From assembly GCF_007004725.1 (NCBI RefSeq), contig NZ_ML660163.1:124001-188000 (forward strand): 64,000 nt of DNA, given 5' to 3'. Shown here piece by piece: positions 1 to 64,000 of the stretch. The position numbers were made by a program, and so were the translations under genes. The stretch is from Aliikangiella coralliicola (GTDB lineage: Bacteria; Pseudomonadota; Gammaproteobacteria; Enterobacterales; Kangiellaceae). Within the stretch, counting starts at the first letter, position 1. Each line of letters opens with the position of its first letter. The notes beneath the pieces are model-generated. The model was not told where the DNA came from. It ran no database searches and saw only the letters and a program-made list of their open reading frames with translations.

Positions 1-86
1 CTACCGTTGCATTATGAATAACCTCAAACAATGTCCGAGACTACCATTGCTAACGGGTGCCCTCTCTTGCTTCATTCTTATTTGCA

Positions 87-446
87 TTAGTCGTTCTGCA
101 TTATTCTAGTTTGGAGAACCTCCTGTTCAGCTAAGCTAATAATATGCCGATAAATAACATGAAACGTTCCGCCGATTAGGCCCAAAACCATGATGGCTAA
201 GTTTCCTAAATTTGAATAGTTAAAATAGCTACTCAAGATCCATGCAATAAACATCAATGTAAAAAAAAGCATTGAAGCATTATTCAAAAAACCAAGACGA
301 TTGAAATCATAAAAAGGGACCAACTTACATTTACAACCAGGACAAGAATGAAATGCCTTTTTTTTGTAATATGCATACCAATTAAAATACTTACTTCCGA
401 AGATCTCGCCGCAGTTACAGCACTCATATTTTTGAAGCTTAGCCAT
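87..446 (-). CDS. Small zinc-ribbon, two-TM membrane protein (hypothetical)
   Basis: I do not recognise a named family. The N-terminus has a CCNC cluster followed about 30 residues later by CPGCKC, which looks like a zinc ribbon. Two hydrophobic segments follow (around NNASMLFF and LAIMVLGL in the second half), so it is probably an inner-membrane protein with a metal-binding cytoplasmic head. The reading frame is open to an ATG at 518, but the ATG at 446 (119 aa, MAKLQKYE) is preferred because GAGGA lies about 11 bases upstream and the cysteine cluster starts right after it; nothing resembling a ribosome site precedes 518. It lies directly downstream of the giant Rhs gene on the same strand, where polymorphic-toxin immunity genes often sit, but nothing in the sequence itself proves that role. 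Confidence 0.6.
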   Translation of the reverse strand: MAKLQKYECCNCGEIFGSKYFNWYAYYKKKAFHSCPGCKCKLVPFYDFNRLGFLNNASMLFFTLMFIAWILSSYFNYSNLGNLAIMVLGLIGGTFHVIYRHIISLAEQEVLQTRIMQND

Positions 447-601
447 TGGAATTACGGTCCTCAGTAAATAAAAACTAAAATAACTAATTAAATTCGTTGG
501 GAAAGCCCAACTCTTCAACTCAGAGTTTTTATTCTAAATAATCATTTCAAATTAAATAATGGTGAGCATCAATTATCATGAATCAATACTCACCATGAGA
601 G

Positions 602-3600
602 TTATTCTTCTGAAAGTAGCTCCTTGGTGGTAAGTTTGATAGAGGCCTCCCATTGGGCCGCTTTCCCATGACCAACTCCAAACTTCTTGACCATTATAAA
701 TTCAGCAGCTTTTGCAACTCCGAGTGCTTTGTATCCTTTTGTAGATTTAGAATTGATAGAACCCTCATCAACCAAGTCGGCAGTCATTCCAGCGGCACCA
801 CTTATCAATGTAGCACCCATTGATATTTTTGCTAACGCCGGTGCGACCGGTGTAGGAGCAGTTGCCCCCCAAGCTGACAGTACAGAGACATTGTCTCCAA
901 GCTTTTCTACTATCCTTAGTAGGCTAACAGTGGATTTCTTGCCCACTTTAGCAATATCTGATCCCATCTGCTTAGCTGCTTTCTTAACATCTTTAACGAA
1001 ATTTTTATTACCTTCCTCAGGGGTTTTATACCCCCACATATTCGCTATCATGGTTGATTCATTAAATGGATTAAAGTCAAGAGAGATATCTGCAAGTCTG
1101 TGATCCAGAGTCGCCTCCAGAGCAGCGCCAGCACTTTCATAGGCCGCTTGACGTTCAGGGTCTTCAAAACGAGGACCGTTTTCGCCTTCATTCAAAGGAC
1201 CCGTAGTTCCATTTGGTCCAGTGCCCGGTGCTTTTTTAACTTTCTCTGTAGAAGCAGTCTCGCGTGTTATAATCACAGTTCCTCGATTCTCTAGCCACTC
1301 CTTTCCTTTTCTATCAGCGGTTGTCATTATGTCAGTAATCATCTTGTCAAACATCGCCGCTCTCTCGGCAGCAGACTGTCGTCTACTTGAACCATTATCC
1401 ATAGCCCAACCGATCCCCATCATACTCATGAAGCATGCAAAACTGGCATCGGTACATCGCCCATTGTCCAACATATCCGCGTAGTACCCGCTAGGATCTG
1501 TTCCAGCCATTGGATTATTCATAATGTAGCTATATGGATTCATACTCTGAGAATTACCAGGTTCTTGTATAAACGGGTCAACACTCAAGAAACGTCCAAT
1601 ATTGTAATCATACACCCGACCATTCATATGAATAAGCTCAGCGTCATCTAAATGCTCATGGTCCGTAAAACCTCTACGAGTAGTAAGCTCAGTAGAATCT
1701 CCGTTGTTAAGATATCCACCTACATTGGCAACATTTGTTAACGTTGCTATTTCAGTAGGATCGATCCTTTCCATAGTTGCTTTGCGCGGTTTACCAAACG
1801 GATCAAAACTCTTATTGTCAACCACGTTTCCATTTTCATCCGTAATCGTCACCACAGAATCCAGTCGGTCGCGGTGAACAAAACCCGCTTCGTAAGAAGT
1901 TGAATTTCCTTCAACCTTTTCCGTAATGATTGAATCGCTTAGATATGATTTTTTAGTTGTCTTACCGTTATAGCGAATCTCTTCATAAGCTTTACCGATA
2001 TAAATAGTTGTTTCATCACCACCTGACTTACCCGTCTTGACTTGCTTGTATCTCATTTGGTCAGAACCGTAGTAGAAGTTACTGACAACTCCGCCTTTGT
2101 TAATCCAAACAGGTTTGTTAAACGTGTTATATCGGATTACTTCACTACCATTTTCATGAGTACGGTTACCATTATTGTCATACTGATAGGTTACAGTGCC
2201 TCCGCCAACTTTCGTAACCGACCGAACTGCATTAGGGCCCGCATTTCCGATACTTCTTGAAAGAGAGCCATAAGCAAAGCTGCTCGCAAAATCATCTTTA
2301 CGAGTCAGGTTCCCGACTGCGTCGTAACGGTAATCAATTGAAGTTGTATTTCCTGACAAAATAAGCGAAGACTGAGTCAACCGATGCAAATCATCGTAGA
2401 TATATTCTTCAGTCGATGTTACAACGCCGTTGTTGGTTGTTGTTTCGACACGCTGTTTTTTCAAATTACCAAAGCCGTCGTAATCAACATATTCAATTCG
2501 GTGTCTTTGAGTTCCCAAATTAGTTGCGTTGGTATATACAGCAGTTAACTGACCCGAAACAGAATCGTATGAGCGACCTTCTGTGAGAACACCATTAGCT
2601 TTAATTGCGTTCAATACTTGACCTCTGGCATCAGCAGCAGTGATTTCATGATAAACATAATCGTTGGCTGCGTTAACTTGATGAGATAGATAACCCTCGG
2701 CGGTATACCAATTCTCTAACGTTATTCCCGTTGGATAAGTTACAGCTTTAATTCGCCCATAGTTGTTGTCATATTGCGTGGACATGACGAAATCATCACC
2801 ATCTATCGTCGTTGTCGATTGGACTGGCCGACAGAAACTATCATATGTATGGGTAAGCGTGAACTGATTACCGTTTGTTGAAGTTTCACTAACCGGTAAC
2901 CCAACACATACCCCACTGCCACCTTGAGAAGCGCTATCGAACGTAAAACTGGCTTCCAGGCTGTTATTTACATAACGTTCGTATAGTCTTCCTTGAACAT
3001 CATACTTGTACGAGTATGTGTTTCCATTCGCATCGGTTTCACTATCGACTTCTCCAAATCCGGTGTAAGCAAAAATCTTCTTACCCATGTTTGGATCATC
3101 GACCCACTTTTTCTGGCCTAGTGCGTTATAAGTCGCGGTAATAGGGTGATTATTTGCGTCCTTTAATACAACAGGATTCCCCATTGCATCATATGCATAC
3201 TGAGTAACGCCTGATAATGCATCCGTCGTTTGAATTAATTGGCCATCAGTTGCATAGGTTCGGCTCATGTTAAGCAGCTTACCTTCTCCATTTGCGACAA
3301 TATCTGTTTTATGTCCCGAATGAGAATAGGTAACAACCATTTGTTTGTTAAGTGCTTGGTCGGTTGCTTTTTCGGTTAATCGCCCTAAAGCATCGTATCG
3401 ATTGTAATGAACACCTTTGGTATTGAAAGCGTCGTAAGAAGGATTAGTTTCTAAAACTTTACGCCCAAATTTGTCATACACCACTGTTGTATAGATATAA
3501 CTCGATCCATCAAACGCTTTGGTAGCCGTTGCAATCGCCCGATTGAACTTATCTTTATAAACAATACCTTCTGGCGCTCCAGCGGTATAACTCATTTGTT

Positions 3601-6600
3601 TGTACGCAATTCTGCTCGCGACGTCAGTATTAAATCCATGCCCATCACAATCGCCAGCACAAATTGCGATTCGAGAATATGCGGGTTGCGCAGTTCCAAC
3701 TGGCGGCGTTACTTTTTCAGCACGACCGAATGCATCATAGTCATGATTTGTAATCAATCCATTCACATCAGTACTAGAAAACGGCTGACCATGGGTAGCA
3801 TATGATGATGTGTGAACCTTGCCTAAACCGCTGTCTACCCATGCAACAAAATAATTATCGCTTGAGTATCCAGTTGTAATAACTCGTGACGACTCTCCTG
3901 CACTTGATGTTGTTACATTTGTTGGAAGACCGTAGCCATTGAAAACAGAATTGACAGTTACAATCTTTCCATCGCCAGGGTTAGTTTCGACATTCGAAGG
4001 CTTGCGACTGCCGTTACCATCATAACTAGCAATTGTAGTTTTAATTGTTTTAACCGGATCAAGGATAGAGTTATAAACTGCTGAACTATTGCTAATAGTC
4101 TCAGACCTAACTTCAGACCAATTAAGTTTGTTCACCCACCAATCGTTTTCATCGTGTGCGTAGAAATGATTTGTCGTTTTAGTTTCGATATCACTAAATC
4201 CATTATCGAGGCGGTTAGTTTTTACTAATACATTTCCAAAGTCATCTGTATCCGACTTACTGATCGTTGTCGTCTTTTTCGATAGTTGAGTACTTCGATT
4301 ATTTAAATCAAAAGTCTTGGCAATGCTCTGCGTTGGGAACGTCCAATAAACTTTACTATTAGCGGTATTCTTATAATCGAAAGTTACTGTCGATTGAGTT
4401 AACGGATCTGTTTTACAGAGTTCATCGTCACTAATTAAGCAAGTTCGAGCTTCTTCAAGTTTTCCTGCATATGGGAATATTTGAGAGAAGTCAGAAACTG
4501 CTCTCTGGCCATTTTCACTTTCAATAATTACCGTTCTAAATCCTTGGAACCCACGCCCCATTCGATTGTAGATAGCTTCCTTATAACGATAGGTTGTTTC
4601 ATCCATACCACCTATACCGTCAGATTGGCGAAGGTTAGTAACCACAGGCATAGAAGAAGTAAAATAGAAATGCTCGCCATTTGGATCATTGTCAATATAA
4701 CGATTATCTGGAACCGTATAAAGTCGACTACCGTTTACTAGTTCAGGACGAGAAATCGGTGCAAAATCCCATTCAGATACATTCACCAATCCATCGGTTG
4801 CTCGATACGCCGTATCTACAAGTTGTTTGCTATGTGCAATAGCATTGTTATGAATGAACATTCCATCGATAGGGCTAGGAGTAGACTGGAACGAACCACC
4901 AAATCCGCCTCTTGTGACTGTGATACCTTGAACCGTTACATAGTTGCCATCTTTCAGCCAGGTGAATCCGTCTATGGTTTGGTATGAAAAATCCAAGTAC
5001 CCATCATTATTGAAATCATTAAATGAAAGAGGAAGCGCCCGGGTTCCGTCAAGTAACTTAATTCCATTGAGCGGTGCATTAACGACATCAGCGATTGTTC
5101 TTTCGTGCACTAAATTAGCGGAACTATCCGTTTTGAAGTCAACAATGGACCAATGGAATCGACGAAAATCGAATATGCTGTAATCTGCGTCGAAGTCAGG
5201 GCCAGTAGTACCTCCACCACAACTCTTTACGAGAACTTTTTTGACATAGAGTTCATCGTCCTTAACACAGACTTCCAAGAACTGACCTGTCGATGGACCA
5301 CCAGGATACTCTAATCTTTCACCAAAAAATGTGACCATAAAGCTATCTGTAGAATGGGTTGCGACCATTAACTCTTCAGCACCATCTCCATCAAAATCAG
5401 CAGCAACAACACGACCAGTCTTTTCTATTTTGTCATGACTGTCAGTTCCTGCAGGATAGCTGTACATATCACTGATACCAACGTTGGTCCCCAGTGATTG
5501 AGCAGCTTTGAATGTACGATTTCCTTTATTGACTTGCACATGCCAATTTGAATTTTTGACAAATACATAATCTTTTAGACCGTCACCATTGAGATCCGCG
5601 AATACAGCTTTGTCTGCGCTGCTATCCAGGCCTAAACTACCACTAGATACTCTTGATGCTGTTAAGATCCCGCTTGTTGAGCGTTGAGAGAAATAAATAC
5701 CATTGACTCTTCCGCTAGGACCGTACGCCATTTCTCCAAAATCAACCAAACCATCATTATCAAAATCTTGTGCGACCGAATTCCAGGAAGTACCACTAAC
5801 ATCAACAACAATATGCGGTCCACTAAAATCTACATTGCCATTTCCTTTATTTCGGTAATAAACAACTTTAGTGCGAGAGTTATTCATCAACTTAGTAAAC
5901 AAGATATCTTGATAACCATCCGAGTCTACGTCAGTTACTTGTAGTCCTTGTCCTGCGATAATTCGATCATATCCAGAAGTAAAGTAAAAACTGGTAGCGT
6001 GTCTGACTAAGTTAAAGTTTTTATCAAACTGGAAGTAAACCAATCGTCGGTTCTCTTCAGTGATAAAATCAGTAATTCCATCACCATTTATGTCACCTTC
6101 TATTCCTGCATAAACTAAATGATCATAGCCACCTAGATTTGCTGAAGCGTGTTCAACGTACTTTCCTTCAGAGTTAAGGATATAAACTCGAACATCGAAT
6201 GTTCCATCCTGCTTTTCATCCATGTAAAGAGCTTCTGCGACACCATTCCCATCTAGATCTTTAAGCATAATTCGATCACTACCTTTCAGCGTGCCGAAAT
6301 CACCTATAGGAGATTGGTTAGCATCGCTACTATCAACATCTGCCCAATCTAAGTTTGGTGAATAAGTGTCAAACGATGAAGCCGGCAAACATGCTTCAAC
6401 TCCACCTTCATCGAACGCGCACTCAGTAATTGTAGAAACCACTTTTCGTTTAGAGGTTGTGCTGTCGTTATAAGCTAACGTGTAACTGCGAACCTTAGTT
6501 TGATCAACGTAAGTTTCTATCGATTCAAGCAGTTTTGTTTTTAACGTAAGTCCGCCTTGCATGTAGGAAACAGAAGCATCTGCTCTTTCGCCTTCCTGGT

Positions 6601-9600
6601 AATTAAATCGAACATGTCGGTTACCCGCAGAACTTCCATAGCCGGTATAATCGAGTGAGGTAACTAAGTGTTCTCCAGCGCCAAATTCCGCATAGTTATA
6701 GAAGATATTGTTTCCAGCCCTATCTTCTTTTTTCTTAACTGCCCAAGTTAAAATTTCACTTCGTCCACCTGCTTGTTGGCGTGAGTCTGCAGACGTTCCG
6801 TACTGCGTAATATCACCGCTTTTATGATAAACAGTGAAGCTTGTTGTGGCACCATTAATATTGCCTGACTGTTTAACTTTAACAAAAGTATCAAGTTCAG
6901 TTCTATACTCTGCCCCTGAAACTCCATAACTGCCAGATACAACCATTAGTCGCTGACCATCTAAACATAAACGATCTTCAGTCGCGCTATAGGTGACGCC
7001 AAAGCCAAAGCCATCTTGAGCCGCAGTTTTTCCACAGCGATGAATGGATGAACCAGTACTCAAACTCCAACCAACACCAGCAATTCCATTACCAGAACGC
7101 GAAGAATAATTTAGCGATACTTTCGGCTGCATCCCAGCGCGCCCAGGAGGAATCGCGATTGGCACCGAGTAAGTTGCCGCACCGCCAGAAACCCCTGCTT
7201 GACCTTCCAATGCACCAACCGCTTGATTGGCTGGCACAGTAGGTGTAATCAGCGCGGCATCTGGTACCGATGCGGATGATTTTCTTGCATAAACAGGTGT
7301 CACAGAAACAGCGATCGTTTTCGTCACAGAATTAGCCGAACAAACATCGGTTCCACCGTTACAAGCTTTTACTCGATAACCATAGGTCCCGTTAGTTAAA
7401 CCAGAAACAGAATAAGTGCGGCTTGAATTAGATTGCAACGTGCTCCAGGAACCACCATTAATTTGTTGCTGTAAAACATAAAGTGTTGCATCAGAAGCTG
7501 AATTCCATTCAAGCATAAAACTTCCAGAATCACTTACATTTGAAGTCGGTTTGGTAATTGAAGTGTTTGCCGGTACTCGACGTACATTAACATCAGTTGA
7601 GTCAGCGCTGTAACCAGAACAGGCCCATGAATAACCATTACAGGCACGAACTCGATAATCCCAATTTCCGGTGGTGCGACTGGAAACTGCAGCATTAGTT
7701 GTCACTTGGCCGGTAACTAAATTAGCCCAACTCAGTGTATTTTTTCTTTCCTGAACATCGTAATAACTCACACTACCGGACGGTTTAGTCCAGTTTACTG
7801 TATAACTTCCAGTAATTGTTGACGTGGTAGAGGTTGTCGGTTTTGCCGGCACAGAGGGTATCAGCCTTACTGTTGTGTTCGACGAGTCGGCAGAATAATT
7901 GGAACAAGACCAGCTATAAGTATTACAAGCACGAACTCGATAATCCCAACTGCCGTCAGTTAAGCCAGACAGAGATTCATTAGTATTTGTATCACCCGCT
8001 TTCGCTGTTGCCCAACTTCCATTGTTGTGACGTTTTTGTAAATCATAATAAGTAGCTCTTGATACACTTGCCCAACTGACAGATACGCTTCCAGTGGAAG
8101 TTGAAGGCCCAGATGGTGCAGCTGGTGTGCCAGGTTTTAAGCTAATTATCGTCGCAGCAGAACCTGTTCGATACCCACTACACCCACTCGCGTTACAAGC
8201 TCTAACTCGGTATGAGTAACTACCGTCAGTTAAACTATGAACAGCCTTACTCGTGGAATCGCTAGCAGCAATTTGCGTCCAGCTACCACTATTTTTTCGT
8301 TGCTCCAACCTGTAATCTGCAGCACGCCCAGTTGCGCTTCCCCAACTTACGGTGATCGAACCATCAGTATCGGTCGATGGATTAGAAATACTTGAAGGAA
8401 CACCTGGCACGTGTAAAACACTGACATCACCACTGATTGCCGAATAACCCGAGCAAGCCCAGTCATAACCATTACAGGCTCTTACTTGATAATCATAAGC
8501 ACCATCAGCTTTGCCTGATAAGACCGCGGAAGTTTTTACGGTATTGTTTGCGACGGTTGAAAAACTGCCTGTATTATTTTTACGCTCGATTAAATCGTAG
8601 TAAGACACACTACCAGATGGTTTGGTCCAGGAGACGGTATAGCTGCCGTCAATATCAGACGACGGAACAGTTGGCGCTGCAGGAACTGAAGGAACTTTTC
8701 GCCAGATAACAGAGCTACCATCTGCACCAAATCCCGAACATGCCCATGAATAGCCATTACAAGCCTGGATACGAAAATCCCAACTACCATCAGTAAATCC
8801 AGATAAAGATTTGCTGGTTCCTGTGACTGAATTGGCGGCAGTTACCCAGCCTCCAGAGTTATTTCGGCGTTGAATGTTGTAATACGACGCGTATGTTACT
8901 GCAGGCCATGAAACAGTAACCGAGTTAGTATCAGTTGAGGTTGACGGGTTGGCGGCCGCGGGTGTTGAAGGAACTAAACGAACCTTGACGCTATTGGAAC
9001 CACTATAACCAGAACAAGCCCAAGTATAACTATTACAAGCGCGAACCCGATATTCGTAATTTGTGTTGTTACTTCTACCGCTACGAGCAATTGAAGTTGA
9101 AGTGTGGTTCGAAGCAATCGTTGACCAGCTACCACCGGCCACGCGCTCCTGAACACTGTAAAAATTCACAGTGCCAGATGGTTTGCTCCAACTAACGGTA
9201 TAACTGGTCGAGGTGGAGTTCAAACTGTTCGGTGTTGAAGGCGTCGACGGCTTGAGCTCAACTCGAACGGTGTTTTGCGAACTATATGACGAGCATGACC
9301 AAGAATACTGATTACAAGCCTGAACCCGGTAATAGTAAGTGGTGTTGTTTGACCGGCCGGTTCGAGAAATTGACGTGCCAGCCAGTTTACCGGAAATTGT
9401 TGACCAACCTCCGCTACCGACTTTTTCCTGAACAACATAGTAAGTTGCGTTGCCTGAAGGCTTGCTCCAACTAACGGTGTATGAAGTACTGGTGGTATTT
9501 ATATCTGACGGTTTGGAAGGTGTTGATGGTGTATTTCTAACTGTCGTTGTACTACTGGTTCGAAAGCCCGAGCATTTTTCATTACCGATTTTTAAATCGA

Positions 9601-10087
9601 CATTACAGGCTTTGATTTTAAAAACGTAACTACCATCACCTACCCCACTAAAAGCATGACTGGTTGAGGTATAGGTAGGAGAACTAACAACAGTATAAGG
9701 GCTGCCATTTTTTGACTGATAAAGGATATAGTAACCAGCCTTCTGAATATTCGATGATGCCCCCCAACGAATAGTAAAAGCACCGTTGTTATCGGTAGAT
9801 GGCACCGACATTGTTCCCGGCGTTCCGGGAGTTGGTGTTGTAGTACTACCACATGATGCTTGAATCAAAGACTCTCCCGAGCCTTTGTCTTTGCTACCAC
9901 TTTTGGATCCATTTAAAGTGCCTCTCGAATTAAGAGAGCGCCCCTTCTCCTGTTCTTTTAAAATACCGCCTTTACCGTCCGTGGCATCAGCGGCAAACCG
10001 GATCGGTGGTGGCGGACAGGCTGCCTCTGCCTGTTCAGGCCACGCACACGCTAAAATGAATAATAAAACGAGAAAATACCGGTACAT
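602..10087 (-). CDS. Secreted SpvB/Rhs YD-repeat protein with nine FN3-like repeats
   Basis: A 3161-residue exported protein. Residues 1-22 form a Sec signal peptide (ends AEAA). Residues about 90-930 hold nine FN3-like repeats of about 90 aa; most carry a paired-cysteine motif of the form RVRACNxYxWxCSGYS, suggesting one disulfide per repeat. From about 955 comes an SpvB/Tc-toxin N-terminal-like domain (PPGRAGMQPKVSLNYSS, GVGWSLS), then FG-GAP/VCBS calcium loops such as DLDGNGVAEALY, DINGDGITDF and DFNNDGYLDF (about 1270-1690). YD repeats follow (about 2100-2780), then the Rhs core end GRFLSVDPF...NPYSYIMNNP...DPSGY with its Asp at residue 2864. The last 293 residues after DPSGY are the variable tip; I cannot name the domain. 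The ATG at 10087 has GGGAGA seven bases upstream. In this family the YD shell encloses a C-terminal toxin or enzyme. A Sec signal on an SpvB-Rhs protein points to surface display or secretion rather than type VI delivery. Confidence 0.9.
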   Translation of the reverse strand: MYRYFLVLLFILACAWPEQAEAACPPPPIRFAADATDGKGGILKEQEKGRSLNSRGTLNGSKSGSKDKGSGESLIQASCGSTTTPTPGTPGTMSVPSTDNNGAFTIRWGASSNIQKAGYYILYQSKNGSPYTVVSSPTYTSTSHAFSGVGDGSYVFKIKACNVDLKIGNEKCSGFRTSSTTTVRNTPSTPSKPSDINTTSTSYTVSWSKPSGNATYYVVQEKVGSGGWSTISGKLAGTSISRTGRSNNTTYYYRVQACNQYSWSCSSYSSQNTVRVELKPSTPSTPNSLNSTSTSYTVSWSKPSGTVNFYSVQERVAGGSWSTIASNHTSTSIARSGRSNNTNYEYRVRACNSYTWACSGYSGSNSVKVRLVPSTPAAANPSTSTDTNSVTVSWPAVTYASYYNIQRRNNSGGWVTAANSVTGTSKSLSGFTDGSWDFRIQACNGYSWACSGFGADGSSVIWRKVPSVPAAPTVPSSDIDGSYTVSWTKPSGSVSYYDLIERKNNTGSFSTVANNTVKTSAVLSGKADGAYDYQVRACNGYDWACSGYSAISGDVSVLHVPGVPSSISNPSTDTDGSITVSWGSATGRAADYRLEQRKNSGSWTQIAASDSTSKAVHSLTDGSYSYRVRACNASGCSGYRTGSAATIISLKPGTPAAPSGPSTSTGSVSVSWASVSRATYYDLQKRHNNGSWATAKAGDTNTNESLSGLTDGSWDYRVRACNTYSWSCSNYSADSSNTTVRLIPSVPAKPTTSTTSTITGSYTVNWTKPSGSVSYYDVQERKNTLSWANLVTGQVTTNAAVSSRTTGNWDYRVRACNGYSWACSGYSADSTDVNVRRVPANTSITKPTSNVSDSGSFMLEWNSASDATLYVLQQQINGGSWSTLQSNSSRTYSVSGLTNGTYGYRVKACNGGTDVCSANSVTKTIAVSVTPVYARKSSASVPDAALITPTVPANQAVGALEGQAGVSGGAATYSVPIAIPPGRAGMQPKVSLNYSSRSGNGIAGVGWSLSTGSSIHRCGKTAAQDGFGFGVTYSATEDRLCLDGQRLMVVSGSYGVSGAEYRTELDTFVKVKQSGNINGATTSFTVYHKSGDITQYGTSADSRQQAGGRSEILTWAVKKKEDRAGNNIFYNYAEFGAGEHLVTSLDYTGYGSSAGNRHVRFNYQEGERADASVSYMQGGLTLKTKLLESIETYVDQTKVRSYTLAYNDSTTSKRKVVSTITECAFDEGGVEACLPASSFDTYSPNLDWADVDSSDANQSPIGDFGTLKGSDRIMLKDLDGNGVAEALYMDEKQDGTFDVRVYILNSEGKYVEHASANLGGYDHLVYAGIEGDINGDGITDFITEENRRLVYFQFDKNFNLVRHATSFYFTSGYDRIIAGQGLQVTDVDSDGYQDILFTKLMNNSRTKVVYYRNKGNGNVDFSGPHIVVDVSGTSWNSVAQDFDNDGLVDFGEMAYGPSGRVNGIYFSQRSTSGILTASRVSSGSLGLDSSADKAVFADLNGDGLKDYVFVKNSNWHVQVNKGNRTFKAAQSLGTNVGISDMYSYPAGTDSHDKIEKTGRVVAADFDGDGAEELMVATHSTDSFMVTFFGERLEYPGGPSTGQFLEVCVKDDELYVKKVLVKSCGGGTTGPDFDADYSIFDFRRFHWSIVDFKTDSSANLVHERTIADVVNAPLNGIKLLDGTRALPLSFNDFNNDGYLDFSYQTIDGFTWLKDGNYVTVQGITVTRGGFGGSFQSTPSPIDGMFIHNNAIAHSKQLVDTAYRATDGLVNVSEWDFAPISRPELVNGSRLYTVPDNRYIDNDPNGEHFYFTSSMPVVTNLRQSDGIGGMDETTYRYKEAIYNRMGRGFQGFRTVIIESENGQRAVSDFSQIFPYAGKLEEARTCLISDDELCKTDPLTQSTVTFDYKNTANSKVYWTFPTQSIAKTFDLNNRSTQLSKKTTTISKSDTDDFGNVLVKTNRLDNGFSDIETKTTNHFYAHDENDWWVNKLNWSEVRSETISNSSAVYNSILDPVKTIKTTIASYDGNGSRKPSNVETNPGDGKIVTVNSVFNGYGLPTNVTTSSAGESSRVITTGYSSDNYFVAWVDSGLGKVHTSSYATHGQPFSSTDVNGLITNHDYDAFGRAEKVTPPVGTAQPAYSRIAICAGDCDGHGFNTDVASRIAYKQMSYTAGAPEGIVYKDKFNRAIATATKAFDGSSYIYTTVVYDKFGRKVLETNPSYDAFNTKGVHYNRYDALGRLTEKATDQALNKQMVVTYSHSGHKTDIVANGEGKLLNMSRTYATDGQLIQTTDALSGVTQYAYDAMGNPVVLKDANNHPITATYNALGQKKWVDDPNMGKKIFAYTGFGEVDSETDANGNTYSYKYDVQGRLYERYVNNSLEASFTFDSASQGGSGVCVGLPVSETSTNGNQFTLTHTYDSFCRPVQSTTTIDGDDFVMSTQYDNNYGRIKAVTYPTGITLENWYTAEGYLSHQVNAANDYVYHEITAADARGQVLNAIKANGVLTEGRSYDSVSGQLTAVYTNATNLGTQRHRIEYVDYDGFGNLKKQRVETTTNNGVVTSTEEYIYDDLHRLTQSSLILSGNTTSIDYRYDAVGNLTRKDDFASSFAYGSLSRSIGNAGPNAVRSVTKVGGGTVTYQYDNNGNRTHENGSEVIRYNTFNKPVWINKGGVVSNFYYGSDQMRYKQVKTGKSGGDETTIYIGKAYEEIRYNGKTTKKSYLSDSIITEKVEGNSTSYEAGFVHRDRLDSVVTITDENGNVVDNKSFDPFGKPRKATMERIDPTEIATLTNVANVGGYLNNGDSTELTTRRGFTDHEHLDDAELIHMNGRVYDYNIGRFLSVDPFIQEPGNSQSMNPYSYIMNNPMAGTDPSGYYADMLDNGRCTDASFACFMSMMGIGWAMDNGSSRRQSAAERAAMFDKMITDIMTTADRKGKEWLENRGTVIITRETASTEKVKKAPGTGPNGTTGPLNEGENGPRFEDPERQAAYESAGAALEATLDHRLADISLDFNPFNESTMIANMWGYKTPEEGNKNFVKDVKKAAKQMGSDIAKVGKKSTVSLLRIVEKLGDNVSVLSAWGATAPTPVAPALAKISMGATLISGAAGMTADLVDEGSINSKSTKGYKALGVAKAAEFIMVKKFGVGHGKAAQWEASIKLTTKELLSEE

Positions 10088-10307
10088 AAATATGTCTCCC
10101 TGGAGATCGATAAGTCACCGCCGAAAATAATTAGCAGCGCAAAATCGTTTAAATTTAATAACTAATTTTTATAGGTAAGTATTTTCCAGAAACAGCAAAC
10201 TCTCGCTGTCACCTCAGTGCCAACTTATGGTAAATCAGGGCCAATTGTGGGAAGTGTCGGAAGTATTAACATTAAAAATATGAGGTTGGCACAAACTCTC
10301 GAAAACT

Positions 10308-10323
10308 TGTCACTATAGTGACA
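10308..10323. promoter_or_regulatory. Perfect 16-bp palindrome, candidate operator
   Basis: TGTCACTATAGTGACA is an exact inverted repeat. A further half site, TGTGACA, follows five bases later. It lies about 220 bp upstream of the Rhs start and 590 bp upstream of the small secreted genes. A dyad of this size fits a dimeric repressor or activator. The protein that binds is unknown, and no regulator is encoded beside it except the AraC-type hybrid kinase at 11541. Confidence 0.45.
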
Positions 10324-10390
10324 GCCCTGTGACATTGAGTTGGTTATTCTTACTACTCGCTTTTTCTTTCATCTTGCCGTGGCAACTTAA

Positions 10391-10484
10391 GGCGGGTGCA
10401 TCAATAATCAGGAAAGTATCTTCAGGTATGGCTTACCCTTAATAAGCGATACTGATATTGCTTTCTTTTTGATACACCCGCCGC
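10391..10484. repeat. Inverted repeat with 14-bp arms about 65 bp apart
   Basis: GGCGGGTGCATCAA at 10391 is matched by the reverse complement of TTGATACACCCGCC near 10470-10483, with one mismatch. The pairing can be extended into GAAAG/CTTTC. The transcript would form a long stem with a large loop. There is no T-run after it, so it is not an obvious terminator. A folded leader or a remnant of a small mobile element are both possible. Confidence 0.4.
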
Positions 10485-10779
10485 CTTTTAACTCCCTGGT
10501 TTCTTCCACACTAATTGTGACTTATTACCAACTGTGCCCAATAAAGCGGGTTTCAAATTGAACCGAATATTTAAAAAAGCTAACATCTCACATTCGAATA
10601 TAATGTTTGGCACTATATTCAGAATGGTTGGCACTCCAGTAATAGTGAATATCGCAAGCCACTGATAGAGTGAAATAGAACTTCCAAGGTTCACTCTCTA
10701 ATTGTTCACTTATTCATCAGTTTTTAAGGGGAATGTGATGAAAAACGCCAATATGCCATTCGTTTTATGACATCAATGA

Positions 10780-10838
10780 CTGAATAATAACCAGACCAAA
10801 ATGATGGTAAGCGTCATTTTGATCAGACACTTATTCAG
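10780..10838 (+). other. Leader hairpin upstream of the small secreted genes
   Basis: Two 25-base arms, CTGAATAA...CAAAATGA and their reverse complements, pair over 8 + 8 bp around a 9-base internal mismatch, with a 9-base loop. The structure lies about 75 bp upstream of the first small secreted gene. It could be a 5' leader structure controlling that pair or a small RNA. A ten-codon open frame with a purine-rich site just before it (near 10738-10770) could be a leader peptide, but this is weak. Confidence 0.35.
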
Positions 10839-10911
10839 CGCTCCAGTTTAATGGTGAATAGTCGCACTTTTAGCGAGCTATTTTTACGACTTTAATATAA
10901 GGAAATTTATT

Positions 10912-11184
10912 ATGAAAATAATGAAAGGGCTCGCCATAGGCTCTGCTTTAATCTTAAGTTTACTTTTTACATCAGAAGCTAAAAGTAATGAAACTTTTAC
11001 CGACACGATTACATTCTATAACTACTATGAGGTAACGGCATTCTGTAACATGAACGCACATTTATGTCACTCAATTGTGCAGGAAGGTAACAAGTTTATG
11101 GTTGAATATACTTGGAGTCATTTACATGACCCAGATCCTGGTCGGCCAAATCCAGGCGACCCTGTTGATCCGAGAAGACCGTAA
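10912..11184 (+). CDS. Small secreted Cys-pair protein, copy 1 (unknown function)
   Basis: A 90-residue protein with an N-terminal signal peptide (MKIMKGLAIGSALILSLLF, cleavage probably near SEAKS). The mature part is about 65 aa, with two cysteines in the pattern FCNMNAHLCHSIV, then EGNKFMVEYTWS and a Pro/Gly/Asp-rich tail ending in DPVDPRRP. GGA lies eight bases before the ATG. It is followed after 30 bp by a paralogue that shares the upstream sequence, signal peptide, CHSIV motif, VEYT motif and the PNPGDPVDP tail. I know no family for it. The position just before the hybrid sensor kinase suggests a link to that system, but only by neighbourhood. Confidence 0.7.
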   Translation: MKIMKGLAIGSALILSLLFTSEAKSNETFTDTITFYNYYEVTAFCNMNAHLCHSIVQEGNKFMVEYTWSHLHDPDPGRPNPGDPVDPRRP

Positions 11185-11214
11185 TTTAATAACCGTAATA
11201 TAAGGAGAAGTATT

Positions 11215-11478
11215 ATGAATATAATGAAAAAACTCGCCATAGGCTCGGCTTTAACTTCAAGTTTACTTTTTCCCTCAGGAGCTGAAAGTTATGAAACAGT
11301 TACCTACACCTATAAATTTAGTCGCTACGACTTTGCTGTAATGTTCTGCCAAAATTACAGAATTACCTGTCATTCAATTGTAGAGGAAGATAGCGAGTTT
11401 GTGGTTGAATATACTGTAAGTGATGGGCCTGATCCTAAACCAAATCCAGGGGATCCAGTTGACCCTATAGGAATATAA
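11215..11478 (+). CDS. Small secreted Cys-pair protein, copy 2 (unknown function)
   Basis: An 87-residue tandem paralogue of the preceding gene. The signal peptide is MNIMKKLAIGSALTSSLLF, then a two-cysteine segment FCQNYRITCHSIVEED, a VEYTVSD strand and the tail PKPNPGDPVDPIGI. A strong AGGAG lies seven bases before the ATG; the bases around the ribosome site match copy 1, so the duplication included the leader. A co-transcribed pair is likely (30-bp gap), and the kinase gene starts 62 bp later. Function is unknown; a disulfide-bonded periplasmic or secreted peptide is the most that can be said. Confidence 0.7.
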   Translation: MNIMKKLAIGSALTSSLLFPSGAESYETVTYTYKFSRYDFAVMFCQNYRITCHSIVEEDSEFVVEYTVSDGPDPKPNPGDPVDPIGI

Positions 11479-11540
11479 ATTTATCTTGACTTGTACAGGT
11501 TGGCTTTTGGACAGCCAATCTGCACCACAGCCGTCGAATT

Positions 11541-14500
11541 ATGAACAATAAGTTAGCGCCCGTTCCTTTCATTAGTTTGCTGCTGTTATTTTTTACATGC
11601 AGTCAGATTCCGTGCGCCAACGCATTCGAAACCAGTGAACGACTCGAAAACAACGTACTTGAGCACCTACGCGTTAATTACAAATTTCTGACTCCGGCGA
11701 ACAATCATAAACTATCTCATCCTGTAACATATGGTATGGAACAGGATGCCGACGGTTATCTCTGGATTGCTACTGCTGACGGACTCAACAGGTTCAATGG
11801 TTTGGATAATAAAATTTATCGACCAACTACTGATGAGGAAAATTCACTTAAACATTTTACCTTGCGCGCTCTGCTCCTTGATACTAATCAAAAACTTTGG
11901 GTTGGTTCCGACAAAGGGTTGAGTTATTACAACAGCAGTCAGGATAACTTCAAATCACTTAATACAAAAAGTATACACGCTGATACCCTTTCCAACTCTT
12001 TGATACTGACGATATTTGAAGATACGGCTCAAAGGCTCTGGATTGAAACTGCTCAAAACGGATTATTCCTTATTTCAAAAGATAGAACACAGGTAACAAA
12101 AATAGTTCTAAAAACTGAAATAAAGACTGACTTATTGAGAGTAAAAAGAATTCAAGAATTGCAGCCGAATCAGTTTTTAATCGCAACGAAACAGGGCATT
12201 CTAAAACTAAACATAGATAGAGTGTTTACAGAAAACCAGAGTGAATTAAGTCTGGATACAAATGTCGTATTTCGAAAAGATACTGACCAGATAATGATAT
12301 TACCTGACGACAAAGTCTTAGTTGGAACGCCAGAAGGCGTATACTTATTAGACAAAACTTTAGAAAGTCCGGAGTTCATTTCATCAAGCTTGTTGTCGGG
12401 CAGAATATTTAAACAATTCTTTCTACTGGACGAAGAAAAAATTCTTCTTGGGACAAATCGCTCAGGATTATTTGTACTTGATTTAAAAAATAATAGCGTT
12501 AAACAGTTTACAAAATCGACCTCGAACACCTACAACCTGATTGATAATCAAATATTGTCTATTAGTCGAACACACGATGGCCTCGTCTGGATTGGTACTA
12601 ATTTAGGTATCAATCTACTCAACGAAAAACAACATGTGTTTGAACACTACCGAGCAAAGGATTCCAATAATAACTGTTTATCGGGCAACACAATCTACGC
12701 CTCACTGCTGGACTCTTCCGATAATCTCTGGATCGGCTCATTCGGCAGCAAGTTGAATATCATCAATCTTTCGAATAACCAGTGCCGGTCAATTAGCTCA
12801 ATTAAAGGTATTGAAGATCCGCAATTGCTCAAAAATATTGTGTCAATTTATGAAGATGAAAATGGCGATATCTGGATCGGTACTTTTAGAAAAGGAGTAG
12901 TCCGTTATAGTGCAGAAAAAAAGGAATTTGAGAAGCTTGATCTCGCTAACTATTCAGATCAAAAAACCAGTCTAACCGTCATAACAACGATCACAGGGAA
13001 TAAAAAAGGCAAAGTCTGGATTGCATCCCACTATAACGGAGTTTATGAGTTCGATATTAAAGAGAAAAAAGTGACGAATTGGTATCCAGTATCAAAAAGT
13101 ATCAAAGGTAAAGCAGTCAAAGCAATCAGTGATTTAAGGTTCGACGGCAACGGCCAACTATGGATTGCAACGGATAAATACGGATTATGGAAGCTCGATG
13201 TAGAATCCGGTTTATTTACTCACTATATTACCGAGAAATCCAGCGCTGGTTATATTCCAAAGTCGCTAGAATCTCTTTACATTGACTCAAAAAATAAACT
13301 ATGGATAAATTCTTATGGAGAAGGTATCTACGAGTTTTCTCCCACCGATGGAAAAGTCACGCACTACAGCACCAACAATGGACTGCTTAGCAATGCCACC
13401 CTTGCGACCATAGAAGACACCAGTGGAAACTACTGGATATTGACAGACAAAGGACTTTCCAAACTTTCAGCTGATAGAAAGAACATTACTACCTATCTAG
13501 AAAAAGACGGACTGCAGGCAGATTCATTCACCGGCGCCGTGATTTATGATCGAAAAAGAAACCTCATATGGACAGGTGGAATCAATGGTTTTAATCGGTT
13601 TAATCCAAACAAAGTTGAAACAGCTCTCCCCCCAACCCAGGTTCTTGTCAATGAATTTGACCTTTTATACAAACCGGTGAAATTAAAAAAAGATTGGGAC
13701 GATTCTCCGTTGAAGAATGTCATTAGCGAGACCAAACAGTTACACCTGAAACACAACCAAAATGTGTTCGGCTTTTCATTCTCTTCGGTCGATTTTTTAT
13801 CACCTGAAAAGTTAAAATACGCTTTTATTCTTGAAGGGTATGATCCGACCTGGAACGAGGTTTCTGCGGATAGGCGCTATGCCAATTACACCAACATTGA
13901 GCCCGGCCAATATATCTTTAAAGTAAAAGTGGCAAATAAAGAAGGTGTTTGGAGCGATAAGGTAACATCGTTAAAAATCAATATTGCCAAGCCTTGGTGG
14001 CAAACCAACCTGGCATACGTTTCATACTTTGCTCTTTCAGTCATAGTTCTCTATCTATTTATCAGCTACAGAACAAAAACATTAATAAAACGCTCAAAAG
14101 AGCTGGAAAAAAGTGTAGAGGAACGCACTGCAGAACTTGCGCTGGAAAAAGAGAAAGTCGAACAGTTGCTTTCCCGTAAGAACGAAGAGTTCGCCAATGT
14201 TTCACACGAGTTTCGTACGCCACTGACGTTAATTCTCGGGCCGGTATCTCAATTACTACAAAGCAAACCAGGCGAAAACGAAACTAAAAAACTGAATATT
14301 GTTCAACGTAATGGTTATCGTTTGTTGCGCATGGTGGATCAACTACTTAATCTGGAAACCTTCCGGGTTAAGTCAATTACCCAAAGATCGCCACAGGCCA
14401 TAGGCAAAACGATTCGCATGCTTGCTGAATCCTTTTGCGACCTTGCTGAAGAAAAGAAAATAACTTTTGAGGTTCAAACCATCGATGATGTCAACTTCGA

Positions 14501-15815
14501 ATTCACCGTGGACGCCATCGAAAAAATCACACTCAACCTTCTATCGAACGCAGTGAAATATACGCAAGCCGGTGGAAGTATTTCAATCAGCGCTACGCGA
14601 ATTGTTAACAACCAATATCAAATTATCGTCAGAGACAGCGGTATAGGAATTCCGAAAGATAAGCTTAAGCTGATTTTTGAGCGTTTTAATCGCGTTCATG
14701 ATGAACGCAGCGAACAAGTGACAGGCGCAGGTATTGGTCTGGCCCTGGTAAAATCACTGGTTGAATCTCACGCAGGCTCCATTTCGGTTACCAGCGAACT
14801 AGACCAGGGAACAACAATTACCGTCACTCTGCCGATAATCAACGAAGTTGAAAATTTAATTGCAGCAGAAAATTCTAATGCGGAAACCATCGCCATGGAA
14901 ATGATGAGTTTAACCGAAAATCCAATGATAAATTTAGCTGAAAAACAAGTACTGACAACAATGCAGGAACATAGTCAGGAAAATGAGGATAATTCAACCA
15001 AACCAACCTTGCTTGTCATCGAAGACAATTCCGATATGCGAGACTACATTAGCTCTAGTATTAGTGATATTTATCAAGTTCTAACAGCGAGTGATGGCGA
15101 GCAAGGATTCCAGATTGCAAAAGAAGAAGTCCCTGATCTCATTATCAGTGATGTTATGATGCCCAAAATGGACGGCTATGAAACCACTCGCCAGCTACGA
15201 CAAGACGATGTCACCAGTCATATTCCGGTTATTCTTCTTACCGCCAGAGGAGACCGCAATAGCCGTTTAAAAGGTTGGAGTGAAAAAGCCGACGAATACC
15301 TGACTAAACCTTTCGATGTCGAAGAACTCAAAATACGACTGAATAATTTACTGTCCATTCGAGATATTTTAAAGAAACGGTTTGGCGAGAATCTGTTTCA
15401 ACCGTCTCCTATGCAAGAAACAATTTCATCGGAAAAAAGTTCGTCAGAAAAAAATTCCTCAGAAGATCTTGAGCACCATAAAAATAAACAGCAGCATCAG
15501 TTTGTAGAGCGTTTGAATGGGGTTCTTGAAGCACTATATACTGATTCAACCATATCCATCGACCAAATCGCTGTCGAAGCAGCCATGAGTAGACGTCAGT
15601 TATTTCGAAAACTCAAGAACGTGCTTGATATGACGCCAGCAGAGTATCTCAGGCGTTTTCGTTTAGAAAAAGCTAAGCAGCTCCTGGAACAAGATCACAG
15701 CGTAGGATACACGGCAATAGAGACAGGTTTTTCGTCGCAAAGTTATTTTGGAAAGTGTTTTAAGGCCCAATTCAATAAAACACCGGCAGAATATCAAAGA
15801 ACATTGGCAGGATAA
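11541..15815 (+). CDS. Hybrid two-component system: propeller sensor kinase with receiver and AraC output
   Basis: A 1424-residue one-protein signalling chain. A signal peptide (to about residue 28) leads into a periplasmic two-component propeller with repeated LWIGT/LWIAT strands (about 60-700), then a Y_Y_Y domain (about 740-815) and one transmembrane helix (about 824-843). The cytoplasmic part has HisKA with H889 in FANVSHEFRTPLT, an ATPase domain with NLLSNAVKYT and GAGIGLAL, a receiver with phospho-acceptor D1204 in IISDVMMPKMDG, and an AraC-type DNA-binding domain to the end (MSRRQLFRKL...FSSQSYFGKCF). This layout is the HTCS type, known mainly from Bacteroidetes, where the propeller senses glycans or related ligands and the AraC part switches on degradation genes. 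All key residues look intact. The Shine-Dalgarno is weak. Likely targets are nearby exported proteins, by inference only. Confidence 0.92.
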   Translation: MNNKLAPVPFISLLLLFFTCSQIPCANAFETSERLENNVLEHLRVNYKFLTPANNHKLSHPVTYGMEQDADGYLWIATADGLNRFNGLDNKIYRPTTDEENSLKHFTLRALLLDTNQKLWVGSDKGLSYYNSSQDNFKSLNTKSIHADTLSNSLILTIFEDTAQRLWIETAQNGLFLISKDRTQVTKIVLKTEIKTDLLRVKRIQELQPNQFLIATKQGILKLNIDRVFTENQSELSLDTNVVFRKDTDQIMILPDDKVLVGTPEGVYLLDKTLESPEFISSSLLSGRIFKQFFLLDEEKILLGTNRSGLFVLDLKNNSVKQFTKSTSNTYNLIDNQILSISRTHDGLVWIGTNLGINLLNEKQHVFEHYRAKDSNNNCLSGNTIYASLLDSSDNLWIGSFGSKLNIINLSNNQCRSISSIKGIEDPQLLKNIVSIYEDENGDIWIGTFRKGVVRYSAEKKEFEKLDLANYSDQKTSLTVITTITGNKKGKVWIASHYNGVYEFDIKEKKVTNWYPVSKSIKGKAVKAISDLRFDGNGQLWIATDKYGLWKLDVESGLFTHYITEKSSAGYIPKSLESLYIDSKNKLWINSYGEGIYEFSPTDGKVTHYSTNNGLLSNATLATIEDTSGNYWILTDKGLSKLSADRKNITTYLEKDGLQADSFTGAVIYDRKRNLIWTGGINGFNRFNPNKVETALPPTQVLVNEFDLLYKPVKLKKDWDDSPLKNVISETKQLHLKHNQNVFGFSFSSVDFLSPEKLKYAFILEGYDPTWNEVSADRRYANYTNIEPGQYIFKVKVANKEGVWSDKVTSLKINIAKPWWQTNLAYVSYFALSVIVLYLFISYRTKTLIKRSKELEKSVEERTAELALEKEKVEQLLSRKNEEFANVSHEFRTPLTLILGPVSQLLQSKPGENETKKLNIVQRNGYRLLRMVDQLLNLETFRVKSITQRSPQAIGKTIRMLAESFCDLAEEKKITFEVQTIDDVNFEFTVDAIEKITLNLLSNAVKYTQAGGSISISATRIVNNQYQIIVRDSGIGIPKDKLKLIFERFNRVHDERSEQVTGAGIGLALVKSLVESHAGSISVTSELDQGTTITVTLPIINEVENLIAAENSNAETIAMEMMSLTENPMINLAEKQVLTTMQEHSQENEDNSTKPTLLVIEDNSDMRDYISSSISDIYQVLTASDGEQGFQIAKEEVPDLIISDVMMPKMDGYETTRQLRQDDVTSHIPVILLTARGDRNSRLKGWSEKADEYLTKPFDVEELKIRLNNLLSIRDILKKRFGENLFQPSPMQETISSEKSSSEKNSSEDLEHHKNKQQHQFVERLNGVLEALYTDSTISIDQIAVEAAMSRRQLFRKLKNVLDMTPAEYLRRFRLEKAKQLLEQDHSVGYTAIETGFSSQSYFGKCFKAQFNKTPAEYQRTLAG

Positions 15816-16181
15816 TATAGTTCTTCCCTTTGAAGTTTGAGCACTCAGCCTTCACAATCTCATATAGCGCAGGCAAAATATACGCTAATTGAGAACTCTT
15901 AGACACGATATTCTTTCACAGTGTGAGTTAGCTCATAAAATAACTCAGAGAGATTTGATAGATTGGCAATATCCTTATTAACCTGAGGTTAGGATAAGGT
16001 TAATTAACCAATGGGTAGAATAAGAGCCGCTAGAATATTTCGCTATGACAGTGAATATTGCTCGCACTCAAACAAGCCAAAGTCGGAATTGCTCGTCATT
16101 AATCAGAATCAATATCTGGGCTTTCGCCTCAGTCTACCAATTATAACTCGCCGAATGTTAAAAAAACGCTGAGAATACAAA
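15816..16181. other. 366-bp spacer before the metalloprotease gene
   Basis: No gene is seen. It holds a perfect 12-bp palindrome GGTTAATTAACC at 15998-16009, overlapping a stem formed by CCTTATTAACC and GGTTAGGATAAGG (15973-15999, two-base bulge). With no T-run, this is more likely an operator or leader stem than a terminator. The metalloprotease promoter must lie here. Confidence 0.45.
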
Positions 16182-19118
16182 ATGAAAACCAAGCGACATA
16201 TAACCAAACTAGCAACTTCAACGACATTGATTTCATCACTAATATTATCGACTTTCACAAACGCTGGAAACGATGTTACAGGTATCGATAAATCACAAGT
16301 CGGAGCGCCTTTATGGCAAAATATTTCAAAACAAATACATTCAATAGATCTCGGTGAACATTCGCCGAACTATTCTTACAAGCTATACCAACTAGATATC
16401 AATTCGTTGACATCTAAACTTCAAAACTATATTTCAGAAAAGTCAAAACCTTCAACAAAACATTCAGACAATGGTGTTTTGATTCAGTTGCCCCTTGCAG
16501 ATGGTAATACTGTCGACTTCATTTTATTTGAATCAGCTGTTTTGCCGCCCAAGTTATCGAAGAAATATCCATCAATTAAAACCTTCTCTGGTTATCAAAT
16601 CGATAACCCCAAAAATACAGGGCGATTTGACATAACGCCTCACGGCTTTCACGGAATGTTTCAATCTGGCGGCAAACGACAGTTTATTGACCCGGCAAAT
16701 AATGGTGGTGATCTGTACCGAGTCTATTATGGAAGCGACGCGTTATCAAAAGCGGAAAACTTATCTTTAGAACAAGTTTTTACTTACGATGAATTGGATA
16801 AAAACATACCGGATACAAAGAAGCTGGCAGAAGATTTTGGAAATGAACTTAGGACTTATCGACTGGCCGTTAGCGCTGCTGCAGAATACACTCAATTTCA
16901 TGGGGGCACCGTTACCGATGGGCTGAGTGAAGTCACCACAGCAATCAATCGCGTTAATGAAATGTATGAAAGAGATCTGGCGATTAAACTCGTGTTAGTC
17001 GAAAACAATGATCTGATAATATTCACTGATCCAAGTACCGACCCTTTTGATAATAACACTGGCGATATTAATAAAAATAAAGCTGCCATCGACGACGCAA
17101 TCGGCAATAGCAACTACGACATCGGACACGTTTTCAATACCGCTGGCGGCGGACTGGCAGGACTAAGAGTCGTTTGCGGCAGCCGAAAAGCCGACGGTGT
17201 GACTGGAAGAGGCCGTCCTGTGAACGATGCTTTTTATATTGATTATGTTGCCCATGAAATAGGTCATCAATTTGGCGGCAATCACACTTTCAATGGTGGC
17301 GACGGAAGTTGTGGTGGTGGAAACCGCGCATCGAACGACGCTTTTGAACCTGGTAGTGGAACAACGATTATGGCTTATGCGGGAATTTGTAGTAGTCAAA
17401 ATATACAAAATAATAGCGATGCATTATTCCATAGCAATAGCATTGACGAAATCCGTCATTACATCACGCAATCAAATGGCGCCAGTTGCGGCACTCTCTC
17501 TTCACTGGACAATAGTATCCCCACGGTGGAAGCTGGCGACAGTCTAACGATTCCCATGCAAACCCCTTTCACACTAACCGGTGTCGCTAGCGATGCAGAC
17601 GCGCAAGATAGAGATAACCTTAGCTATGCCTGGGAGCAAATGGATCTTGGCCCACAAACATTTAGCGCCTCAGAGATGATTGATGATGGCAGCCGGCCAT
17701 TGTTTCGAAGTTTTCTTCCGAGTAGCAGTCCGAGTAGAACATTTCCACAGCTAAGCGCAGTAGTTAACGGCACTTCTTCAATACAAGAAGTATTACCGAC
17801 GACTAACCGTACAATGAATTTTCGTTTAACGGTTCGCGATGGTCGTGGCGGTGTAAGCATGGATAGTACCACAGTGACGGTTGATAATACGGCAGGTCCC
17901 TTTATCGTGACCACCCCAGCAACAAATATCAACGCTGACGGTGGCAAGCTAATGACCACCGACTGGAATGTCGCGAATACAAACGGCGGTAGTGTTAACT
18001 GTAGTTCCGTTAATATCAGTGTATCGGTAGATGGTGGTACAACGTTTGAATACATGGTTGCGGAAGAGACGCCAAATGACGGTAGTCAAGCGATCACTTT
18101 GCCAAACATTAATACTCAAAATGCGCGCGTAAAAGTCGCCTGCTCTAACAATAGCTTCTTTAATATATCGCCGACAAACTTTACAATAACTGAGTCGGTT
18201 GGGATCCCTGTTATCAACGGTCAGCAACCTGCCACTACCGCCGAAGAACAACCAATAACAATCACTCTGAATGACTTAACTGTCACCGATGAAGATAGTA
18301 ATTATCCTGACGACTTTACGCTAAGTATTGCGGATGGCGAAAACTATAGCGTCAATGGGACAGAGGTTACTCCTGATTTAGATTTTAACGGTGAGCTGAG
18401 TGTTAGCGTAACAGTGAATGATGGTGAATGGGATAGTCTGGCATTTCCTTTTGTCATTTCGGTAACGCCTGTTAATGACGCGCCGACAATTAGTGATGCT
18501 GGGAATACACTGAGTACCGATGAAGATAATAGCCTCACACTCAATCTGAGTGACTTGATCATTAATGACGTAGATGATACCGATTTTACACTGGAAATTA
18601 GCGATGGAAGTAATTACTCAGTGACTGATAACCAGATTTCACCGGACGCTGATTTTAATGGAAACCTCCAAGTTTCCGTTGTCGTCAATGACGGTGAACT
18701 CGACAGTAACTCAGTAACATTGAATGTAACAGTAAACGCGGTTAACGATGCACCAGTTGCGAGTGATGATACAATAAGCATTACTGAAGACAGCGAAAAC
18801 AACAGCCTTAATGTTATGTCCAACGATACCGACGTCGATGCTGGCGATCAACTGACAATTAGCAACGTCAATTATAGTGGAACAGGTACTTTAAATGTTG
18901 CCACTGATGGACAATCGCTAACTTATACACCAGCTAAAGGATTCGTTGGTAGCGAAAGTTTTTCTTACACCATTACTGATAGCGCCGGTCTAACAGCAAA
19001 TGCAACCGGTAACATCACTGTCAACAAAAAAAGTAGTGGGGGCGGCGGAAGCCTCAACGGATTGTGGTTAATTCTTCTGATTATTGCGAGTATAAAAAGG
19101 TCGGCGACAAAAAACTAA
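16182..19118 (+). CDS. Reprolysin-like (M12B-type) metalloprotease with GlyGly-CTERM tail
   Basis: A 978-residue exported zinc metallopeptidase. After a signal peptide (about 1-28, ending near TNAGND) there is a propeptide-like region to about 215. The catalytic domain follows, with the full metzincin zinc site HEIGHQFGGNH: H358, E359, H362 and H368. A cysteine-rich stretch after the site and the MAYAG segment (possible Met-turn) fit the reprolysin-like bacterial family. The C-terminal half carries Ig/cadherin-like (tandem-95, VCBS-like) repeats with DEDNS.LTLNLSDL patterns. The end is a GlyGly-CTERM signal: SSGGGGSLNG, a hydrophobic helix and a basic end (IKRSATKN). Such tails are cleaved by rhombosortase, and the proteins go out by type II secretion. 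The ribosome site is weak (GAGA). A hairpin terminator follows at 19152. Confidence 0.9.
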   Translation: MKTKRHITKLATSTTLISSLILSTFTNAGNDVTGIDKSQVGAPLWQNISKQIHSIDLGEHSPNYSYKLYQLDINSLTSKLQNYISEKSKPSTKHSDNGVLIQLPLADGNTVDFILFESAVLPPKLSKKYPSIKTFSGYQIDNPKNTGRFDITPHGFHGMFQSGGKRQFIDPANNGGDLYRVYYGSDALSKAENLSLEQVFTYDELDKNIPDTKKLAEDFGNELRTYRLAVSAAAEYTQFHGGTVTDGLSEVTTAINRVNEMYERDLAIKLVLVENNDLIIFTDPSTDPFDNNTGDINKNKAAIDDAIGNSNYDIGHVFNTAGGGLAGLRVVCGSRKADGVTGRGRPVNDAFYIDYVAHEIGHQFGGNHTFNGGDGSCGGGNRASNDAFEPGSGTTIMAYAGICSSQNIQNNSDALFHSNSIDEIRHYITQSNGASCGTLSSLDNSIPTVEAGDSLTIPMQTPFTLTGVASDADAQDRDNLSYAWEQMDLGPQTFSASEMIDDGSRPLFRSFLPSSSPSRTFPQLSAVVNGTSSIQEVLPTTNRTMNFRLTVRDGRGGVSMDSTTVTVDNTAGPFIVTTPATNINADGGKLMTTDWNVANTNGGSVNCSSVNISVSVDGGTTFEYMVAEETPNDGSQAITLPNINTQNARVKVACSNNSFFNISPTNFTITESVGIPVINGQQPATTAEEQPITITLNDLTVTDEDSNYPDDFTLSIADGENYSVNGTEVTPDLDFNGELSVSVTVNDGEWDSLAFPFVISVTPVNDAPTISDAGNTLSTDEDNSLTLNLSDLIINDVDDTDFTLEISDGSNYSVTDNQISPDADFNGNLQVSVVVNDGELDSNSVTLNVTVNAVNDAPVASDDTISITEDSENNSLNVMSNDTDVDAGDQLTISNVNYSGTGTLNVATDGQSLTYTPAKGFVGSESFSYTITDSAGLTANATGNITVNKKSSGGGGSLNGLWLILLIIASIKRSATKN

Positions 19119-19151
19119 AACTATTTGTCTAAAAGCTGACTAAATACTTTA

Positions 19152-19190
19152 GCCTGACTGAGTTTTATCTAAGCATTCAGTCAGGCATTT
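19152..19190 (+). terminator. Rho-independent-type terminator after the metalloprotease
   Basis: GCCTGACTGA and TCAGTCAGGC form a perfect 10-bp stem with a 15-base loop, followed by ATTTTAATT. It lies 33 bp after the metalloprotease stop. Confidence 0.65.
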
Positions 19191-19230
19191 TAATTGATCG
19201 TTTTTTAAATTTTAATAATGCGAATTTACT

Positions 19231-19719
19231 ATGAAAATCAACACCCCAAAATTAGCAGCGATTACATTAGCCTTAATGACATTGAGTGCCTGTCAAGAAA
19301 CTCCCAGTGAATCGAAGGAGGAAATAAAAAAAGAGCCTCAACAAACTCAAGAACACCCCGACAAAGTTAAACAAGATAGGCAAAACCAGCAAGCGGTTGA
19401 ACAACTAAGGCAAGAAGAGAAAAGCGCAATTGAAGCGTTAGAGTGGGCGCAATCAGCCGATCTGGACAAAGAATATAACGAAGCGATCGAGAAAAAAGAC
19501 TTTCGAGTTTGGATGATTGCAGGTAGAGGCGCCAGCATGCCAGGCATTGATTCATCCCTTCAAGCCAAAATAGATAAAAATTGTGGGCACAAATATCTAC
19601 CTGGTGTTGGTGACATTTTGCGCGGCGATACACATCGGGCCTACCGTAAGAAAGCAGTCGAATACGCGGAAAAATACAATCAGAAGATGCAAACTCACTG
19701 TTTGTCTGGCGAAGAGTAA
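19231..19719 (+). CDS. Small lipoprotein, Glu/Lys/Gln-rich (hypothetical)
   Basis: A 162-residue protein with a type II signal peptide: a hydrophobic stretch ending in the lipobox LSAC, with C21 as the lipidated residue. Residues 25-80 are very rich in Glu, Lys and Gln and probably form a helical stalk. The C-terminal part contains two cysteines (in KIDKNCGHKY and QTHCLSGE) that could pair. No family is recognised. It has no clear Shine-Dalgarno and stands alone between two terminator hairpins, so it is probably monocistronic. The lysine after C21+2 (QETPSE) shows no Asp retention signal, so outer-membrane sorting is likely. Confidence 0.65.
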   Translation: MKINTPKLAAITLALMTLSACQETPSESKEEIKKEPQQTQEHPDKVKQDRQNQQAVEQLRQEEKSAIEALEWAQSADLDKEYNEAIEKKDFRVWMIAGRGASMPGIDSSLQAKIDKNCGHKYLPGVGDILRGDTHRAYRKKAVEYAEKYNQKMQTHCLSGEE

Positions 19720-20129
19720 TCTTTGCCAGTTACTTGTACTCCCCCTCGAAAGTTCAAGCAACTATACATAAATAGAAAAACTTACAGAATTCATAATGTT
19801 TCCATATTGATAGCGTTTTTAATGAACAAAAACGAACGCTATTTTTAAATACAGTTGTGAAATATTACCATTATTCCTCACTTCAACTATCAATTGTCGG
19901 TTTTCAAACAAAAATTGTCGCTTCTCTACTAGCTCAATTCTGGCAGCCAGTGCTAAAAACTATTCCCTCGGCGAAATACTCAAGTTAAATCGTTTTATTA
20001 AGTAAAAACATCACTTTGAAATCGCTGATTGTTCACAAGCCTGTATCTGGTCGAACAAATACGACTCATACAATAAATACAAACGGACAACAGGCTTAAC
20101 AACTCCTTAAAACAGAAAAGGTAGGAATA
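19720..20129. other. 410-bp spacer upstream of the subtilase gene
   Basis: No gene is seen. It starts with the terminator at 19810 and the rest is AT-rich upstream DNA of the S8 protease. The protease start is preceded by GGTAGGA five to six bases before the ATG at 20130. Confidence 0.5.
19810..19846 (+). terminator. Terminator hairpin after the lipoprotein gene
   Basis: ATAGCGTTTTT pairs with AAAAACGAACGCTAT (a three-base bulge) and is followed directly by TTTTT. It lies 90 bp after the lipoprotein stop. Confidence 0.6.
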
Positions 20130-22310
20130 ATGAAATCCAAAATAACAACAGTCGCTGCCGCCACTTTATTGGCACTTGGCGCTACTTCAGGTGTCACACT
20201 GGCAAGCAATTTAAAGCTAAATTTAGTTAATAAAGAAACCGCAGAGAGCGCAAAATCGAATGGTACAGCTCTTGAACGCGTCATCGTTAAATTTTCACCG
20301 GGAAAAGGTCGCGATACTAAAGCGCTTGCGAAAAGTGTCGGCGGTGAAATCAAAATCGATTTGCAAAAACACGATGCTTTTGCGATGGAAGTTCCATCAG
20401 CAGCTTTAAAAGGGCTTCGTAACAATCCGAATATTGAATTCATTGAAACTGATGCTAAACGTCAACTACTTAGCACCAACTTAAACACAACAGAACTAGA
20501 ACCATGGGGAATTAGCGCTGTTGAAGCAGATGTTGCCTCTGATAGCTTAGCCGGTAACCGCACCGTTTGTATTATCGATTCAGGATACGATATTCGTCAC
20601 ACAGATTTAAGCGGTAACACGGTTTCGGGAACAAATGACTCCGGAACCGGAAACTGGTCTACGCCAGGCGGCTCGCACGGTACTCACGTTGCCGGCACGG
20701 TAGCGGCTGTTAACAACGGTTCAGGTGTTGTGGGTGTAATGCCCAATGGCAATATCAATTTGCATATTATCAAAGTGTTTAACGAGTCAGGCTGGGGTTA
20801 CTCATCAAGCCTGGTTTCTGCAGTTGATAAATGTGTAAATGCTGGAGCCAATGTTGTAAGCATGAGCCTGGGCGGTGGCGGTAGCAGCCAAACAGAAAGA
20901 AATGCGTTCACTAACTACTATAATCAGGGCGTGTTAAGCATTGCCGCGGCAGGTAACGATGGTAACACAGCCCACTCTTACCCGGCATCTTACGACGCAG
21001 TTGTTTCTGTTGCAGCGGTAGATTCTGGAAAAATGCACGCTAACTTTTCTCAACGCACAAATCAGGTCGAAATATCCGGTCCTGGTGAAGCTGTATTATC
21101 TAGCGTTGGTCTAGGCGACGGGCAATTAGCACAACTTACCGTTGGTGGTGTTGACTACTTTGCTAACGGTGTTGTTCCTCACATCTTCTATAACAGCAGC
21201 CTGTCTTATGATCCTAGTGGCAATAACGGCTCAGCTTCAGGTAATTTAGGCGTTTGTACGACCTCTGGCACATCTTATTCTTGCGGCGATATGAGCGGCA
21301 AAATCTGTTTAGTTGAACGTGGTGAAAACCAGGGCGATAACACCACTTCAACTGAAAATTCTTATCCTGAATACCGTGGTGCGAATGCTTGCGCTGACGC
21401 AGGCGCGGCAGGCATTGTGGTTTACAGTAATGCAGCTCGTCCAGGATTACAGGCACCATTTATGGTCGACTTTAACAATAAAATATCAGGTATTCCGACA
21501 GCTTCGGTTGATCGTGCAACGGGACTTGAGTTGGCAACAAAAGCAGGTCAGTCAGCTAGTTTCTCCAAGTCGGGTAATCAAGATTGGGATTATTACAACG
21601 GAACGTCTATGGCGACGCCTCACGTGAGCGCGGTTGCAGCGCTTGTCTGGTCTCACCATACTGGCTGTACCGCAACGGAAGTTCGAAATGCACTAAACTC
21701 GACAGCTGAAGATTTGGACACTGCAGGCCGTGACAATAAAACCGGTTATGGATTAGTAAAAGCGCAAGCCGCGATCAACTACCTTGCAGGCCAGGCCTGT
21801 GGTGGTGGTTCGGTTGATAATCCTCCGTCGGCGAGCTTTAGTTACTCTTGTAATGAGTTAGCATGTAACTTCAATGATAACAGCTCTGACGATAATGGCA
21901 TCAATAGCTACAGTTGGAATTTCGGTGATGGCGCAAGCAGCACATCACAAAACCCAAGTCACACTTACTCGGCAGACGGTTCATATTCTGTCACACTGAC
22001 AGTAACGGATACTGCCGGCCAAACGGATACTTCAACACAAACGGTAACTGTTACCAGTGCCAGCTCAGGTGGTGTTGAACTTTCAGCTTCAGGTTACAAA
22101 GTCAAAGGGCGTCATAGCATAGACCTTACGTGGAGCGGCGCAACCACTTCAAATGTTGATGTTTATCGCAATGGTTCAAAAATTGCGACAACAGCAAATG
22201 ACGGAGCTTACACTGATGCAACAGGTAATCGTGGCGGACGGACTTACACCTATAAAGTGTGTGAAGCAGGTTCTTCAACTTGCTCTGCGGAAGTCAATGT
22301 AATTTTTTAA
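20130..22310 (+). CDS. S8 subtilisin-like serine protease with PA and PKD domains
   Basis: A 726-residue secreted subtilase. A signal peptide (1-26, ending TLASN) is followed by an I9-type propeptide (about 45-115, RVIVKFSPG...). The catalytic triad is visible: D150 in CIIDSGYD, H183 in GSHGTHVAGT, and S493 in NGTSMATPH; the oxyanion Asn lies in AAAGNDG. A PA (protease-associated) insert occupies about 330-460 (GKICLVERG...ACADAGAAGIVVYSN). After the catalytic domain come a PKD domain (about 565-650, NFGDGASS...SHTYSADGSYSVTLTV) and a short FN3-like domain with two cysteines at the end. Unlike the metalloprotease upstream, there is no GlyGly-CTERM tail, so it is probably released freely. A strong terminator follows. 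Confidence 0.93.
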   Translation: MKSKITTVAAATLLALGATSGVTLASNLKLNLVNKETAESAKSNGTALERVIVKFSPGKGRDTKALAKSVGGEIKIDLQKHDAFAMEVPSAALKGLRNNPNIEFIETDAKRQLLSTNLNTTELEPWGISAVEADVASDSLAGNRTVCIIDSGYDIRHTDLSGNTVSGTNDSGTGNWSTPGGSHGTHVAGTVAAVNNGSGVVGVMPNGNINLHIIKVFNESGWGYSSSLVSAVDKCVNAGANVVSMSLGGGGSSQTERNAFTNYYNQGVLSIAAAGNDGNTAHSYPASYDAVVSVAAVDSGKMHANFSQRTNQVEISGPGEAVLSSVGLGDGQLAQLTVGGVDYFANGVVPHIFYNSSLSYDPSGNNGSASGNLGVCTTSGTSYSCGDMSGKICLVERGENQGDNTTSTENSYPEYRGANACADAGAAGIVVYSNAARPGLQAPFMVDFNNKISGIPTASVDRATGLELATKAGQSASFSKSGNQDWDYYNGTSMATPHVSAVAALVWSHHTGCTATEVRNALNSTAEDLDTAGRDNKTGYGLVKAQAAINYLAGQACGGGSVDNPPSASFSYSCNELACNFNDNSSDDNGINSYSWNFGDGASSTSQNPSHTYSADGSYSVTLTVTDTAGQTDTSTQTVTVTSASSGGVELSASGYKVKGRHSIDLTWSGATTSNVDVYRNGSKIATTANDGAYTDATGNRGGRTYTYKVCEAGSSTCSAEVNVIF

Positions 22311-22365
22311 GCGCACGAGAACACAATAGCCAAATAATAACGATTAGAGTTTATTTTTAATTTAG

Positions 22366-22392
22366 AGCGACTCATTAGAGTCGCTTTTTTTT
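22366..22392 (+). terminator. Strong rho-independent terminator of the subtilase gene
   Basis: AGCGACTC, loop ATTA, GAGTCGCT and a run of eight T. It sits between the subtilase and the convergent GGDEF gene. Confidence 0.9.
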
Positions 22393-22441
22393 GAGTGGCG
22401 TTCGCGAATATTTGACTAAACAAATAAGTACTTTTCATTCG

Positions 22442-24088
22442 CTAATTTTCAACCGAAATAATCTGATTACGTCCACTTGATTTGGCTTTATATAGTGCGC
22501 GGTCTGCGCGAGAAATACTTTCTTCAATATTGTTATCGTCAATAGTTATTGCGGTCAACCCAATACTAACGGTTAAGTTTAGTAACTGCTTTTCTATCAC
22601 AAACTCTTGTTGATTAATTTTATTGAGAATTCTTGCCATTATTTTTTGAGCATCTTTCAGCGGTGTTTGTGGCATGATAATGAGGTATTCTTCGCCACCG
22701 TATCGTCCTAAAATATCTTGTTCTCTAAGCGCGTGTTTTAGCCGCATTGAAACGGCCTGAAGTACCTTATCCCCGGCTAAATGACCAAAGTTATCATTAA
22801 CCTGTTTGAAATGATCAATGTCAACCATAGCGAGGGCTGATTCGCTATTCATTGTTTTACTCATCTCGAAAACCTTACCCCCCTCTTCCTTAAGCGCTCG
22901 CAAGTTATTGAGTTGGGTCAGCTCGTCAGTTAACGTTCTCTCATAGAGCCGAGTTTCTCTCTTTTTAAATTGGACGAGCTTATCTCCCAAAGCTAAAGAC
23001 AACAGCAAAGACTCAAATAAGGAAGCAACAGCAACACCGTAAATGACCAGGTTAGACAACTCAGAGACACCAAGTCCATAACTTACCCTGGCGATTATAG
23101 CCAACAGGATAATCGACCACGCCACAAATACATATTCAATCGAAAACACCTGTTTTTTAAGTAGTGGGATCAACATTGGGAAAGTCACTATCGACAGCCA
23201 TAATGACATTAGCTGAATAACAACCAGTCCAATATTAATATGGAAGAGCGCGATTACCCCAAAACTGATACATAGTCGCGCAGGAACTTTTAACGCCCAC
23301 AATGTTAGTTTTGGATAATAAAGATCTAACTGCGTAAAACGAATAATAAATCGATTAGCGAAGAAAACTGAACTAGCAGCGATTAGCCAGGTAACCGCCG
23401 CTCCCAGCTGATCAAACCATTCCCAATTTAAATATCGATATACGCCTTCAGATAAAAAGATAAAAATGGCGTTTAAAAACAGGAAGGGCAGATAGGCTGC
23501 GTAATCAGAGTCTCCGCTTCTAAAGTAGATGAGGCTATTAAATATTGCGATTGTAATAAAAGCGCTAAACAATATCGCATAATACACAACGGCATTGTGA
23601 TTTGACTGGATAAACTCAGCTTGATTGACCAGGTAGAAACTAATTCGCGAACTCACTTTTGTTCTAACTTCAACCACGATCTTGTCGAGTTGAGAATCTA
23701 GCTGATAAGCTTGAAATCTTGAGGAAGGATAGTTAACAACTTTTAAATCGATCTCGCTTTTTTCATCTCCTGGCTTACCGGGAGTCATGAACTTAATTGC
23801 TTTGAAGTATAACAACTCAATCACAATCAGTTCATAGTCTTTTGATGAGCAATGTTCGAATGTTAAGAGATACTGGTCAAACTGATTGTTACCCGACGTT
23901 TTAAATTGCGATTTATTTTCTTCTTTCACTGTTTGCAAAGCGTTAATCTGCTCCGCTTTTGGCTCACAGTAATTTTCGACCTCGCGTTCAAAAAAACTAT
24001 CTGGCATTAGACGGATTACAGAAAAAAATAAACCGACAACAAGCAGTAATTCTAACCAAATGACAAACGCTTTCCGAGAAACCACCAT
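22442..24088 (-). CDS. Membrane diguanylate cyclase (7TM-DISM plus GGDEF)
   Basis: A 548-residue enzyme expected to make cyclic di-GMP. A single N-terminal helix (about 8-25) leads into a periplasmic 7TMR-DISMED2-like ligand domain (about 40-165). A seven-helix 7TMR-DISM membrane block follows (about 170-375), then a GGDEF domain (about 385-545). The active-site motif is GGEEY at 464-468, the active GGEEF-like form. The inhibitory site RxxD (REQD) lies exactly five residues before it, so product feedback is likely intact. The start at 24088 lacks a clear Shine-Dalgarno. It converges with the subtilase and shows no operon partner. The ligand of the periplasmic domain is unknown; DISMED2 domains are thought to bind carbohydrate-like ligands. 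Confidence 0.92.
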   Translation of the reverse strand: MVVSRKAFVIWLELLLVVGLFFSVIRLMPDSFFEREVENYCEPKAEQINALQTVKEENKSQFKTSGNNQFDQYLLTFEHCSSKDYELIVIELLYFKAIKFMTPGKPGDEKSEIDLKVVNYPSSRFQAYQLDSQLDKIVVEVRTKVSSRISFYLVNQAEFIQSNHNAVVYYAILFSAFITIAIFNSLIYFRSGDSDYAAYLPFLFLNAIFIFLSEGVYRYLNWEWFDQLGAAVTWLIAASSVFFANRFIIRFTQLDLYYPKLTLWALKVPARLCISFGVIALFHINIGLVVIQLMSLWLSIVTFPMLIPLLKKQVFSIEYVFVAWSIILLAIIARVSYGLGVSELSNLVIYGVAVASLFESLLLSLALGDKLVQFKKRETRLYERTLTDELTQLNNLRALKEEGGKVFEMSKTMNSESALAMVDIDHFKQVNDNFGHLAGDKVLQAVSMRLKHALREQDILGRYGGEEYLIIMPQTPLKDAQKIMARILNKINQQEFVIEKQLLNLTVSIGLTAITIDDNNIEESISRADRALYKAKSSGRNQIISVEN

Positions 24089-24214
24089 ATCGAGTAATAA
24101 AGAGAGAGCCGAATATAAATTGTAGTTGCTTTATATTTAATCTGCTATCAAATAGCCCATCTAATATGGTTAGTTAAAAAATGGGTTCCGGCAAAGTGTC
24201 AAAATTTTTATCAA

Positions 24215-25189
24215 TCACTCTTTGTAATACCTCATTGCTACGTCGCAGCGTTGATATTTTTTTCCATAATTTTCCATAATTTCAACATCGTGCTCAAAAC
24301 CCAGTTTTTCATACAAATGAATGGCCGCCTGACATTTCCTGTTCGTCAACAGATATAAATTGTTTACCGACATTTGGTCAGCCTGCTTAATAACATGTTC
24401 TAGCAAAACTTCACCAACTTTTAATCCTCGAGCACTTTTTAATACACCCATTTTGGTGAGTTCAAATCGGCCTGGTCCCTGTTTTAATAAAGCACAGGTT
24501 CCAACGATCCCCAGTGTGGGGTGTTTGGCAAAATAGATTTTACCGCCGGGTTCGATAACGACTTTTTGTGGATTATCTAAAATCTCTCGATCGCTACTTT
24601 CTAACTCAAACATATCGACTATCCATTCATTGTTGATGGACTTAAAATAACCAGCCAACGCAGGCGTGAAATCCACAATTTCCACTTCAGAGTTAACATC
24701 AGGATTTTCCATAATTTCAACGTACCTTTGAAACAAAGAACGACGCTCAAACGCTTTTTCCAGCGCTTTCAAGGATTCAAAGAAATTTTCGCCAGCCTCA
24801 GCACATAATTGCTTTGCTGCTAATTCGACTGAATGACACATAGGTTGAATTTCCTCTACCAAAGAAACACCTTGAGTTGTCAGTGACATCACCCTACGCC
24901 TCGAGTCATCCTCACATGGCAAGCTTAATACTAGTCCTTTAGCAACCAGCTCTTTACAAAAATGGCTTATGGCTGGCTGGGTTAACCCAAGTAACTCTGC
25001 GGCATCAACTACAGTAACTTTCTGTCGCTGATGTAATAGTGATAATAGCGTAAACCATTTGGGTTGAGTTTCATGTCCTGCGTGCATATAAACCTTGTTG
25101 GCATCATTAAGTAATCGCTCACTTAGCCTTTTTAGTCGGCTACCAAGGGCTACTTCACCCAGTTCATCTAAGAAGTCTATTTTTTGCAT
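24215..25189 (-). CDS. MarR-GNAT fusion protein
   Basis: A 324-residue fusion. The N-terminal half (about 35-140) is a MarR-type winged helix: VTVVDAAELLGLTQPAISHFCKEL is the recognition region and DDSRRRVMSLTTQG the wing. The C-terminal half (about 170-322) is a GNAT acetyltransferase with the acetyl-CoA loop region near SARGLKVGEVLLEHV and the closing strand QAAIHLYEKLGFEHD. The family is common in proteobacteria and usually regarded as a regulator coupled to acetylation of a small molecule or protein; substrates are mostly unknown. The start has GGAG six bases upstream. A near-palindromic AT-rich site 22 bp upstream fits self-repression. The gene stands alone between the GGDEF and S9 peptidase genes. 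Confidence 0.9.
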   Translation of the reverse strand: MQKIDFLDELGEVALGSRLKRLSERLLNDANKVYMHAGHETQPKWFTLLSLLHQRQKVTVVDAAELLGLTQPAISHFCKELVAKGLVLSLPCEDDSRRRVMSLTTQGVSLVEEIQPMCHSVELAAKQLCAEAGENFFESLKALEKAFERRSLFQRYVEIMENPDVNSEVEIVDFTPALAGYFKSINNEWIVDMFELESSDREILDNPQKVVIEPGGKIYFAKHPTLGIVGTCALLKQGPGRFELTKMGVLKSARGLKVGEVLLEHVIKQADQMSVNNLYLLTNRKCQAAIHLYEKLGFEHDVEIMENYGKKYQRCDVAMRYYKE

Positions 25190-25210
25190 AATATTCTCCA
25201 GATACGGAAA

Positions 25211-25228
25211 TATATTATTAATTATATA
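25211..25228. promoter_or_regulatory. Candidate MarR-type operator
   Basis: An 18-bp AT-rich dyad (TATATTATTAATTATATA, 16 of 18 positions symmetric) lies just upstream of the MarR-GNAT ATG, as expected for an autoregulated MarR gene. High AT content makes chance symmetry possible. The rest of the spacer 25190-25496 shows no gene. Confidence 0.4.
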
Positions 25229-25496
25229 AACACTAATATATAAGTCAAATATTTTTGCCTTATCATTGAAAAATACTCAAGAACTAAAAACACCTTGATA
25301 ATTTTAACCCGGTTAAAATTGGCTCTCGTTTTGACTTTTCCTACACTGAGAACTTGGCGGGATTAACTTGATAGAACAAAGTAACGATAACAAAATAAAC
25401 AGAAACAAAATAACCAGACACTCAACTAATAGCCAATCAGCTACAGATTCATATGCTGAGTGTCAGGCCATCTCTTACCCTTTCGAACTTAAATGC

Positions 25497-27578
25497 TTAG
25501 TTTTTCTTTTCTTCTTCCGACTCTCGATACTTGTCAAACCAAGCCAAAATATACCCAATCTTTCTCGCTAAATTAGAAGGCTTGGCCGCAATCCCATGAT
25601 AAGCCCCTTGAATACGCACAAACGAACTTTCCACACCTTCCAACCGCAAAGCACCATAATATTGCTCACTTTCACTCATAGGAGTACGGACATCGAGTTC
25701 GCCCGTTAACACCATGGTTGGTGTTTCCACGTTCCCCACCAGCGCTAAAGGTGAACGTTTCCAATATTGCTCGTAATCTTTCCACGGCAAATCGGTAAAC
25801 CAGTATCGGGTCATAAATGTATAAATATCGGAGGTACCAATCATACTAATCCAGTTAATCACTGGCTTGGCGACAACCGCGGCTTTAAATCGATTCGTTT
25901 TGCCAATAATCCAGGCGGTTAAAACCCCACCACCAGAACCACCGGTAACAAATAAATTTTTCTCGTCTACATAGCCTTTGGCAATCACACCATCCACCAT
26001 ATCCATCAAATCATCATAATCATTTGACGGATAATTTTTATTAATTAAATTAGCAAACTCACTTCCCTGAGAAGTAGAACCACGCGGGTTGCCATACACC
26101 ACGACATAACCGGCTGCTGCAAAGAGTTGCACTTCCGATGAAAAACCAGGGCCGTAGGCTGTGTGAGGGCCGCCATGAATTTCCAAAATCATTGGATACT
26201 TCTTCTTGGGATCAAAATCCGGCGGGGTCACAATCCAGGCTTGTAAATCCCGTCGATCGACAGAGCTTTTTACAGTGAGTAACTCTGGCTTATTCACAGT
26301 TTTATGATCAAACACATCACCGTTAAGATCAGTGAGCATGGTAACTCGACCACGTCTATCAACTACCGCTAAATCAGCCGGTTTATTCCCGCTGGAATGA
26401 GTGTAAACCACATCACCATTATCAGTGACATCGTATTGACCTGAAGTGTAAGGTCTACCAAGGCTCATGCCCCCCAACAAACTGGTCTTATTGTTAAGTT
26501 TGCCAGACAGATTGACGTAAGCCACCCGCTTTTTACCGTCTTTATCGTAACTAAAATAAATTCCTTTGCTATTCTCCGCCCAGCGAATATTTTGCACTGA
26601 ACGATCCAGTTTTGGGGTTAACTGTTTAATGTTGCTGCCATCAGCATTCATCACATACAGCTCGCTATTTTGAAAAGACTTTCCGTCATCTTCAAATCCC
26701 GTAAATGCAATTCTTTTTCCATCAGGACTCATTTTAGGTGAGCTTTCTGGGCCAGTGGCCTTGGTTAATTGGGTGACCTTACCGCTTAGTACATCAATGG
26801 CTAATAAGTCGCTGTTAAAAATATCGAATTCAAAATTTTCTCTAGTGTTGGCCGACACAATAATTTGCTTACTGTCTTTGGTCCAGGCCAAAGAACCTGC
26901 ATAATTGTGAGCGCTCGAAGTAATTTGTCGGGGAGTGCCACCAATGGCCGGTACCACATAAATCTGAAGGTTCCCGGGTTTATTCATCCCAGCACCGTCT
27001 TGTTGGTATAAGGTCTTATCAATATATTGTGCATCATTCGCCCACTTTGCACCTTTAGGTTTAAATGACAGGCTAAATAAAGGTTTGGCTTTGGCAGGCG
27101 TAAACATAGCAAAAGCAATCTGCTTACCATCAGGCGAAAAACTGAGGCTGTTAGGGCTCATCGTCACATCAGTAACTCGGGCAGTGTTACCACTTTTCAC
27201 ATCTCTTACATAAATTTGCACCTTACCTTCTTTGCTCGACAGGTACGCCATTTTAGAACCATCGCGAGAAAAAACGGGACTATAGTGATTTTTTGAATCC
27301 GACAACAGCGGCATATGAGCACTGCCATCTAAAGCCACTGTCCATAAATTTCTGCGCACACTATCGGACATAATATCCATACTACGGCGTTCGTAAACCA
27401 CATGGTCACCATCAGGCATGACCACCGGGTTCGCGGCATACTCTAAACTGAAAAGGTCCTTGTAGTTGAGGAGTTTTTTATTCTCTTCCTTGGACTCTGG
27501 CTTCGCGGATAAATTTGCAGTTAATAAAAGACTTGCGACCAGTGTGGTAATGGTTCGCAACGAGAGAGTTTTGTTCAT
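25497..27578 (-). CDS. S9 family prolyl-oligopeptidase-type peptidase
   Basis: A 693-residue exported peptidase. The signal peptide covers residues 1-25 (ends ANLSAKPE). Residues about 35-430 form a WD40-like (PD40) beta-propeller with repeated SPDGKxIAF patterns. The alpha/beta-hydrolase domain (about 450-690) carries the nucleophile S548 in TGGSGGG, D629 in GELDVRTP and H661 in GAYHGI, so the triad is complete. HGGPHTAYGPGF supplies the oxyanion region. Family members cut small peptides after proline or alanine (DPP or acylaminoacyl type); the fine specificity cannot be read here. GAGG lies ten bases before the ATG. Its stop lies 307 bp from the MarR-GNAT start on the same strand, so separate transcription is likely. 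Confidence 0.93.
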   Translation of the reverse strand: MNKTLSLRTITTLVASLLLTANLSAKPESKEENKKLLNYKDLFSLEYAANPVVMPDGDHVVYERRSMDIMSDSVRRNLWTVALDGSAHMPLLSDSKNHYSPVFSRDGSKMAYLSSKEGKVQIYVRDVKSGNTARVTDVTMSPNSLSFSPDGKQIAFAMFTPAKAKPLFSLSFKPKGAKWANDAQYIDKTLYQQDGAGMNKPGNLQIYVVPAIGGTPRQITSSAHNYAGSLAWTKDSKQIIVSANTRENFEFDIFNSDLLAIDVLSGKVTQLTKATGPESSPKMSPDGKRIAFTGFEDDGKSFQNSELYVMNADGSNIKQLTPKLDRSVQNIRWAENSKGIYFSYDKDGKKRVAYVNLSGKLNNKTSLLGGMSLGRPYTSGQYDVTDNGDVVYTHSSGNKPADLAVVDRRGRVTMLTDLNGDVFDHKTVNKPELLTVKSSVDRRDLQAWIVTPPDFDPKKKYPMILEIHGGPHTAYGPGFSSEVQLFAAAGYVVVYGNPRGSTSQGSEFANLINKNYPSNDYDDLMDMVDGVIAKGYVDEKNLFVTGGSGGGVLTAWIIGKTNRFKAAVVAKPVINWISMIGTSDIYTFMTRYWFTDLPWKDYEQYWKRSPLALVGNVETPTMVLTGELDVRTPMSESEQYYGALRLEGVESSFVRIQGAYHGIAAKPSNLARKIGYILAWFDKYRESEEEKKN

Positions 27579-27930
27579 TATTTTTTAGCCTCACAATTTA
27601 ATTCCGATACATTGTATCAAAACCTCTAAAACATAGGGTAGTGCGTCCTGTTTCAAAATGTATCTGTAGGCAGGGTTGTTGATCAAGAGGGCAAATTCGC
27701 TGAATCTGAACTCATTGTCAGAGAGCCTAATTCCAACCTACCAATAGTGATTAAAAGAACAACTTGATCCATTTTGGATAATATTTCTGTCATTAAACAT
27801 TCACAAAAATAAACATTTTCACAAACTATACTGCGCCCAACAAATATCTCAGAACTCAAATATTAGGTGAGTTTTTTAAAAGCACTTCAACTATTTGAGC
27901 AAATTTCAGGAAAAATCAGGTTGCAGAAAA
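27579..27930. other. Divergent spacer between S9 peptidase and 5'-nucleotidase
   Basis: About 350 bp, AT-rich, no gene seen. It must hold the promoters of both divergent genes. A TATACT hexamer at 27827-27832 could be a -10 element for the rightward gene, but no good -35 element lies at the usual distance. Confidence 0.4.
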
Positions 27931-29901
27931 ATGAATAAAATAATGAAGAGCTCATTAAAATCATTAACAAGTTTAGTATTAGGGACCGTTTTGTTGACTG
28001 GTTGTAGTTCCGACGGAGAAGACGGTGTTCAAGGTCCTCAAGGCGAACAAGGAATCCAGGGATCTGCGGGTCAAAATGCGGATATGACGCTTGACTTAAC
28101 CATCCTACATATGAACGATCACCACTCGCATATTGCAAAAGATGATTTCGATCTTGATGTGACTGGTCTCGGATTAACAACCACAATAGATGGTGGCAAT
28201 CCGCTTGAAGAAGTCACTGTTAATTATGGTGGTTTTCCAATGTTAGTGAGCCTGTTTAATACTTTAGAAGGTCAGTCAGAAAATGTATTGAAACTTCATT
28301 CCGGCGATGCAATTACTGGAACCTTATACTACAGCTTGTTTAAAGGTCAGGCCGACGCGGCAATGATGAATCAAGTTTGTTTTGATGCATTCGCGTTAGG
28401 TAACCATGAATTCGACGACGGCGACTCTGGTTTAGCAAACTTTTTAAACTGGTTAAATTCGACTGCGTGTGAAACGCCTACTTTAGCAGCTAACATTGTT
28501 CCCGGCGAAACTTCTGCAGTGTCTTCTGGTTATATTCAGCCTTACACTATCATAGAGAGAAGCGGCCACAAAATTGGCATTATCGGCATCGATATCGCAG
28601 GAAAAACACAAAACTCTTCTAGCCCAGATGCAACCACTGAATTTCTGGACGAAACAACCACAGCACAACAATACATCGATGAATTGACAGCGATGGGTGT
28701 TAATCACATTGTATTAATGACTCACTATCAGTACGAAAATGATTTAGCGTTAGCTGCAGCCTTAACTGGTGTTGATGTGATTGTTGGTGGTGATTCTCAC
28801 ACATTATTAGGCGACAGCACATTTAGTGATTTAGGTTTCAATCCAGTTGCTGATTATCCAGCAGAAGCTACCAATTTAGACGGCAATAAAGTCTGTGTTG
28901 TTCAAGCTTGGGAATATGCTCATATCATGGGTAAACTGGATGTAAGTTTCGATGAGAATGGTCATGTGACTTCTTGTGGTGGTCACCCTTATATGCCAAT
29001 AGAAGCTGAAATTAGTTATGAACATGCTGACGATGACGACCGGGTTCTCTCTGGTGCAGATTACGGGACAGTAATTGCTTCACTAACAAGTCATCCTGAA
29101 GTTGTGGTTACGCCTTCTGATGCAACGACTCAAGTCATGCTTGAAACTTTTGACGCAGATGTCGATATTTTGCGCCAAACTATCATTGGCACCATAGCGG
29201 AAGATCTTTGTTTAGAACGTTTCCCTGGACAAGGTCGTTCAAACTTATGCGATGTCTCAGCAAACTATGTTTATGGCAGCGATATTTCTAATGTCGTCGC
29301 AAAAGCTTTTCTAACGGTTACTCCTACAGCTGATATTGCAATTCAAAATGGTGGTGGTGTTCGTGTTGATGTTGCTGCTGGTGATTATTCAATCGGTGAC
29401 GCTTATACCTTGCTACCTTTCTCAAACACACTAGTCACTTTAGAAATGACAGGACAGCAAATTGTTGATGTATTAGAAGAAGCATTAGCAAATACACTCG
29501 ACAATGATGGTTCAAGCGGTTCATATCCCTATGCTTCTGGTTTACGTTTCTCAGTTGATGCTTCTCAAGCACATGGTAGCCGCATTAGTAACGTTGAAGT
29601 CAATTCACGAGTGGCCGGCGATTGGACAGCTATCGAATTAGCGGCGACTTATACGGTGGTTACTAATGACTTTATTGCGTCGGGTCGTGACGGATATACA
29701 ACTTTTGGCGAAGTCTTCGAAGCCGGTGATTTTGTTGACACTTACACAGAATACGCTCAGGGCTTTATCGACTATGTTGAAAGTTTAACCAATGCCGCAC
29801 AGCCAGTTCAAAAATTGCCAGTTTCTGAGTATTCAACTCAAAACTATATAGGCCGCGATGGATGCGACCATGGTACTAATAACGATTGTGTTGGTTACTA
29901 G
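27931..29901 (+). CDS. Lipoprotein 5'-nucleotidase (UshA/NadN-like) with collagen-like linker
   Basis: A 656-residue surface or periplasmic enzyme that should remove phosphate from nucleotides. The ATG at 27931 is preferred over the upstream TTG at 27895 because it directly precedes a good lipoprotein signal (basic start, hydrophobic core, lipobox LLTGC). A short run of Gly-X-Y triplets (GVQGPQGEQGIQGSAGQ) follows, forming a collagen-like spacer off the membrane. The metallophosphatase domain has ILHMNDHHSHI, HSGDAITGT, GNHEFDDG and MTHYQYEND, the usual metal ligands. The 5_nucleotid_C domain follows (about 400-600), with the substrate region QNGGGVRVDV and GRDGYTTFG. The end has two cysteines (DGCDHGTNNDC). 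Role: nucleotide scavenging for phosphate and nucleosides. A hairpin follows the stop. Confidence 0.92.
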   Translation: MNKIMKSSLKSLTSLVLGTVLLTGCSSDGEDGVQGPQGEQGIQGSAGQNADMTLDLTILHMNDHHSHIAKDDFDLDVTGLGLTTTIDGGNPLEEVTVNYGGFPMLVSLFNTLEGQSENVLKLHSGDAITGTLYYSLFKGQADAAMMNQVCFDAFALGNHEFDDGDSGLANFLNWLNSTACETPTLAANIVPGETSAVSSGYIQPYTIIERSGHKIGIIGIDIAGKTQNSSSPDATTEFLDETTTAQQYIDELTAMGVNHIVLMTHYQYENDLALAAALTGVDVIVGGDSHTLLGDSTFSDLGFNPVADYPAEATNLDGNKVCVVQAWEYAHIMGKLDVSFDENGHVTSCGGHPYMPIEAEISYEHADDDDRVLSGADYGTVIASLTSHPEVVVTPSDATTQVMLETFDADVDILRQTIIGTIAEDLCLERFPGQGRSNLCDVSANYVYGSDISNVVAKAFLTVTPTADIAIQNGGGVRVDVAAGDYSIGDAYTLLPFSNTLVTLEMTGQQIVDVLEEALANTLDNDGSSGSYPYASGLRFSVDASQAHGSRISNVEVNSRVAGDWTAIELAATYTVVTNDFIASGRDGYTTFGEVFEAGDFVDTYTEYAQGFIDYVESLTNAAQPVQKLPVSEYSTQNYIGRDGCDHGTNNDCVGY

Positions 29902-29913
29902 CATCGAAAAATA

Positions 29914-29941
29914 AAATAGCTGTTCTATTGGACAGCTATTT
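29914..29941 (+). terminator. Hairpin after the 5'-nucleotidase gene
   Basis: AAATAGCTGT and ACAGCTATTT form a perfect 10-bp stem, extendable to 12 bp around a TATT loop, 13 bp after the stop. The following T-tract is poor (CAATTCT), so termination may be incomplete. Confidence 0.5.
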
Positions 29942-30101
29942 CAATTCTATCAATCCTCCAGGTCGGGTTGATGCAAGAATACTCACAGCACTCCGTGGGC
30001 ACACTGACTTAACATCTACGCCCAGAATTGGGGTATTCTTTCACTATCAGGTCCACATCTTTCTCGAGCTTCAGTCCTTAAAAGTTCCCTAACTGAATCC
30101 A

Positions 30102-39100: not shown

Positions 39101-42100
39101 CACTCTTGTCACTTCAGAAGATGGTACCAGTGATAGTTTTACCGTTGTGTTGGATTCCCAGCCAACCAATGATGTGACAATTACATTAACCAATGGCGAT
39201 AACACTGAAGGCACATTAAATACTTCGAGCTTAACTTTTAATTCAAGCAATTGGAGTACGGCTCAAACAGTTACAGCGACCGGTGTGGACGATGCGATAG
39301 AAGATGGTGATCAAGCTTACAGCATCAGTTTTAGCGTTAGCAGTAGCGACAATAATTTCAACGGCCTTTCAATTGCCGATGTCACCGTATTAAACAACGA
39401 TAATGAATCATCGGGGATTTCTTTGAATAAAAATACCTTAGTGACTTCAGAAGATGGTACCAGTGATAGCTTTAGTGTTGTGCTGGATTCAGAGCCAACG
39501 AGTGATGTGACCATCACATTAACCAATGGTGATAACACTGAAGGCACGTTAAGTACTTCGAGCTTAACTTTTAATTCAAGTAATTGGAATGCAGCTCAAA
39601 CGGTCACGGCGACCGGTGTGGACGATACGATAGAAGATGGTGACCAGGCTTATAGTATCAGTTTTAGCGTCAGCAGTAGTGATGCGAATTTTAATGGTCA
39701 ATCAATTTCTGATGTAACAGTTCTTAATACCGATAATGAATCATCAGGCATTACATTAAGTCAAAGCACGCTAGTCACTTCAGAAGATGGTACTTCAGAT
39801 AGCTTTACGGTTGTGCTTAATTCTGAGCCCACCAATGATGTCACGATTACTTTAACTAATGGTGATAACACCGAAGGCACCTTAAGTACTTCAATCCTTA
39901 CTTTTAATTCAAGCAATTGGAGTACGGCTCAAACGGTTACAGCTACCGGCGTGGATGATGCGATTGCAGATGGTGACCAAGCTTATAACATCAGTTTTAG
40001 TGTGAGCAGCAGTGATGCAAACTTTAATGGTCAATCAATTTCTGATGTGACAGTTCTTAATACCGACAACGAATCATCAGGCATTACCTTAAGTCAAAGC
40101 ACGCTAGTCACTTCAGAAGATGGTACTTCAGATAGTTTTACTCTAGTACTGAATTCTGAGCCTACCAATGATGTGACAATTACCTTAATTAATGGCGATA
40201 GCACCGAAGGTACATTAAGCACTTCAAGCTTAACTTTTAATTCAAGCAACTGGAGTACCGCTCAAACGGTCACAGCGACCGGTGTGGATGACGCCATTAC
40301 AGATGGCGACCAAGCTTATAGCGTGAGTTTTAGTGTCAGTAGTAGTGATAATAATTTCAATGGTCTATCAATTGCCGATGTAACAGTTCTTAATACCGAT
40401 AATGAATCATCGGGGATTTCTTTGAGTAAAAATACTTTAGTGACTTCAGAAGATGGCACCAGTGATAGTTTTACGGTTGTGCTGGATTCTGAGCCAACCA
40501 ATGATGTGACGATCACTTTAACCAATGGCGATAACACTGAAGGGACATTAAGTACTTCGAGCTTAACTTTTAACTCAAGCAATTGGAATACCCCTCAAAC
40601 AGTCACGGCTACCGGTGTAGACGATGCGATCGAAGATGGCGACCAAGCTTATAGCATTAGCTTTAGTGTCAGCAGCAGCGATGTGAACTTTAACGGCTTA
40701 TCAGTCGCTGATGTCACTGTTTTAAATAACGACAATGAATCATCAGGCATTACATTAAGTCAAAGCACTTTAGTGACTTCTGAGGACGGCACCAGTGATA
40801 GCTTTACCGTGGTACTCGATTCCGAGCCTACCAATGATGTCACAGTGACATTAACTAATGGCGATAACACTGAAGGCACATTAAATACTTCGAGTTTAAC
40901 CTTTACCTCAAGCAATTGGTCAACCCCACAAACTGTCACTGCGACCGGTGTGGACGATAATATCGATGATGGTGATCAAGCTTACAATATTGCGTTGATT
41001 GTTAGCAGTATGGATAGTCTGTTTGATGGTTTATCTGTGAGCGATGTAAAAGTTCTAAATTTAGATAATGAAACTTCCGGTATTGAGGTCAGTAAAAATA
41101 CTTTATTAACTTCGGAAGATGGAACTAGTGATAGTTTTTCCATGGTTCTAAGCTCTGCTCCAACAGCCGATGTGACTATTAACTTAACCAATACAGACGC
41201 GACTGAAGGTATATTAAGCACATCAAGTTTAACCTTTACTTCAAGCAATTGGTCAACAGCGCAAACCGTGGCAGTGACTGGCGTAGATGATAGTATCAAT
41301 GACGGCGACCAAGCTTATAGCATTAATTTTTCAGTGAGTAGTATTGATAGTCAATTTAATAACCTACCACTTGCAGGAGTCACGGTATTAAATACTGACA
41401 ATGAAAACTCAGAAATCCGTATCAGCAAGAACACGCTCGTTACTTCAGAAGGCGGCAACCAGGATCAATTTTCCGTTACGTTGAATTCTGAACCAACTGC
41501 TGAGGTCACTATTACTTTAACCAATGACGATCCAAGCGAAGGCGCTTTAAGTGTTTCTAGTATGACGTTTGATGCCAATAATTGGCAGACAGCGCAAACC
41601 ATTACCGTTAGCGGTGTTGATGATAACCTGAATGATGGCGATATTGCTTACAACATCAGTTTTGGCGTGAGTAGTCTTGATACTAATTTCGATGGACAGT
41701 TGCTATCGAACGTAACCGTGATCAATTTAGATAATGAAAGTAGTAACAATAACAATGGCTCTGATAAAACGATCGAAGTGAGCAAAACGCTGCTATCGAC
41801 TAATGAAGATGCCACTAGCGATAGTTTTGAAATCGTTCTTAGTTCAGCCCCCACCGATGAAGTGATTATTACTTTGACCAATAACGATCGGACAGAAGGT
41901 ACACTGAGTACAACGAGCTTAACTTTTTCTCCTGATAATTGGTCAACGGCTCAAACAGTCATGGTCACAGGTGTTGACGATATTCCTGTCGATGGTGACA
42001 TTGCCTATAGCATTAGTATTACCGCTAGCAGTGATGATGCCGATTACAATGGCCTACCAATCAGTTCAGTCACCGTCATCAACAATGATAACGACTTTGC

Positions 42101-42188
42101 ATCTTCATCCGGTGGAGGTTCGCTTAACTTGTGGTTGTTAATGATAGCTGCACTAGCCGCAGCAAGACGTCGGTTAGTGATTAAGTAG
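36108..42188 (+). CDS. CSLREA / beta-helix surface protein with thirteen 111-aa repeats and GlyGly-CTERM
   Basis: A 2026-residue exported protein. The ATG at 36108 is chosen over the upstream TTG at 36075 because it has AGGA six bases before it and begins the signal peptide (cleavage near STEAA). CTLREAIISAN is the CSLREA motif just after the signal. Residues about 95-330 form a right-handed beta-helix of short NSTISGN/TVNNST rungs, ending in a choice-of-anchor-Q-like signature (GDPNLGALADNGGDTYTL...TDQRG...CDIGAVEY). One Calx-beta domain (about 430-545) precedes thirteen repeats of about 111 aa (VTSEDGTSDSF...LTFNSSNW...TGVDD...DGDQAYSISF). The end is a GlyGly-CTERM tail (SSSGGGSLNLWLL, basic RRRLVIK). 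Probably an adhesin or surface fibre; no catalytic residues are seen. Confidence 0.9.
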   Translation: MSSPITLKKSLLALAVSQALLVGSTEAATITVTSTDDTTVDDAVCTLREAIISANNDDNSAEDDCAAGSGDDTIVFDNSLSGSTVTLASNLTRITENTAIDGDIDGDNTPDITIDGDDSYTAISSRNVSGKTIDLNGLTITNTRNSGSGSAVYIDANSLSTLTLSNSVITANNCGGRGCGVFGAITNVTIDNSTISENTSSGSFINGGSGAGIRVSRGDLTVNNSTISGNRGTRGAGIHVFHSANGNHITINNSTITNNYSSDTVGGAYLGANNVTVTNSTISGNSAASTTAYSGAVGGNAPFAQGLHVYQPSNATISNTVIAGNSLDCTREGSTPITQVNNLIEDGGTGDGTYATSYYCGTPALSGDPNLGALADNGGDTYTLAPAYTSSVIDAGDNTNCGIGLATDTDQRGLARDDGNCDIGAVEYRPRFSWDNENYSVNEGDGTITLTVNFTGSNDATTVDYATSDNTATSGDDYTAVTNTLSFAAGVTSQSITLNIAEDSIFEGDEDFSVTLSNPAYSSSGTHSLDIDETSAATVTIEENDLIAVSSSNLSTGESGTDSSFTVVLNRAPTSNVDITLTNNDTTEGLLDVSSLTFTTSDWNMPQTVTVTGVDDDVVDGDITYLINLDASSADGDYSGLSGPDVSVTNMDEGETVGISVNKGTLLTAEDGTSDSFTVVLDSEPTNDVTITLTNGDSTEGSLSTSSLTFDSGNWSIPQTVTVTGVDDDIVDGDITYLINLDASSADSNYSGLSGPDVSATNEDEGETVGISVNKSTLLTSEDGTSDSFTMVLDSEPTNDVTITLTNGDSSEGTLNTSSLTFNSGNWSTPQTVTATGVDDAIDDGDQAYSVSFGVSSSDANYNGFSIANVTVLNNDNESSGISLSKSTLVTSEDGTSDSFMVVLDSQPTSDVTITLTNGDSTEGTLSASSLTFTSSNWSTAQTVTATGVDDAIADGDQAYSVSFSVSSSDANFNGQSISDVTVLNTDNESSGITLSQSTLVTSEDGTSDSFTVVLDSQPTNDVTITLTNGDNTEGTLNTSSLTFNSSNWSTAQTVTATGVDDAIEDGDQAYSISFSVSSSDNNFNGLSIADVTVLNNDNESSGISLNKNTLVTSEDGTSDSFSVVLDSEPTSDVTITLTNGDNTEGTLSTSSLTFNSSNWNAAQTVTATGVDDTIEDGDQAYSISFSVSSSDANFNGQSISDVTVLNTDNESSGITLSQSTLVTSEDGTSDSFTVVLNSEPTNDVTITLTNGDNTEGTLSTSILTFNSSNWSTAQTVTATGVDDAIADGDQAYNISFSVSSSDANFNGQSISDVTVLNTDNESSGITLSQSTLVTSEDGTSDSFTLVLNSEPTNDVTITLINGDSTEGTLSTSSLTFNSSNWSTAQTVTATGVDDAITDGDQAYSVSFSVSSSDNNFNGLSIADVTVLNTDNESSGISLSKNTLVTSEDGTSDSFTVVLDSEPTNDVTITLTNGDNTEGTLSTSSLTFNSSNWNTPQTVTATGVDDAIEDGDQAYSISFSVSSSDVNFNGLSVADVTVLNNDNESSGITLSQSTLVTSEDGTSDSFTVVLDSEPTNDVTVTLTNGDNTEGTLNTSSLTFTSSNWSTPQTVTATGVDDNIDDGDQAYNIALIVSSMDSLFDGLSVSDVKVLNLDNETSGIEVSKNTLLTSEDGTSDSFSMVLSSAPTADVTINLTNTDATEGILSTSSLTFTSSNWSTAQTVAVTGVDDSINDGDQAYSINFSVSSIDSQFNNLPLAGVTVLNTDNENSEIRISKNTLVTSEGGNQDQFSVTLNSEPTAEVTITLTNDDPSEGALSVSSMTFDANNWQTAQTITVSGVDDNLNDGDIAYNISFGVSSLDTNFDGQLLSNVTVINLDNESSNNNNGSDKTIEVSKTLLSTNEDATSDSFEIVLSSAPTDEVIITLTNNDRTEGTLSTTSLTFSPDNWSTAQTVMVTGVDDIPVDGDIAYSISITASSDDADYNGLPISSVTVINNDNDFASSSGGGSLNLWLLMIAALAAARRRLVIK
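37743..42095 (+). repeat. Thirteen tandem 333-bp coding repeats
   Basis: The unit is 333 bp (measured between equivalent TCATCAGG-type positions 39075 and 39408). Units 4 to 10 are nearly identical in protein and very similar in DNA; units 1-3 and 11-13 are more diverged. This is the pattern of repeated unequal crossing-over in the array centre. Repeat number is likely to vary between strains. Confidence 0.9.
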
Positions 42189-42224
42189 AATCTAGTTTCT
42201 TAAGTGGATTAGTTACGATGAAAT

Positions 42225-42260
42225 CTGACAGTTACCCATTTTCATACAGGTATCTGTCAG
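42225..42260. terminator. Inverted repeat between convergent genes
   Basis: CTGACAGTTACC and GGTATCTGTCAG form a 12-bp stem with one mismatch and a 12-base loop, between the CSLREA stop and the TIGR03032 stop. There is no clean T-run on either side, so terminator function is only likely by position. Confidence 0.45.
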
Positions 42261-42343
42261 GTTGAGTTTGAGCTAATTTTTTAGCAATGAATTTTGAAAG
42301 CGGCTTTTACTTTAATTTACACTTTAAATGGTAGAGCAACTTT

Positions 42344-43840
42344 TTACTCATTCACTTTTTCATTTAAAGCCTTCAAGTTAGATTTTGCTTGCTCATAATT
42401 AGGTCTAATTTGAATCGCTCTTTCAAAATACTCTCTAGCCTTTTCTGTATTACCTAGTTTGCTGTGACTAAACCCAATACTGTTGATTGCTTCGGCGTGA
42501 CCGATATCTTCTTTAAGCACTTTTTCAAGCTCAATAATGGCTTCTTCATGACGGTCTAAATTACCCAATGCAACACCATAGTTGTATCGTGCGGGAACAT
42601 AGTTATCCATCATTTCGAGACATTGCTTATATTTCTCAATAGCCTCCTTAACTTTTCCATCATTAAATAACCGGTTGCCTTCTTCAAAATGAATTTCAGC
42701 GGTCGACCAGTTCTTGTCTGGTTGACAGGTATTATTAAGTACTTCATCCGTTAACACATAAGTGCTACCGAGCAAGTTTAAATCATCGTTAATAACATCT
42801 GGGAATTTCCAGGGTAATACTGATACGGCGAAGATTTCTTGAACTCCTTTTTCAAACTTTAGAAAAGCTTTAATTTCACCATCTTTTAAATCGACAATCC
42901 ACACACCACTATGGCGCACCGGTTGAGTTTGGGTTAATGGTAAACCGGCAAATACTGCGGTTTCACGGACTTGTGATAAACCAATCACCGCGTATTGACC
43001 GATAAAATCCAAGCCACGAGTAAAACCGGGTAGCTCTGCGTGAACAATATTTTCTCCGGTTACTGGATCAACATAATTTAATGTGCCACGACCAGATTCC
43101 AAAAACCACAACTTGTTATTATGCCAGCGTGGGGAGTGAGGCATTGATAATCCTCGAAGAATAAATTCATTGCTTTCAATATCCATTAAAATACCGCCAG
43201 CGGCTTTATTTTTGCGCCAGCCTCCTTCGGTATCGGTTTCACCTAATGCGGTAATATAACGGGGCTTGCCATCGCGTATTGCCAAACCATTTAAGTGACA
43301 ACGATCACGCATATCATATTCTGTAATAAAGGGTGGTCGCCAACGCGGATTAAAACTAAAGCCAGGCTTAAAAGTACACAAGCAGGAAAAACGCGTATTA
43401 ATAAACCATAACTCTTCATCCACCCATGCCATTTCGTGAATATCGATATCACCTGTTGTCTTAACATCACGCATTAAATAGCAAGCGTCATGTTTTTTAA
43501 CCGGGCTTATTCTATGCGCCGCTGTTGGGACGTTTCTAAAATCCCAAATTTGCGCAGCTGTTCCTAATGTTAAGCGATCAGCCGAAGCAACCATACCCAT
43601 CGGTTTATTAAATTGTCGAAAATGAGTGTTAGTGACACCATCCTCTTCGCGCGCTAAAATCAGCTTGCCGGCTTGGTAAGTACTAATTGCCAAACTAATG
43701 CCGAAGTATTTTAGTAGTTCAGTAAAACCATTGGTATGGACACTGGCAAGGTTTTCCAATTGTTGCTGATTGGCTAACTCCTGATTTTTATTTTGCTCTT
43801 GTTGTTCAGGGGTTAATTCTTGTTTATTCGTTTCTGTCAT
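42344..43840 (-). CDS. TIGR03032-family propeller protein fused to TPR repeats
   Basis: A 498-residue protein without signal peptide, so probably cytoplasmic. Residues about 25-350 match the TIGR03032 family by memory of its conserved segments: STYQAGKLIL, FNKPMGMV, IHEMAWVDEELWFINTRFSCL, and SMPHSPRWHNNKLWFLESGRG, likely a beta-propeller-like fold. Family function is unestablished. Residues about 375-495 hold three TPR units (ARYNYGVALGNLDRHEEAI, AINSIGFSHSKLGNTEKAREYFERAI), for protein contacts. A Gln-rich start (TPEQQEQNKNQ) is probably disordered. The start at 43840 has no clear Shine-Dalgarno. It has no operon partner; the next gene on the strand is 278 bp upstream. Confidence 0.85.
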   Translation of the reverse strand: MTETNKQELTPEQQEQNKNQELANQQQLENLASVHTNGFTELLKYFGISLAISTYQAGKLILAREEDGVTNTHFRQFNKPMGMVASADRLTLGTAAQIWDFRNVPTAAHRISPVKKHDACYLMRDVKTTGDIDIHEMAWVDEELWFINTRFSCLCTFKPGFSFNPRWRPPFITEYDMRDRCHLNGLAIRDGKPRYITALGETDTEGGWRKNKAAGGILMDIESNEFILRGLSMPHSPRWHNNKLWFLESGRGTLNYVDPVTGENIVHAELPGFTRGLDFIGQYAVIGLSQVRETAVFAGLPLTQTQPVRHSGVWIVDLKDGEIKAFLKFEKGVQEIFAVSVLPWKFPDVINDDLNLLGSTYVLTDEVLNNTCQPDKNWSTAEIHFEEGNRLFNDGKVKEAIEKYKQCLEMMDNYVPARYNYGVALGNLDRHEEAIIELEKVLKEDIGHAEAINSIGFSHSKLGNTEKAREYFERAIQIRPNYEQAKSNLKALNEKVNE

Positions 43841-44118
43841 AGTGGAACTAGTACTTTAAGAAGTTAATGGAGGACAGGTTAAAAATGTGAATCTAAAGCA
43901 TTAGGAATTGACCTGAGCAGTGTACAAATGACTCTAACAATATAGAATTCAAATTTAAGCGTCTACCTAAACGGCATTCTCATGGCATATAGTTGAGTCA
44001 TTTTATCGTATAACTACTTTTATGGGACAAAACCAAAAAGCAGATACTATTGTGAAATAAATTTAGCACAATGGGTATCAATTTAAAGTATTTTTCGAAT
44101 ATTTACTCTCAATTGAAA

Positions 44119-44679
44119 TTATTGTTTGATTGGAGAAGAAGCAAAATCAGCCAAGTGAAATTTTTCTCTATCGCGCTGAATGGCAATTGAAGCCAAAATC
44201 TGCTGTTCCTTGTAAGTCCAAACATTATGATTATGCGCGTTTAATGAAACCATCACCATATTAATGCCCTCTTTAAACATCTCATGCGGTAAATGCACAT
44301 ATCGTCCATAAACACGTTGAACTTTTTTACCATTAATGTAGAGATGCGCATGACCTTCCAATATTCGCCCAAGTGTTTTTTCAAACTCGGGCGGTGCGAT
44401 ATTAAAATTGGCAAGTCTTAGATGTAGATTAAATCCTGACATTTCATCCCTGAATAGTCGAATCTCTAATTGGGGAACAGCAGCGCCATCTGGCACTGCT
44501 ACAGGTTGATGATCATGTACCATACCAGCCATATTATGTCCCATTGGCATATTTTGATTCATGGGCATTTTATGATTCATCGGCATTTGGTGATTCATGG
44601 GCATCGATTGTTCAGCAGAGTGGGCACTAAGTGCCCAGCTGAACAAACCGATAAATAGAACGATTTTATTTATCAACAT
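44119..44679 (-). CDS. Met/His-rich periplasmic protein, candidate copper binder
   Basis: A 186-residue exported protein: signal peptide to about residue 21 (ends SAHSAE), then four tandem Met-rich units of the type MPMNH, followed by GMVHDHQ. Such Met/His clusters are classic Cu(I)/Cu(II)-binding stretches in periplasmic copper proteins. The folded part (about 65-180) contains LEGHAHLYINGKKVQRVYGRYVHLPHEMF and VSLNAHNHNVW, with many histidines; it resembles a DUF6130-like family by recall, not by search. The ATG lies nine bases after the stop of the upstream YHYH gene, and AGG within that junction serves as its ribosome site, so the two are translationally coupled. Copper or another metal is the best guess for its role. 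Confidence 0.8.
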   Translation of the reverse strand: MLINKIVLFIGLFSWALSAHSAEQSMPMNHQMPMNHKMPMNQNMPMGHNMAGMVHDHQPVAVPDGAAVPQLEIRLFRDEMSGFNLHLRLANFNIAPPEFEKTLGRILEGHAHLYINGKKVQRVYGRYVHLPHEMFKEGINMVMVSLNAHNHNVWTYKEQQILASIAIQRDREKFHLADFASSPIKQ

Positions 44680-44688
44680 TTCGCTGAC

Positions 44689-46830
44689 CTACTCGCAGGA
44701 AGTGATACCATCGCTTGGTAACTCACCATAAAAAGTCGGCCCGACTTGATAAGGAAATACTGGTGTTAGTGTTCCATTCACATCTTCCACAGTAATATGA
44801 TAATGATAGCCAAGATTATCGTGTTCATGTCCATTATGCTGGTCCAGATACTCATTACCTTGTGCAGTTAAGCTGGCATCATAATAATAATCTTCAAAAT
44901 AAACGCCTTCACCTGCATCAATAGGATTTCTTGAAATAGATTCCAACTCTTCGCTCGTAGTCGGACCGGCAGTTACGTTAACCGTCCCTTTTGACAAGTC
45001 GTATTGATCAACCAACTGACAAGTACGTTCACCGGCAACCCCACAACCACTGGCTGAATTCGGATCATCATAGTCACGTTCAACCCAAGCGGTCTTAGCT
45101 AAAACACCTTGCATTTGATAAGGTCCATGAATTGGATAACCATCTGCTGCAAAACCATAAATAGGTGAGTGATTAGAGCCATCATCTCCCATTAAATCTT
45201 GCAAGCAACTGGAAAAAGTGTGGTGATGATATTCGCCTTGAACCTCGGCATGGCCTGAACAAATATCCACATCATAAACTTCAAATTTCGGCGCAAGATT
45301 ATTCCAAACACCTTCGTCGTTGTAGCTCATGGCATCGCCCCAGTTAAAAACCGAAGTTCCGTTAAGCATGACACCCACAGTACCTAAACCAACCTGGCAG
45401 GTTTGTGTCGCCGGTTTTGGTGACGATGGAATTTTATTATCTTTATTTTTGAGAACTGGACATTCGGGGCCAGGAGGCCAATAGCCCAAATCACAGGTGC
45501 GGTCGGAGTCGTAATTAATGTCCTGACCAAATTCAATCACATCGCCAACTTGTGCAGTCGTTCTTTGCGTAGGCGACTTAAAATCTCGATTTACATTGGG
45601 TCGACTATCTAATTTGTCGATCATATCCTGAGTTATGGTCACGGTATAGTTCGGAATACCAGTCGCGGTGAATGAAGTAAATTCTTCATTATTTTGTCTG
45701 GTCGCCAAAACCGATTGAACATTAACTAACACGCCTTCGCCATTTTCTTCAATATGGTTAGAACGGGTTGAGGTATTGATTTGCCAATTAGCAACATTAA
45801 TAATGACACTATCAGAACTAGAATTTTCAGTACCATCATTGACAACCAGAGAAACGACATAGCTCCCTTCTGCATCGGGAACCAAAACTGGGATTGCAGA
45901 ATCAGGATTAATCAGAGAAACATTACTATCAACCGGCTTTTCATCTAAAGTCCAACTATAACTCAAAGTATCACCATCAGCATCACTGCTGTCATTACCA
46001 TCAAGTGATAAGTCGTTACCAATGAAGGTCAGTTTATCATCACCTGCGCGAGCAACAGGCGGCGTGTTTTGCTGTGACGAACTAGCAGCGATGATCACCG
46101 TATCTGGCGAACTATCTTGAGTACCATCGTTAACGACTAATTGCAACACATAATCACCAACTTCATCAGCAGTAAACGTTGGAGACTCTAAGCTCGCATC
46201 ACTTAAAGAGGCATTACTGTTAGGCGGCACACTGTTAAAGCTCCAAGCATAAGTTAAATTATCACCATCTGCATCGGAACTTCCAGAGCCATCCAGGCTA
46301 ACTAAATCTCCTATGACAACGGTTTGATCACTACCTGCATTTGCAACTGGTGCATTATTACCTGTGGCATCCACAAAGATAGAAACAGTGTCTGGCGTGC
46401 TGTTGCCAGTTCCATCGTTCACGACCAACTGGATAACATAAGTTCCAACAACATCAGGTGTAAAAGTTGCCGAAACATTGGTATCGTTACTGAGCGTTGC
46501 ACTGCTGTTGTTAGGAGCGCTATTGATTGACCACTGATAAGTTAAAGCGTCACCATCTTGATCAGAGCTTCCACTGCCGTCTAATGTAACCACAGCGCCC
46601 AAATTTATGTTTTGATCCGCACCAGCATTTGCCACCGGTAATGTATTTGCAGAACCGCCGCCATTATCAGATCCGCCGTCAGAGTCATCGGCAGAACCAC
46701 CTCCACCGCCTCCACAGGCAGACATAACAAATATCAGAGAGAAAACTAACGCGATACCAGGTACTGAAAATAGATTTACCTGGCGAGTAGTTTGCTTACC
46801 TGATCTTACTTTACAACTAGACAACATCAT
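44689..46830 (-). CDS. YHYH-domain lipoprotein with three PKD-like Ig repeats
   Basis: About 713 residues. The frame is open to 46887, but AAGGAG just before the paired ATGs at 46830 and 46827 fixes the start there. A lipoprotein signal with lipobox MSAC is followed by a Gly/Ser/Asp linker. Three PKD/REJ-like repeats come next (VANAGADQNI...LDGSGSSDQDGDALTYQWS, about 70-350). The C-terminal YHYH domain (about 440-710) has the naming motif GYHYHITVE and other His/Cys clusters (EYHHHTFSSCLQDLMG, GPECP). The YHYH family is of unknown function, and its histidines suggest metal binding. It is the first gene of a tight pair with the Met/His-rich protein, which supports a metal-related job at the outer membrane. 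Confidence 0.88.
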   Translation of the reverse strand: MMLSSCKVRSGKQTTRQVNLFSVPGIALVFSLIFVMSACGGGGGGSADDSDGGSDNGGGSANTLPVANAGADQNINLGAVVTLDGSGSSDQDGDALTYQWSINSAPNNSSATLSNDTNVSATFTPDVVGTYVIQLVVNDGTGNSTPDTVSIFVDATGNNAPVANAGSDQTVVIGDLVSLDGSGSSDADGDNLTYAWSFNSVPPNSNASLSDASLESPTFTADEVGDYVLQLVVNDGTQDSSPDTVIIAASSSQQNTPPVARAGDDKLTFIGNDLSLDGNDSSDADGDTLSYSWTLDEKPVDSNVSLINPDSAIPVLVPDAEGSYVVSLVVNDGTENSSSDSVIINVANWQINTSTRSNHIEENGEGVLVNVQSVLATRQNNEEFTSFTATGIPNYTVTITQDMIDKLDSRPNVNRDFKSPTQRTTAQVGDVIEFGQDINYDSDRTCDLGYWPPGPECPVLKNKDNKIPSSPKPATQTCQVGLGTVGVMLNGTSVFNWGDAMSYNDEGVWNNLAPKFEVYDVDICSGHAEVQGEYHHHTFSSCLQDLMGDDGSNHSPIYGFAADGYPIHGPYQMQGVLAKTAWVERDYDDPNSASGCGVAGERTCQLVDQYDLSKGTVNVTAGPTTSEELESISRNPIDAGEGVYFEDYYYDASLTAQGNEYLDQHNGHEHDNLGYHYHITVEDVNGTLTPVFPYQVGPTFYGELPSDGITSCE

Positions 46831-46922
46831 TTTTCTCCTTCTAAAGGTCGCAGGATTAATTTCATAGAGCACTATCCCGAAATACACTGATACAAAATTT
46901 CAGTGCATCATTATTATTAATA

Positions 46923-47198
46923 TTATTTAACGAGGCTTACTTTCGCGCCTCTTTGGTATAAAGTTTTATAGAGAAAGAAATACTCTTGGCATTCTCCATA
47001 AAAAACAAAATTGAACTCACTAAAAACGGGTGAAACATTCTTTTCAAACCATCGAATAAATCTCTCGCCATAACAACTACTCTCTAAAGGTTCAAATGAG
47101 AAAGCTTTAACCAGTTCATCATCCACAAGAGACACATGGACTCGCGGCAAAGCTTCTTTCTCATTCAAAAAATACAAACTCACTTCTTTTTTAATCAT
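46923..47198 (-). CDS. Small hypothetical protein
   Basis: A 91-residue soluble-looking protein with aromatic-rich stretches (ERFIRWFEKNV, FNFVFYGECQEYFFLY) and two cysteines. No signal peptide, no transmembrane helix and no family recognised. The ribosome site is poor (GGAT twelve bases upstream). It lies 92 bp before the YHYH gene on the same strand and 152 bp after the large GLUG/Calx-beta gene. It is listed because codon use and composition look like a real gene and nothing overlaps it, but it could be spurious. Confidence 0.5.
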   Translation of the reverse strand: MIKKEVSLYFLNEKEALPRVHVSLVDDELVKAFSFEPLESSCYGERFIRWFEKNVSPVFSEFNFVFYGECQEYFFLYKTLYQRGAKVSLVK

Positions 47199-47350
47199 TT
47201 TTAATTTTTATCCAATTGCGGCTCTCAACAACGCTTTAGAAATCAATGTGATTCGACATTTTTTCTTATTTACTACCTCAGAAAATTCATATAGCAAAAG
47301 GAGTTAAAATAGAGGTAAAACTCGCAAATCATATTAAATATTTAACTCAA

Positions 47351-50300
47351 TCAAAATTCTGTTTTTTTACTAGTGCTAGTAACTTTTCGCATAACAAACT
47401 TTTGCATAGCGAGCTTCCTAGCCCCAACCAAAATTAATAACACAAATAGAATTTGATACATTGCACCACCACCGGAAGATGCTGTCTGTTCCTCTTCATC
47501 TTCTGCTGAGACATCATTGTCGGTGATAGTTATCGTAGCGCTATTTTCGCCTGTGATAATGGTGTTAGTGGGATTAGTTAATGCGATCTCAAAAGACTCA
47601 TTGGTTTCATCCTGAGTGTCATCAACAATACCAATCGTTATCGTTTGGCTTGTCTCTCCATCGGCGAAAAACAAAGTCCCGTTAGTTGCGTTAAAGTCTT
47701 CACCATTAATAGCGGTACCATTAGTAAATTCATAGTCAAGGCTAATGTCACCAAAACTACCATTGGCTCTTAAAACGGTTATGGTCAATTCACTAAACGA
47801 CTCACTAATGCTAAATGAGCTTCCGCTGAATTGAATATCACCACTTGCTGGGACCGGATCATTTTCAGCAATAGTAATAGTGGTTTGTTCGATACTGCCT
47901 AAACTCGCATCACCATTTAAGTGAGTTAATCGCAATGTTAAATTTTCTTCGCCTTCATACTCACTATCATCAAGAATTAAAATTGTGAACGATAGACTGG
48001 TTTCACCATCAACAAAGGTCAGTTGTTCATCACTCAATCGATAATCTAAAAGATTAGTAGCGCTACCACCCTCGACACTAATACCAATACTTGCATCACC
48101 AAAGCTTCCATTAGAGCGAACTACCGTGACCGTTAAACTGCCATCACCTTCATCAACTGAATAAGTCGCGCCACTAAATTGAATCACGCCTGCTGGTGGA
48201 ACGGCATCATCTTCTAAAATGGTGACTGTTGAGTTGTTCGGATTATTAATTGAGGTACCAACTACATTCGTCAGCTCTAGATTAAAACTCTCATCACCTT
48301 CATAGGTTGAATCATCAATTAAGTTAACAGAGACTGTTTTAGCAATTTCACCATCAGCAAAAGTTAAAGTTTGATTGATACTTTGATAATCATCACCTGC
48401 AGTAGCTGAGTCATTCTGCGAAACAATATCAACACTAATTGTTCCAAAGTCTCCGCCAGTTCTGATAACAGATATATCGAATGAACTATCATTTTCATTT
48501 ACTTGATAACTGTCATTTTCAATGGATAACACACCCGCAGGTGGCACAGGTTCATCATCTAATATGGTTACGGTTGCAGTCGAAGTACCTAAGGTAGCAC
48601 CACCAGTCACATTTGATAGAACTACGCTAAATGACTCGTCGGATTCATAGACATTGTCATTTACTAAACTAATGGTGATAACTTTTTCAATTTCCCCATC
48701 AGCAAAAGTCAGTGTCTGACTTGAAGCCACATAATCGTTAGTGGCCGTCGCACTATCATCTTGAGTCACTAAAGAAACGGAAACTTCACCATAACTTCCC
48801 CCATCACGCACAACCTTAAGAGAAATATCACCATCATTTTCATTCACTTGATCAGCAGCAAACTCAAAACCGATTTCACCAGCTGGTGGAACCGGGTCGT
48901 CTTCTTGAATAGTAATCGTTGTGGTTGCTACTGAACCGAGTGAAGAATCACCAATACTTTGCAAATTGTTTAAAGTGACGGTAAAAGATTCATCGCCTTC
49001 ATAAGTCGAATCATCAACAACGTTAACAGTAATGGTTTGTTCCGTTTCACCATCAACAAAAGTCAGAGTATCAGCCACAAAGATATAATCATTGGTCGCC
49101 GTCGCTGAGCTATCTGGATCACTACCATCTTGCATGGTGTAATCAACGGTGAGTTCTTCATAATCACCATTAGTTCGAGTGACTTTTACATCAACACTGA
49201 AACCATTTTCCGCAACCACATAATCGGTGAATTCAAAATTTAGATCACCTGAGTAGGGATAAGGTGTGCTATCACTGTTATCACCAATACCATCGCCATC
49301 GGAATCTTGCCACTCAGAATCATCTAACGGAAAGGCATCGTCGTCATCTAAAACTCCGTCATTATCATCATCGGTATCTGCATTGTTACCAATACCATCT
49401 CCATCGGTATCTATTGTTTCAGAATCATCATTTGGAAAGTCATCGTCATCATCGTTAACGCCGTCATTATCATCATCTAGGTCACTGTTATCTTCAATTC
49501 CATCGATATCATTATCACGATAAGCTAGATTATTAAGAATAAGCGCCGGGTATTGATCGCTAGTGCCAAAATCCCAAAGGGTAGTAGACCAGTTTGAATA
49601 AACTAAAGCGGAACAAGTTGCATCACCTGCAGAAGTTGGGCATTGTAATTCGCTAGTGGTAAATCCGGTGCCACTATCGTTGAAGGTTGATAATTGCCCT
49701 GTTGACTCGGTATCCCAGTAGGCTTCAATCGTGGTAAAGGTTCCGGAGCCTCCTCCTATTAAACCACCTATATTCACATCGGCGACTTCTCCGGTATCGG
49801 TTACGCTACCGTAGGCAAGCACCGATTCTAGGGTCATATCTGAATAAGCAACCCCAATAATCCCTCCAACAATGTCTTTCCCATGAACTTTAGCAGCAGA
49901 ATAGCTATTGCGAATTTCAAAGACGTTAGGGGCTGAGGCATAACCCAAACCAAATAATCCACCGACATTTTCTAAACCGGAAACAGACCCCATGACAAAA
50001 CTGTTTTCGATAATATTATCGATACTACCGGTACCATTAGATTGCCCTGCTAATCCACCGACATAATTGCCGGTTCCAGTAATTTCAGCAATCACATAAC
50101 TGTCAGAAATTTGTAAGCTCTTGGAAAAACCAACGAATCCACCAACTATTTGAGATCCGTCCACAGTCCCGGAAAAACTAGAATTTTTAATAGTAGAATC
50201 CGCATCAATGCTTCCAAAATATCCCCCCACCAAACTGCCGGGAGAAAACACTGAAACATTCACAACACAATTAGAAACTGTCACGCCTCTAGCATAACCA

Positions 50301-53300
50301 CCTATACCACCAGCAACATGAACCGTCGATATGACTTCGCCGGAGAAATAGCAGTTAGTCAAAGTAAAATTGTCGTTATATGCTTGTCCAAATAACAAGC
50401 CGATATTAGAAACACCTTGGACCCTAGTATGCTCTCCTTCTATCGAAATATTTCGAAACTCGGCACCATCTATAACCTTAAATAACCCTATCAATCCACT
50501 AGAACTTTCAATGACCAAGTTGAGGATTTTAAATCCATTGCCTTCAAAAATTGCAGTAAAGGGATTATTAAAATCTCCGATAGGTTGCCATCCATCTGCA
50601 ATACTGGTTGATTCCCAATAATCGTCATTGGCATCAACAACACCATCGCCATTGGTATCAAAATCTAAATCGGTGGTTAATTCAAAACCGTTACAACCGG
50701 AGCTTAAACAACCTGCGCTAGAACCATAAAGTCCAGTTCCATCCAAATGATTATTAATTTCTTTCAGATCATCAAGACTGTCGATTTCGATCAGACCATC
50801 ATTATCTAAATCAACATCACTGTTATCACCGACGCCATCAGCATCACCGTCAGCTGACTCTGAAGCATCTTCTGGAAAAGCATCGTCGCCGTCTAAAACG
50901 CCGTCATTATCATCATCCGTATCGGCATTGTTACCGATTCCATCACCATCAGTATCGACTGTTTCTGTTGGATCATTTGGAAAAGCATCTTCACTATCCC
51001 ATACGCCGTCATCATCGCTATCACGATAGACAAAACCGTTAATTGTTAAGACGGGGTATTGAACGTCTGTACCAAAATCCCAATTACTGGAAGACCAGTT
51101 TGAATAAACTGGAGTTAAACAGGTTACATCACCTGGAGAAGTTGGGCACTGCAGTTCGCTAGTGGTTAGCCCTGTGCCGTTATTGCCAGAAGTAGAAGTT
51201 TGCCCGGTTGTATCAACATCCCAATAGGCTTCAATTGCAGTAACACTAAAGCCGTCTCCTACTAAACCACCTATTTCTGGGTTGGCTTTCACGCCGTTAT
51301 CAGTCACGCTGCCAAATGCAAGGACTGACTCTAGAGTAACATCCAAAGACGCAAGTCCTATTATCCCTCCTATAAGGTCACTGCCATCAACACTTGCTGC
51401 TGAATAACTATTGCGGATGTCAAAGGATTGACTGGAACTACCGAAGCCAACAAAGCCACCGATAAACTCGGAGCCTGAAACCGATCCCATTACAAAACTA
51501 TTTTCGATTATTGTTGAGTTTGCGGCAAATAGTTGCCCAACTAGTCCGCCAACAAAATCACTGGATCCCTCAATTTTTGCAATAACATAACTATCTCTAA
51601 TTTCTATATCATTAGATTCCCCTGTCAATCCACCAACACGTCTTTGACCATTCACTGTTCCATTAAAAAATGAATCTGAAATTGTCGAGTAGCTGATAAG
51701 TTGAGAGAAAAATCCGCCGGCATAACTTCCTGTTGTAGAAACAGATACATTCACTTTGCAATTAGTAACATCAGCACTTGCAGTGTAACCTCCAATGCCG
51801 CCAACATTACTTATAGTCGAAACGACTTTACCTGAGAAATAACAAGTGTAGAGAGATGGGCCAGCATTATCCGCTTGTCCAAATAATAAACCAGTATTCG
51901 CTCCTCCCTGGACACTGGTAAGTTCGCCGTCAATTGAAAAGTTACGAAAAACCGCACCATCAACTGTTCGGAATAAACCGATACTTGATGTTGCGTTACT
52001 ACTCTCAATAACTAAATTTAGGATTTTAAAATCATTACCTTCAAAGATTGCGGTAAAAGGATTGCCTTCTCCTCCGATAGGTTGCCAACCATCGGCAATA
52101 CTGGTTGATTCCCAATGATCATCATTGGCATCAACAACGCCATCACCATTGGTATCAAAATCTAAATCGGTGGTTAATTCAAAACCGTTACATCCAGAAT
52201 TTGGACAACCCGCACTAGAACGGTAAAGTCCAGTTCCATCTAGGTTGTTTTCAATTTCTCTCAGGTCATCAAGGCTGTCTATTTCGATAAGACCATCATC
52301 GTCCAGGTCAACGTCGATAACATCCGGAATACCGTCGTTATCATTATCAGTGTCATGATAAACAATATTGTTAATAATCAGGCCCGGATATTGACTGGTT
52401 CCTCCAAAATCCCAGTCGTCTGTTGACCAAGTTGTATAGAGCGCGACAGAGCATCCATCATCACCCGGTTTTTGTGGGCATTGTAATTCGCTAGTAGTGA
52501 GTCCGGTTCCGTAATTGCCGTAGGTTGTAGTTTGTCCGGACGTATCTGTATCCCAGTAAGTTTCGGTAGCTGTGATTACCGAGTCACTATAGCCAACTAA
52601 TCCACCCACCTCTGCATTGCCGAATACCTGACCATAGGCTAATACACGATTTAAAGTGACGCTAAGGTCATTGTAACCAATAAGCCCGCCAACCCAATCC
52701 GTACCAATCACCGAACTGCCGACATTCACATCTCTAATCTCTAGTGCTTGATTAGTAGATTGCAAACCGATAAGCCCACCGATCAGTAAGGTGCCTTTCA
52801 CCTCGCCTAATACAAAACTATTATTGATCAACGAGTCCGGAGTATTAGCACTAGAACGAGTAGTTATATCACCGACTAATCCACCAGCTGAATCGGTGGT
52901 TGCAGTCACATCTGCGATAACATAACTGTTGCTAATCGAGATGCTATCGCTAGAACCAATCAACCCACCAATAGTATGAAGCCCGGATACATTACCAATA
53001 AACTGGCTAAATTCGATATTTAAATCAGCAACTGACGTTGCGACTAATCCCCCCACTCGAGATCCAGTTCCAGTAATTGTCGCTTCTACTCGGCAATTCT
53101 CAATACTACCGCCCTCTGTATAAGCAATTAGACCACCAAGCGTTGAAACTCCCGATATAACACCATTAAATGAGCAATTTTGAAATTTACTTCCGACAGT
53201 ACTACTTTCTCCAGCAAAGCCAGCAGTGAAGGAATCGCCAGCAATACTTGTTAACTCACCGCCAATATGAATATTCTGGAATGTCGCATTATCCACATAA

Positions 53301-53755
53301 GCAAATAAAGCAACATTACTATTAGAGGTCCTATTGATGTAAAGATTTAAGATTGAATAGTCATTGCCTTCCAAAGTTGCAGAGAATGGTTCAACCTGAC
53401 TCCCCATCGGTTCCCAACCTGCCCCACTATTCCAGTAGGTATCGTTGGCATCCATCACACCATCACCGTCAGTATCAAAATCCAAATTTGTGGTTAACTC
53501 AAAACCAGTACAACCAGCAATGGGACAGCCAGCACTACTACCATAAAGCGCGGTACCATCAAGATGATTGCGAATTTCATTGAGGTCTTCCAGATCATTA
53601 ATTTCAATTAAGCCATCGTCATCTAAATCATAATCAGAACGACCACTTTCAGCTGAAAGCATTGGGCTAATTAAAAGGCTGACCAATGCCAGATTAAGCA
53701 ATACAACAAATTGGCTTAACTGACGGACTTTAAGAATAAAGAGTTTTAACTGCAT
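47351..53755 (-). CDS. Giant GLUG / Calx-beta protein with GlyGly-CTERM-like tail (paralogue 1)
   Basis: A 2134-residue exported protein. The start at 53755 is chosen (not the open frame to 53800) because its paralogue begins at the same point and AAGGA precedes both. The signal peptide ends near LSAESGR. Three large modules (about 35-470, 480-970, 980-1410) each open with DLDDDGLIEI..LDDL and GCxGFELTTDLDFDT, then carry GLUG repeats (IGGLIG, AGGLVG) of a beta-helix type. Thrombospondin-type-3 calcium loops ([19 protein letters not shown]) separate modules 2 and 3 and follow module 3. Five Calx-beta domains (about 1500-2080) end in VDDxxxEGDESF motifs. The tail is SSGGGAMYQ, a hydrophobic helix and a long basic end, a looser GlyGly-CTERM than in its paralogues. 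Likely a calcium-stiffened surface adhesin or matrix protein. Confidence 0.88.
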   Translation of the reverse strand: MQLKLFILKVRQLSQFVVLLNLALVSLLISPMLSAESGRSDYDLDDDGLIEINDLEDLNEIRNHLDGTALYGSSAGCPIAGCTGFELTTNLDFDTDGDGVMDANDTYWNSGAGWEPMGSQVEPFSATLEGNDYSILNLYINRTSNSNVALFAYVDNATFQNIHIGGELTSIAGDSFTAGFAGESSTVGSKFQNCSFNGVISGVSTLGGLIAYTEGGSIENCRVEATITGTGSRVGGLVATSVADLNIEFSQFIGNVSGLHTIGGLIGSSDSISISNSYVIADVTATTDSAGGLVGDITTRSSANTPDSLINNSFVLGEVKGTLLIGGLIGLQSTNQALEIRDVNVGSSVIGTDWVGGLIGYNDLSVTLNRVLAYGQVFGNAEVGGLVGYSDSVITATETYWDTDTSGQTTTYGNYGTGLTTSELQCPQKPGDDGCSVALYTTWSTDDWDFGGTSQYPGLIINNIVYHDTDNDNDGIPDVIDVDLDDDGLIEIDSLDDLREIENNLDGTGLYRSSAGCPNSGCNGFELTTDLDFDTNGDGVVDANDDHWESTSIADGWQPIGGEGNPFTAIFEGNDFKILNLVIESSNATSSIGLFRTVDGAVFRNFSIDGELTSVQGGANTGLLFGQADNAGPSLYTCYFSGKVVSTISNVGGIGGYTASADVTNCKVNVSVSTTGSYAGGFFSQLISYSTISDSFFNGTVNGQRRVGGLTGESNDIEIRDSYVIAKIEGSSDFVGGLVGQLFAANSTIIENSFVMGSVSGSEFIGGFVGFGSSSQSFDIRNSYSAASVDGSDLIGGIIGLASLDVTLESVLAFGSVTDNGVKANPEIGGLVGDGFSVTAIEAYWDVDTTGQTSTSGNNGTGLTTSELQCPTSPGDVTCLTPVYSNWSSSNWDFGTDVQYPVLTINGFVYRDSDDDGVWDSEDAFPNDPTETVDTDGDGIGNNADTDDDNDGVLDGDDAFPEDASESADGDADGVGDNSDVDLDNDGLIEIDSLDDLKEINNHLDGTGLYGSSAGCLSSGCNGFELTTDLDFDTNGDGVVDANDDYWESTSIADGWQPIGDFNNPFTAIFEGNGFKILNLVIESSSGLIGLFKVIDGAEFRNISIEGEHTRVQGVSNIGLLFGQAYNDNFTLTNCYFSGEVISTVHVAGGIGGYARGVTVSNCVVNVSVFSPGSLVGGYFGSIDADSTIKNSSFSGTVDGSQIVGGFVGFSKSLQISDSYVIAEITGTGNYVGGLAGQSNGTGSIDNIIENSFVMGSVSGLENVGGLFGLGYASAPNVFEIRNSYSAAKVHGKDIVGGIIGVAYSDMTLESVLAYGSVTDTGEVADVNIGGLIGGGSGTFTTIEAYWDTESTGQLSTFNDSGTGFTTSELQCPTSAGDATCSALVYSNWSTTLWDFGTSDQYPALILNNLAYRDNDIDGIEDNSDLDDDNDGVNDDDDDFPNDDSETIDTDGDGIGNNADTDDDNDGVLDDDDAFPLDDSEWQDSDGDGIGDNSDSTPYPYSGDLNFEFTDYVVAENGFSVDVKVTRTNGDYEELTVDYTMQDGSDPDSSATATNDYIFVADTLTFVDGETEQTITVNVVDDSTYEGDESFTVTLNNLQSIGDSSLGSVATTTITIQEDDPVPPAGEIGFEFAADQVNENDGDISLKVVRDGGSYGEVSVSLVTQDDSATATNDYVASSQTLTFADGEIEKVITISLVNDNVYESDESFSVVLSNVTGGATLGTSTATVTILDDEPVPPAGVLSIENDSYQVNENDSSFDISVIRTGGDFGTISVDIVSQNDSATAGDDYQSINQTLTFADGEIAKTVSVNLIDDSTYEGDESFNLELTNVVGTSINNPNNSTVTILEDDAVPPAGVIQFSGATYSVDEGDGSLTVTVVRSNGSFGDASIGISVEGGSATNLLDYRLSDEQLTFVDGETSLSFTILILDDSEYEGEENLTLRLTHLNGDASLGSIEQTTITIAENDPVPASGDIQFSGSSFSISESFSELTITVLRANGSFGDISLDYEFTNGTAINGEDFNATNGTLFFADGETSQTITIGIVDDTQDETNESFEIALTNPTNTIITGENSATITITDNDVSAEDEEEQTASSGGGAMYQILFVLLILVGARKLAMQKFVMRKVTSTSKKTEF

Positions 53756-53878
53756 GATTTCGCTTATCCTTTTCCACCTATCGGCGATGGGTAATAGCAT
53801 TTATATTCAACAATGACACCTACACAGCTAGAACCATGCCAAAATAAAAAGCTATTAATTTTCAATAAGTTAAGAAAT

Positions 53879-53955
53879 CTATAAGCAATAGATTTATCGG
53901 TAATTGCTTATAAAATTCTATAAGCAATAATTTGAGGATGTTTTTTTCTTATAAG
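53879..53955 (-). promoter_or_regulatory. GCTTATAG motif cluster upstream of paralogue 1
   Basis: On the minus strand there are CTTATAAG (53948-53955), ATTGCTTATA (53919-53928) facing its exact reverse complement (53903-53912) across a 6-base gap, and ATTGCTTATAG (53879-53889). The last copy lies 124 bp before the ATG. The same core stands before paralogue 2, the M60 gene and the CSLREA gene. Confidence 0.6.
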
Positions 53956-53981
53956 GGAATTTAGGGGGAATTGTTATTATG

Positions 53982-54137
53982 GTCATCTCGACCAACGTGG
54001 AGAGATCTCCCGCCGACATTTACTAGCTCAATCTCTCGTCAATAATTGAAATAAGAAAGACTATCTGAATTAAAAACTGCGATCGGGTTGAGACTGTCAA
54101 TACCTTTAGGAGATCTCTCCATTCCAGTCGAGATGAC
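53982..54137. repeat. Palindromic interspersed repeat, copy 1 (MITE-like)
   Basis: The ends GTCATCTCGACC and the matching TCGAGATGAC are inverted, as are the inner GGAGAGATCTCC and GGAGATCTCTCC. Total length is about 156 bp with no coding capacity. A second, longer copy is at 59695. Confidence 0.7.
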
Positions 54138-54189
54138 AGAACAATTCGGGAAGATGGAGCTTTTTTATTCATTCAAAAATGCGAGCTAA

Positions 54190-54233
54190 ACCCTCCGTAA
54201 AAAATGAAATCAAATTCACTGAATACGGAGGAT
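54190..54233 (-). terminator. 3' hairpin of paralogue 2
   Basis: CCTCCGTA and TACGGAGG pair across 24 bases, about 20 bp after the stop. The matching structure follows the third paralogue (59948). There is no strong T-run, but the conserved position after both genes supports a role in ending or protecting the transcript. Confidence 0.5.
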
Positions 54234-54251
54234 TGTTTTTACGCTAACTAG

Positions 54252-57200
54252 TTAAACTTCTCGTCTGTTAAGATTGAACCGTTTACGCGCAAAAAATATT
54301 AATCCTAACAACAACCATGAAATGGAACCACCACCAGATGATGATTCAGTCTCAACCTCCGGCTCTACTTCAGTCTCATCATTATCACTAATGTTAATAG
54401 TTGCTGTTGCTTCACCTGCGATGATTGTGTTGACTGGATTAACCAATGCAATCTCAAAAGATTCATCACTTTCATCCTGACTGTCATCAACAATACCAAT
54501 CGTTATCGTTTGACTTGTCTCTCCATCAGCAAAAAATAAAGTGCCGTTAGTTGCGTTAAAGTCTTCACCATTAATGGCAGTACCATCAGAGTATTCATAG
54601 TCAACGCTAATGTCACCAAAACTACCATTGGCTCTTAGAACTGTTATAGTCAATTCACTGAATGACTCACTAATGTTAAATGAGCTTCCGCTTAGTTGAA
54701 TATCACCACTTGCTGGAACCGGATCATTTTCAACAATGATGATAGTGGTTTGTTCGATACTTCCTAAACTTGCATCACCGTTTAAGTGAGTTAATCGCAG
54801 CGTTAAATTTTCTTCACCTTCATACTCACTATCATCAAGAATTAAAATTGAGAACGATTGACTGGTTTCACCATCAACAAAGGTCAGTTGTTCATCACTC
54901 AATCGATAATCTAGAAGATTAGTTGCGCTACCACCATCGACACTAATGCCAATACTCGCGTCACCAAAACTTCCATTAGAGCGAACTACCGTGACAGTTA
55001 AACTACCATCACCTTCATCAACTGAATAAGTCGCGCCACTAAATTGAATGACACCTGCTGGTGGAACGGCATCATTTTCTAAAATGGTGACTGTTGAAGT
55101 GATTGGATTATTAATCGAGGTACCAACTACATTGGTCAGCTCTAGATTAAAAGTTTCATCGCCTTCATAAGTTGAATCATCAATTAAGTTAACAGTGACC
55201 GTCTTAGCAATTTCACCATCAGCAAAGTTTAAAGTTTGATTGATACTTTGATAATCATCGCCTGAAGTAGCTGAATCATTTTGTGAAACAATATCGACAC
55301 TGACTGCACCAAAGTCTCCGCCAGTTCTAATCACAGTGATATCCAATGAAGTATCATTTTCATTGATTTGATAGCTATCATTTTCAATGGATAACACGCC
55401 AGCCGGTGGCACAGGTTCATTATCTAGAATGGTTACCGTCGTAATTGAAGTTCCTAAAGTCGCACTACCAGTGACATTCGAAAGTAAGAGGCTGAATGAT
55501 TCATCAGACTCATACGCATCATCATCAACTAAACTAATGGTGATAACTTTTTCAATTTCTCCATCAGCAAAAGTTAGCGTCTGACTTGAAGCGACATAAT
55601 CATTCGTTGCCGTTGCGCTATCATCCTGAGTAACTAATGAAACTGAAACCTCACCAAAGCTACCACCATCACGAACAACCTTAAGAGAAGTATCACCATC
55701 ATTTTCATTCACTTGATCAGTAGCAAACTCAAAACCGATTTCACCAGCCGGTGGAACCGGGTCGTCTTCTTGAATAGTAATTGTAGTGGTGGCTACTGAA
55801 CCAAGAGAAGAATCACCAGTACTTTGCAAATTGTTTAAAGTGACAGTAAAAGATTCATCGCCTTCATAAGTTAAATCATCAACAATACTAACCGTAATAG
55901 TTTGTTCCGTTTCACCATCAGCAAAAGTTAAAGTATCAGCCACAAACACATAATCATTGGTAGCCGTCGCAGAGCTATCCGGATCAGCACCATCTTGCAT
56001 TGTGTAATCAACGGTGAGTTCTTCATAGTCACCGTTAGTTCGAGTGACTTTTACATCAACACTGAAACCATTTTCCGCAACCACATAATCGGTGAATTCA
56101 AAATTTAGATCACCTGAGTAGGGATAAGGTGTGGTATCGCTGTTATCACCAATACCATCACCATCGGAATCTTGCCATTCAGAATCATCTAACGGAAAGG
56201 CATCGTCGTCATCTAAAACACCATCATTATCATCATCGGTGTCAGCATTATTACCGACACCATCTCCATCGGTATCTGTTGTTTCAGAATCATCTAAAGG
56301 AAATGCATCATCGTCGTCACTTACACCGTCATTATCATCATCGGTATCAGCATTATTACCAATCCCATCGCCATCTGTGTCTTGCCATTCTGTATTGTCA
56401 AACGGGAAAGCATCCTGGTCGTCAGTTACGCCATCGTTATCATCGTCGGTATCAGCGTTGTTGCCAATTCCGTCACCGTCAGAATCTAAAGTTTCATCCG
56501 CGTCGTTAGGAAATGCATCCTCTTCATCAATCACACCATCGCCATCATTATCATTAGTATTGGCAAACACTAGAAAATAGTTGAATGAATAGTCATCAGC
56601 AGAACCGGCCATCACAATATTATGATCATCGGTTAAGGCGACCGATTCAGGACTGTTGAAATCATCTAAACTGTATGTAGCAAGCCCATTGATACCAAAA
56701 TCGCTTACCAGCTCACCTGTCTCTGTCAGCTTAGCCAACACTGCAATAAAGCTACCAGTAGCATCGTTATGGTAATAGTAGGTCGCCAATAGATGACCAT
56801 CTTCCTGTTGAAATATGCCTGTCAAAAACACAAAAGTATTATCGGTAGGGTTCAGCAGTGCGGCGTACCCATCAGCACCAAAGTTTGTATCTATTGTCCC
56901 GTCGGAATTTAAACGATAGAGATAAACACCTTTATCATCATCTGACCAATCACTAGTGAGAACAATAAAACCACCAGCCTGATCTGAAATGATAAAATCA
57001 GGCGTACGATCGTTTCCTAAAACATCATTGATAATACCACTGCTTCCAAACGAATCTATCAGTAACCCCTGACTATCAATTTTGGCAAAATTGAGAGTTC
57101 TACTCTGTCGAGAAGCAAGCAAAAACTCATCGTCTGCCGTTTCAATCACTGCAACAGTACTTTCCGGGCCGCTTCCGGAGTAAAAATCAAAGTTTCTGTA

Positions 57201-59468
57201 AGTGTTATCTTCATAAAAGGTGGTGTCTAACTCATCGTTTTCATCGAGTCGAAATACTCGAGTTGCGCCATCGCTTCCTCTAACACTGCTGTACACCAAC
57301 ATCCCACCATTACTACTAGAAGCAGCTAGCACCTCATCGTCTGAGGAGTTTGCAAGTTTATACTGACCAGGTGTGGGCTGGGTTGTGAAACGTTGCGAAG
57401 ATAAATTGCCAGCGTCATCTAGTGCTAATAGACAAGTTGCTTTATCGCATTCAGGTAGCACGAGTATTCGACTCCCATCGGCTTCAAAGCCTATGTCTCT
57501 TGGCTGGTAAGTTTCAACTCCCAGATCATAGCCATAAACAAATCCATCGCTTGCGTAATTTGTATCTATCGTCATATCAGCATTAAAACGAGAAAGATAG
57601 AAGGAGATTTCATCACCTCTTAATGTCCCAACTACATAGAGATGTCCATCATCACCATTTTTCAACAATGGAGAATTATTTTCGAAATAGTCAGCAGAAG
57701 GAAATACCGACAGTTCAAAGTAGCCGCCACCATTTACACTTTCATCAAGCGGCGTCAGGAAATCATTGGCATCATTTAGGTCTGTGCCCTGCAAAACTTC
57801 ATATCCATCGAGGATATGGTCCCCATCGGAATCTTGATAAAAATCGTCCGCGTCATTTGGATCCATTCCTTGTGCTATTTCAGTGTTATCACCTAAACCA
57901 TCGCCGTCACTATCGGTTGTTTCAGAAGCATCATTAGGAAAGGCATCCGCATTATCACCCACGCCGTCACCATCGCTATCAGTTGTTTCAGAAGCATCAT
58001 TGGGAAAATCATCATCGTCATCAGAAACACCATCAGCATCATTATCACGATAAATCACACCGTCGATGATTAGTCCTGGATACTGATTAGTATCACCAAA
58101 ATCCCAATCATCGGTTGACCAGGAGCCATATGGCGTAACGAGACATCCATTATCGCCTGGATTTTGTGGGCACTGTAATTCGCTAGTGGTCAATCCTGTG
58201 CTATTACCATCTGCGCTAGATGATTGCCCAGTTGACTCAATATCCCAGTAGGTTTCATTCGTAGTAATGGTTGCCAAACTTGCCCCAACTAAACCACCGA
58301 TTTCAACATCGGCAACTTCTCCGGTATCAGTAACACTACCATAAGCTAATACTGATTCTAGAGTCAGGTCAGCAAGTACAAGTCCTACAATGCCTCCGAT
58401 TGTATCTTCACCATGGACACTTGCCGCGGAAAAACTATTGCGGATTTCAAATGAACCGTTGGGAGTGGCCTGTCCAATAAATCCACCAACACTTAGAAGC
58501 CCAGAAACCGATCCCATCACAAAACTATTTTCAATAATCGTGTCTTTGGTCTGGAAACCAAATAATCTACCGACAAACCCACCGGTATAAATGCTGGTTC
58601 CTGTTATATCAGCGTTTACATAGCTTTGGTATATTTCAATATCCCTGGAAGAACCAATGAATCCCCCCACATCTTCTTGACCACTCACAGATCCAGTAAA
58701 AACAGAATTCGAAATTGTAGACTTGCCGCTAAGTTGAGCTAAAAATCCACCTGCAAAATCCCCAGTTGTTGAAACAGAAACATTAACTTCGCAATTGGAA
58801 ATGTCTGCTTCACTAGCATAACCCCCAATCCCACCGACACTTGCAAGTGTTGCAACAACTTCACCAGAGAAATCACAATTGGAAAGAGTTACACCAGCAT
58901 TATCGCCTTGTCCAAATAACAAACCGATATGCCCTCTCCCCTGAACCCTTGTATGCTCACCTTCAATTGAAAAGTTTTGAAATACTGCGCCATCAACCGC
59001 TCGGAATAAGCCGATAGTTGTTGTAGAACCAACACCTTCAATCACTAGATTGAGAATCTTAAAGTCATTACCTTCAAAGATTGCTGTAAAAGGCGCGTTG
59101 GTGTCTCCGATGGGTTGCCAACCCTCTGCAATACTCGTTGATTCCCAATAGTCATCATTGGTATCAACAACGCCATCACCATTAGTATCAAAATCTAAGT
59201 CAGTGGTTAATTCAAAACCGATACAACCCGTGTTAGGGCAACCAGTGCTCGAACCATAAAGCGCTGTACCATCAAGATGATTGCGGATTTCATTTAAATC
59301 ATCCAAATCATTAATTTCGATCAGACCATCGTCGTCCAGGTCATAATCAGAACGGCCACTTTCGGCCGATAGCGTTGGGCTAATTAAAAGACTGACCAAA
59401 GCCAGGTTAAGCAATACAACCAATTGACTTAACTGACGGACTTTAAGAATAAAGAGATTGAACTGCAT
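54252..59468 (-). CDS. Giant GLUG / delta-60 propeller / Calx-beta protein with GlyGly-CTERM (paralogue 2)
   Basis: A 1738-residue exported protein. The signal peptide is nearly identical to paralogue 1 (LVVLLNLALVSLLISP). One GLUG module (about 34-480) with the same DLDDDGLIEI opening is followed by type-3 calcium loops (480-580). A delta-60-type propeller (about 590-970) follows, with the recurring pattern LNSDGTIDTNFGADGY and variants, absent from paralogue 1. More calcium loops (970-1113) lead into five Calx-beta domains (1115-1690) that match paralogue 1 almost word for word. The end is a clear GlyGly-CTERM tail: SSSGGGSISW, hydrophobic helix, ARKRFNLNRREV. AAGGA precedes the ATG. Domain content suggests a surface-exposed, calcium-dependent adhesive or matrix protein; no enzyme site is visible. 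Confidence 0.88.
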   Translation of the reverse strand: MQFNLFILKVRQLSQLVVLLNLALVSLLISPTLSAESGRSDYDLDDDGLIEINDLDDLNEIRNHLDGTALYGSSTGCPNTGCIGFELTTDLDFDTNGDGVVDTNDDYWESTSIAEGWQPIGDTNAPFTAIFEGNDFKILNLVIEGVGSTTTIGLFRAVDGAVFQNFSIEGEHTRVQGRGHIGLLFGQGDNAGVTLSNCDFSGEVVATLASVGGIGGYASEADISNCEVNVSVSTTGDFAGGFLAQLSGKSTISNSVFTGSVSGQEDVGGFIGSSRDIEIYQSYVNADITGTSIYTGGFVGRLFGFQTKDTIIENSFVMGSVSGLLSVGGFIGQATPNGSFEIRNSFSAASVHGEDTIGGIVGLVLADLTLESVLAYGSVTDTGEVADVEIGGLVGASLATITTNETYWDIESTGQSSSADGNSTGLTTSELQCPQNPGDNGCLVTPYGSWSTDDWDFGDTNQYPGLIIDGVIYRDNDADGVSDDDDDFPNDASETTDSDGDGVGDNADAFPNDASETTDSDGDGLGDNTEIAQGMDPNDADDFYQDSDGDHILDGYEVLQGTDLNDANDFLTPLDESVNGGGYFELSVFPSADYFENNSPLLKNGDDGHLYVVGTLRGDEISFYLSRFNADMTIDTNYASDGFVYGYDLGVETYQPRDIGFEADGSRILVLPECDKATCLLALDDAGNLSSQRFTTQPTPGQYKLANSSDDEVLAASSSNGGMLVYSSVRGSDGATRVFRLDENDELDTTFYEDNTYRNFDFYSGSGPESTVAVIETADDEFLLASRQSRTLNFAKIDSQGLLIDSFGSSGIINDVLGNDRTPDFIISDQAGGFIVLTSDWSDDDKGVYLYRLNSDGTIDTNFGADGYAALLNPTDNTFVFLTGIFQQEDGHLLATYYYHNDATGSFIAVLAKLTETGELVSDFGINGLATYSLDDFNSPESVALTDDHNIVMAGSADDYSFNYFLVFANTNDNDGDGVIDEEDAFPNDADETLDSDGDGIGNNADTDDDNDGVTDDQDAFPFDNTEWQDTDGDGIGNNADTDDDNDGVSDDDDAFPLDDSETTDTDGDGVGNNADTDDDNDGVLDDDDAFPLDDSEWQDSDGDGIGDNSDTTPYPYSGDLNFEFTDYVVAENGFSVDVKVTRTNGDYEELTVDYTMQDGADPDSSATATNDYVFVADTLTFADGETEQTITVSIVDDLTYEGDESFTVTLNNLQSTGDSSLGSVATTTITIQEDDPVPPAGEIGFEFATDQVNENDGDTSLKVVRDGGSFGEVSVSLVTQDDSATATNDYVASSQTLTFADGEIEKVITISLVDDDAYESDESFSLLLSNVTGSATLGTSITTVTILDNEPVPPAGVLSIENDSYQINENDTSLDITVIRTGGDFGAVSVDIVSQNDSATSGDDYQSINQTLNFADGEIAKTVTVNLIDDSTYEGDETFNLELTNVVGTSINNPITSTVTILENDAVPPAGVIQFSGATYSVDEGDGSLTVTVVRSNGSFGDASIGISVDGGSATNLLDYRLSDEQLTFVDGETSQSFSILILDDSEYEGEENLTLRLTHLNGDASLGSIEQTTIIIVENDPVPASGDIQLSGSSFNISESFSELTITVLRANGSFGDISVDYEYSDGTAINGEDFNATNGTLFFADGETSQTITIGIVDDSQDESDESFEIALVNPVNTIIAGEATATINISDNDETEVEPEVETESSSGGGSISWLLLGLIFFARKRFNLNRREV

Positions 59469-59590
59469 ATTTTTGCTTATCCTTTTTCACCTATCTACTG
59501 CGGGTGATAGCAATTTCATTTAACAATGAGGTTCGCAAAGCTAAATTTATGCCAACAATTAAAACATTTATATTTCAATAGGTTAGCAAT

Positions 59591-59668
59591 CTATAAGCAA
59601 TATTTTTACGGTAATTGCTTATAAGAAAGCTTTATAAGCAATAAGTTGAAATTGAGAATTCTTATAAG
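59591..59668 (-). promoter_or_regulatory. GCTTATAG motif cluster upstream of paralogue 2
   Basis: CTTATAAG (59661-59668), then ATTGCTTATA (59633-59642) facing TATAAGCAAT (59614-59623 on this strand) across 9 bases, then ATTGCTTATAG (59591-59601), 123 bp before the ATG. Order and distance match the cluster at 53879; only the spacer inside the inverted pair differs (9 versus 6 bases). Confidence 0.6.
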
Positions 59669-59694
59669 GGGTTTGAAAGGGGAGTTGTTTCTCT

Positions 59695-59913
59695 CGTCAT
59701 CTCGACCGTAGTGGACGACTGCATGGATGCAGGAGGTAGAGTAATTCAGTGGTCCGGCACACCGGAGCAATTACCGAGAGATCTCCCACAGACATGTTCC
59801 AGCTTAACCTCTCATCAAAATTTGAAATAAGAAAGGCTCACTGCTTTGAAAACTACAATGGGGTGAGCTTGTCGATACCTTTAGGAGATCTCTCCACGTT
59901 GGTCGAGATGACG
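59695..59913. repeat. Palindromic interspersed repeat, copy 2 (MITE-like)
   Basis: Same outer ends (CGTCATCTCGACC and GGTCGAGATGACG) and inner GAGAGATCTCC / GGAGATCTCTCC as the copy at 53982. It is about 60 bp longer because of a segment around 59711-59775, which itself contains the small dyad TGCATGGATGCA. No coding capacity. Confidence 0.7.
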
Positions 59914-59947
59914 GTGCTTTCTAATTGATTCAAAAATGCGAGTAAAT

Positions 59948-59988
59948 CCCTCCGTAAAAATAAAATCAAATTCATTTAATACGGAGGA
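59948..59988 (-). terminator. 3' hairpin of paralogue 3
   Basis: CCTCCGTA (59949-59956) pairs with TACGGAGG (59980-59987), about 20 bp after the stop codon. It is the counterpart of the hairpin at 54190, with the flanking CTCGCATTTTTGAAT (minus strand) also conserved. Confidence 0.5.
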
Positions 59989-60010
59989 TAATTTTTTTCT
60001 CTAACGACAG

Positions 60011-63000
60011 TTAAACTTTGCTCTGTAAAACTTTTGTCCGTTTACGTGCAAGAAACATCAACGCTAACCACAACCAAGAAAGTGAACCACCACCAGAAGA
60101 AGTACTCTGCTCTTCCTCATCTTCGACTTTAACGTCATTGTCAGTAATAGTTACCGTGGCATTGCTTTCATCCAAAATGGTGGTGTTAACAGGATTGTGT
60201 AATACGACATTAAAAGTTTCATCGCTTTCATCCTGTGTATCATCGGTAATATTAATCTGAATTTGTTTTTGAACTTCACCATCGGCAAAGTACAAACTTC
60301 CTTCTGCAACATTAAAGTCTTCACCATTAACCGCGCTACCGTTATTAATTTGATAATCAACACTAATATCGCCATAACTGCCATCGACTCTCACCACAGT
60401 AATAGTTAATTGATCGAATGATTCATTGATAGTGTACTGAGTTCCACTAAACCGAACATTACCGCCTTCTGGAACTAATTCGTTTTCTCGAATGGTGACA
60501 ACTGACTCACTTACTGATCCGATGCTGGCGTCACCATCTAAGTTAGCTAAACCCAAGGTAAAATATTCATCGCCTTCATAGTCCCTGTCATCAAAGATAA
60601 CAATGGATACCGATTGACTCACTTCGCCATCCGGGAATGTCAAACTGGAATTCGCAATACGGTAATCAATACCATGAGTGGCATCACCGGATATCACCGA
60701 TAAATCAGCACTGACTTCCCCGACACTGCCAAGTGTTCGAGTGACAGTGACAATTAAGTCAGTCGCATCTTCATCCGCTTGATAAGCAACGCCACTAAAT
60801 TGAATAATGCCGGCCGAAGGTATTGGTTCGTCTTCATTGATAATCACCTTGGCCACTATTTGATTAGCCAGCTCAGTTCCCGCAACATTGGTCAATTGCA
60901 AATCGAAACTTTCGTTGCCTTCATATTCAGAGTCGTCAATTAAACTCACACTGATAGTTTGACTGATTTCACCGTCTGCAAAGCTCACTGTTTGATTAAC
61001 AATTTGATAATCTTCTGCGGCGGTGGCCGAATCATTTTGCGAAACGACATCCACACTCACCTCACCTAAGCTACCACCTTCTCGAATAACAGTTACCAGC
61101 AACGAGTGATCATTTTCATTGACCTGGTAACTATCAAACTCAAAGGATAAAACACCGGCTGCCGGTACAGGGTCATTGTCTAAAATGGTCACCTTGATTA
61201 CTGAAGTGCCCAAGGTGGCACCACCAGTAATATTGGATAATGCTAATTCAAAAACTTCATCTGATTCATAAAGCTCATCGTCAACCAAATCAATCGTGAT
61301 ATCTTTTTCCAGTTCTCCATCAGCAAAGATTAAAGTCTGACTAGTTGCTAAATAGTCACTCACCGAATGTGCACTAGAATCTCGCGTGGCATAGGCAACA
61401 GAAACTTCACCACTGCTACCGCCTTCACGAAGAATTTTGATGGTTACCGTACCATCATTTTCATCAACAATCGCACTATCAAATTCAAATCCAATTTCAC
61501 CAGCAGCTGGCACTGGGTCGTCTTCTTGAATGGTAACTATCGCGATCGAGTCCAAGCCGATCGAAGACTCGCCCACACTTTGTAAATTACTTAGATTAAG
61601 CGTAAATGATTCATCACCTTCGTAAGTTGAGTCATCAACAATGTTAACCCAAATAGATTGTTCGGTTTCACCGTTTGCAAATGCTAAGGTAGCTGCCGCA
61701 AATTCATAATCATTAGTTGCGGTCGCAGAGCTATCTGGATTACTCCCGTCTTGCATTGCATAGTCAATGGTCAACTCTCCATAATCGCCATTGCTACGGA
61801 TTACTTTTACTTCAACAGATAAACCATTCTCAGCAACAACATAATCAGTCAGTTCAAAATTAACATCACCGGAATAAGGATAAGGGGTGTCATCACTGTT
61901 ATCGCCGATACCATCTCCATCAGAATCCTGCCATTCGGTTCCATCTAATGGGAATTCATCTTCGTCATCTGCAACACCATCATTATCGTCATCAGTGTCT
62001 TGATTATTACCTATGCCGTCACCGTCAGTATCAAGCCATTCATTTTCATCAAATGGGAACGCATCTTCGTCATCTGAAACACCATCATTATCGTCATCAG
62101 TATCTGCATTATTACCGATACCATCACCGTCAGAATCTTCCCATTCATTTTCATCATAAGGGAATGCGTCTTCTCTATCGTCGATACCATCATTGTCGTC
62201 GTCCGGATCAACAGAATCTCCGATGCCGTCACCGTCCCAATCAGTATCCTGAATCTCAATTTCTCGGATGACAGTCGTTGCTGAATTTCCTGCAGCATCG
62301 CTAACGTCATAACTTAAGATATAGGTCCCAATGGTATTAGTATCTATCGCACCGCTGATCACAATATCAGCAGAGATATCGCCATCGTTGTTATCGGTCG
62401 CAATAGCTCCCTGCTCTACGTAACTATTGCCAACGGTCAGCAACATCGTAGCGTCACCATTGAGGGTAATTTCCGGCGCGGTTTGATCGGTTACATTGAT
62501 AATCCTAGTGACTGATGTGGCCGCATTATTCGCAGCGTCTACAACGTCATAAGTTAAGGTATAACTGCCGACAATATGGGTATCCACGCTACCACTCACA
62601 GTGATTACACTGCTTAAATCACCGTCAACATTATCGCTGGCGTTGGCCCCATCATCGATGTAGCTGGAACCTTGCGCAATCGTGATTTCTGCATCGCCAA
62701 TTAAAGTAATCACCGGTGCAGTTTGGTCAGTTACAGTGACAATTCGTTCAACTTCCACTGCACCATTATTCGCAGCATCGCTCACATTAAATGCTAATCG
62801 ATAGCTACCTAATTGACTGGTATCAACTGTACCAGTCATCACAATTTGTGCCGTTAAATCGCCGTCGACATTATCATTGGCACTAGCTCCTGCATCGACA
62901 TAATTGTCGCCTTGGGCGATAATCAAGGCGGCATCACCAGACAAGGTAATAACAGGCGCAGTTTGGTCAGTGACCGTCACCGTCGCCTGGGCGACTCCCG

Positions 63001-64000
63001 TGTTGCCGGATAAGTCAGTTGCACTAAATGTGACAGTGGTAATCCCCAATGGAAACACAGTAGGGGCATCATGAGTTACCGCCAAATCACCGTCAACTAG
63101 ATCGTTAGCTGTGGCGCCCGAGAGGAAATTCGCGATTGTAGTTTCAGAATCTGGAGTGCCGTTAGCATCAACCGCAGCCACAGTAATATTCGCAGGAACG
63201 GTGACCACCGGCGCGTCATTGTCTTGCACGGTTACTTGACGAGTTAACGCAGTCGCGGCATTACCGGAGGCGTCACTAATTCGATAAGTCAGAATGTAAA
63301 TTCCCAGGCTACTTGTATCAACACTGCCATTAATATTCACTTGGTGACTAATATCACCGTCCACATTATCGTTAGCAGTTACGCCTTGTTCTGTATAAGT
63401 ATCCCCGACAGATAATGTAATCGCACTGTCACCATTTAAGGTCATCACTGGAGCCGTTTGATCAGCAATAGTCACTGTCGCTTGTGACTGTCCGGTATTG
63501 CCTGAACTATCAGTTGCACTAAAAGTCACCGTGGTGACGCCTAATGGAAAAATGCTGGGCGCATCATGGGTCGGCGTTAAGGCGCCATCCACATCATCGT
63601 TAGCGGAGGCTGCGGCTAAGAAAGTTTGGATGTCTGTGTCTGTTGCCGGTGTTCCGTTAGCATCGACTGCCGCAACAGTAATACTGGTTGGTGCAGAAAC
63701 AACTGGTGCAAACGCATCTTGTACACTCACCGAACGAGTCACTTCCACAGCATTATTGCCGGCGGCATCGGCGACATTGTAGCGTAAGGTATAAACGCCT
63801 AGATTAGTCGTATCAACGCTACCACTTTCCACAATATTAACCGTGATATCACCATCCACATTATCGCTCGCAGTAGCACCGGCATCAGTATAGGTATCAC
63901 CAATATTGACGGTAACAGAAGCATCGCCGGTTAAACTAATTACTGGTGCAGTTTGATCAGTCACGGTGATAGTTGATTGCGCGCTACCAATATTTCCTGC
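60011..64000 (-). CDS. Giant Ig-like / Calx-beta protein with GlyGly-CTERM (paralogue 3, 5' end missing)
   Basis: The frame is open to the window edge (first visible codons read [13 protein letters not shown]), so the true start lies outside; about 1329 residues are visible. Upstream part (64000 to about 62260): alternating bacterial Ig-like DUF5011-type repeats ([32 protein letters not shown]) and HYR-type repeats (DANGTP...[20 protein letters not shown]). Next come type-3 calcium loops ([19 protein letters not shown], to about 61890), then five Calx-beta domains (61880-60120) homologous to those of paralogues 1 and 2 but more diverged. The end is a GlyGly-CTERM tail: [13 protein letters not shown], hydrophobic helix, [13 protein letters not shown] likely exported, calcium-binding surface protein. 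Confidence 0.87.

Follow-up and report, generated by a model that had tools for sequence, protein, structure and literature searches.

A GCTTATA half-site motif as the predicted enhancer of a neighbouring sigma-54 activator upstream of surface-protein genes in Aliikangiella coralliicola

Introduction

Sigma-54-dependent regulation of sorted surface proteins has been described for the PEP-CTERM genes of the PrsK/PrsR regulon (Haft et al. 2006, PMC1569441; PMC9850573). There, a spacer of 32-92 nt separates the PEP-CTERM box, a 17-nt motif ending in TTTACA, from the -24/-12 element that follows it (PMC1569441; PMC9850573). We analysed a stretch of 64,000 nucleotides of the A. coralliicola genome (the window; the source genome is called G000) together with related loci in two genomes of other genera (G039 and G200). 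As in the PrsK/PrsR regulon, the regions upstream of the genes for sorted surface proteins are long, an activator site in one or several copies is followed after a spacer by a GG/GC sigma-54 motif, and a receiver-AAA+ activator and a kinase are encoded. The spacers measure approximately 36-96 nt; seven of the eight fall within the published 32-92 nt and the one in G039 (approximately 96) is outside. By contrast, the operator is CGCTTATAG-like and not a 17-mer with TTTACA at its end, the activator has no Fis match at its C-terminus, the cargo consists of GlyGly-CTERM and other secreted proteins, and the sites lie mainly in one island and also precede the activator's own gene. Against TIGR02915 (PrsR, cut-off 502.6 bits), the activator and its orthologues reach only 304, 305.9 and 293.4 bits. 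Judged from its sequence, the regulation resembles that of PrsR and the PEP-CTERM genes, but the predicted activator is not PrsR and the predicted operator is different.

The available part of PMC4641369 describes DVU0151-type bEBPs (sigma-54 activators) of Desulfovibrio as being without a Fis-type HTH, some orthologues matching a winged-helix model; the bEBP studied here also lacks a Fis-type HTH, a likeness of description. Its receiver, sigma-54 AAA+ and lid domains are those of NtrC/AtoC-type response-regulator bEBPs, and its best NCBIfam scores were obtained with the AtoC and NtrC models (all under cut-off), but it differs from that type in having no HTH_8 match and in an L1 loop that reads GAYTGA, not GAFTGA. 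The usual partner of YfiR is YfiN. As in the YfiBNR periplasmic signalling outlined in PMC4655355, a YfiR-like protein (DUF4154, a weak match) is involved, encoded beside the kinase in G000 and G200; a difference is its company here, namely a TonB-dependent receptor, the histidine kinase and either a receiver or a receiver-GGDEF protein.

Half-sites and sigma-54 promoters in the window

The sequence TTGCTTATAG, with at most one mismatch, was found 17 times in the window (5.06 ± 2.16 expected; none of 100 shuffles reached 17). The conserved unit is a half-site of approximately CGCTTATAG, variable in number and orientation, which corrects the 10-mer of an earlier sequence-only reading. The inverted pairs that this reading had reported before giants A and B are readable in the sequence, with spacers of 6 and 9 bases, and our scan agreed that the same core precedes the M60 and CSLREA genes and is missing before the M12B (16182-19118) and S8 (20130-22310) genes. 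With a matrix built from the two other genomes, the half-sites of giant A scored 15.0, 14.5 and 15.9 bits; another CTTATAAG palindrome lies near 53948 in the same upstream region. The repeated motif is real and looks functional.

All four motif-bearing upstream regions have a predicted TTGGC-N9-GC sigma-54 promoter 3' of motif copies, in the correct order and on the correct strand (Table 1); these -24/-12 promoters had been overlooked. The other 12 of the 16 window upstream regions examined had neither GCTTATA nor a promoter scoring at least 8 of 12. A fifth predicted promoter, outside the window, precedes an operon that encodes S74-type proteins and ends in the third giant. TTGG-N10-GC was found upstream at five of five promoters in G000, one in G039 and two in G200, and an RpoN gene is present in the three genomes. 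The distance from half-site centre to GG at the eight promoters was 42, 41, 76, 76, 66, 101, 76 and 76 bp, that is, exactly 76 bp in four of them, with two families represented; the M60 gene has an additional, poorer CTTATA at 45.

Giants A and B are paralogues whose upstream regions resemble each other, and the upstream regions of the M60 gene, the CSLREA gene and the S74-type operon align over approximately 170 bp (mean column identity 74%). Both likenesses could have been left by promoter duplication and be an unselected relic. We consider this very unlikely: the half-site was kept while site number and order differ among the bEBP upstream regions of the three genomes, and the window sites were predicted by the matrix from other genera.

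Table 1. Features of the island in and beyond the window (prefix C4, contig coordinates)
Feature	Position	Strand	Remarks
Predicted enhancer (UAS), M60 gene	31851..31879	+	two direct half-sites, 19 bp apart (31851, 31870)
Predicted sigma-54 promoter, M60 gene	31950..31965	+	TTGGCACATAAATCGC
Half-site 3' of M60 promoter	31990..31999	+	motif scan
M60 peptidase (enhancin-like), PKD domain, GlyGly-CTERM	32118..35615	+	PF13402
Predicted enhancer (UAS), CSLREA gene	35911..35941	+	two direct half-sites, 19 bp apart; motif at 35911, extra half-site starting at 35929 found with the matrix
Predicted sigma-54 promoter, CSLREA gene	36010..36025	+	TTGGCACATAAATCGC
Half-site 3' of CSLREA promoter	36060..36069	+	motif scan
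CSLREA-domain, Calx-beta protein, GlyGly-CTERM	36108..42188	+	TIGR04214
Partner of YHYH gene	44119..44679	-	related to gene two of the target operon (63% in G039, 51% in G200)
YHYH/PKD protein	44689..46887	-	69% orthologue of the predicted sigma-54 target adjoining the bEBP in G039
Giant A, Calx-beta/GLUG protein, Gly-rich C-terminal tail	47351..53755	-	start 53755 picked by resemblance to giant B
Predicted sigma-54 promoter, giant A	53827..53842	-	TTGGCATGGTTCTAGC
Predicted enhancer (UAS), giant A	53879..53927	-	three GCTTATA half-sites, orientation -,+,-
Giant A half-sites	53879-53888, 53904-53913, 53918-53927	-, +, -	TTGCTTATAG scan
Giant B	54252..59468	-	1738 aa
Predicted sigma-54 promoter, giant B	59540..59555	-	TTGGCATAAATTTAGC
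Predicted enhancer (UAS), giant B	59591..59641	-	three GCTTATA half-sites
Giant B half-sites	59591-59600, 59615-59624, 59632-59641	-, +, -	TTGCTTATAG scan
Third giant	60011..64000	-	continues beyond the window, as far as C4:190442; closes the fifth-promoter operon
Fifth predicted promoter	C4:195868-195883		just past the bEBP gene, before the operon ending in the third giant
bEBP (sigma-54 activator) gene	C4:196094-197713		approximately 8 kb past the window end

GlyGly-CTERM genes and the motif

A profile search of the genome with TIGR03501 (cut-off 15.5 bits) gave 30 matches, 19 of them above the cut-off; three of the 30 are the window genes M60, CSLREA and M12B. M60 (16.9 bits) and CSLREA (21 bits) passed, and their names hold by the PF13402 and TIGR04214 matches. 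The four motif genes had all been taken for GlyGly-CTERM genes, which stands for these two, but giants A and B are absent from the match list. At the C-terminus, both giants have a Gly-rich segment, then a hydrophobic one, then basic residues; giant A scored 69.1 bits against NF038115 (SVAGG GlyGly-CTERM), under the cut-off of 150.

GCTTATA was absent within 700 bp 5' of the approximate starts of all 21 other GlyGly-CTERM genes examined, which lie outside the window (16 above the cut-off, third giant included, and 5 below; six weaker matches, L053 and L056-L060, were left out of the upstream scan). It was also absent within 600 bp 5' of the 19 resolved starts (L064 and L078, without one, entered the first scan by approximate starts), and lone CTTATA or TATAAG 6-mers preceded two of the 19 genes. 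The plain 9-mer occurred 82 times genome-wide vs. 121 in the reversed control, that is, without enrichment. By the refuting condition that the sequence-only reading had set, a GlyGly-CTERM operator was rejected in this genome on the 21 motif-free upstream regions and this genome-wide count. The proposal of an operator shared by large sorted surface proteins survives as a shared regulatory site, not as a GlyGly-CTERM regulon.

An operator serving GlyGly-CTERM (rhombosortase-sorted) surface proteins in general would fit the scores of M60 and CSLREA and the Gly-rich tails of the giants. We regard it as extremely improbable, given the 21 genes above, the M12B GlyGly gene of the window, which has no motif, and the other genera, where the sites stand before YHYH, lectin-like and bEBP genes. 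A literature search did not find GlyGly-CTERM together with RpoN or sigma54. The motif-bearing genes share a sigma-54 promoter and the nearness of the bEBP gene.

The bEBP and its neighbourhood

The bEBP has a receiver, a sigma-54 AAA+ domain with lid and a winged-helix-like C-terminus. PF00158 (Sigma54_activat) matched the three orthologues with E-values of 6.3e-65, 2.4e-64 and 5e-63, and all three have GAYTGA in the L1 loop, for which GAFTGA is the signature (PMC7175178). None of the three has an HTH_8 (Fis-type) match, whereas of 20 other strong PF00158 matches in the genome 17 pass HTH_8, two are below the gathering score and the RtcR-type one is unmatched. A Fis-type C-terminal HTH is usual in bEBPs, not universal. 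The C-terminal domain gave weak matches, all below the gathering score, to HTH_27 in two orthologues (E-values 0.0017 and 0.016) and to DUF5817_CT (0.0022) and MarR_2 (0.096) in the third; PDB searches with this domain gave nothing significant (profile search: best 0.15, a SlyA/MarR chain 0.44). The predicted DNA-binding domain is not recognisably Fis-type.

Four half-sites lie upstream of the bEBP gene in G000, between it and divergent receiver/receptor/kinase genes. In this sensor group, a TonB-dependent receptor and a histidine kinase stand together with a YfiR-like protein and a receiver or receiver-GGDEF protein; the YfiR-like match (DUF4154) is below the gathering score. A TTGGC-N7-TTG element lies in front of the sensor genes in each of the three genomes, and TTGG-N10-GC precedes them in one of the three.

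Orthologues in other genera

bEBP orthologues with 69% and 68% identity were found in two other genera (G039 and G200), one of them in another family. The bEBP gene is preceded by half-sites in each genome (four in G000, four in G039 and three in G200) and flanked by two site clusters in all three; in G039 and G200, half-sites also precede an adjacent sigma-54 operon. Predicted targets in these genera are a YHYH-protein operon and, as a further target in G200, a lectin-like gene. Upstream of the G039 target there is a single TATAAG half-site, and GCTTATA is missing. The orthologues share 82-88% identity in the C-terminal recognition segment and 21-27% in the preceding linker.

Half-sites also occur 3' of the GG in four of the eight sigma-54 promoters, a typical repressor position, and the 20 other strong PF00158 matches offer further candidates; the half-sites might belong to another regulator (e.g. 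a MarR-like repressor) while a different bEBP drives the promoters. This is improbable: two site clusters flank the bEBP gene in every one of the three genomes, and conservation of the sites goes together with conservation of its DNA-binding segment.

The bEBP was found in 2 of 40 genomes of its own family (own included), in none of six other genomes of the same genus, in 3 of 394 of an order sample (own included), in 2 of 369 of a class sample (own and a 45% match covering residues 8-424 only), in 1 of 152 of the family of G200 (G200 itself) and in 1 of 398 of a phylum sample (own). In a scan of named genomes, the matches listed were generic bEBPs with identities up to 42%; plasmids gave no match at 1e-100.

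Proposed regulation

Sites, promoters, bEBP domains and their recurrence in two other genera are all seen in the sequence, and make it highly probable that the GCTTATAG/CGCTTATAG half-sites are the enhancer through which the neighbouring bEBP drives sigma-54 promoters of local surface-protein genes. The varying orientation and spacing of the half-sites count against this, as do the weak winged-helix matches, the missing site before the window YHYH gene, the single half-site at the G039 target and the opposite-orientation pattern, which is not enriched in G000. We infer that, once phosphorylated (probably by the nearby histidine kinase), the bEBP would bind the half-sites upstream of the -24/-12 promoters and open sigma-54 RNA polymerase by AAA+ ATP hydrolysis. 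Its targets would be the genes of both giants A and B, those for M60 and CSLREA, and the S74-type operon ending in the third giant. Autoregulation of the bEBP, or feedback on the divergent sensor genes, is suggested because half-sites lie between them. The window YHYH gene, for which neither GCTTATA nor a promoter of its own was found, might be transcribed by read-through from giant A; we count the YHYH pair in favour of the bEBP as regulator because it is related to targets in other genera.

The timing of production of very large surface proteins in bacteria is poorly known, and a concrete set of predicted activator, operator and promoters is now open to testing. It suggests that the sigma-54 logic of PEP-CTERM proteins arose or spread for other surface proteins, under a bEBP whose DNA-binding domain is unlike the usual Fis type and which has predicted sites in three genera. 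More tentatively, with somewhat less than even chances, the module may be a mobile control cassette, in which TonB-dependent receptor, periplasmic YfiR-like protein, kinase and receiver (or receiver-GGDEF) protein feed a bEBP with a winged-helix DNA-binding domain in place of a Fis one. Acting at multi-copy CGCTTATAG enhancers, this bEBP would fire sigma-54 promoters of any surface or secreted cargo gathered around it (giant Calx-beta proteins, S74-type proteins, M60 peptidase, YHYH and lectin-like proteins) and exert feedback on its own gene as well as on those of the sensor group. If so, outside contact would turn directly into a new cell coat.

Pattern and matrix searches

GCTTATA followed by YTGGCA-N8-GC matched six times in the 7.04 Mb genome (reversed control, 2), and five of the six are the island promoters, inside 42 kb. 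In 12 other genomes the same pattern gave 8 matches vs. 10 in the control; these take in G039 and G200, whose module promoters it missed. Another pattern search counts against the bEBP reading, with 11 matches, three of them outside the island, and six in the reversed control. The opposite-orientation pattern was not enriched in G000 (7 vs. 21 in the control, two of the seven real); in G200 it gave 11 vs. 3, with four of the 11 within the module.

With the matrix trained on the two other genomes alone, all ten window hits of at least 13 bits, a cut-off picked after the scores were seen, fell inside the four upstream regions, which make up 2469 of the 64000 bases, vs. four hits in 279831 background bases. 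At 12.5, 12, 11 and 10 bits, the share inside the four regions was 12/13, 12/14, 12/18 and 13/22, respectively.

The motif accompanies predicted sigma-54 promoters

The sequence-only reading had placed a repeated motif (described below by its half-sites, CTTATA/GCTTATA) upstream of four large surface-protein genes: giants A and B, M60 and CSLREA. The motif is present there and is enriched in the window (17 matches with at most one mismatch vs. 5.06 ± 2.16 in shuffles), a count reached in 0 of 100 shuffles. All four upstream regions also harbour a sigma-54 -24/-12 element on the correct strand, which that reading had not reported. Motif and promoter occurred together in 4 of the 16 window upstream regions examined; the other 12 showed neither GCTTATA nor a promoter scoring at least 8 of 12. 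TTGGC-N9-GC has nine matches on both strands of the window, four of them these promoters. The upstream region of the gene for a 3161-residue RHS-repeat protein (602-10087; TIGR03696) lacks the motif. The DNA between genes upstream of giant A (53980-54140) and of giant B (59690-59915) contains stretches with the words GAGAGATCTCC and GTCATCTCGAC, which resemble a dispersed repeat.

The 9-mer TTGCTTATA by itself showed no genome-wide enrichment (82 copies vs. 121 in the reversed control), and copies at most 100 bases apart were found only upstream of the two giants (6 of the 82). The motif had been proposed as a shared operator of GlyGly-CTERM genes, and this did not hold. The TIGR03501 profile has 30 matches in the genome, 19 above cut-off. 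GCTTATA was found in 0 of 21 GlyGly-CTERM genes outside the window within 700 bp of approximate starts. Measured from resolved starts with a 600-bp limit, the count was 0 of 19 (lone CTTATA or TATAAG 6-mers in 2 of these 19). The 21 include the third giant, the last gene of an operon whose promoter sits further up. As had been noticed, the M12B gene, a GlyGly gene of the window, has no GCTTATA upstream. In this genome, these counts argue strongly against the operator reading. The motif is real and conserved, and is predicted to be a sigma-54 enhancer for one activator (bEBP), encoded approximately 8 kb beyond the window end, and its surface-protein island; the bEBP is predicted to bind it and to regulate the island genes.

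A fifth predicted promoter in the island

Across 7.04 Mb, the pattern CTTATA, 31-91 bases, YTGGCA-N8-GC matched at 11 places (reversed control, 6): seven in the four window promoters, one new and three elsewhere. Five of the six matches of its GCTTATA version (control, 2) are the five island promoters. Applied to 12 other genomes, this version gave 8 matches (control, 10); among these genomes are G039 and G200, members of two other genera with bEBP orthologues, whose module promoters escape the pattern because their upstream half-sites point the opposite way. The new site starts approximately 120 bases beyond the 3' end of the bEBP gene and is followed by three tightly packed genes and then, without a gap, the third giant. 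Both scanned genes of the three encode a Peptidase_S74 (chaperone of endosialidase) domain, one with a weak YadA-head match in addition; an operon with a GlyGly-CTERM giant is an unusual place for a tail-fibre-type domain. Four further half-sites precede the bEBP start codon, in a region with no TTGG-N10-GC towards the bEBP.

Measured from a half-site centre to GG of the -24/-12 element, the distance is 76 bp for both G200 targets as well as for M60 and CSLREA, 66 bp for the S74 operon and 101 bp for G039. In the giants the half-site centre lies 41-42 bp from GG, with more at 67-69, 81-82 and 110-112 bp; M60 has an additional, poorer half-site at 45 bp. Half-sites also lie 40-54 bp downstream of GG in four of the eight sigma-54 promoters, possibly as a second, repressing site.

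Features of the island and of the related loci. Bare coordinates are those of the window; C4, contig coordinates in the own genome; L117, L122 and L205, bEBP loci of the own genome, G039 and G200
Feature	Sequence	Position	Strand
Giant A -24/-12 element	TTGGCATGGTTCTAGC		
Giant B -24/-12 element	TTGGCATAAATTTAGC		
M60 and CSLREA -24/-12 element (same in both)	TTGGCACATAAATCGC		
Half-site downstream of GG, M60		31990	
Half-site downstream of GG, CSLREA		36060	
Half-site downstream of GG, S74 operon		L117:7836	
Half-site downstream of GG, G039		L122:5328	
New CTTATA + promoter match		C4:195868-195950	
Three tandem repeat-rich proteins, one operon with GlyGly-CTERM giant		L117:2443-7750 (C4:190442-195749)	
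bEBP gene (539 residues)		L117:8095-9714	minus
Relatives of YHYH + small partner pair, following giant A		44119-46887	
TTGG element towards sensor genes, own genome	TTGGCTTGATAATTGA	L117:9876	
TTGG element towards sensor genes, G039	TTGGCGTAAATATTGT	L122:3468	
TTGG element towards sensor genes, G200	TTGGCGTTTTTCTTGC	L205:5156	

Recurrence with the activator in other genomes

The bEBP was found in 2 of 40 genomes of the family (own and G039, 69%) and 3 of 394 of the order, the third being G200 from another family (68%); none of six other genomes of the genus has it. The 13.7-kb contig of G039 carries four GCTTATA, all of them in a stretch of 53 bp ahead of the bEBP gene; a total of four is not unusual (reached in 37 of 200 shuffles), but their clustering is. 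G200 has three CTTATA half-sites ahead of the bEBP, two ahead of the next operon, further ones ahead of a lectin-like gene and one GCTTATA within a gene. The regions upstream of the bEBP differ among the three genomes in number and order of half-sites, an argument for selection over simple descent.

The 14 half-sites used to build a matrix came exclusively from G039 and G200, and each had been picked for containing CTTATA. On the window the matrix gave 10 matches of at least 13 bits, every one inside the four upstream regions, which make up 2469 of the 64000 bases; this cut-off was picked with the scores already known, and at lower ones the share was 12/13 (12.5 bits), 12/14 (12), 12/18 (11) and 13/22 (10). 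Mononucleotide shuffles of the four regions gave a mean of 0.14 matches (maximum 1 in 100 rounds), and 71 loci of the own genome chosen independently of the motif (279831 bases, some overlapping) gave 4.

TTGG-N10-GC stands ahead of the next operon in both G039 and G200, with a single TATAAG upstream and one more downstream in G039. The first gene encodes a YHYH protein (PF14240 match in G039; judged from its sequence in G200) and the second a small partner. The related window pair (69% and 63% vs. G039; small partner 51% vs. G200) showed no half-site or promoter of its own and, since it follows giant A, may be co-transcribed with it. A DUF4915 plus TPR protein (42344-43840) adjoins the pair directly.

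Activator protein and neighbouring sensor genes

Each of the three genomes encodes RpoN. All three bEBP orthologues show a clear receiver domain, sigma-54 AAA+ domain and lid domain, and the loop is GAYTGA. HTH_8 matched none of the three; among the 20 other strong bEBPs of the own genome 17 pass HTH_8, two are weak and the RtcR-type one has none. Weak C-terminal matches were mostly to winged-helix models (HTH_27, MarR), all below gathering score. Identity among orthologues is 21-27% in the linker and 82-88% in the recognition segment. PMC4641369 provides a non-Fis precedent, DVU0151 and its orthologues, and PMC7175178 covers general bEBP architecture. The regulatory logic of the island is like that of the PrsK/PrsR PEP-CTERM regulon as described in PMC1569441 and PMC9850573; membership in that regulon fails on family score (293-306 bits, below the PrsR cut-off of 502.6), DNA-binding domain and operator. 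The literature searched yielded no paper joining GlyGly-CTERM with RpoN or sigma54.

The neighbours of the bEBP on the opposite strand are a receiver protein, of the receiver-GGDEF type in G039 and G200, and a TonB-dependent receptor (scanned in the own genome and G039, assigned by likeness in G200). In the own genome and G200, these are followed by a weakly matching DUF4154/YfiR-like protein and by a histidine kinase, the kinases of the two genomes being 64% identical; the G039 contig stops after the receptor. Their neighbourhood suggests that these proteins feed the bEBP. The bEBP/receiver intergenic region, read towards the receiver gene, contains one TTGG per genome, and TTGGC-N7-TTG faces the divergent receiver/receptor/kinase genes in 3/3 genomes. 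The element satisfies TTGG-N10-GC in G200 only, where it overlaps the longest possible reading frame; as a putative feedback promoter of the sensor genes it is a lead, not a result. Near the module, the ORF at L117:15170-16900 is presumably transposase-like and, if so, fits a mobile origin of the module.
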